28,932 bases of DNA from a virus. Below, piece after piece: positions 1 through 28,932 of this stretch (within the stretch, counting starts at the first letter, position 1; the number at the start of each line of letters is the position of its first letter). The DNA is taken from positions 1 to 28,932 of IMG/VR virus record IMGVR_UViG_3300031963_000701; one strand, written 5' to 3'. Both the position numbers and the translations under genes were made by a program. The notes beneath the pieces are model-generated. The model saw only the letters and a program-made list of their open reading frames with translations, did not search any database and was not told where the DNA came from.

Positions 1-1059
1 TCCAACACTTACTTCAATAAAATTCAATGTTAGTGTATTTGATGCATAAGTTGCGTTAAAATGTGTATCTTGATAATATCTAACTCCATTTATGAAAACA
101 CGAATATCGTAGTATTGTGAATTTACTAATAAAGTTCCTGCTATTGTTCCCGTTAATATTCCAGGTGCTTCTATCAATTTTATATCCGTAAATGATATAG
201 TATTATTTGTTACAGGGTTTTGTGTTATATTATTATTTAACGATAAGAAATCTATGACATCTTTATTAGCATTATATGTTGTTGGATTTGTTAAAAGGTC
301 TTCATATCTACCAGTTCCACTAGTCAAATCCGTTTCGGTTGAAAAAACAACAGTCTTACTACTAAATCCTTTTTTAATTGGAGATTGTCCATTAAAAGTT
401 TCGGGTAATAAATATGCCTTAACATTAAGACTAAATTCAACTCGGTTTATTCTTTCCGAACCATCGCTCAATTCATTTGTTATACTGTAATCTTCAACCG
501 TTGTCATAAACTTAAATTTCTTTGCATCTCCCCAGTATTCATCGGAGGCCCAAGTTAAAGATTCTACTACTTTATTTAATTGCTCTGTATAATTAGTCCA
601 TGCCATACACTCATAAGTCACTTCTACATAATCTGGCATTGTTATATTATAAATTTTACGAGTTGGCTGTACGCCTGTTAATAGACTAAATCGGTCATAT
701 CTGTTTTCTTTTGACCATTTTGTTACGGCTTGATAACTTACATGTCTATTTAACATAGGCATTGCATCATTTTTTGCAACCGATGAGCGTCTTATCATTA
801 GGATTGGTAGTTGTATTCTACCTTTACTATCTCTATAAGCTCCCTTTTCTCTAGCGCCTTCCCATCTTTCAGAATTACCATAAACAACAGGGATTTTTAT
901 AGAAATACCATTATCATCTAAATCGGGCAATACAACATCCTCCAAGTATTTCATTATTGCATAATCTACATCATACAGCTGAATACTCTGCCTTAAATCA
1001 CCAGCTTCATGTTTAATCTGGCTTTCCAGTCTAGAATCTTTTAGTGGGTCTATTGCCAT
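1..1059 (-). CDS. 15: gp15-like tail-completion / sheath-terminator protein (3' end missing)
   Basis: The frame is open from an ATG at 1057-1059 to the window edge, giving 353 codons with no stop, so the C-terminus lies outside. It starts MAIDPLKDSR. A stretch near residues 53-70 (KIPVVYGNSERW) is followed by LPILMIRRSS at about 84-93 and RKIYNITMPDYVEV at about 133-146. This matches the general layout of T4 gp15, which caps the tail sheath and tube and joins the tail to the neck: PxxYGxxEKW, then a 'LPRM' strand, then a 'PYxxxxxL' strand. The start lies 2 nt after the stop of the gp14-like gene, so it is the third gene of a neck operon in T4 order. Assignment rests on motif layout and synteny, not on a close match. 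Confidence 0.55.
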   Translation of the reverse strand, partial: MAIDPLKDSRLESQIKHEAGDLRQSIQLYDVDYAIMKYLEDVVLPDLDDNGISIKIPVVYGNSERWEGAREKGAYRDSKGRIQLPILMIRRSSVAKNDAMPMLNRHVSYQAVTKWSKENRYDRFSLLTGVQPTRKIYNITMPDYVEVTYECMAWTNYTEQLNKVVESLTWASDEYWGDAKKFKFMTTVEDYSITNELSDGSERINRVEFSLNVKAYLLPETFNGQSPIKKGFSSKTVVFSTETDLTSGTGRYEDLLTNPTTYNANKDVIDFLSLNNNITQNPVTNNTISFTDIKLIEAPGILTGTIAGTLLVNSQYYDIRVFINGVRYYQDTHFNATYASNTLTLNFIEVSVG

Positions 1060-1061
1060 AC

Positions 1062-1517
1062 TTATTTAATTCTTTGTTCTATGTTTAGCGATGATTTACT
1101 TACCATTGTAGTAAAGCATACAACGCTGAAATTATTTTTAGAAAGTCCACCCGAAAACTGAACTTCGTTTGTATTTGATATTTCGTAATACGAGTTATCA
1201 AAATAGATAACATCACCTATTTCAGGATATAAGGATTTTTCTTCAAGCATAAATCTATCAAATCTAAAATCAATACTTTGGTTTCTTTGAGATCCGAATC
1301 CTTCATATTCCGATTCCATTGTTTCTTTGTTAATTAAAGCATATAACTCTACACCAGGATACCAAGTCTTTCCCGATGATTCCCCATATAAATTTACTTT
1401 AGTATCTTTCAAGTTTATTTTGAACAATACAACAATGTTTTGTACGACATCATCGACAACTTCTCGTGCTATACCCTTAAAAAATGCTACATCTCTATCT
1501 GATATAAATTTCGGCAT
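1062..1517 (-). CDS. 14: gp14-like neck protein
   Basis: A 151-aa protein beginning MPKFISDRDVAFFKG. Residues about 101-113 read GDVIYFDNSYYEI, close in pattern to T4 gp14 (GDLIYFPMDNSLFEI), and the preceding part has a gp14-like order of an aromatic strand followed by a short FxxDRFML segment. T4 gp14 joins gp13 to close the filled head and accept the tail. At 151 aa it is shorter than T4 gp14 (256 aa), which is common in distant T4 relatives. It sits between the gp13-like and gp15-like genes with 1-2 nt gaps, so all three are probably translated from one message. Confidence 0.55.
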   Translation of the reverse strand: MPKFISDRDVAFFKGIAREVVDDVVQNIVVLFKINLKDTKVNLYGESSGKTWYPGVELYALINKETMESEYEGFGSQRNQSIDFRFDRFMLEEKSLYPEIGDVIYFDNSYYEISNTNEVQFSGGLSKNNFSVVCFTTMVSKSSLNIEQRIK

Positions 1518-1518
1518 G

Positions 1519-2694
1519 TTATCCTACATATAATTTTAATGGAATCTTTTTTAACATTTCTTGATGATAATCTGCTTCGTTTTTTCTGATTTCAAATTGT
1601 GTTTTTCTACTTAGCTCCTCAAGGTTTTCACGTAATTGAGTTATTAAAGCATCCTTTTCAACTTGCGCCTCACTACGAAGTGCGGCACCATCAAGTGATA
1701 CCGTAGCATCCGGTATAGGTATTTCATTATATTTTTCACGAATAGCACCTAACAATTCCTTAGCCAATGCTAATGTATATTTTCTTATCCATTGTTTACC
1801 AACATCGTTTATATTTTCATATGGAATAAAGTCATATTTTATATCGGAATAATCAGATACTACATTATCTTTTATTATTGCCGCATTGTTCTCAAAATCT
1901 TCACGCTCAAAATAGTCAAAGTATAATCGTTTATATCGGTTTGTTAATCCATCCGGATTAGGAAACACGGTTATTTTATTATTAACTATATTAAAGCTAA
2001 ATGCCGATTTTCTAACATGGTCATTAAATTCTATATGCTGCATTCTTAATAAATCCTCATAAATTGGCATCAGTAAAAACTGGGCCGCTGGAGAATAGTT
2101 ACCAAATCCCAACTCGGATATAAGATTTAATGTACCCTGTGCACCAACCGAATATGGATCGAAGAAACGAGTAATAGCCGGTATATGTTCGTAATATACT
2201 TTTACCACATCTCTTACCGTAAACGCATCAAGCGATTGGCTTGTTGCCGCATCATATGCTTCGGTTGTTAAATCGTATGTTTGTCTACCACGTTGTAGGT
2301 TAATAAACCCCTTTTTATAATCCGTAGGTCCACCAGCGCCTGCCAATGTACCATATGCTTGCGACATACGATATATTTGTGGAAGATTTGTACCATCTAC
2401 TAATTTTTGTGTATAGTTTGTACCCTGACTTCTACCTTTAAGAGTATCAAGGTTATTTCGTATATTAAACTGATTTACTTGCGACGAGTATTCCGATACG
2501 GCTTCCTCAAAGCATGCATAGAATTGAACATCTATCAATTCAACATCGATAATCGGATAACCTAAACGTCTTGCACACCATACCGCAGTTTTAGGTCCAT
2601 CGTCTTGAAAAATACTATCAGTATCGTATAGGCCGAATGGAGTCAATCCACTTATAGCAGAACCGCTACCTGGCCATTTTAAGTTTAAGGACAT
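1519..2694 (-). CDS. 13: gp13-like neck / head-completion protein
   Basis: A 391-aa soluble protein with no signal peptide or membrane segment. The N-terminal part contains WCARRLGYPIIDVEL followed by a helix (FYACFEEAVSEYSS), a pattern I associate with gp13-type neck proteins of marine T4-like phages. The C-terminus holds a charged helix (about residues 345-380, QLRENLEELSRKTQFEIRK) and ends IPLKLYVG. It is the first gene after the capsid terminator, about 95 nt downstream of gene 23, and is followed at 1 nt by the gp14-like gene. In T4, gp13 and gp14 form the neck that seals the DNA-filled head. At 391 aa it is longer than T4 gp13 (309 aa). Synteny supports the call more than sequence identity does. 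Confidence 0.6.
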   Translation of the reverse strand: MSLNLKWPGSGSAISGLTPFGLYDTDSIFQDDGPKTAVWCARRLGYPIIDVELIDVQFYACFEEAVSEYSSQVNQFNIRNNLDTLKGRSQGTNYTQKLVDGTNLPQIYRMSQAYGTLAGAGGPTDYKKGFINLQRGRQTYDLTTEAYDAATSQSLDAFTVRDVVKVYYEHIPAITRFFDPYSVGAQGTLNLISELGFGNYSPAAQFLLMPIYEDLLRMQHIEFNDHVRKSAFSFNIVNNKITVFPNPDGLTNRYKRLYFDYFEREDFENNAAIIKDNVVSDYSDIKYDFIPYENINDVGKQWIRKYTLALAKELLGAIREKYNEIPIPDATVSLDGAALRSEAQVEKDALITQLRENLEELSRKTQFEIRKNEADYHQEMLKKIPLKLYVG

Positions 2695-2730
2695 AGTTAA
2701 AAGTTATAGTTATTCTACTATAAATATAAA

Positions 2731-2764
2731 AATAAAAAAAGAGGGAGTAAAAACTCCCCCTTTT
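2731..2764 (-). terminator. Rho-independent terminator after the major capsid gene
   Basis: On the minus strand a GC-rich stem GGGGGAGT / ACTCCCTC closes a short T-rich loop and is followed by a run of seven T and further T-rich sequence. It lies about 25 nt after the stop of gene 23, between head and neck genes. The stem is also A-flanked on the other side, so it could work in both directions, but nothing on the plus strand needs it. It probably lets capsid mRNA be made in excess over the neck genes. Confidence 0.8.
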
Positions 2765-2788
2765 ATTTATTGATTACTCTAAATTGTA

Positions 2789-4414
2789 TTAGATAGTATT
2801 CAATCCTTCGATTACCACCTTACCGTAGAATTCTGGTCTTACGATTTTCTTAGCGTAACGAGTCATAACACCACGTCTAGGAGTGAAGTTAATTGGGTCG
2901 TACACTAATGGAGTCATAATAAGAGGTACATAAGGAGCGTAAACAGCACCTGTCTCAAAGAAGTTGCTTCCTTTGAAACCAAGAAGGATAACATTCTCAG
3001 TCATATATGGGTTTTTGTAAACATCATATCTGTTAGAGATAGAACCTACTTGAGATACACCAGCTGCGAACTGAAGAGCGTCTTTTGCAGGATTAGATGC
3101 AAAACCGTTCATAGATTCGAGAATTGTACATACATTAGGAGAAGCAACAATGAAGTTTGCACCACCTCTCATAGTTAATTGATGTATTCTGTTAGATACT
3201 TTTTGAAGTTTGATACCAAGTGTTTGGAACCAAGTAGATTTATTATATGCACCAGCTGCTACTGCGGTTGAATCAACAGTAAATCCAGCGCCAGGCGTAT
3301 AATCATATCCAACTCTAGCTGACCAATAATCAGTAGTCAAAGCGTTAGCTTGTAACATTTCAAGGATTTCCAAATCAATTTCAAGAGAAATGTATTCAGA
3401 AAGCATTTGAGTTAATTCAGCTTCTGCGTCGATTGAGTGGTAAGCGTTCAAGTCTTGCGCAAGTTCAGGAGTCCAAATTGCTTTCAACTTACGAGTCTTA
3501 GCAACGATTGGTTCTGATTTAAGTTCAAGCTCAATTTCAGGAATACCAATATCCGCAGGATTTCCTCTATCTTCAAAATCACCACGATTTTCAGCGGTAG
3601 GTTGTGAATTGTAGAACACAGATACAGGTAGTGAACCGGTAGCAGTTACGCCAGTAGCGATAAATACTGCATTAGCACCAACTACTGCACTATATTGAGG
3701 ATGGTAAGTAACACCAGATCCAGATATACCCCAAGATCTTACTGCGCTGTAATCAGGATTTGTCAAACCACTAAGAGCTACACTTACTTTTCTAGCAGTA
3801 CCGGCTGCAATAGATGCGGAAAGTACAGAGTTAGTCAAATCGTAGTTAATATCTGCGATAGATGCCGTTGCTAAGTTACCTGTAAGCCCGGTTGCAGATT
3901 GATCATTGATTGTATATCCGAAACGACCAGCTCCATAAAGACCACCAGTAGTATCTTGAGTTGAACCAAGTTTTTGAGTTTGGCCTGCGCCAACTGCTAA
4001 ACTATCTAAACCAAAAGGTCCACCTGCACCATAAAGAGAAGAACCACTTTCAGGTCTATTCACAGAAGTTGCAGTAGAATATTTGAAGTCCATATAGAAG
4101 ATAAGACCAGAAGGTAAGTTCATCGGCTGTACAGAAACGAACTCTTTTGCAGCGATGCTACCGAAGATACGTCTTACAAGCGGAAGAGCTACACCAGCCC
4201 ATTCTTCAGAACCTGCTGAAGTACCTGTTCTAGTAGCTTCATCAAGTAATTGTTTTGCTTGGTTTTCAAGCATTACAGCCATACCGTGCTTAGCTGTTTC
4301 AGAACCTGCTCCTTCAAGTAGGCCTGTTTTTTCCCATTTGGATTTCAAACCACGGGTCTGCTCAAGCATTAAGCTTTGAGGGTTTGCTCCAGTCATTAAT
4401 TTTTTTAAGTCCAT
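2789..4414 (-). CDS. 23: Major capsid protein, T4 gp23 family
   Basis: A 541-aa protein that builds the icosahedral head shell. Hallmarks are the block at about residues 78-104 (LVRRIFGSIAAKEFVSVQPM, then LPSGLIFYMDFKY), the segment TRKLKAIWTPELAQDLNAYH followed by DAEAELTQMLSEYISLEID, the strand ANFIVASPNVCTILE, and a C-terminal RRGVMTRYAKKIVRPEF. All are typical of T4-like gp23. An N-terminal helix (1-60) precedes the first conserved block and should be removed by the prohead protease; LLE34-G35 fits the T4 LxE|G cleavage rule. The leader is A-rich (AAAACAAAACAAA before ATG) with no Shine-Dalgarno sequence, as in Bacteroidota. It follows the scaffold gene at 26 nt, and a terminator follows it. 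Confidence 0.95.
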   Translation of the reverse strand: MDLKKLMTGANPQSLMLEQTRGLKSKWEKTGLLEGAGSETAKHGMAVMLENQAKQLLDEATRTGTSAGSEEWAGVALPLVRRIFGSIAAKEFVSVQPMNLPSGLIFYMDFKYSTATSVNRPESGSSLYGAGGPFGLDSLAVGAGQTQKLGSTQDTTGGLYGAGRFGYTINDQSATGLTGNLATASIADINYDLTNSVLSASIAAGTARKVSVALSGLTNPDYSAVRSWGISGSGVTYHPQYSAVVGANAVFIATGVTATGSLPVSVFYNSQPTAENRGDFEDRGNPADIGIPEIELELKSEPIVAKTRKLKAIWTPELAQDLNAYHSIDAEAELTQMLSEYISLEIDLEILEMLQANALTTDYWSARVGYDYTPGAGFTVDSTAVAAGAYNKSTWFQTLGIKLQKVSNRIHQLTMRGGANFIVASPNVCTILESMNGFASNPAKDALQFAAGVSQVGSISNRYDVYKNPYMTENVILLGFKGSNFFETGAVYAPYVPLIMTPLVYDPINFTPRRGVMTRYAKKIVRPEFYGKVVIEGLNTI

Positions 4415-4440
4415 TTTGTTTTGTTTTTTATTGTTTTTGT

Positions 4441-5673
4441 TTATTTGATAATACCTGCTAATTTTTTGAATCTATCAGCGAAGTTTGTGTTTTCTGCAAT
4501 TACTTGCTTTTGTGCAGCTGCTGTAGGTTTTGTAGATTTTACAACCTTGCTAGCGAAACCTTCGGTGATTGATTTTTTAGCGGTTTTGTTAGGAGTTACT
4601 TGCTTTAAGTTTTCTGCTAATGTAGAATACACAAGCTTAACTTCTCTAACTGTTTTTGTTCTGTCCAAAGTTTCAATTATCTTAACTTTTTGTTCGTTAG
4701 TCATATTGTGTGCTCTGAACAATTTGTTTGCGAATAACAATTTAGCGTTAAGAAGATTTACTTCGTTAATCGTTGATTGAAGAGATTTGATTGTTTTGTA
4801 AGCTTCATTTAAGTCTTTTTTCAAACTTTCAGCTTCAAGTCCACCATCTTCTTTGTTAGGAGTAGCGGGATCTTCATCTTTCATATCAGCTTCCATTTCA
4901 CGAAGAATTTCCTCCAAGTCGATAACCTCATCGGTTTCTTCTTTTTCCTCTTCGGTTGTCATAACAACTTTAGGGTCTTCGGATTTGTCAGTACCGGCTT
5001 CGGCGCCATCGGAATAAGATTCTGCAGCCATTTCATCTTCAGCAGGAGCTTCTTCATCTCCTAATTGAGCTTCAAGCTCTCTAATGATTGCTTCCAAATC
5101 CATGTCATCTTCCTCAGTGTCCTCTTCTTCGTCGCCTGTGATTGCGTAATCTTCGCCATCACCAGCCAATTCATCATCGGCTTCACCATACATACCATCT
5201 TCGATTTCGTCGTCATCGTCTTCAACAGGAGCCTCTTCAGCGCCCATTTCACCTTCGAGTTCTGCTAAGCGAGCACGAAGTTCAGCGATTTCTTGATCTT
5301 TTTCATCTCCAGCTTCCATTTCTTCTTCTTCGTTAATGTCTTTTGTTTTTGTGTAGTCACTAACTGCGGTTGCGGAATTAGCAGATGATTTTTTGATACC
5401 GATTGAAAGGTCTGTATCAGCATCCAATTTTGGTTGTTTTCCGGGAGTTTTACCCATTACATCGGAACTACCAATCCCTGATGTACTTAATTCTTCTTCC
5501 ACTGGTGTTTGCTCTTCTCCTTCTTCAGCTTCTTGTCTCATTTTTTGAGAAAGAATAGCTTGTAGTCTTGGAGTAAATGCCTCTTCCAATGCAAGTTTTG
5601 CGTTTGCTAAAGCGGTTTCTTTAACGGCTTTGGCATCAGCGATTGCTTCTTTCAAAAGTTTTGAATTTGCCAT
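4441..5673 (-). CDS. 22: Prohead core scaffolding protein, gp22-like
   Basis: A 410-aa, very acidic, mostly helical protein. The N-terminal helix (1-55) is followed by a disordered segment, then three amphipathic helices of similar sequence (ELRARLAELEGEMG, DLEAIIRELEAQLG, DLEEILREMEADMK) separated by Asp/Glu-rich linkers. The C-terminal part (about 285-345), with TINEVNLLNAKLLFANKLF and TVREVKLVYSTLAENL, is the conserved block of gp22-type scaffolds in marine T4-like phages. The last residues, FADRFKKLAGIIK, resemble a capsid-binding end. gp22 templates the shell and is then degraded by gp21; several internal LxE sites fit this. It lies directly upstream of gene 23, as in T4. Confidence 0.88.
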   Translation of the reverse strand: MANSKLLKEAIADAKAVKETALANAKLALEEAFTPRLQAILSQKMRQEAEEGEEQTPVEEELSTSGIGSSDVMGKTPGKQPKLDADTDLSIGIKKSSANSATAVSDYTKTKDINEEEEMEAGDEKDQEIAELRARLAELEGEMGAEEAPVEDDDDEIEDGMYGEADDELAGDGEDYAITGDEEEDTEEDDMDLEAIIRELEAQLGDEEAPAEDEMAAESYSDGAEAGTDKSEDPKVVMTTEEEKEETDEVIDLEEILREMEADMKDEDPATPNKEDGGLEAESLKKDLNEAYKTIKSLQSTINEVNLLNAKLLFANKLFRAHNMTNEQKVKIIETLDRTKTVREVKLVYSTLAENLKQVTPNKTAKKSITEGFASKVVKSTKPTAAAQKQVIAENTNFADRFKKLAGIIK

Positions 5674-5793
5674 TTGTTTTTAATTAAAATTGTTCGTGAA
5701 GTTATTAGTGTAGGAACTCCAATAGGATTATGTTGATTGTTCGGTCACCACTTATAGAGAAGGGTATTCATTAACCAACTATAAAAATAATAA

Positions 5794-5811
5794 ATCCTAT
5801 ATGAATAGGAT
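5794..5811 (-). terminator. AT-rich hairpin in the bS21-gp22 gap (possible weak terminator or attenuator)
   Basis: A perfect 7-bp stem ATCCTAT / ATAGGAT with a 4-nt loop lies in the 171-bp gap 5674-5844, the longest gap within the head operon. Read on the minus strand it is followed by T-rich sequence (TTTATTATTTTTATAG). The stem is AT-rich, so termination would be weak. It could also be an mRNA processing or stabilising element ahead of the heavily expressed scaffold and capsid genes. The rest of the gap shows no other structure I can name; a separate promoter for genes 22-23 would be expected here but I see no convincing box. Confidence 0.4.
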
Positions 5812-5844
5812 ATTTAGAAATAAATATATAATTTTTTTAGAAAA

Positions 5845-6033
5845 CTAAATAAATTTATTATTTATTTTATTTTTTCTTTTAGCTTCTTCCGAAACTAATC
5901 GTTTTTGTACTGAGGGCTTTACATAAGTCTGCCTTCCTCTCAACTCTTCTATCTGTTTTACGTTTTGTACTTTCTTTTTATACGATTTCAAAGCACCCTC
6001 TATGTTGCCGTTCTTAATTTCTATAATCAGCAT
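5845..6033 (-). CDS. rpsU: Ribosomal protein bS21, phage-encoded
   Basis: A 62-aa basic protein with the bS21 plan: a first strand (MLIIEIKNGNIEGALK), the helix YKKKVQNVKQIEELRGRQ, then the family signature Y-x-KPS-x-x-x-R (YVKPSVQKR), and a lysine-rich tail. It is most like Bacteroidota bS21. In the 30S subunit bS21 sits by the 3' end of 16S rRNA, where it contacts the anti-Shine-Dalgarno region. Phage copies of bS21 are known from metagenomes and are thought to exchange into host ribosomes. The start is 3 nt after the ferritin stop, and it precedes the scaffold gene, so it is expressed with the capsid genes. The tail is slightly shorter than in cellular copies (64-71 aa). Confidence 0.92.
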   Translation of the reverse strand: MLIIEIKNGNIEGALKSYKKKVQNVKQIEELRGRQTYVKPSVQKRLVSEEAKRKNKINNKFI

Positions 6034-6036
6034 AGT

Positions 6037-6570
6037 TTATACTTTGAAATAGATTTCTTCGTAGTGTAATATATCTAATAGATTTGTTGGGTCAATTATT
6101 TGTGCAGCGTTTAATAGGTCAGAGTATTCTGCTACCGATTTGGTTTGTCCCTGTCTTAATTCTTGTAGAAAATCAAATGTTGCCAAATCATGCTGGAATA
6201 TTTTTTGAGAAGTTTCGTTGTATTTTTCAAATAGTCCAAACTCTAATGCATAGGCTTTGTTTACAATATCAATAAGTCCAGCGAATTGAATGTTTAGCTT
6301 TACTGCTGGCATTGTTGGAGTTATGTTCCAATCTACCATATAGTTTTGTAGTAATTCGGCGTGTGTTAATTCATTTACTGCTTCTTGTGCAAAAAATGCA
6401 GCTGCGTTATTATACCCAACACCTTTACAAAAGTTACTTGCGTTTCTGTAAAAAAAGTGTGCGGTATATTCATCGTGTAACCTTTCGTTTAACAATGCTA
6501 CAGTAGCACTGCCTAATATCTTAGGATTTATTGCTTTTGCCATTGTTAATGCTTTAATGTTCGTTGCCAT
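6037..6570 (-). CDS. Ferritin-like protein (non-haem, FtnA type)
   Basis: A 177-aa four-helix protein that aligns by eye with bacterial ferritin FtnA. Ferroxidase residues appear in order: E34 in helix A (LHDEYTAHFF), E67xxH70 in helix B (FAQEAVNELTH), E110 in helix C (AYALEFGLFEKYNE) and Q136 in helix D (TFDFLQELRQGQ). FtnA has E17, E50/H53, E94 and Q127 at matching spots, and the FtnA stretch PTFNFLQ corresponds to ATFDFLQ here. Length equals that of normal ferritins (about 165-180 aa). Ferritins oxidise Fe(II) and store iron in a 24-mer shell. It lies in the head operon, 3 nt before bS21 and 7 nt after a small unknown gene. Whether it is packaged, forms part of the virion or acts in the infected cell cannot be told from sequence. 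Confidence 0.85.
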   Translation of the reverse strand: MATNIKALTMAKAINPKILGSATVALLNERLHDEYTAHFFYRNASNFCKGVGYNNAAAFFAQEAVNELTHAELLQNYMVDWNITPTMPAVKLNIQFAGLIDIVNKAYALEFGLFEKYNETSQKIFQHDLATFDFLQELRQGQTKSVAEYSDLLNAAQIIDPTNLLDILHYEEIYFKV

Positions 6571-6577
6571 AACTTAT

Positions 6578-6997
6578 TTATTTTTTATTTTTTAATCCTA
6601 ATCTTTCAAACATTTCCTGTTCGGTAATTTCTGCTATTTCAAAATATCTACCGAGAACATGCCCCATATCTTCGTAAAGGGCTTCTAATCTTTGTTCTTG
6701 TGCATATGCTAAACCGGCCTCTTTATCAAACTTCTCTTGTAATTTCTTTAACTCACCCATATTGCGTTTAACAGTAACTCTATCAAACCAATCACCGGCT
6801 TCACGTAAAGTATATTCTTGTGCGGCATCTGCTATTGCTCCAAGCGTTTCTGAAATCTTACGAATATCAGATTTTCTATTCATTTGCTCTCTGTGTTGTC
6901 CGTAAGTAGAAATGATTTCCAAAAAATGCTTTTTAATTTCAGTTGGCATTTTTTGAAATTCCTCACTCTCTTTTAATATATCTTTTAACTTTATCAT
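6578..6997 (-). CDS. Head-operon protein of unknown function, 139 aa
   Basis: A helical, charged 139-aa protein with no signal peptide or membrane segment. It starts MIKLKDILKESEEF, an opening seen in several small proteins of T4-like head operons. Helices run through STYGQHREQMNRKSD, ETLGAIADAAQEYTL and GELKKLQEKFDKEAG. I do not recognise a family. Its place between gp21 and the ferritin, 4 nt downstream of the 169-aa gene, suggests a prohead core component like T4 gp67 or gp68, but this is inference from position only. Confidence 0.75.
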   Translation of the reverse strand: MIKLKDILKESEEFQKMPTEIKKHFLEIISTYGQHREQMNRKSDIRKISETLGAIADAAQEYTLREAGDWFDRVTVKRNMGELKKLQEKFDKEAGLAYAQEQRLEALYEDMGHVLGRYFEIAEITEQEMFERLGLKNKK

Positions 6998-7001
6998 TTT
7001 A

Positions 7002-7511
7002 TTAAAATTCGGTATTATTTAATTTACTAATCATAGAGTTAATATCTTTACCCATTTTGAATGCCAAATCATATCCTTTACTACGCATTATATCTTTTCT
7101 ATCCATCTTATCATTCATCTCTCCTCTAATATCATCTAAACATTTATAAGCCAATTTAAGTTGCTCAATCGCATCATCAAGTTTACTATCTATGTTTAAC
7201 TTTTTATCACCAATAGCCTCACCCATCCAATCGTGGTCAGCGTTTCCAGTCTTTTTTCTGGTAACAACATCGTACTTTTTAAGTTTCTGAACGGTTTGTG
7301 TTAATTGACTTGGTGTTATACCCAATGAATCAATTACTCTTGCTATTACTGCCTGCTCTCTTTTCTTTGTAAGATTGTAAGATTTTATCGTACTAATAAG
7401 TCTTTCTAAAAATTTTTCAACTCTGGCTGGCAATGCAACTTCCATATCTTCTAGGGCTTCATTTACCTTCTTTTTATTTCCGTTTGGTATTAAGTTTATA
7501 AGTTTTGCCAT
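7002..7511 (-). CDS. Head-operon protein of unknown function, 169 aa
   Basis: A 169-aa protein rich in Lys and helix. The middle (about 40-90) resembles a small helix-turn-helix-like bundle (KREQAVIARVIDSLGITPSQ, then LTQTVQKLKKYDVVTRKK), and the C-terminal third is a helical hairpin (DAIEQLKLAYKCLDDIRGEM). I do not recognise a family. The HTH-like appearance is weak and could equally be an ordinary helical core protein of the prohead. It directly follows gp21 (7 nt gap) in the head operon. Confidence 0.72.
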   Translation of the reverse strand: MAKLINLIPNGNKKKVNEALEDMEVALPARVEKFLERLISTIKSYNLTKKREQAVIARVIDSLGITPSQLTQTVQKLKKYDVVTRKKTGNADHDWMGEAIGDKKLNIDSKLDDAIEQLKLAYKCLDDIRGEMNDKMDRKDIMRSKGYDLAFKMGKDINSMISKLNNTEF

Positions 7512-7518
7512 TTTATAT

Positions 7519-8109
7519 TTAGTTTAATTCGATTAGTATTTCTCTCATAAGGTCTTGTGCTTTACACCATTTTCCACATTCTTCTGCGATTTGCTGCCAC
7601 TGTTTTGATTCATTTATTGGTGCCATAAATGCTCCATGCGTCGATGGGTTAGAAACAAAGTCCCAAGCAATAAGGTCAAAATCTTCCTGAACTATTACAG
7701 TCCCATCCGACATTTCTTTTACTGAACCTACGCCTCTACTGCTTATTCCAAGTCTTATATTATTTTTAAGTAATTCCCTTAATATATTTCCAGATGGAGT
7801 TGAAAGTATTTCTACTTTACCCATAACATCATCACCTTCCCACCAAATATCAACTATATTATGTGATACATTTTTAAGATTAACAACAGGGGAGTCAGGA
7901 TGGTCTAATTCACCCAAAGCCCTTCTTTCTCTAATTAGTTGTTCGTACTTCATACATTCTCTTTTGAGAACATCTTTTGGATAACGTCTTTTATTTTGAT
8001 TAGGAGCACCGCTTCTTTGTAGGATTCCCTGAACTATAAGAGTCCCATTAGACTCTTCTTTAATTTTAGCCTCAAATAAATGTGTTTCTATAAGTAATGC
8101 TTTATTCAT
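7519..8109 (-). CDS. 21: Prohead maturation protease, T4 gp21 / peptidase S80 family
   Basis: A 196-aa serine protease that cleaves scaffold and capsid N-termini during head maturation. Residues 66-71 GELDHP carry the likely catalytic His70, and GISSRG (121-126) carries the nucleophile serine (S123 or S124). The block DFDLIAWDFVSNPST (143-157) is typical of gp21-type enzymes, which share the herpesvirus assemblin fold. The N-terminal strand with NQNKRRYPKDVL also fits the family. The start overlaps the stop of the upstream frame by one base (ATG/TAA arrangement). In T4, gene 20 (portal) lies shortly upstream; here it is absent from the window. Confidence 0.9.
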   Translation of the reverse strand: MNKALLIETHLFEAKIKEESNGTLIVQGILQRSGAPNQNKRRYPKDVLKRECMKYEQLIRERRALGELDHPDSPVVNLKNVSHNIVDIWWEGDDVMGKVEILSTPSGNILRELLKNNIRLGISSRGVGSVKEMSDGTVIVQEDFDLIAWDFVSNPSTHGAFMAPINESKQWQQIAEECGKWCKAQDLMREILIELN

Positions 8110-8489
8110 TATTTTACATCATTTTTTACTTTTGAAATAACCTGATTCATAGTAGATGAATCACTCCATGCTTTGAAAAATATATTTTTTAGTTCAGTTT
8201 CAATTTCTTTTTTATTACCATCTTTTCCAAGTTGTCTATCTATCGTTGATTGAACCATTTGCATTTTTACAATTTTACCTGCCGTAGTAGTATCAATTCC
8301 ACGCTTTGGATCAACCATTTTAGATACATCAGAAATAAATGCCCTATTATTAGATAATTGTTCTAAAATAGATTCTAAATGTTTTTTATTTTCTGATTTT
8401 TGATTTACATATTTTGATATTTTTTCTACCAATGTTGCAAACCAATAAAATATAATTTTACCCAATAAGATTGTAGCTATCGTTACCAA
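8109..8489 (-). CDS. Membrane-anchored helical protein; probably the -1 frame part of a fusion
   Basis: The open frame has no ATG near its start. The first usable codon in the canonical set is TTG at 8489, and the frame is open upstream to 8519, where it meets the A9 run of the preceding gene. The protein has one membrane helix (about residues 1-21, VTIATILLGKIIFYWFATLV) and then a long charged helical part (SKYVNQKSENKKHLESILEQ). No family recognised. The only nearby ATG (8506) is out of frame and stops after seven codons. I think this is the second half of a protein made by -1 frameshifting, or that a homopolymer error split one gene. Confidence 0.65.
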   Translation of the reverse strand: MVTIATILLGKIIFYWFATLVEKISKYVNQKSENKKHLESILEQLSNNRAFISDVSKMVDPKRGIDTTTAGKIVKMQMVQSTIDRQLGKDGNKKEIETELKNIFFKAWSDSSTMNQVISKVKNDVK

Positions 8490-8506
8490 AAGCCCGGTAA
8501 TCTCAT

Positions 8507-8731
8507 TTAGAGTTTTTTTTTATCAGCGGATTCGTTATATCCTTTTAATCTACCTTCGGTTTTTGCTTTATATGCTTTATCTACTGCGGTGAAGAATTTC
8601 TTTTTTTCTTCATCACTCATAGAGTTAATATCTTTTCCACTTTTATCAAGCATTGCTTTGAATAGCTTTTGATAATCATTTTCTTCAGCAATTACCTCTT
8701 TAATCAATTCTATCAATTCACTTTTTTTCAT
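8507..8731 (-). CDS. Small helical head-operon protein, 74 aa; upstream frame of a possible frameshift pair
   Basis: A 74-aa charged protein that starts MKKSELIELIKEVIAEE and ends ADKKKL. The lysines are encoded by nine A in a row just before the stop. The N-terminal helix is of the type found at the start of many small core proteins in T4-like phages. The ATG overlaps the stop of the DUF3008-like gene by one base. If ribosomes slip back one base in the A run, it continues as KKKTLNEITGLL into the membrane segment of the next frame, giving a product of about 210 aa. Confidence 0.75.
   Translation of the reverse strand: MKKSELIELIKEVIAEENDYQKLFKAMLDKSGKDINSMSDEEKKKFFTAVDKAYKAKTEGRLKGYNESADKKKL
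8511..8522 (-). promoter_or_regulatory. A9 slippery run, candidate -1 ribosomal frameshift site
   Basis: On the minus strand the codons read GAT AAA AAA AAA CTC TAA. The run offers A-AAA-AAA heptamers of the kind used in dnaX-type -1 slippage, five bases before the zero-frame stop. A one-base backward slip leads into the frame of the 126-aa membrane protein, which has no ATG of its own. No strong downstream stem was seen by eye. A sequencing or assembly error in the homopolymer is the main alternative. Confidence 0.5.
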
Positions 8732-9321
8732 TATTCGGATATTTTACGAATTTTTTGTTCAAGTTTTATTAGTCTCTCTTTTATAGTATATATATTCTTA
8801 TTTGTGCGTTTCCAAAAATTTTCATTTGTAATTCCGTTTTCCTGCTTTAATCTACCATACCAATTAAGGAATTTTTCAATTTCAGCAAGCTGTTTATTTA
8901 TACCGGAAATACCTTTATCTATTTTTAGTTTTGCAGGGGATTCTTCATTTCTAAGCTCTAACCAACGATTTTCATTTACTACACTATATCCGGTTAATGC
9001 TGCTTGCTTTTTACCCTTTTTCTTTTCGTTTGATTTTTTACCAAAAGCGTATGGTGTTGCATATCCCTGAACATTGCCCGTAACATTCATTTCTTTTAAG
9101 AACTTTTCACGAACTATTTTACGGATTTGTTCTTTAATTCTTGCTATTTCATCTTTTTTATCAGGCAATCCTTTGTGCTTTGTAGATGCGAAATCTTCGG
9201 TATCTCCTTTACTCATAGATGCTGCCGCTTTAGCAACTTCAGGAGATGCTGGTCCTTCGCCTTTGTGTGCGGCGTGAACCATTCCCATAAATCTTTGTTG
9301 TGCTTTTGATACTGCTGGCAT
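8731..9321 (-). CDS. DUF3008-like phage protein with C-terminal helical extension
   Basis: A 196-aa basic protein. The N-terminal 60 residues (AVSKAQQRFMGMVHAAHKGE, then FASTKHKGLPDKK) match the conserved small domain I know as DUF3008, found in many marine T4-like phages and some bacteria, of unknown function. The following part holds KKSNEKKKGKKQ and two helices near the C-terminus (KIDKGISGINKQLAEIEKFL and IKERLIKLEQKIRKIS). The standalone domain is usually well under 100 aa, so the second half is an addition. It lies 4 nt after the 295-aa gene in the head operon. Confidence 0.75.
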   Translation of the reverse strand: MPAVSKAQQRFMGMVHAAHKGEGPASPEVAKAAASMSKGDTEDFASTKHKGLPDKKDEIARIKEQIRKIVREKFLKEMNVTGNVQGYATPYAFGKKSNEKKKGKKQAALTGYSVVNENRWLELRNEESPAKLKIDKGISGINKQLAEIEKFLNWYGRLKQENGITNENFWKRTNKNIYTIKERLIKLEQKIRKISE

Positions 9322-9325
9322 ATTG

Positions 9326-10195
9326 TTATTTTACTTTACCTTTTAATTCTTTAAGTAATTCATAACTCATCATTAAAGCCGAAAGATGCTCTTCTTTGAT
9401 TTTTTTAACAGACTTCATTTGTCTGATTTGTGCGATAGTTTCTGCTAATTTTATTTTTGTAACTTTATCGGATATTTTTCCGCCAACCTCTTTAAGACCG
9501 GTTGTCAATTTTAAGATTTCACCAGAAACATATTCTTTTAATTTTCCGGTATCATTGATATTGTTTATATATTCTCTTAAAAGTGATTTTTGTTCTGCAG
9601 TTAAGTTCTTATATTTGTTATTAAAACTCTCAATAAGTAGTTTGTATGATATTGCTCTTAAGTCAGAATCTTGCTTTCTATATTCTTCTAATACTGCATC
9701 TTTGAATTTTTCCTCTTTATTTTGAATTGAGGAATTGATTATTGTTTCGGTAAGTGTGAAACGTGAATTAACAATATCTGTGGGTTCGTATTGTTCCTCC
9801 GATACCGTTACTTCAAAAATTTTATATATTGAAGCCAATAGTTTGTAATTGGAAACAGAAGATTTTATGAACTCATCTATATTGTAATTTTCTTTTATAG
9901 ATTTGATTAGATTATATTTTTCTTTTGTAATTTTAGCCTCATCTAATCTTTTACGGGCTTCGCATACTGTGTCTAAAAACTTTTCGGCTTTTGCTTCCGA
10001 ATTGTATTTTTCATTTATTAAATACTGATATAATTTTAATTCTTTTGAGAGCTCTTTTTTAGAGTTAAAAAACTCCTTTAAGATTTTCTCTGCAACGGAT
10101 TTATTTGAAGACATGATTTCGGATGTCACCTGTCTTACTAATAGTTCAAATATAAACCCTGTATTTTTGAATTTAGAGTGCTTTATTTTTTTCAT
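9326..10195 (-). CDS. Helical head-operon protein of unknown function, about 289 aa
   Basis: A long, Lys/Glu-rich, all-helical protein. I place the start at the ATG at 10195 (MKKIKHSKFKNTGFIFELLV); a TTG at 10213 would add six residues but lies inside the promoter-like sequence. The N-terminal motif KHSKFKNTGFIFELLVRQVT is one I associate with uncharacterised proteins of large marine and freshwater T4-like phages. No catalytic motif is visible. It is the first gene of the head operon, following a terminator and a candidate promoter, and may be a core or internal head protein. Confidence 0.72.
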   Translation of the reverse strand: MKKIKHSKFKNTGFIFELLVRQVTSEIMSSNKSVAEKILKEFFNSKKELSKELKLYQYLINEKYNSEAKAEKFLDTVCEARKRLDEAKITKEKYNLIKSIKENYNIDEFIKSSVSNYKLLASIYKIFEVTVSEEQYEPTDIVNSRFTLTETIINSSIQNKEEKFKDAVLEEYRKQDSDLRAISYKLLIESFNNKYKNLTAEQKSLLREYINNINDTGKLKEYVSGEILKLTTGLKEVGGKISDKVTKIKLAETIAQIRQMKSVKKIKEEHLSALMMSYELLKELKGKVK

Positions 10196-10210
10196 TAAAC
10201 TGCAGTTTGT

Positions 10211-10224
10211 CAAATATAAATATA
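10211..10224 (-). promoter_or_regulatory. Candidate promoter of the head operon
   Basis: The minus strand reads TATATTTATATTTG, ending in TATATTTG, which fits the Bacteroidota -7 consensus TAnnTTTG. The same 14-mer occurs at 10671-10684, upstream of another gene. It lies 15 nt before the ATG at 10195 and after the terminator at about 10316-10338, just where a new unit should begin. No TTTG -33 box at the normal distance was found, so phage factors may help, or this is only an AT-rich coincidence. Confidence 0.42.
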
Positions 10225-10310
10225 TATTTCGCTAAGTTTACAATATCATAGTAATAAATATAGTTTTTTACTCCAATACAATGATTTTTTGTCAGATATT
10301 AGGGTAATAA

Positions 10311-10341
10311 AATAAAAACCCAGCAATAATCTGGGTTTATT
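10311..10341 (-). terminator. Rho-independent terminator after the membrane-protein cluster
   Basis: A perfect 8-bp stem AAACCCAG / CTGGGTTT (10316-10323 with 10331-10338) and a 7-nt loop. On the minus strand it is followed by a T-rich tail (TTTTTATTTTATT). It lies about 20 nt after the stop of the 93-aa gene and separates the host-interaction/membrane cluster from the head operon. Confidence 0.8.
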
Positions 10342-10360
10342 ATTGAAATAACTTACTATA

Positions 10361-10642
10361 TTATTCTACTGTTTTCTTTTTTGTTACTTTTTTTGTTGCT
10401 TTTGTTTTTGCAGTTTTCTTTTTTGTTGTTGCTTTCTTTTTAGCCTTTGGGGTTTCGGCAACAATATCCGGTGCTACTTCGGATTGATTTGCAGGAATTT
10501 CTAACACAGATATTTCTTCGGTAACAGTTATATCTGCCACACTTTGAATATCAACATTAGATTTTTCGGATTTTGGTTTCTTTGTTTTTAATACAACTAC
10601 AACCGTAGTGATTGCGATTAAAATTAAAATTGCTAGTAACAT
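10361..10642 (-). CDS. Small membrane-anchored protein with lysine-rich tail
   Basis: A 93-aa protein with one N-terminal membrane helix (residues 1-18, LLAILILIAITTVVVVL), an acidic Val/Ile-rich middle, and a C-terminal tail of about 25 residues made almost only of Lys, Ala and Thr (AKKKATTKKKTAKTKATKK), like the tail of bacterial histone H1-type proteins. The predicted layout is N-out, with the basic tail in the cytoplasm, where it could bind nucleic acid or the inner leaflet. No family recognised. It is the last gene before the terminator and has its own candidate promoter about 29 nt upstream of the ATG. Confidence 0.78.
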   Translation of the reverse strand: MLLAILILIAITTVVVVLKTKKPKSEKSNVDIQSVADITVTEEISVLEIPANQSEVAPDIVAETPKAKKKATTKKKTAKTKATKKVTKKKTVE

Positions 10643-10670
10643 TTTTTAGTTTTTAGTTAAAAATAAAATT

Positions 10671-10684
10671 CAAATATAAATATA
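10671..10684 (-). promoter_or_regulatory. Candidate promoter upstream of the 93-aa membrane protein
   Basis: The minus strand again has TATATTTATATTTG, identical to 10211-10224. The TAnnTTTG box lies about 29 nt upstream of the ATG at 10642, a sensible distance. No -33 box seen. The match between two sites in front of different genes is the main support. Confidence 0.42.
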
Positions 10685-10704
10685 GGAAAATTACTTTTTA
10701 TATA

Positions 10705-11115
10705 CTAATATAGATTTTGGTATACCATTCCCGATACTATCGCACCAATTAAATATACCAATCGTTCTGTCCAAAATCCCCATTTAAGACCCGTTCTTTC
10801 TATAAAATCAATCAATGAATTTGTAGTTGTCGAAATGTAATCTATTTCTTTATCTCTCAATAAATTTAGAATAACATCGTATAAAGTTGCTCTACTACTT
10901 GTATAAAAAATTGAATATGTAAGTATTTCAAAAAAGCCAGGAGTATAGTAATAATCGGTGTATATTAAGGACAAACAAATACCAAATAAGATAGCCCCTA
11001 TTGTAAAGGTGACTACCTTATTGATATTAGATACTTTTCCTAATGAAAGCGTTATTCTTATCCAATCTATAATTGCGGATATAATAACGGCTAGTATAGT
11101 ATAAACGATAAACAT
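10705..11115 (-). CDS. Membrane protein of unknown function, 136 aa
   Basis: A 136-aa hydrophobic protein with probably three to four membrane segments: FIVYTILAVIISAIIDWI (about 2-19), VVTFTIGAILFGICLSLIY (about 34-52), FEILTYSIFYT (short, about 61-71) and LVYLIGAIVSGMVYQNLY (about 119-136). No known family recognised. The start is 1 nt after the stop of the 107-aa membrane protein. It could be a holin or other lysis/superinfection factor by its size and setting, but no specific motif supports that. Confidence 0.75.
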   Translation of the reverse strand: MFIVYTILAVIISAIIDWIRITLSLGKVSNINKVVTFTIGAILFGICLSLIYTDYYYTPGFFEILTYSIFYTSSRATLYDVILNLLRDKEIDYISTTTNSLIDFIERTGLKWGFWTERLVYLIGAIVSGMVYQNLY

Positions 11116-11116
11116 A

Positions 11117-11440
11117 TTATTTATCTAGTATAAACCATACATCATAATGGTCAGGCCAAAGTATAGCCCAAAAGAAAATACTACCAAGCAATACCCATAC
11201 TAGTCCAAATTGGAACATTCCGGTTTTTAAGATAGGTACATTTTCATCGGATTTTACCCATTCAGTAACACCCTTTGGTGCACCAGGTTTTTGTACTTGT
11301 ACCATACTTCCCGATCTAGATGCTCTCCATCCGAAATAAAAGAAAATGAAAGCTGGTAGGTAACAGAATGCAAGTGCGATAAACATATCGTAACATTCCG
11401 CCAATGGAGCCAATGTCCATAGTAAATTAACTAATCCCAT
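11117..11440 (-). CDS. Two-helix membrane protein of unknown function, 107 aa
   Basis: A 107-aa protein with two clear hydrophobic segments: residues about 18-40 (MFIALAFCYLPAFIFFYFGW) and about 74-96 (FQFGLVWVLLGSIFFWAILW). A hydrophilic link lies between them (SMVQVQKPGAPKGVTEW). The first ten residues are also hydrophobic. The ATG at 11440 follows an A-rich leader (AAAACAAAAATT). Size and two-helix layout would fit a holin or antiholin, yet there is no recognisable family signature. Confidence 0.75.
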   Translation of the reverse strand: MGLVNLLWTLAPLAECYDMFIALAFCYLPAFIFFYFGWRASRSGSMVQVQKPGAPKGVTEWVKSDENVPILKTGMFQFGLVWVLLGSIFFWAILWPDHYDVWFILDK

Positions 11441-11497
11441 AATTTTTGTTTTAGTAAAAAAATGTTGTTATAAAAATATATATTACCCAAATTCATT

Positions 11498-11740
11498 TTA
11501 GGCAAAGAAATATAATACTCCACCTAAAGCCGTAACTACCCAATCCCAAACATCGAATTTTTCCTTTTGATAAAATTTGTCATAACACTCTTTTGCTAAT
11601 CCTGCTAATGCGGCAGTTCCGAAACATATCCAACCTAAAACAGGTTGTTCAAATAAGTTAAATCCAGCTGAGAGGATTGAGATAAGTAGTGATATTGCAA
11701 ATCCTACTGTAAAGTGCATTGCTTTGTCTTGTGGTATCAT
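11498..11740 (-). CDS. Small membrane protein, DUF2279-like or holin-like, 80 aa
   Basis: An 80-aa protein with the pattern DKAMHFTVGFAISLL, then ALAGLAKECYDKFY, then FDVWDWVVTALGGVLYF. The order (D-K-x-x-H-F near the start, G-x-x-K-E-x-x-D-K in the middle, D-x-x-x-T-x-x-G at the end) resembles a small family of inner-membrane proteins in Bacteroidota and their phages, related in pattern to DUF2279/YfiM-type proteins. Three membrane segments are likely. The start is 2 nt after the stop of the T9SS metzincin, so the two are probably co-translated. A lysis role is possible but unproven. Confidence 0.75.
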   Translation of the reverse strand: MIPQDKAMHFTVGFAISLLISILSAGFNLFEQPVLGWICFGTAALAGLAKECYDKFYQKEKFDVWDWVVTALGGVLYFFA

Positions 11741-11742
11741 AG

Positions 11743-13182
11743 CTATTGTTTTATTATTTTGAATGATTTAATTCCATCTACATTTACTACATAAACGCCT
11801 GGCGGATATTTACTCAAATCTATTTTATTAACCGAGTGTAAACCGTTTATTGTTTTATATAATACTCCAGTTATAGTGAAAATTCTAACCTCTCTAAAAT
11901 TATTACGATTTGGTAAATTAAGAAAATAAATACCCGTATTCATATCACCATATATAGTGATAAGATTTATTTGTTCTCGTATGTTAGTTATCCATTCTGT
12001 CGGTTGAAAATCAAGAGGTGTCTGACCGTCAAAAACACCGGTTATATTGTAGCTCCCTAACATTCCGTAATTATAGATGTTAGGGTTCTCTGTGTTACTT
12101 ACCACCAAATAATATATGCCAGGGTTTAGGATAGTGTCTATTAGTGCGTCTACTTTTGTAAGAGAGTTATATTCTCTGATGAGCACATCATTACGATACA
12201 GTTGTAATTTAAGGTCTATGTTAGCACCCTGGTTAGGTGTGTTATCTTTAGGTTCAAAAGCATCAAAAAAGATTTTTGGGCCTGGACTATAAGGTTTTGC
12301 ATCCGCTCTAAATTGCCCAGTTTTTGTATAATCAAATCGGTAATAGTCCACATCATTAGTCGTATTGATTATTCCGTTTATTGCATAATTTTGGTCTAAC
12401 ATTAACCTTGATGTTGAGCGATCATTACCAACATCATCAGTTCTGTATTTTACAAAGTTTGCGGTGCTCGCTATTATTGCTAAATCATCTTGAAAACGTG
12501 TGCAAGAAGTAGTTCTATCATTATGCCAAAGACTTAAATTTCTAAAATATGAAACACCCATGATAGGTGACCAACTTGTTTCACTTCTTGGCGTACCTCT
12601 TCCAGCATGATATTCTGTAACAAAAGCACAGCTATCTGTATCTACATTTCTATATTGTGATTGATGAAAAAGACCTAATGTGTGTCCTACCTCATGCGTA
12701 ACTGCTTCAGCAACATCTTTGTCATCACCTTTAAGCAGACTTGAAAAAACAAAACAGGGTATTGTGCCATAACCTAAACCGCCCCACCTCCAAGATTCAA
12801 GATAAGCTACTCCCCCCGCGTTGCCGTACCATTGCCAAGATTGCGTAATTATGACCCTCGTTCTTCTTGTTATCGGGGTTGCTAAAAATACTGCGGAGTC
12901 AGTCGTTACATTGATTGTGAATGGGCGAAAGTCTTCAGCGACAAGATTAAATACTCTTGTCATTTGTGCAGTAGTCATGCTTGTGTCAGGCCCACAAACG
13001 AAAGGTTGATTATTTGTAAAAGCTGTCCAGTATGGATCTGTAACCGTTTGACCGTCAAAATCGAGTAAGATGGTTGCTGTGTTAGGAGCAATGTAACTAT
13101 TTAAGCCGTATGGTATCTGCGCCCTTATTCCTAAAAGAAAACATAAAAGCATTATTAGTAAAAGTAGTAGTTTTCTTTTCAT
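11743..13182 (-). CDS. Secreted metzincin metalloprotease with T9SS C-terminal sorting domain
   Basis: A 479-aa protein. Residues 1-21 are a signal peptide (basic start, LLLLLIMLLCFLLG, cleavage after IRA or at AQ). The catalytic domain (about 35-245) has the full zinc motif H163-E164-x-x-H167-x-x-G170-x-x-H173 and a Met-turn at M208 (SPIMG). Cysteines 64, 143, 186 and 227 may form disulphides. Residues about 255-385 look like a PPC beta-sandwich (DVDYYRFDY, then NPGIYYLVVS). The last 75 residues have the T9SS type A tail, with FTITGVLYKT, KYPPGVYVVNVDG and final KSFKIIKQ. T9SS exists only in Bacteroidota, so a phage copy should be exported by the host machine to the surface or medium. It is paralogous to the protease at 13631-14605. 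Confidence 0.92.
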   Translation of the reverse strand: MKRKLLLLLIMLLCFLLGIRAQIPYGLNSYIAPNTATILLDFDGQTVTDPYWTAFTNNQPFVCGPDTSMTTAQMTRVFNLVAEDFRPFTINVTTDSAVFLATPITRRTRVIITQSWQWYGNAGGVAYLESWRWGGLGYGTIPCFVFSSLLKGDDKDVAEAVTHEVGHTLGLFHQSQYRNVDTDSCAFVTEYHAGRGTPRSETSWSPIMGVSYFRNLSLWHNDRTTSCTRFQDDLAIIASTANFVKYRTDDVGNDRSTSRLMLDQNYAINGIINTTNDVDYYRFDYTKTGQFRADAKPYSPGPKIFFDAFEPKDNTPNQGANIDLKLQLYRNDVLIREYNSLTKVDALIDTILNPGIYYLVVSNTENPNIYNYGMLGSYNITGVFDGQTPLDFQPTEWITNIREQINLITIYGDMNTGIYFLNLPNRNNFREVRIFTITGVLYKTINGLHSVNKIDLSKYPPGVYVVNVDGIKSFKIIKQ

Positions 13183-13184
13183 AA

Positions 13185-13619
13185 TCAGTCAGGTATTAAG
13201 TCAGACATTTCTTTTTTATGCCATTGATTATTTTCTAATATAAGAACATCTTTATGATTTTTACTCATTAACACTGCTCTATAAATATGTTCACCTGTTT
13301 CTAATGTTACATCCGAATATATTAAGATTAGATTATCTATTTCAAGTGAATTAACCGTTATAGAAATCAATTTATTCGTCTTAATTATTCGTGTAACAAT
13401 CCCTTCGAATTTTGTATAGTGTGTTATTCTTAAATTAACAATATCGTGTCTTTCAACATTGGATAGTTGTTCAACAAAAGTCGGTTGCAACTTTGATATA
13501 GCAGAATCTTTTATGAATAGATATGGTTTATCTTTATCCTTTTCTTTTCTTGTCTGAAACTCTTGTGCAAAAGAAAAAGATGATAAAAGAATAAATAAAA
13601 TTGTTACTATTTTTTTCAT
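13185..13619 (-). CDS. Small secreted protein between the two metzincins, 144 aa
   Basis: A 144-aa protein with a clear Bacteroidota-type signal peptide (MKKIVTILFILLSSFSFAQ, cut before Q19). The mature part is a mainly beta protein with strands at IVNLRITHYTKF, KLISITVNSLEI and HIYRAVLMSKN. No zinc motif or catalytic triad seen, and no family recognised. It lies 2 nt before the T9SS metzincin and 11 nt after the lipoprotein metzincin, so the three form one secretory operon. Possible roles are an inhibitor, chaperone or co-factor of the proteases; position is the only evidence. Confidence 0.82.
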   Translation of the reverse strand: MKKIVTILFILLSSFSFAQEFQTRKEKDKDKPYLFIKDSAISKLQPTFVEQLSNVERHDIVNLRITHYTKFEGIVTRIIKTNKLISITVNSLEIDNLILIYSDVTLETGEHIYRAVLMSKNHKDVLILENNQWHKKEMSDLIPD

Positions 13620-13630
13620 ATTTTTGGATT

Positions 13631-14605
13631 TTAATATCCTACTAATTGGCGTATTACTAAGCTATCATTCTGAATGTTTGTACAACTAAAAGAAGTGGTC
13701 CCAATCCACCAATAACCTATTCTTGCATATGAATTACCCATGATAGGCGCTCTTGATGTTGATCCTGTGCCGAAACCAGAATTGTATTCAGTTAAAAATA
13801 CACAAGCATCATTGTAAGATGATTGATGATAAAGGCCTAATGTATGTCCTACTTCGTGTGAACTGGCTTCGAATATATTTTTCTGTTTATATCCAAGTGC
13901 TTTACTAAAAACAAAACATGGCACATCTAATCCCCATTTGATAGATTCCAAATAAGCAACACCTCCTGCACAAGCAGTCGGTCCACAATAAAACTCAAAG
14001 TTTTCAGTTATTATCACTCGCTGTCTTCTTACAAGAGAAGCTGCATTGTAAACACTTGAATCTGTTGTTACTGCTATTGATGCAAATTGACTAAAATCTT
14101 TTCTGACAGAATCTACGATGTTATTGATTTCAACCGTACTAAGGCCTGAAGGAGTTGCGTAAAAGGGCAACCCTCCGTTTTGAGAAGTCCAATACTGACT
14201 TGTAACATATTGGCCATCAAAATCTAAAAATATAACCCAATTCCCAAATGCTGGAGGTGGAGGAAAAGGCGTAGCGTCACATGCATCACCTATTCCATCT
14301 TTATCACTATCTAATTGATCTGGATTAAAAGTTACCGAGCAATTATCTTGTGAATCAATTATTCCGTCTTTATCAGTGTCTCTTGTTTTTCCGCCACTTC
14401 GCCTAAGAGCAACTTGTTGATCTTTAGGCGACATCCTGGCAACGGCATTAAATTGGGTTATTCCAAAATCACAAGTTTCAGGAGACTTTTTCTTAAAGGA
14501 AATTTGTTTGGTTTCTTCTTTTGTTGGTTCTGTTTGTTTTTTACAGAAGGGTAATAATAAAATTACCACAGTTGCCCATAGTAAAGTTTTTGTTGTTTTA
14601 TTCAT
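13631..14605 (-). CDS. Lipoprotein metzincin metalloprotease with thrombospondin type 3 repeats
   Basis: I start it at the ATG at 14605 (MNKTTKTLLWATVVILLLPFC), 324 aa, because this gives an N-terminal export signal; upstream TTG/ATG codons at 14644/14638 would bury it and overlap the DUF1353 gene. Cys21 after LLLPF is a plausible Bacteroidota lipobox, though not perfect. Residues 77-110 hold two thrombospondin type 3 calcium repeats (DTDKDGIIDSQDNC and DSDKDGIGDACD). The protease domain (about 122-324) has H250-E251-x-x-H254-x-x-G257-x-x-H260 and a Met-turn at M289 (APIMG). It matches the second protease through most of the domain (LDFDGQ, RRxRVIIT, GGVAYLES, PCFVFS). It lacks PPC and T9SS parts. 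Probably anchored at the outer membrane of the infected cell. Confidence 0.9.
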   Translation of the reverse strand: MNKTTKTLLWATVVILLLPFCKKQTEPTKEETKQISFKKKSPETCDFGITQFNAVARMSPKDQQVALRRSGGKTRDTDKDGIIDSQDNCSVTFNPDQLDSDKDGIGDACDATPFPPPPAFGNWVIFLDFDGQYVTSQYWTSQNGGLPFYATPSGLSTVEINNIVDSVRKDFSQFASIAVTTDSSVYNAASLVRRQRVIITENFEFYCGPTACAGGVAYLESIKWGLDVPCFVFSKALGYKQKNIFEASSHEVGHTLGLYHQSSYNDACVFLTEYNSGFGTGSTSRAPIMGNSYARIGYWWIGTTSFSCTNIQNDSLVIRQLVGY

Positions 14606-14616
14606 AATATATGGTT

Positions 14617-15036
14617 TTACACAATTTTGTGCCACCATAACCAACCTAAGATTCTAACAAAAAAGTATCTTAGTTTATTATCGAATTTATTGTCATTAAC
14701 GATATTTGCCCAAAAAAGCATTTCATCATCAACTTGCTTTCTTGTCATTGAATGGTCTCTAATGACATAAAGTCTATCATGAACTAAATATGCGAATAAC
14801 CCATCATTAAAGGGTCTAACGATTGACCATAACCATTTAGGTACTGTAGACATATCATATGTAAAACCTTTCGGAATGTTTATGATTTTTCCGCTACTTA
14901 AAATAATGGTTAATGGTTTCTCTATTCTCCAGTATTTAGAGCTCTTGTCTGAATAAATATAAGATTGTACGATTAAATCATCGGTAAGTAGTTGCTCTAC
15001 TATATTATCCTTAGTTATATAGCCTGCCTTTGCCAT
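14617..15036 (-). CDS. DUF1353-type phage protein
   Basis: A 139-aa protein with the family pattern PKGFTYDMSTVPKWLW (about residues 57-72), then FAYLVHDRLYV, then RKQVDDEMLFWANI. The conserved D, S, T, P and HD residues suggest a small metal-binding or enzymatic fold, but no reaction is established for DUF1353. The C-terminus is hydrophobic (FFVRILGWLWWHKIV) and could touch the membrane. The start overlaps the end of the 148-aa gene by 26 nt. DUF1353 proteins are often found near lysis or tail genes, consistent with this position. Confidence 0.82.
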   Translation of the reverse strand: MAKAGYITKDNIVEQLLTDDLIVQSYIYSDKSSKYWRIEKPLTIILSSGKIINIPKGFTYDMSTVPKWLWSIVRPFNDGLFAYLVHDRLYVIRDHSMTRKQVDDEMLFWANIVNDNKFDNKLRYFFVRILGWLWWHKIV

Positions 15037-15457
15037 TTGCTATTTGATTGGTTACAACTTGTAGATTTTCCGTTCTTATCGATGTAACCTGCTCATTTAG
15101 ACTAATCCATTCGGCATTATTGTTTCCAACACCTGTTGCTATTTGCGTTGTAAGTAAATCCATCATTTCAGTATTTATATTATTATAGCTACCTTCGGGC
15201 TTTTGTGCTAAAATACGAAATACATTTACAAAAGTTTCAACACCAACTGAAACCGTTGCTAAATCATCATCATTCAGAGATTGGCATGTCGTTCTTATAT
15301 CATCTATAACAGGCTGCGATACATTAACAACAAGTCCAATAGATTCTGCTCCGGCCAAATAATTTTTTACAGCGGAATATCTAGCTATTTCACTTAATAA
15401 TATATCAGCAATTAAATAAAAATGTTTTGCTTTAAGTTGTATTTCTATCATATACAT
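15011..15457 (-). CDS. Unknown phage protein, 148 aa
   Basis: A 148-aa protein, no signal peptide. Two close start codons (M1 and M3). The first half is helical (KHFYLIADILLSEIARYS); the second half is polar. No motif recognised. It lies 18 nt after the glycosyltransferase and overlaps the DUF1353 gene, so the three appear to be one transcription unit. A T-rich leader (minus-strand TATATTTATA near 15465-15474) sits only about 8 nt from the start. Confidence 0.7.
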   Translation of the reverse strand: MYMIEIQLKAKHFYLIADILLSEIARYSAVKNYLAGAESIGLVVNVSQPVIDDIRTTCQSLNDDDLATVSVGVETFVNVFRILAQKPEGSYNNINTEMMDLLTTQIATGVGNNNAEWISLNEQVTSIRTENLQVVTNQIANGKGRLYN

Positions 15458-15475
15458 TATTTAATATAAATATAA

Positions 15476-16609
15476 TTATTTTTTATAGTTAAGCATATTT
15501 GTATAAACCTCATAATATCTATCTGCTATAATATCCCAATTATATTGTTTACAAGTATCATAACCGTTTTCTTTTAATTGAAATTTCTGATTATTTGTAA
15601 GTTGTGTAAATTCATAAATTCCATTAGTAATCTCTTGCGGTGTAGAACCACAATATAAACTATTTGAATCGGTTAAGAAATCCGATAACCCATCTACTCT
15701 AGATGATAGTAGTATCGTCTTTGATGCCAACGCTTCTAAAGCAACAATACCAAATGGCTCGTGCTTACTTGGCATTATCACAGCATCGGCTGAGTGTATT
15801 ATATCAATTTTATTTTGGTTGTATACAGGTCCGTAATAATGTATTCCAGATTTATTTTGTAAAGCTTTTTCTAGTGCATTTATCGCTTCCACATCTCCTC
15901 CATTATAAGATCCTACAAAAATTAAATCAACGTCAACTGGTAATTCGGAATCCAATAATTCTACTATTGATTTCATAATGGCAAATCTACCAATATAAAT
16001 AATTTTATATTTTCTATTTCCAGGTAATTTAATTTTATTTTGTTGTTTCCAATTATTCAAATCAATACCATTTGGAATAATATCAGTCTTATCTATAAAT
16101 TGTGGAAAATACTTTGCATACCCATTAGATACATTTATGATTTTATCTGCATTTTGTAACCCAAACCACTCCATCTCAACGTGTGCTTTATGTAACCACA
16201 TACCATCTATTGTATTAAAATCGGCGCACATTTTAATACCAACATTAGCCATGGCATTTGCGGATAAATTCATTGAAACCAATAGGGGAACATTATGATA
16301 CTTTGCCAAATACACTCCCGCAAAATATGTAGACCAATCGTAAGAATGAACAAAATCTGGTTTTGGAAATTTAAGTGCTTCTGCTAAATATACAGTATGC
16401 CCTAATAAAGTATTTATTGAACCATGTTGTATTTGTGGAATTGGATGCGATACTCCAATATAATTTTTATCTTTGATTGTAGTATCTGGATAGCCGACTA
16501 TATTAAATTCAACTCTATCCTTCAATCTTTCATAAATGTTTTTGAATTGTACACCAAGTCCACCTGTCGGTTTAGATATACTATCAGGAAATATACATAA
16601 CACTTTCAT
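15476..16609 (-). CDS. GT-B glycosyltransferase, GT4-like
   Basis: A 377-aa retaining-type glycosyltransferase. The N-terminal half opens MKVLCIFPDSISKPTGGLG, with the Gly-Gly of the acceptor loop at 16-17. The C-terminal half has IIPNGIDLNNW (177-187), YIGRFAIMKS (205-214) and the E284-x7-E292 donor-binding motif in EPFGIVALEALA. Both Rossmann halves are complete, so it should be active with a nucleotide-sugar. The sugar and acceptor cannot be read from sequence. Likely targets are the Ser/Thr-rich fibres encoded just upstream, or host surface glycans to block re-infection. A TAnnTTTG box lies 34-41 nt upstream. Confidence 0.88.
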   Translation of the reverse strand: MKVLCIFPDSISKPTGGLGVQFKNIYERLKDRVEFNIVGYPDTTIKDKNYIGVSHPIPQIQHGSINTLLGHTVYLAEALKFPKPDFVHSYDWSTYFAGVYLAKYHNVPLLVSMNLSANAMANVGIKMCADFNTIDGMWLHKAHVEMEWFGLQNADKIINVSNGYAKYFPQFIDKTDIIPNGIDLNNWKQQNKIKLPGNRKYKIIYIGRFAIMKSIVELLDSELPVDVDLIFVGSYNGGDVEAINALEKALQNKSGIHYYGPVYNQNKIDIIHSADAVIMPSKHEPFGIVALEALASKTILLSSRVDGLSDFLTDSNSLYCGSTPQEITNGIYEFTQLTNNQKFQLKENGYDTCKQYNWDIIADRYYEVYTNMLNYKK

Positions 16610-16642
16610 AACTTACAATTTACAATTTTTTTTTAATAAAAA

Positions 16643-16650
16643 CAAATATA
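16643..16650 (-). promoter_or_regulatory. Candidate -7 box upstream of the glycosyltransferase
   Basis: TATATTTG on the minus strand fits TAnnTTTG and lies in the 42-bp gap before the glycosyltransferase, about 34 nt from its ATG. No -33 TTTG was found. Alone this is weak, since the genome is AT-rich. Confidence 0.3.
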
Positions 16651-16651
16651 A

Positions 16652-17074
16652 TTATGTAAGACCACACGCACCATCAGACATAATTATATCAATAACATCG
16701 CTTGAATTTATTGTTATAGCCGTAAAATTCATCGTTCCATCTGATGTTCTTGATATACATTGCTCCAAAATTGAATTTTTGTACAGCGATACACTAATTT
16801 CTTCAAAAAGTGTTGTAGAAACATTTACAGAAATAGAATTAGTTGTTCCAGAGTGATTACCTGTTAAAAAATCGCCACCGGTTAATGGAAGAGAACCTTG
16901 AATGGCTGTAAATGTAATTCCTGATATTGTATTTATAGTACCCCAAATTGAATTATTATCTACAATTAGGTTTACTCTTTCCCATACTAAATCACTTCCT
17001 AAGTAAATTTTATTAACGGTATTTGATCCCAATCTAAAATCTCCTACACTTATTGAGCCTAATGATATTGCCAT
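16652..17074 (-). CDS. Tail-tip or fibre-associated protein, 140 aa
   Basis: A 140-aa beta-rich protein. It starts MAISLGSISVGDFRLGS, followed by NTVNKIYLGSDLVWE; the motif VNKIYLGSxLVW is common near the N-terminus of many phage tail-tip and virion-surface proteins. The remainder (about 35-140) looks like a beta-sandwich. The start is 2 nt after the stop of the 2105-aa fibre, so it probably decorates or caps that fibre. No enzyme motif seen. Confidence 0.72.
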   Translation of the reverse strand: MAISLGSISVGDFRLGSNTVNKIYLGSDLVWERVNLIVDNNSIWGTINTISGITFTAIQGSLPLTGGDFLTGNHSGTTNSISVNVSTTLFEEISVSLYKNSILEQCISRTSDGTMNFTAITINSSDVIDIIMSDGACGLT

Positions 17075-17076
17075 AA

Positions 17077-20000
17077 TTAAATTATTACATATAAAGTATT
17101 ACTATCAGGTGTTATACCACTATATTCTGCCGATGATAAAGATACTATTTTCAATATAGGTGAAGTTCCAGTAAAAGTATCTCCCAGGTTTGTTATGAAA
17201 GAACCCGATTGTGAGCCGGATCTAATAAGTGCAGATCCTGACACCGTCAATGAACTCGAAACCGTCAATGAACCCGAAACCTCTACTCTAGATCCAGATG
17301 CGTATACTAAATTAGACCGGTTTGAATTACTTGTACCATTACCAATGATAAATGCATAATTTGCTGAGCTTGTTATATTATATGCACCCTGTACATGTTG
17401 GTAGCTACCCGCTGCTATTGTAAAAAATCCTTCAGCATGGGATGCCTCTGCGGATGCGGTTGTTGTATGTCCTTCGGCGTGCGCCCATCTTGCAGATGCC
17501 AAAGTTCTATATCCTTCGCTATGAGATCCTGTATTAGAGCTAAATGTTTCTTGTCCTTCGGAGTGGGAAAACTCACCATTTGCTGTAGTAGAAGATCCTT
17601 CGGCGTGTGAACCTTGTCCAAAAGCAATTGTACTACCACCTTCGGCGTGTGAGTATATTCCTCTTGCTATAGAAAAAATGCCCTCTGCATGCGAATAAGA
17701 ACCGGTTGTCTGTGTTTGAAAACCTTCGGCGTGTGAATAAGATCCTGATGCCCATGTTTCTTGACCTTCAGCGTGTGAGTAGCCTCCTATTGCTTGAGTG
17801 TTAAACCCTTCTGTGTGTGAAGCTACTCCTATTGCTTGTGTAATCCAACCTTCTGTGTGTGAATATGCTCCTATTGCTATTGTTGAAATTCCTTCTGCAT
17901 GCGAGCCTTCTCCTATTGCTTGTGTTGTTCGTCCTTCTGCGTGTGAGTCACTTCCCATCGCTTTTGTTCGGTCTCCTTCTGCGTGTGAATATGAACCCGA
18001 TGCTAATGTTTGGTCTCCTTCTGCATGTGAAAAATTGCCTGCAGCCCAAGTGAGATTACCTTCCGAATGCTGACCGGCATTTCTAAATGAGTTTGCGCTA
18101 AATAGAGAATATATAAAACCATACCCACTTAGGCCGGGTGCACCAATAGTTGTAGTAGATCCATTGGTTGTTACACTGGTTACAACCCCACGTTGCCAAT
18201 TAGTAGTTGGACCACGATCTGATCCGGCGGTATAAATAAATCCAGAGCCAACAGGAAAAATACCTACGAAATTGCCAGTTATTGTTACCGAATTTGATGT
18301 ATATCCCGATATAGCGTAAGATTCTGGATTAGCTGCCCACGTTCCAAATCCTTCAGCGTGAGCATAACCAATACTAGCTACTAAGTTGTAATAACCTTCG
18401 GCGTGCGAATATCCATTTTCACTGCCAGAGCTATATATTATGTTTTGCCTACCTTCTGCATGCGAATATGCAGCAATTACTTCATTATTCCAGCCTTCCG
18501 CATGAGAAAAACTGCCAGATGCTATTGAACCACTACCTTCGGTGTGTGAAGCAAGTCCTATTGCAACGGTATACACTCCCTCAGCGTGCGAATATGAACC
18601 CGTTGTTCTTGTACCAGCACCCTCTGCGTGTGAACCTTCTCCTGATGCTTCTGTGAAGCCACCTTCTGAATGCGACCAGTCTCCTGCTGCTAGCGTATCT
18701 ACACCTTCGGAATGAGCTGCTCTTCCAACAGCATTCCATAACGGACCAGCTGCTTCGGTTTGTTCACCTTCGGCATGTGAATACGCACCCGATGCTCTTA
18801 CACCTAAACCTTCACTATGTGAAAAGCCACCCGATGCCCATGTTTCTCTACCTTCAGCGTGCGAACCTTCTCCGGATGCAAGTGTTATTCCACCCTCTGC
18901 ATGCGACCCAAGTCCACTCGCGACAACATAGGCTGATTCAATCCCTACACCCTCTGCATGTGCGTAGTGTCCGCTTGCTAATGTATAAACTCCTTCAGCG
19001 TGTGAATAGTTTCCTGATGCGTTTGTGGATGCACCCTGTGCATGTGAGTACAATCCATTGGCACCTACATCTAGTCCTTGCTGAAAACTCTGACTAGTAT
19101 GTATAAATCTAAATGAACCAGTTCCAGCAAATGTACTATTCCTATTGAATTGTATTTGAGTATCTGAACCACCAACTGTACTTCCACCGCCTCCGGCCGA
19201 TGATGTATAACTTACTAACCCCGTAGTTGTATTATAAGTTAATACGAAACCGGTATTGTTTACAGCTACGCCACTTACAAACAATGAACCGGAAACAGTA
19301 GTAGATCCAGTTACTATTAATGATCCTGTAATTTGTGTATTACTATTTATAGATACGATTGTACCCGTATCACTTATACTCGAACTTGTAATATGTTCGT
19401 TGCCTGTTCCTTTTAATAATCTATTTTGAGGAATATATATTTCACTACCAAGATTACCATATGTTTCGGGCCCCATAAGCAAAACAGATGAAGTTACAGT
19501 AACACCATCCCCTCTATGAACAAATAGCCATTCATCTTGCACAGAATCATATAACAATGATCCAGAACCCGGAGATGAACCTGAATCTATAACTGCCAAT
19601 CCGCCATATCTAATTGTTGGTGAAGATACATTTGTCGTAATCAGATTTGTTCCTATGTTTAATACCGATGAACTTATATATTGTATTGAAGAACTACCTA
19701 ACACTGTAAGATTACCACTTATAATCAATGAACCACTTATTGATTGATTTGCCGTAAATATATTACTTCCGGTTGTAGCAAAAGATGCGGTTTGATTATT
19801 TCTAACAAATGAGCTAGTCTGTGAATTTATTACAAAACTACTTGTCTGCGAATTAGTTACGAAAGAGCTAGTCTGCGAATTTAATACATAAGGCGAAAGC
19901 ATTGAAGCCGTTTGTGCATTAGCTACAAAGCTTGAAGTTTGTGAATTAGTTACGAAAGAGCTTGTTTGTGTATTTCTAACAAAGCTTGAAGTTTGAGAAT

Positions 20001-23000
20001 TGGTTACAAATTGAGTCGTATCTACTGAACCAGCTCCAACAGCAGATGATGCTGTATAAGTTATTCTGCCAGTAGTTGTATCATATGTTAATACATGCCC
20101 CGATCCGGCCGATAATGCTGCTCCACTTACAAACACCGTTCCGCTTATATTTAAGGCGCCATTTATTGTATGAGAATCAGTTGTTGTATTTCCTATTGTT
20201 ACGGCGTTTTGATTAACAATAAATTCTCCACCAAAAACGGAAAGTGATGATGTTATCGTTACAGATCCTGATACTATCATAGATCCGCTTCTTATTGTCA
20301 ATCCATTCTCATCAAATCTTGCTCTTTCAATTCCCTTAAAATAAAATCTTGTTGCAAAATTATTAGCTCCACCTAAATCAGATCTTGGTTGTATAATCAG
20401 ATCACCAGCTAAGGTTGCGGGATTACCATTTGTTCCGGTATTACTTCCAGCTACTACTATTAGAGATTGTGTAAATGATGAAGATATATTAGTATTGGAT
20501 GCTAAAACATCTCCTATTCTTAAACCAAGACCATCGGTACTACCTCCAAAATGTGCACCACCTGCTACCCATAATTTACTATTTTGTATAGAACCTACAG
20601 TACCTGCCCCAATACCAATACCTGATTGCGTTTGGTATAGAATACTTGAACCTAATGTAGTTGTTGTATTCCATATTGGTATAAAGTTTGTAGTTCCTAC
20701 TAATTGCGAATTTGTAGTAAAGCTTGAAGTTTGTGAGTTTAATACAAATGAGCTCGTTTGAGTATTAGTTACGAAACTACTAGTCTGTGAGCTTATTACA
20801 AATGATGAAGTCTGTGTATTTGTTACAAAGCTTGAAGTTTGAGTATTTCTTACAAAACTACTAGTCTGCGAATTAGTTACAAACTGTGTAGTATCTACTG
20901 AACCAGCTCCAACAGCGGATGATGCTGTATAAGTTATCTGACCCGTTGTAGTATTGTAAGTTAATACATGGCCTGTTCCTGATGAAAGCGCTGCTCCGCT
21001 AACAAAAACAGTTCCACTAACAAATTGGTCGCCACGGAAAGTATTAGAACCAGTCGTAGCAAATGATGCAGTTTGAGTACTTCTAACAAAACTACTTGTC
21101 TGTGAATTAAGTACGAATGAGCTGGTTTGTGAATTTGTCACAAAACTGCTAGTCTGCGAATTTAATACAAAACTACTTGTCTGCGAATTAGTTACGAATG
21201 AGCTAGTTTGTGAGTTTGTTACAAATTGAGTCGTATCTACTGAACCCGCTCCAACAGCAGATGATGCTGTATAAGTTATCTGACCTGTCGTTGTATTATA
21301 TGTAAGAACGTGGCCGGTTCCAGATGAAAGCGCTGCTCCACTAACAAATACAGTTCCACTAATAAATTGACTTCCTCTAAAAGTATTAGAACCGGTCGTT
21401 GCAAATGATCCTGTTTCAGAATCCAATACATATGGAGAAAGCATTGAAGCGGTTTGTGCATTTAGCACAAAACTACTTGTTTGTGAGTTTACTACGAAAG
21501 AGCTAGTCTGTGAGTTTGTTACAAAGCTTGAAGTTTGTGTATTTCTTACAAAGCTACTTGTCTGATTATTCAGTACATATGGAGAAAGCATTGAACTTGT
21601 CTGTGAGTTCAATACAAATTGAGTCGTATCTACAGATCCAGCTCCGACAGCTGCTGAAGCTGTATAAGTTATTTGTCCTGTTGTAGTATTGTAAGTTAAT
21701 ACATGTCCCGATCCGGCCGATAATGCTGCCCCACTTACAAAGATTGTACCGCTAATAAACTGGTCACCACGAAATGTATTGGAGCCTGTAGTAGCAAATG
21801 AGCCAGTTTGAGTACTTCTAACAAAGCTACTCGTCTGTGAATTGGTTACAAATGAGCTAGTCTGCGAATTAGTTACAAATGAGCTTGTTTGTGAGTTTAG
21901 TACATACGGAGATAGCATTGAAGCAGTTTGTGCGTTTAGTACAAAGCTACTAGTCTGCGAATTGGTTACAAATTGTGAAACATCCACACTACCAGCTCCA
22001 ACGGCCGAGGATGCGGTATAAGTTATCTGACCTGTTGTTGTGTTATAAGTTAATACATTACCGTTGCCCGAAGATGCTGCTGCTCCACTAATAAATACCG
22101 TACCGCTAATAAACTGGTCACCACGAAATGTATTGGAGCCTGTCGTAGCAAATGAACCGGTTTGTGTACTCCTAATAAAACTGCTAGTCTGTGAATTAGT
22201 TACGAAAGAGCTAGTCTGCGAATTTACTACAAAGCTTGAAGTTTGTGAATTAGTTACGAAAGAGCTAGTCTGCGAATTTCTTACAAAACTACTTGTCTGT
22301 GAGTTTGTTACAAATTGTGAAACATCTACAGATCCAGCTCCGACAGCTGATGAAGCTGTGTATGTGATTTGACCTGTAGATGTATTATACGTCAATACAT
22401 GGCCAGTTCCAGATGATAATGCTGCTCCACTTACAAAGACCGTTCCACTTATATTTAGTGCCCCATTTATTGTATGTATATCGGTTAATGTGTTTCCTAT
22501 TGTTACGGCGTTTTGATTAACAATAAATTCTCCACCAAAAACTGATAGGGAAGAAGTTATATTAACCGTTCCGCTTATTATTTGATTACCTCTAAAAGTA
22601 TTAGAGCCAGTTGTAGCGAATGATGCTGTTTGTGAGTTTAATGTGAAGCTACTAGTCTGACTATTAGTTACAAAGCTTGAAGTTTGTGCATTTACTACAA
22701 ATGAGCTAGTCTGCGTATTAGTTACGAAAGAACTTGTTTGTGAGTTTAATACAAACGAGCTAGTCTGCGTATTAGTTACGAAAGAGCTCGTTTGAGTGTT
22801 TCTAACAAAGCTACTTGTCTGTGAGTTAGTTACGAATTGACTGGTATCAACAGATCCTCCGCCTATAGCAGAAGACGCTGTATATGTTATTTGTCCTGTT
22901 GTACTGTTGTAAGTCAATACATTACCGTTGCCCGATGATAGTGCTGCTCCACTAATAAACACCGTTCCACTAATAAACTGGTCACCACGGAAAGTATTAC

Positions 23001-23394
23001 TACCAGTTGTGGAAAAAGATGAAGTTTGGGTATTTCTAACAAAACTACTTGTTTGTGAGTTTACAACAAAAGAGCTAGTCTGTGAGTTTGTTACAAAGCT
23101 TGAAGTTTGCGAATTAGTTACAAAACTACTAGTCTGATTATTTAATATAAATGACCCTGTCTGCGTATTAGTTACGAAAGAGCTTGTTTGTGTATTTCTA
23201 ACAAAACTACTTGTCTGCGAATTGGTTACAAATTGAGAAACATCTACACTGCCAGCTCCTACTGCCGCAGACGATGTATAACCCACCTTTCCACTAACGG
23301 AATCATATGTAAGTACATTTCCATCGCCAGCTGATTGCTGTGCTCCTATTCTTAAGTCTGCGATACTACCTGAGTCTGTGTAAAATATTGGCAT
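17077..23394 (-). CDS. Giant repetitive tail fibre / adhesin, 2105 aa
   Basis: Order: a short N-terminal domain (1-50, FYTDSGSIADLRIGAQQS); then about residues 50-1208 of blocks built from the 9-residue repeat SQTSSFVTN, each block ending ATTGSNTFRGDQFISG and followed by a beta segment (GHVLTYNTTTGQITYTAS) and GAGSVDTTQF. A spacer at about 895-1045 has FIPIWNTTTTLGSS and ARFDENGLTIR. About 1445-2005 is a beta-roll of some 33 SHAEG-type 14-residue repeats, broken at about 1687-1772 by an inserted domain. A C-terminal part ends SNTLYVII. The protein is almost free of Lys and Cys and rich in Ser, Thr, Asn and Gln. It likely trimerises and binds the host surface. Confidence 0.9.
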   Translation of the reverse strand: MPIFYTDSGSIADLRIGAQQSAGDGNVLTYDSVSGKVGYTSSAAVGAGSVDVSQFVTNSQTSSFVRNTQTSSFVTNTQTGSFILNNQTSSFVTNSQTSSFVTNSQTSSFVVNSQTSSFVRNTQTSSFSTTGSNTFRGDQFISGTVFISGAALSSGNGNVLTYNSTTGQITYTASSAIGGGSVDTSQFVTNSQTSSFVRNTQTSSFVTNTQTSSFVLNSQTSSFVTNTQTSSFVVNAQTSSFVTNSQTSSFTLNSQTASFATTGSNTFRGNQIISGTVNITSSLSVFGGEFIVNQNAVTIGNTLTDIHTINGALNISGTVFVSGAALSSGTGHVLTYNTSTGQITYTASSAVGAGSVDVSQFVTNSQTSSFVRNSQTSSFVTNSQTSSFVVNSQTSSFVTNSQTSSFIRSTQTGSFATTGSNTFRGDQFISGTVFISGAAASSGNGNVLTYNTTTGQITYTASSAVGAGSVDVSQFVTNSQTSSFVLNAQTASMLSPYVLNSQTSSFVTNSQTSSFVTNSQTSSFVRSTQTGSFATTGSNTFRGDQFISGTIFVSGAALSAGSGHVLTYNTTTGQITYTASAAVGAGSVDTTQFVLNSQTSSMLSPYVLNNQTSSFVRNTQTSSFVTNSQTSSFVVNSQTSSFVLNAQTASMLSPYVLDSETGSFATTGSNTFRGSQFISGTVFVSGAALSSGTGHVLTYNTTTGQITYTASSAVGAGSVDTTQFVTNSQTSSFVTNSQTSSFVLNSQTSSFVTNSQTSSFVLNSQTSSFVRSTQTASFATTGSNTFRGDQFVSGTVFVSGAALSSGTGHVLTYNTTTGQITYTASSAVGAGSVDTTQFVTNSQTSSFVRNTQTSSFVTNTQTSSFVISSQTSSFVTNTQTSSFVLNSQTSSFTTNSQLVGTTNFIPIWNTTTTLGSSILYQTQSGIGIGAGTVGSIQNSKLWVAGGAHFGGSTDGLGLRIGDVLASNTNISSSFTQSLIVVAGSNTGTNGNPATLAGDLIIQPRSDLGGANNFATRFYFKGIERARFDENGLTIRSGSMIVSGSVTITSSLSVFGGEFIVNQNAVTIGNTTTDSHTINGALNISGTVFVSGAALSAGSGHVLTYDTTTGRITYTASSAVGAGSVDTTQFVTNSQTSSFVRNTQTSSFVTNSQTSSFVANAQTASMLSPYVLNSQTSSFVTNSQTSSFVINSQTSSFVRNNQTASFATTGSNIFTANQSISGSLIISGNLTVLGSSSIQYISSSVLNIGTNLITTNVSSPTIRYGGLAVIDSGSSPGSGSLLYDSVQDEWLFVHRGDGVTVTSSVLLMGPETYGNLGSEIYIPQNRLLKGTGNEHITSSSISDTGTIVSINSNTQITGSLIVTGSTTVSGSLFVSGVAVNNTGFVLTYNTTTGLVSYTSSAGGGGSTVGGSDTQIQFNRNSTFAGTGSFRFIHTSQSFQQGLDVGANGLYSHAQGASTNASGNYSHAEGVYTLASGHYAHAEGVGIESAYVVASGLGSHAEGGITLASGEGSHAEGRETWASGGFSHSEGLGVRASGAYSHAEGEQTEAAGPLWNAVGRAAHSEGVDTLAAGDWSHSEGGFTEASGEGSHAEGAGTRTTGSYSHAEGVYTVAIGLASHTEGSGSIASGSFSHAEGWNNEVIAAYSHAEGRQNIIYSSGSENGYSHAEGYYNLVASIGYAHAEGFGTWAANPESYAISGYTSNSVTITGNFVGIFPVGSGFIYTAGSDRGPTTNWQRGVVTSVTTNGSTTTIGAPGLSGYGFIYSLFSANSFRNAGQHSEGNLTWAAGNFSHAEGDQTLASGSYSHAEGDRTKAMGSDSHAEGRTTQAIGEGSHAEGISTIAIGAYSHTEGWITQAIGVASHTEGFNTQAIGGYSHAEGQETWASGSYSHAEGFQTQTTGSYSHAEGIFSIARGIYSHAEGGSTIAFGQGSHAEGSSTTANGEFSHSEGQETFSSNTGSHSEGYRTLASARWAHAEGHTTTASAEASHAEGFFTIAAGSYQHVQGAYNITSSANYAFIIGNGTSNSNRSNLVYASGSRVEVSGSLTVSSSLTVSGSALIRSGSQSGSFITNLGDTFTGTSPILKIVSLSSAEYSGITPDSNTLYVII
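17380..19060 (-). repeat. SHAEG 14-residue repeat array (YadA-like beta-roll)
   Basis: About 33 copies with consensus SHAEGxxTxASGxY, 42 bp each. Most keep S/A-H-A/S/T-E-G. The 14-residue spacing equals that of the left-handed parallel beta-roll in the head of YadA-type trimeric adhesins. One insert of about 86 residues (18078-18335) splits it into 16 and 17 copies. Confidence 0.85.
19770..23240 (-). repeat. 9-residue SQTSSFVTN repeat blocks in the 2105-aa fibre
   Basis: Tandem 27-bp units coding SQTSSFxxN, grouped in about seven larger modules of some 100-170 residues separated by beta segments. Protein identity is high, but serine codons vary between neighbouring units (TCA-AGC, AGT-AGT, AGC-TCT). 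A 50-bp stretch at 20189-20238 recurs exactly at 22493-22542, a sign of duplication or gene conversion. Confidence 0.88.
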
Positions 23395-23397
23395 TTG

Positions 23398-23802
23398 TTA
23401 TATTGATATTAAACTACTACTAATAAATATATTGTCGATTTGAGTTTCTGTTAGTCCTACTATACTTCCTATTGCGCCAACAGTTGGTGAAATACGTGAT
23501 ATAGTATTTGCGCTAACCCAAGCCTCTTCGGTTATGATTTTTTGAGAACCGGTCATTTGTGTAATAATATAATCAACCTGGTCTTTCAAAGTTGTAAAGT
23601 TATTATCCGTTGCCGACTCTAATGCTAATTGTGCTTTGAATTGCCAACGCATTACTCTAATAGGGCAGTTAGTAATCAAATCTACATATGAGGATGGTAT
23701 TTCATCCGCATCCCCATTGAATGCTGCTTTTGTTTCTTCATTACCTTGCATATCGTAGTATGTTACCGCATTACCATTGATACTATATTTTCCTTTTTGC
23801 AT
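23398..23802 (-). CDS. Fibre-associated protein of unknown function, 134 aa
   Basis: A 134-aa protein that starts MQKGKYSINGNAVTYYD. The middle holds a helix (RVMRWQFKAQLALESATDNN) of a type seen in small phage tail proteins, where RxWQxxxAL precedes a loop and a second helix (FTTLKDQVDYIITQM). The C-terminus is hydrophobic and ends FISSSLISI. It lies 12 nt after the 981-aa fibre and 3 nt before the 2105-aa fibre. It may be a fibre chaperone or a joint between the two fibres; no specific match recognised. Confidence 0.7.
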   Translation of the reverse strand: MQKGKYSINGNAVTYYDMQGNEETKAAFNGDADEIPSSYVDLITNCPIRVMRWQFKAQLALESATDNNFTTLKDQVDYIITQMTGSQKIITEEAWVSANTISRISPTVGAIGSIVGLTETQIDNIFISSSLISI

Positions 23803-23814
23803 ATATTTTTATTT

Positions 23815-26760
23815 TTAATTTATCAATACTTGTGCTACTTGTCTTACTGCTTCCGGATTTGTACCCCAGTTTGGCGTTGTCCATCTCATTTCCAATGAAT
23901 CACCTTTTGTAATTTGTAAAGGTGTTGCCAATGTGAAAGTCAATAGTTGTGCAGCGGTATTATGCTCCAATGTGGTTGTTATCGTTGTAGTTTGTCCCGT
24001 AGTTACATTTGCTAATACCAATGTACTATCTTCGGATGTACCTACTACACCCGCTACTGATACCATAAGTGTAACATATGTTGCCCAACCGGATGCCATT
24101 GCTATAACTCTACGTGTGGCAGCTGCAGTAGAGCTTGGGTTTTGGGCCATAAAATTACCAATATAATAAGTTGTTGAATCTAATGGAGTTCCCGTTGTCC
24201 AATCATGAGCAAATTGACAAACATATTGATTTTTATTCAACAATGTCCAATCGGAAACCCCATCGGATTGTAGTAGTAAAGATTCGGCTGCACCCAATCT
24301 TCTTGTCAATCTACCATCTATTGTTTCAGTAGTATGAGCATCTACAGTTACTATACCCGTTCCTCCATTTTTTATGTAAAGTTGTCTACCACGATTACCA
24401 ACTACAGTATACAAGCTAGCCGTAACATTTCCAGTTAAATCTATTGTAGAATCTGCTATTGAAGCCGTATAAGTAGCTGATGCTGTTACAAATCTCAAAG
24501 CCAATGAGCCGGAAACGGATAATGAGCCCGTTACTTCGGTATTACTATTTATTGAAACAATCGTACCCGTGTCGGTTATGTTACTATCATTTAGATGTTC
24601 ATTCCCTTTACTCTTTGGAATACGATTGGCCGTTAAATATATTTCACTACCTAAATTATCTATCGTTTCAGGTCCTTGTAAAAATAAAGATGATGTTATA
24701 TTTGTGCCATTTCCTTTATGAACAAATACGAACTCATCTTGTACGGAGTCGTATAATATAGAACCCGAAACAAGCGGTGAACTACCCGAATCAATAATTG
24801 CTAATCCACCAAAACGATTAGTAGGATTAAATGTATTTACGGTTATGAGATTAGTTCCTATATTAAGTGTTGAAGAAGTTACATATTGAACCGATGCACT
24901 ACCTAAAACCGTTAAATCATTTGTAATAGTGAGAGAACCCGATATTATTTGATTATTTGTAAATGTATTTGAACCTGTAGTTGCAAATCTTGTACTATCT
25001 ATTCCATCAAGTAAGTCCGAATTACTTGCATAAGATGCTGTTCCCTGTAAGGTGCCGGTAGCAACTAATGATGTTGCTATTACATTGGAACCATTGTAAG
25101 TTAGTGCAGGAACTCCACCAAATACTCCTGCGTTGTTATATTGTATTTCTCCAGAGTTTCCGCCAGGTGTAGTAGAACCACCCCCACCTCCGCCACCACT
25201 TGTACCACTACCAGATTGTATTGCTATCCAATAAACTGGACCTGTAAGTGCAATACTACTATTTGAATTTATTGTAAATCCACTTGTCGTTTTACTTTGT
25301 ACAGTCCACGTTCTACTATCATCTCCCTCAATACTAATTGCGTAATTGTTATCCGTAAATGGTGTTGTGAATGTTACACTTGCAGTTAATGGCGTTCCGT
25401 TGAATGATGTATTTGATATTTGACTTGCGTATGTTACCAATCCTGTCGAACTACCACCCAATCCAGCCGATGAAGTATATCCAATTTGACCTGTAGTGGT
25501 ATTATAGGTTAAAACAAATCCGGTATTGCTTACAGCAGCTCCGCTTAAGAATAGTGAACCACTTATAGTTTGATTTCCACGGAATGTGTTTGAGCCTGTA
25601 GTTGCGAATGATGCAGTCTGATTATTTAATACAAATGAGCTAGTCTGTGAGTTTGTTACAAATGATGAAGTCTGGCTATTAGTTACAAAGCTTGAAGTCT
25701 GTGAATTAGTTACAAATGAGCTTGTCTGTGAATTTGTAACAAAACTACTTGTTTGTGTATTAGTTACGAAAGAACTCGTCTGGCTATTTAGTACAAAGCT
25801 TGAAGTTTGTGTATTAGTTACGAAACTACTAGTCTGCGAATTTGTTACAAATGAACCGGTCTGACTATTAGGTACGAATTGTGAAACATCTACGCTACCA
25901 GCTCCAACAGCCGAAGATGCTGTATAAGTTATTTTACCCGTTGTAGTATCGTAAGTCAATACATTACCGTTGCCTGAAGATGCCGCTGCTCCACTAATAA
26001 ACACAGTTCCACTAATAAACTGGTCACCACGAAATGTATTGGAGCCTGTCGTAGCAAATGAACCGGTTTGTGCATTTAGCACAAAGCTTGAAGTTTGTGA
26101 GTTTGTTACAAATGATGAAGTCTGATTATTAGTTACAAAACTACTTGTCTGATTATTAGTTACAAAGCTACTTGTCTGATTATTAGTTACAAAGCTACTT
26201 GTTTGTGAGTTTGGTACATAGCCCGGCACAAATGAAGCAGTGCTTGCGAAACTACTGCTTAAAACAGTCATTGAGCTTGTTTGCGAATTTAATACAAAGC
26301 TTGAAGTTTGAGAATTTGTAACAAAACTACTTGTTTGTGAGTTAGTTACGAAACTACTAGTCTGCGAATTTAATACAAAGCTTGAAGTTTGTGAGTTAGT
26401 AACAAATGATGCAGTCTGATTGTTAGTTACAAAAGAGCTTGTTTGCGAATTTGTTACGAAGCTTGAAGTTTGTGTATTTCTAACGAATGAGCTAGTTTGT
26501 GAATTTGGTACAAATTGTGAAACGTCTACGCTACCAGCTCCTACTGCTGAAGATGCTGTAAAGAATACTTGACCTGTTGTTGTATCATATGTTAGTACAT
26601 TGCCATTACCAGCCGATTGCGTAGTTCCACTTATGAATAATGAGCCAGATACATTAAGATTATTTCTAAATCTACCCGAACCCGATACATCTAATGAGCC
26701 GGATATTGTACTATTATCAAGAGATATAAACCCATTACGGGTTACAAATTCATTTGCCAT
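23815..26760 (-). CDS. Repetitive tail fibre / adhesin, 981 aa
   Basis: N-terminal domain (1-75) with SLDNSTISGSLDVSGSG and FRNNLNVSGSLFISG; then 9-residue SQTSSFVTN repeats (about 77-383) in two blocks; then a beta spacer and a glycine run of seven at about residue 525, followed by GEIQYNNAGVFGG, a module shared with the 696-aa fibre. Residues about 600-760 (GSNTFTNNQIISG, then DSGSSPLVSGSILYDSVQDE) are also found in the 2105-aa fibre. The last 140 residues are unique (from YVCQFAHDWTTGTP to VAQVLIN), look like a beta-sandwich and are the best candidate for receptor binding in this protein. Confidence 0.9.
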   Translation of the reverse strand: MANEFVTRNGFISLDNSTISGSLDVSGSGRFRNNLNVSGSLFISGTTQSAGNGNVLTYDTTTGQVFFTASSAVGAGSVDVSQFVPNSQTSSFVRNTQTSSFVTNSQTSSFVTNNQTASFVTNSQTSSFVLNSQTSSFVTNSQTSSFVTNSQTSSFVLNSQTSSMTVLSSSFASTASFVPGYVPNSQTSSFVTNNQTSSFVTNNQTSSFVTNNQTSSFVTNSQTSSFVLNAQTGSFATTGSNTFRGDQFISGTVFISGAAASSGNGNVLTYDTTTGKITYTASSAVGAGSVDVSQFVPNSQTGSFVTNSQTSSFVTNTQTSSFVLNSQTSSFVTNTQTSSFVTNSQTSSFVTNSQTSSFVTNSQTSSFVTNSQTSSFVLNNQTASFATTGSNTFRGNQTISGSLFLSGAAVSNTGFVLTYNTTTGQIGYTSSAGLGGSSTGLVTYASQISNTSFNGTPLTASVTFTTPFTDNNYAISIEGDDSRTWTVQSKTTSGFTINSNSSIALTGPVYWIAIQSGSGTSGGGGGGGSTTPGGNSGEIQYNNAGVFGGVPALTYNGSNVIATSLVATGTLQGTASYASNSDLLDGIDSTRFATTGSNTFTNNQIISGSLTITNDLTVLGSASVQYVTSSTLNIGTNLITVNTFNPTNRFGGLAIIDSGSSPLVSGSILYDSVQDEFVFVHKGNGTNITSSLFLQGPETIDNLGSEIYLTANRIPKSKGNEHLNDSNITDTGTIVSINSNTEVTGSLSVSGSLALRFVTASATYTASIADSTIDLTGNVTASLYTVVGNRGRQLYIKNGGTGIVTVDAHTTETIDGRLTRRLGAAESLLLQSDGVSDWTLLNKNQYVCQFAHDWTTGTPLDSTTYYIGNFMAQNPSSTAAATRRVIAMASGWATYVTLMVSVAGVVGTSEDSTLVLANVTTGQTTTITTTLEHNTAAQLLTFTLATPLQITKGDSLEMRWTTPNWGTNPEAVRQVAQVLIN
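25610..26530 (-). repeat. 9-residue repeat blocks in the 981-aa fibre
   Basis: Two blocks of 27-bp units coding SQTSSFVTN-like repeats, divided by a beta module (GSNTFRGDQFISG to GAGSVDVSQF). Within the first block a short non-repeat stretch (MTVLSSSFASTASFVPGY) breaks the period. Confidence 0.88.
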
Positions 26761-26836
26761 TTACATTGTGCTCTAGTTCACTATCCCTAAAGCCGGGGTT
26801 TTGTATAAATATCTAAAATTATATAAAATAAAATCG

Positions 26837-28927
26837 TTAGATAAAACGAATTATTGATTTTACCGTCCAAATTCCAGCGCCCGTTTGATTCCCTTGTATC
26901 AATAAGTTTCCGCCAGATATAGAACCACTAAATGTTAATGCTGTTGTATTTCCGAAGTCGGTTGTAGAATTATCCGTATAATTAACGCTACCTTCGTTCC
27001 ATATTCCCATAAATTGTCCTGCTCTTGCATTTGCTCCGGATTTTGCAGAGTATTCCATAAATACAGCATCGTATGAAGCAGTTGGTACACTATATATTTG
27101 GAAAGTACCTGCTCCAGCGGTTACAGTTCGACGTGTATCGTTTAGAGATATTGCGGAGCTAGTACCAAATGATAGAGATCCGGTAATAATTTGGTCACCA
27201 CGGAATGTGTTACTTCCGGTTGTAGCGAAAGATGCAGTCTGATTATTGATTACAAAACTACCCGTCTGTGAGTTTAGTACAAATGAACTTGTCTGGCTAT
27301 TAGTTACAAAACTACTTGTCTGTGAGTTAGTTACAAAGCTTGAAGTTTGAGAGTTTGTAACAAACGAACCGGTTTGCGTATTTGTAATAAATGACCCAGT
27401 CTGACTATTAGTTACAAAAGAGCCAGTCTGCGAATTAGTTACAAAGCTTGAAGTTTGTGAGTTTAATACAAAAGAGCTAGTCTGCGAATTAGTTACAAAT
27501 TGAGAAGTATCAATAGAACTACCGCCAAGTCCGGCAGATGATGTGTAACTTACTAACCCACTTGCCGTATCATATGTTAATACAAATCCCGTATTATTTA
27601 TAGAAGCTCCACTTAAATATAAAGTAGATGATACTATCAATCCAGTCGAACCACTTATCGTTAATCCATCTGCTTTTAATGTAGTTCCATCGTAAGTTAG
27701 TTTTGAAACACCCGCAAAAGCACCTGCGTTATTATATTGTATTTGTCCCGTAGTTCCACCAGGCATAGCAGAACCACCACCCAATGCTGCCGATGATGTA
27801 TATGTAACCAAACCGGTTGTATTATCATAAGTCAATACATGCCCAGTACCATTTGATATATTTGCTCCGCTTAAATACAATGAGCCCGATATTTGGAATT
27901 GCGAACCTGATGCAAATAATAAATTACTTCTGTTTGAGTTATTTAGACCATTACCTATAATAAATGCCCCAATACCAGTAGTCGCTCTATTAAATTGCCC
28001 AATTACTGATTGATAATCGCCTATTGCTACCGTCTGTCTACCGGCAGTATGTGAGTATGTTCCGGATGCTATTGTAAAATATCCTTCCGCGTGTGAATAA
28101 TCTCCATACGCAATACTAGCTAATCCTTCAGCATGCGAAGCTTCTCCGATTGCTTCCGTATTATCCCCTTCAGCATGCGATGATGACCCAATTGCTTTTG
28201 CACCAAATCCTTCTACATGTGAGTAATTTCCAGATGATATTGTATCACGACCTTCTGCATGTGAATATATCCCACTTGCTGTTACAGCGAGTCCTTGCTG
28301 AAAACTTTGACTTGTATATATAAATCTAAAGGAATCAGTTGCTCCAAATTGGCTTCCACTATTGTATTGAATGAATGTGTCCGATGGTGACGGAGTTCCT
28401 ACACCACCCCCACCAAATCCAGCCGAAGAAGTATAACTAACTAAACCACTTGCAGTATTATATGTTAATACGAAACCGGTATTGTTTACGACTGCTCCGC
28501 TCAAATATAAAGATGCGGATATAATTTGTTCACCCCTGAAAGTATTACTTCCTGTTGTTGCAAATGAACCCGTTTGATTATTCGTTACGAAACTACTCGT
28601 CTGTGAGTTTAATACAAAAGAGCTAGTCTGCGAATTGGTTACGAAGCTCGAAGTTTGTGAGTTAGTTACAAATGATGATGTATCTATATTACTTCCGGTG
28701 GGTATTGTAATACTACCAGAATTATCCGCTGCTACACCATTTACTCTTAAAACAAATGTTCCATTTTCATTGGGTAAATAGTGGGTTCTATTTGCATTTA
28801 ATTGTGAATTAGTTATTACAGATGTACTTTCAAATAATCCACCTATACGCATTTCTGTAATTCCGGAGTTCCCTGCTGCTGTTTGTACCTTAAAAAATTC
28901 ATTAGATTCAAAAGAATTTTTTAACAT
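26837..28927 (-). CDS. Repetitive tail fibre / adhesin, 696 aa
   Basis: Full length, with ATG at 28927 close to the window edge. The N-terminal 75 residues (SFESNEFFKVQTAAGNSG, then NRTHYLPNENGTFVLRVNG) form a domain common at the start of phage fibres. Then come four to five 9-residue repeats (about 79-118), a short SHAEG beta-roll (about 212-300), beta spacers, a second repeat block (about 472-564) and a unique C-terminal domain (about 585-696) with ANARAGQFMGIWNEGSVNY and GIWTVKSIIRF. The C-terminal domain recurs in many phage tail fibres of marine viruses. It is the first fibre gene of the cluster in this window. Confidence 0.9.
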   Translation of the reverse strand: MLKNSFESNEFFKVQTAAGNSGITEMRIGGLFESTSVITNSQLNANRTHYLPNENGTFVLRVNGVAADNSGSITIPTGSNIDTSSFVTNSQTSSFVTNSQTSSFVLNSQTSSFVTNNQTGSFATTGSNTFRGEQIISASLYLSGAVVNNTGFVLTYNTASGLVSYTSSAGFGGGGVGTPSPSDTFIQYNSGSQFGATDSFRFIYTSQSFQQGLAVTASGIYSHAEGRDTISSGNYSHVEGFGAKAIGSSSHAEGDNTEAIGEASHAEGLASIAYGDYSHAEGYFTIASGTYSHTAGRQTVAIGDYQSVIGQFNRATTGIGAFIIGNGLNNSNRSNLLFASGSQFQISGSLYLSGANISNGTGHVLTYDNTTGLVTYTSSAALGGGSAMPGGTTGQIQYNNAGAFAGVSKLTYDGTTLKADGLTISGSTGLIVSSTLYLSGASINNTGFVLTYDTASGLVSYTSSAGLGGSSIDTSQFVTNSQTSSFVLNSQTSSFVTNSQTGSFVTNSQTGSFITNTQTGSFVTNSQTSSFVTNSQTSSFVTNSQTSSFVLNSQTGSFVINNQTASFATTGSNTFRGDQIITGSLSFGTSSAISLNDTRRTVTAGAGTFQIYSVPTASYDAVFMEYSAKSGANARAGQFMGIWNEGSVNYTDNSTTDFGNTTALTFSGSISGGNLLIQGNQTGAGIWTVKSIIRFI
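27235..27510 (-). repeat. Second 9-residue repeat block of the 696-aa fibre
   Basis: About ten 27-bp units coding SQTSSFVTN or SQTGSFVTN. Two positions have SQTGSF in place of SQTSSF. Confidence 0.85.
28020..28295 (-). repeat. Short SHAEG beta-roll of the 696-aa fibre
   Basis: Six to seven 14-residue repeats (SHAEGRDT, SHVEGFGA, SHAEGDNT, SHAEGLAS, SHAEGYFT, SHTAGRQT), the same type as at 17380-19060 but a fifth of the length. Confidence 0.85.
28575..28690 (-). repeat. First 9-residue repeat block of the 696-aa fibre
   Basis: Four 27-bp units (SSFVTNSQT, SSFVTNSQT, SSFVLNSQT, SSFVTNNQT), following IDTSSFVTN. Confidence 0.85.
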
Positions 28928-28932
28928 AATTC

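Follow-up and report, generated by a model that had tools for sequence, protein, structure and literature searches.

The ribosomal protein bS21 encoded in the 28.9-kb virus record analyzed here (28,932 nucleotides, referred to below as the window) belongs to a phage lineage, nearly all of which carries an arginine in place of Tyr54, the residue that hides the anti-Shine-Dalgarno (anti-SD) sequence in the hosts. In Bacteroidia, bS21, bS18, and bS6 hide the 3' tail of the 16S rRNA, with Tyr54 in a central role, and translation for this reason proceeds without SD pairing. An abundant phage lineage with its own bS21, changed at just this residue, is a natural experiment on the possible remodeling of the anti-SD pocket by phages. 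It also corrects the published generalization that position 54 stays aromatic in the bS21s of phages that infect such hosts, and it narrows the vague idea of a ribosome hijack to one residue and one leader, both testable in Flavobacterium johnsoniae.

What is observed here is the family, the place of the gene, the selection acting on it, Arg54, and the SD-poor leaders. We see an even chance that a working phage bS21, made alongside the head proteins, replaces the host bS21 on the 30S platform and that Arg54 alters the handling of the 16S tail.

The bS21 gene and its surroundings

The bS21 homologue (62 amino acids; MLIIEIKNGNIEGALKSYKKKVQNVKQIEELRGRQTYVKPSVQKRLVSEEAKRKNKINNKFI) is encoded at 5845..6033 on the minus strand and begins with ATG. 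Its identity, proposed without a strand in the first-pass annotation, is borne out by matches above the curated cutoffs to Pfam PF01165 (49.5 bits; cutoff, 27) and NCBIfam TIGR00030 (44.3 bits; cutoff, 28.95), and the PHROG annotation that it matches is “ribosomal protein S21.” The closest solved structure is that of F. johnsoniae bS21 (7JIL chain z; E value, 6e-8). The predicted structure has two helices (pLDDT, 82.5; pTM, 0.39), and its matches in the PDB are weak and are to S21 chains only (best E value, 0.98).

The gene is located within the head gene cluster, as had been noted before, and is codirectional with it. The order on the minus strand is the prohead core protease gp21 (7519..8109; Peptidase_S77, 110 bits), two conserved head-region genes of unknown function (7002..7511 and 6578..6997), a ferritin-like gene (6037..6570; PF00210, 67 bits) that lies 3 nt upstream of bS21, bS21 itself, a gp22-type scaffold gene (4441..5673), and the major capsid protein gene gp23 (2789..4414; PF07068, 250 bits). 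Thus, bS21 lies near the protease and capsid genes in the window, and terminase and portal lie outside it. An identical bS21 is found on a 72.9-kb IMG/VR contig (L002/G001).

Most relatives have bS21 at the same place, which is therefore not a matter of chance; in the sample picked by the gp22 leader, 55 of the 66 loci with sufficient upstream sequence carry it. The median dN/dS of 0.16 across 1,194 pairs indicates strong purifying selection, which suggests that the phage gene is functional, and residues K17, Y19, K20, K40, S42, and R46 are invariant among Arg54 phage bS21s and common to those of hosts. Both the selection and the frequency with which the gene is kept argue against its being cargo with no role at this site, carried in a slot, bounded by the protease operon and the gp22 leader, that takes small genes such as those for ferritin and bS21. 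Such a slot would fit the absence of bS21 from 12 capsid-picked relatives, the many changes that the bS21 label requires on both the capsid tree and the gp22 tree, and the independent variation of the ferritin-like gene, which a minority of relatives carry whether bS21 is present or absent. We nevertheless consider a role as cargo improbable.

The position among head genes is also compatible with packaging of bS21 in the virion and action at the onset of infection, a possibility raised by Chen et al. in 2022 (PMC9723584). However, a packaging signal was sought in the sequences of the Arg54 phage bS21s and none was found. The N terminus has no conserved resemblance to a protease site, since residue 5 varies among S, N, D, and E, and the Glu expected of a T4-like I/L-x-E cleavage site occurs there in just 6 of 64 Arg54 phage bS21s. 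Nothing else in the sequence points to packaging, which is very unlikely.

A host in the Bacteroidota is likely, in agreement with the first-pass annotation, on four grounds: the closest bacterial bS21s are Tyr or His types of Flavobacteriales, Saprospirales, and Chitinophagales; the leaders are SD-poor; the protein encoded at 11743-13182 has a type 9 secretion system (T9SS) sorting domain (TIGR04183, 25.6 bits; cutoff, 23); and the capsid protein is related to that of Flavobacterium phage immuto (51% identity). The protein with the sorting domain (minus strand) is metallopeptidase-like; the domain, of T9SS type A, is at its end and apparently addresses it to the host secretion system. A second metzincin-like protein (13631-14644) has weak matches only. 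Three long fiber-like open reading frames (17077-23394, 23815-26760, and 26837-28927, minus strand) contain many TNSQTSSFV repeats, the first and third of them also contain SHAEG repeats, and the third has a weak YadA-head match that is below the cutoff. A glycosyltransferase family 4/1 gene (15476-16609, minus strand) lies between the fiber genes and the peptidases.

Arginine at residue 54

In F. johnsoniae, Tyr54 of bS21 stacks on A1534 of the 16S rRNA and hides the anti-SD, as reported by McNutt et al. in 2023 (PMC9976891). In the window, it is Arg53 that aligns with this residue; residues 50 to 55 of 7JIL read QKAAYI and the corresponding stretch of the phage protein reads EEAKRK, which puts Arg at the Tyr54 position. 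The equivalent of Glu10 is also missing, from the window protein and from each of the 64 distinct Arg54 phage bS21s. The hiding of the anti-SD via bS21 that was invoked in the first-pass annotation therefore lacks its central residue here, and the same is true of the relatives, 56 of 57 of which have Arg at position 54 in a sample that was picked by the gp22 leader and carries no bS21 selection bias. The capsid-picked IMG/VR loci have 39 Arg, 4 His, 1 Tyr, and 1 Gln. By comparison, phages of the type described by Chen et al., which were recognized by a bS21 gene facing the head genes, have Tyr or His at this position in 21 of 21 distinct sequences. The same annotation had pointed to loss of key rRNA-contact residues as evidence against its proposal; the loss of Tyr54 comes close to this, but the rRNA-binding core is kept.

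Among the bS21s sampled from the class Bacteroidia, 64 of 70 (91%) have an aromatic residue at position 54, 4 have Arg, and 2 have Leu, and close Bacteroidota homologues from GTDB are aromatic in 38 of 38 cases. In a wider sample of the phylum, Arg is found in 38 of 55 loci, so that Arg at position 54 is, in the sequences sampled, the ordinary state of Bacteroidota outside the class Bacteroidia. A statement that Arg54 is absent from all hosts held in a pattern-picked sample and was overturned by the phylum-wide one; only the Bacteroidia are strongly aromatic. Unless the phage infects one of the rare lineages with Arg54, its protein thus resembles those of Bacteroidia but has, at the key contact, a residue otherwise foreign to them. 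If the host does lie in an Arg54 lineage, of the kind common in the phylum outside the class and rare within it, Arg54 would simply match the host.

The main rival to altered handling of the tail is that Arg is functionally equivalent, with its guanidinium holding A1534, the anti-SD staying hidden, and the phage protein doing no more than topping up or copying the host bS21, by which SD-less translation would continue. Natural Arg54 bS21s occur within the class, and the two such genomes that were examined are SD-poor; therefore, Arg54 alone need not change initiation or imply SD use. The fixation of a single residue rather than many also points to a constrained contact, and the SD-poor leaders of the phages (see below) are as expected if the anti-SD stays hidden. 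On the other side, the retention of an aromatic residue in 91% of the sampled Bacteroidia and in all Chen-type phages indicates that aromaticity matters there, and an SD before gp22 tracks Arg54. We regard equivalence as possible, at somewhat less than one chance in three.

Two further observations concern bS21 genes in bacterial assemblies. Flavilitoribacter nigricans (G014) has three bS21 matches above the family cutoff (L348, L351, and L352). Near-identical bS21s with a GNIE deletion and Arg54 in common are found in metagenome-assembled genomes of two phyla (L237 and L240, on GTDB contigs labeled Clostridiales and Tenericutes) and are perhaps phage borne or misbinned.

Shine-Dalgarno sequences and the leader of gp22

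Leaders were scanned for 4-mers matching the Bacteroidota 16S tail, and the results were compared with those for a control interval. The lack of SDs in the leaders that had been remarked on earlier was confirmed, with an SD 4-mer in 1 of 23 window genes (4%), equal to background, compared with 57% versus 2% background in the T4 control. The corresponding values for a Flavobacterium phage are 2% versus 19% in the control interval. The gp23 capsid leaders have no SD in any of 25 distinct Arg54 sequences, and no genome-wide excess was found in the long Arg54 genomes G002 and G003. Compared with bS21-less relatives, the raw count of SD 4-mers is higher, partly owing to gp22 and to a small number of gene families with SDs in every group. 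General use of SDs by Arg54 phages is rejected on the evidence of the window, the gp23 leaders, and the long genomes.

These results bear upon the idea that phage bS21 frees the anti-SD and that the resulting ribosomes favor SD-bearing phage mRNAs in general. Y54A ribosomes are better at translating strong-SD messages (PMC9976891), and most Arg54 phages have an SD before gp22, as would be expected of such release. However, because the phage leaders are SD-poor, including that of the window gp22, general release of the anti-SD for phage mRNAs is unsupported, and we judge it unlikely.

Between bS21 and gp22 lie roughly 190 nt that contain an AT-rich stretch, a hairpin, and a 97-nt three-helix RNA, all read from the minus strand. 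The conserved AT-rich stretch (TTTAGTTTTCTAAAAA..TTATATATTTATT; 5819..5848) overlaps the stop codon of bS21 and is a candidate promoter for gp22; in several bS21-less relatives it is kept directly after a terminator-like hairpin. The window hairpin (ATCCTAT-TCAT-ATAGGAT; 5794..5811) has compensatory changes in its stem, which reads ATCCCAT/ATGGGAT or ATCTCAT/ATGAGAT in relatives. The first-pass annotation had bS21 expressed just before gp22 and gp23, and the gene does precede gp22, but the hairpin, the promoter-like stretch, and the structured leader intervene; therefore, bS21 may be part of the upstream transcript.

The structured RNA leader of gp22 (5691..5787) has three helices with compensatory changes. 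In their alignment, 99% of the pair cells are standard and 9 of 20 pairs have double changes, and none of 500 shuffles was as good; RNAalifold found nearly identical helices unaided. Of the 80 loci obtained with a pattern scan, 74 have a gp22-like start downstream and four end at a contig edge; the remaining two are L511 and L523, the latter with an additional in-frame ATG at its start. A covariance model places the leader once per long relative contig searched, before gp22 only and whether or not bS21 is present; it also finds the leader in Microcystis phage Mel-JY01 (39 bits; E value, 8e-4) but not in immuto, T4, or Chen-type phages. It has no match in Rfam and is apparently undescribed, possibly a new phage RNA element. 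Judged by this distribution, the leader belongs to gp22-gp23 and not to bS21, and a requirement of the leader for bS21 is ruled out by the bS21-less relatives that retain it.

Among loci carrying the leader, an SD before gp22 (scored as AAGGA or AGGAG) is present in 67 of 70 with the EE type of Arg54 bS21, which is the commonest Arg54 type, and in 5 of 14 with the KA type, compared with 4 of 23 loci without bS21 and none of 7 with a Tyr, His, or Gln bS21. It is missing from the window phage. A Pagel-type test favors dependence (likelihood ratio, 16.7; P = 0.002), with the SD gained in the Arg54 state only; the independent pairs (two to three agree and none disagree) are too few for significance. 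Linked transfer can also explain the association, given the distance of about 190 bp between the two loci. Within its own genome, the gp22 SD ranks 6 of 178 and 8 of 79 in strength and is not the strongest. The SD precedes the scaffold gene in L508, L096, L134, L558, and others, in which the other genes are SD-poor. A deep side branch of gp22 relatives (L520, L523, L556, and L558) has its own form of SD (such as AAAAGGAAGG) along with a KA-type Arg54 bS21, and the bS21-less sisters of that branch (L494, L499, L512, L518, and L519) have no SD.

A more specialized scheme, to which we give only a small chance, is that Arg54 bS21 makes a ribosome with a freed anti-SD and that the SD in the gp22 leader lets phage-modified ribosomes, and not those of the host, start scaffold synthesis. 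The window phage, with Arg54 and the leader but no SD, would then be an ancestral or reduced form. The gp22 leader would in that case be the phage counterpart of the bS21-sensing rpsU leader of the host.

Proposed mechanism and known systems

In the account that we favor, phage bS21 would be made alongside the head proteins, with late timing suggested by the position of the gene and by transcripts of other clades. bS21 is loosely bound to the ribosome. The phage protein would displace the host bS21 on the 30S platform, as its family and precedent suggest; it keeps the rRNA-binding core and would present Arg where the Tyr, His, or Phe of the host stacks on A1534. Given the role of Tyr54, phage-modified ribosomes probably hold the 3' tail of the 16S rRNA differently and would still initiate on SD-less phage mRNAs, presumably to the benefit of the phage. 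Of the initial description, then, bS21, the likely Bacteroidota host, and the head cluster stand, but the residue that hides the anti-SD is missing.

Its main idea, late retuning of ribosomes with possible virion packaging, is already published in the form of hypotheses. Chen et al. (PMC9723584) found bS21 in the terminase-portal-protease-capsid region of Bacteroidetes phages, where, in other clades, it is highly transcribed late together with structural genes, and they proposed late replacement of the host bS21. Those phages resemble the present ones in having a Bacteroidetes-type bS21 in the head region, SD-less hosts, and a proposed late hijack of the ribosome. However, their bS21 and head genes are on opposite strands (as is also the case in L017 and L039), whereas here bS21 is codirectional and directly before gp22-gp23, and they have an aromatic residue at position 54 (61 of 61 phage bS21s in that study), whereas here there is Arg54 and residue 10 is missing.

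F. johnsoniae bS21 (7JIL) shares the family and the rRNA-binding core and is the closest solved structure, but its Tyr54 stacks on A1534 (PMC9976891) where the phage has Arg. Many Flavobacteriales rpsU genes have an autoregulatory extended SD, which the phage bS21 gene lacks. Pelagibacter phage HTVC008M likewise encodes a bS21 that was probably acquired from the group of its host, and this protein enters Escherichia coli ribosomes (Mizuno et al., 2019; PMC6375957). In that case, host and bS21 are alphaproteobacterial, with no involvement of an anti-SD-hiding pocket. The arrangement in Mel-JY01 (PP395634) is similar to that of the window in that bS21 follows the protease by two genes and precedes gp22-gp23, the RNA leader is the same, and position 54 is not aromatic. 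The genes of Mel-JY01 do use SDs (36% versus 6% background), which fits a host that does not belong to the SD-less group.

Follow-up and report, generated by a model that had tools for sequence, protein, structure and literature searches.

Known phage T9SS cargo and chaperoned metzincins

Phage-encoded cargo of the type IX secretion system (T9SS) has already been published for Cryophage (Nat Commun 2020; PMC7468147), whose proteins, like the one described here, carry T9SS type A sorting domains. The cargo given in the accessible text of that paper is an endoglucanase, GH39 and a PA14 protein, and that text describes neither a protease nor a partner gene. T9SS-domain proteins close to phage head genes were also described in work on crAss-like BACON proteins (PMC6949934). 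When we searched cultured phages with a single T9SS tail as query, an insensitive approach, the one match was Flavobacterium phage immuto. Its protein QQO91933.1 has a signal-peptide-like start and a T9SS type A tail (47.1 bits; PF18962 36.7 bits) but carries a cohesin domain instead of a protease, and is encoded early in the record, away from the head and tail region. This cohesin gene (L183:1528-4423; MW353176 10527-13422) lies near that of a C-type lectin protein.

Acinetobacter offers a known case of a secreted metzincin whose chaperone is encoded next to it, the CpaA–CpaB pair; in structure 6O38 the metzincin CpaA is bound to its chaperone CpaB (PMC7542363). That pair differs from ours in using type II rather than type IX secretion, in the membrane anchor of CpaB and in the Ig-like repeats of CpaA. 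An operon of Chitinophagaceae (for example in L079 and L080) shares with our locus the gene pair, its order, the domain plan and a T9SS tail scoring over the cut-off; it differs in lying on chromosomal or other bacterial contigs, in the roughly 36–40% identity of its metzincin to ours and in that we saw no adjacent lipoprotein metzincin. Cyanophage S-CRM01 also encodes a metzincin with a PPC domain (AEC52989.1, about 29% identity), but this protein has no evident signal peptide and no C-terminal T9SS tail, and it groups with cyanobacterial genes. We considered and rejected a T9SS tail in this homologue, as the 20.6-bit match was under the cut-off and fell within the PPC stretch, not at the C terminus.

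A metzincin with a T9SS tail among phage genes

We analysed an IMG/VR fragment of 28,932 nucleotides, referred to in its entirety as the window. The first-pass annotation had placed the protease gene in a run of phage structural genes, and we found a gp23-like capsid gene (phrog_138, E 1.7e-70), a gp21-like prohead protease (PF03420, 109.6 bits) and an Ad2 head–tail connector. Capsid identity was 55% to Microcystis phage Mel-JY01, 51% to immuto and 40% to Rhodothermus phage RM378. Because the nearest cultured capsid relatives include Flavobacterium and Rhodothermus phages, the host is probably, though not certainly, a Bacteroidota bacterium. Mel-JY01 (L018; PP395634) has the closest capsid in our collection and groups with phages of Bacteroidota; the host recorded for it may be worth re-examining. 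The window also encodes three very long fibre-like proteins of 2105, 981 and 696 aa (17077-28930, minus strand), with many repeats of the FVTNSQTSSF and SHAEG types, and a ferritin-like protein (6037-6570, minus strand; PF00210, 67 bits), the gene of which lies between the prohead-protease region and a scaffold-like gene.

The protease gene lies where it had first been annotated, and its features are as follows.

11743..13182, minus strand: T9SS-tailed metzincin, 479 aa, ATG start
13120..13182, minus strand: signal-peptide-like N terminus judged by eye, residues 1-21, ending in GIRAQ
12664..12696, minus strand: zinc site HEVGHTLGLFH, residues 163-173; H163, E164, G166, H167, G170 and H173 invariant
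12556..12567, minus strand: Met-turn PIMG with M208; P206, M208 and G209 invariant
12028..12408, minus strand: PPC or collagen-binding-like domain, about residues 259-385; predicted fold matches 1nqd and 5sv5, NF038127 score of 19.6 bits below cut-off
11746..11931, minus strand: T9SS type A sorting domain, residues 418-479; TIGR04183 25.6 bits against 23, PF18962 23 against 27

The zinc ligands and the Met-turn (SPIMG) residues did not vary across 17 aligned relatives, and the 479-aa protein has both the HExxHxxGxxH motif and the Met-turn that characterize the metzincin clan, as first annotated. Comparison with metzincin profiles, which the first-pass annotation had proposed as a check, gave no family assignment: Peptidase_M57 scored 19.4 against 21, the reprolysins were likewise under their curated cut-offs, and the serralysin family NF035945 reached 16.4 of the 500 bits required. 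Since every named-family score fell below its curated cut-off, we describe the protein as a metzincin without a named family. The N terminus (MKRKLLLLLIMLLCFLLGIRAQ) is typical of a signal peptide by eye, and the aligned relatives also start with hydrophobic residues. The PPC-like domain annotated earlier stood up in fold and not in sequence: the region resembles collagenase PPC and collagen-binding domains in its predicted structure, whereas NF038127 stayed under its cut-off of 29 bits. The AlphaFold model of the whole protein was poor (mean pLDDT 60), and the match of the PPC region is the sole part of it that we used.

The sorting tail had been proposed for the last 75 or so residues, where TIGR04183 exceeded its cut-off and reached the final position of the model but the stricter Pfam profile PF18962 was missed. 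This borderline score is resolved at the level of the family, by the scores of relatives and by matches to solved tails. TIGR04183 gave 27.9, 24.6, 36.3 and 29.0 bits in the phage relatives L004, L022, L024 and L174, and 29.6-35.0 bits in bacterial homologues (L079 35.0, L080 34.1). The family profile retrieved the solved T9SS tails of Mirolase (8qb1) and gingipains (5hfs and 7pq4), together with 8glj. In controls the TIGR04183 cut-off was passed in just 1 of 14 genomes. The sequence therefore supports a phage-borne protease bearing a T9SS type A tail, and the window, in the manner of Cryophage, has such a domain on a phage contig amid phage genes. With good confidence, we take the metzincin to be addressed to T9SS, so that a protease encoded by the virus would probably end up on the surface of the infected cell or in the medium around it.

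A chimeric assembly of phage and host DNA had been named as an outcome that would undo this reading, and the bacterial origin of the gene family lends the idea some colour. The gene, however, recurs among phage genes in independent contigs of six further metagenomic data sets (identities of 100%, 79%, 48% and 47%), which excludes a chimera for practical purposes, and the phage copies form a clade of their own.

A gene run with a second metzincin

The first-pass annotation overlooked two neighbours, at 13631-14605 a second metzincin and at 13185-13619 a partner gene. The surrounding genes, listed from high to low coordinates, are these.

14617..15036, minus strand: DUF1353 protein, a recurrent neighbour (PF07087, 46.9 against 22.5)
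13631..14605, minus strand: second metzincin with a lipoprotein-like start (LLPFC), TSP3 repeats (PF02412, 27.2 against 25) and the site HEVGHTLGLYH, lacking a T9SS tail; paralogue of the first (E 4.7e-49)
13185..13619, minus strand: f7, putatively exported 144-aa beta protein with a CpaB-like predicted fold, presumed chaperone or inhibitor of the metzincin
11498..11740, minus strand: f1, 80-aa protein with several membrane segments, of holin-like size, adjoining phage metzincins in 13 loci
11117-11440, minus strand: f8, small membrane protein recurring near phage metzincins
10705-11115, minus strand: f4, small membrane protein recurring near phage metzincins

Transcription would run from the DUF1353 gene through the lipoprotein metzincin, f7 and the T9SS metzincin to f1; the last four genes are co-directional and separated by gaps of 2-11 bases. 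The reading frame of the second metzincin is also open up to a TTG at 14644. The arrangement is repeated in locus L004, where the T9SS metzincin is 79% identical to that of the window and an endolysin gene separates the DUF1353 gene from that of the lipoprotein metzincin. A scan for the family gave 45 viral loci, comprising T9SS-tailed forms, many lipoprotein-TSP3 forms, which occur in many large phages, and a few PPC forms lacking a signal, such as that of cyanophage S-CRM01. Two relatives (L026:8756-9640 and L038) have a papain-family protease gene directly upstream of the lipoprotein metzincin (PF00112, 24.7 against 20.7 bits). In L004 the protease cassette is followed by a long run that reads, by eye, as sugar transferases and methyltransferases (12023-21436).

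The position of these genes between fibre-like and head genes might suggest that the proteases travel on the particle and act at entry, as might the S-CRM01 homologue, which lies between gp21 and gp22 and lacks an evident signal peptide. A signal-peptide-like start, a T9SS tail and a lipoprotein start would, however, be useless on a virion assembled in the cytoplasm, and we regard a virion role as highly improbable.

The partner gene f7 resembles CpaB in predicted fold

Wherever the sequence of a phage locus extends beyond the start of the T9SS metzincin gene (window/L003, L004, L022/L023 and L024), f7 is the next gene upstream, and a scan of viral contigs with a four-row f7 alignment found none beyond those loci. 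All 16 loci of the Chitinophagaceae type (L065-L080) likewise gave a match to its profile immediately upstream of the metzincin, and the other bacterial loci, L081-L137, gave none. The C-terminal residues are strongly conserved among the phage f7 proteins.

The AlphaFold model of f7 was good (pLDDT 87). In Foldseek the top six matches were all chains of 6o38, the small ones (E 1.5e-3), and VIA-align gave a Z of 9.4 over 97 residues, with the next entry at 5.5. Judging from their size and residue numbers, we infer that the small chains are CpaB. A profile search of PDB sequences with f7 did not have 6o38 among its matches; because sequence similarity to CpaB is thus undetectable, we call f7 CpaB-like and do not assign it as CpaB. 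The fold search was blind to the neighbouring gene, so that these two lines of evidence, fold and gene order, do not depend on each other, and f7 combines the adjacency to an exported metzincin and the fold of a CpaB-type chaperone. On these grounds, f7 is quite probably a chaperone of the metzincin. A resemblance to the fragilysin prodomain was dropped, as its Z of 4.4 at best equalled that of fatty-acid-binding proteins. An AprI-type inhibitor was also considered, and none was among the matches listed, which excludes nothing.

A bacterial origin of the operon

A careful tree, with other Bacteroidota as its root, united the four T9SS metzincins of phages in a single clade (100/96), which joined the lipoprotein forms (98/89) within the T9SS forms of Chitinophagaceae (99/98). 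Because the phage clade is nested in Chitinophagaceae forms and f7 is shared, the tree and gene content indicate that a phage captured the f7–metzincin operon from a Chitinophagaceae-like bacterium. Some Chitinophagaceae chromosomes (L142-L145) carry the gene of a TSP3-lipoprotein metzincin next to an apparent prfA, and we dropped an earlier idea that the lipoprotein form is confined to phages. These four chromosomal forms were placed inside the phage lipoprotein radiation (100/97), which could reflect return transfer from phage to host or repeated capture. A wider, quicker tree, built without the prfA-adjacent forms and superseded by the careful tree on that point, grouped the cyanophage copies with cyanobacteria at two separate places. 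Since they occupy two such positions, the trees suggest several separate acquisitions of this metzincin family by phages, with the phyla of their own hosts as the source.

A metzincin of this family is present in 92 of 296 Chitinophagaceae genomes. That the operon is so ordinary there, and that the protein has a collagen-binding-like PPC domain, would suit an auxiliary gene, a host exoenzyme kept to feed the infected cell or to open a biofilm or particle, in line with uses suggested in the first-pass annotation. Feeding, however, would pay only briefly in a lytic cycle, and several relatives link the genes to endolysin and spanin-like genes, so that we consider this purpose doubtful.

Lysis genes near the proteases in relatives

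An M15 endolysin gene (PF13539) lies just upstream of the cassette in L004, L022 and L025, within about 1.5 kb. Within the same distance downstream, L028 and L035 have an amidase endolysin (PF01510), and also downstream a u-spanin-like lipoprotein with a C-terminal membrane segment. In L027 and in the L030 group the nearest amidase is more distant (about 8 kb and 18 kb, respectively), and lysis genes are absent from the vicinity of many lipoprotein loci; short contigs skew the sample to near neighbours. The window and its 72.9-kb twin gave no match to M15 or Amidase_2 endolysins, the types searched. A further pointer to release comes from L175 (7773-11092), where a subtilase gene (PF00082, 152 bits), its product likewise with a lipoprotein-like start, comes after the lipoprotein metzincin and is itself succeeded by genes for small membrane proteins and for a TIGR02594 protein. 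In L025 a gene reading by eye as a GIY-YIG homing endonuclease (1405-2061) separates the M15 endolysin from the metzincin.

The neighbourhood in some relatives, with M15 or amidase endolysins and spanin-like and holin-like genes, favours release of the phage over the stripping of receptors, without deciding between them. In the latter case the exported proteases would cleave receptors or further proteins of the surface, which would keep released progeny from sticking to debris and bar other phages from superinfection. Both the T9SS route and the lipoprotein anchor end at the surface, many lipoprotein loci stand without neighbouring lysis genes, and superinfection exclusion has been suggested for Cryophage T9SS cargo (PMC7468147). 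Several relatives nevertheless place the proteases in late structural or lysis regions; we therefore hold surface cleavage of this kind to be fairly unlikely. Weighing the lysis-gene neighbours of relatives against the loci that have none, we favour a role of the proteases in release over surface cleavage, nutrition and a place on the virion, with a chance that we put at slightly under even.

The computed gene content, tail, catalytic site, capture, fold match and lysis neighbours suggest to us how such a role might be played. The host Sec system would export f7 and both metzincins, and in the periplasm the CpaB-like f7 would hold the T9SS metzincin in solution and prevent its activity. T9SS would then carry this metzincin to the cell surface or the medium, with removal of the tail, while the lipid-anchored second metzincin would work at the envelope. 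Late in infection the two may digest proteins of the envelope or surface matrix, so that the lysing cell falls apart and the progeny are freed. The account as a whole, of a T4-like Bacteroidota phage with a captured f7–metzincin operon that uses the host T9SS for export and as a late aid to release, is in our judgement evenly poised between right and wrong.

Discussion

Within the literature that we could search, three things are new: a protease as phage T9SS cargo, a captured CpaB-like partner gene, and the pairing with a lipoprotein metzincin family of many large phages. Our search found no phage proteases of this kind and no chaperones dedicated to T9SS cargo, which is weak evidence as subscription papers are thinly covered. 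To our knowledge, there is no example of a dedicated periplasmic chaperone or inhibitor of T9SS cargo. We tentatively propose that f7 may be one, acting as both, and that phages captured the pair as a safe and timed extracellular tool for leaving a Bacteroidota cell.

If this is true, a lytic phage places its own protease outside the cell through the outer-membrane export machine of its host, regulatory partner included. Immuto, a cultured relative with T9SS cargo that grows on Flavobacterium, makes the use of T9SS by phages testable now. The findings also suggest that T9SS may have cargo-specific chaperones, and that proteases acting outward from the cell may add a further layer to release in phages of Bacteroidota.
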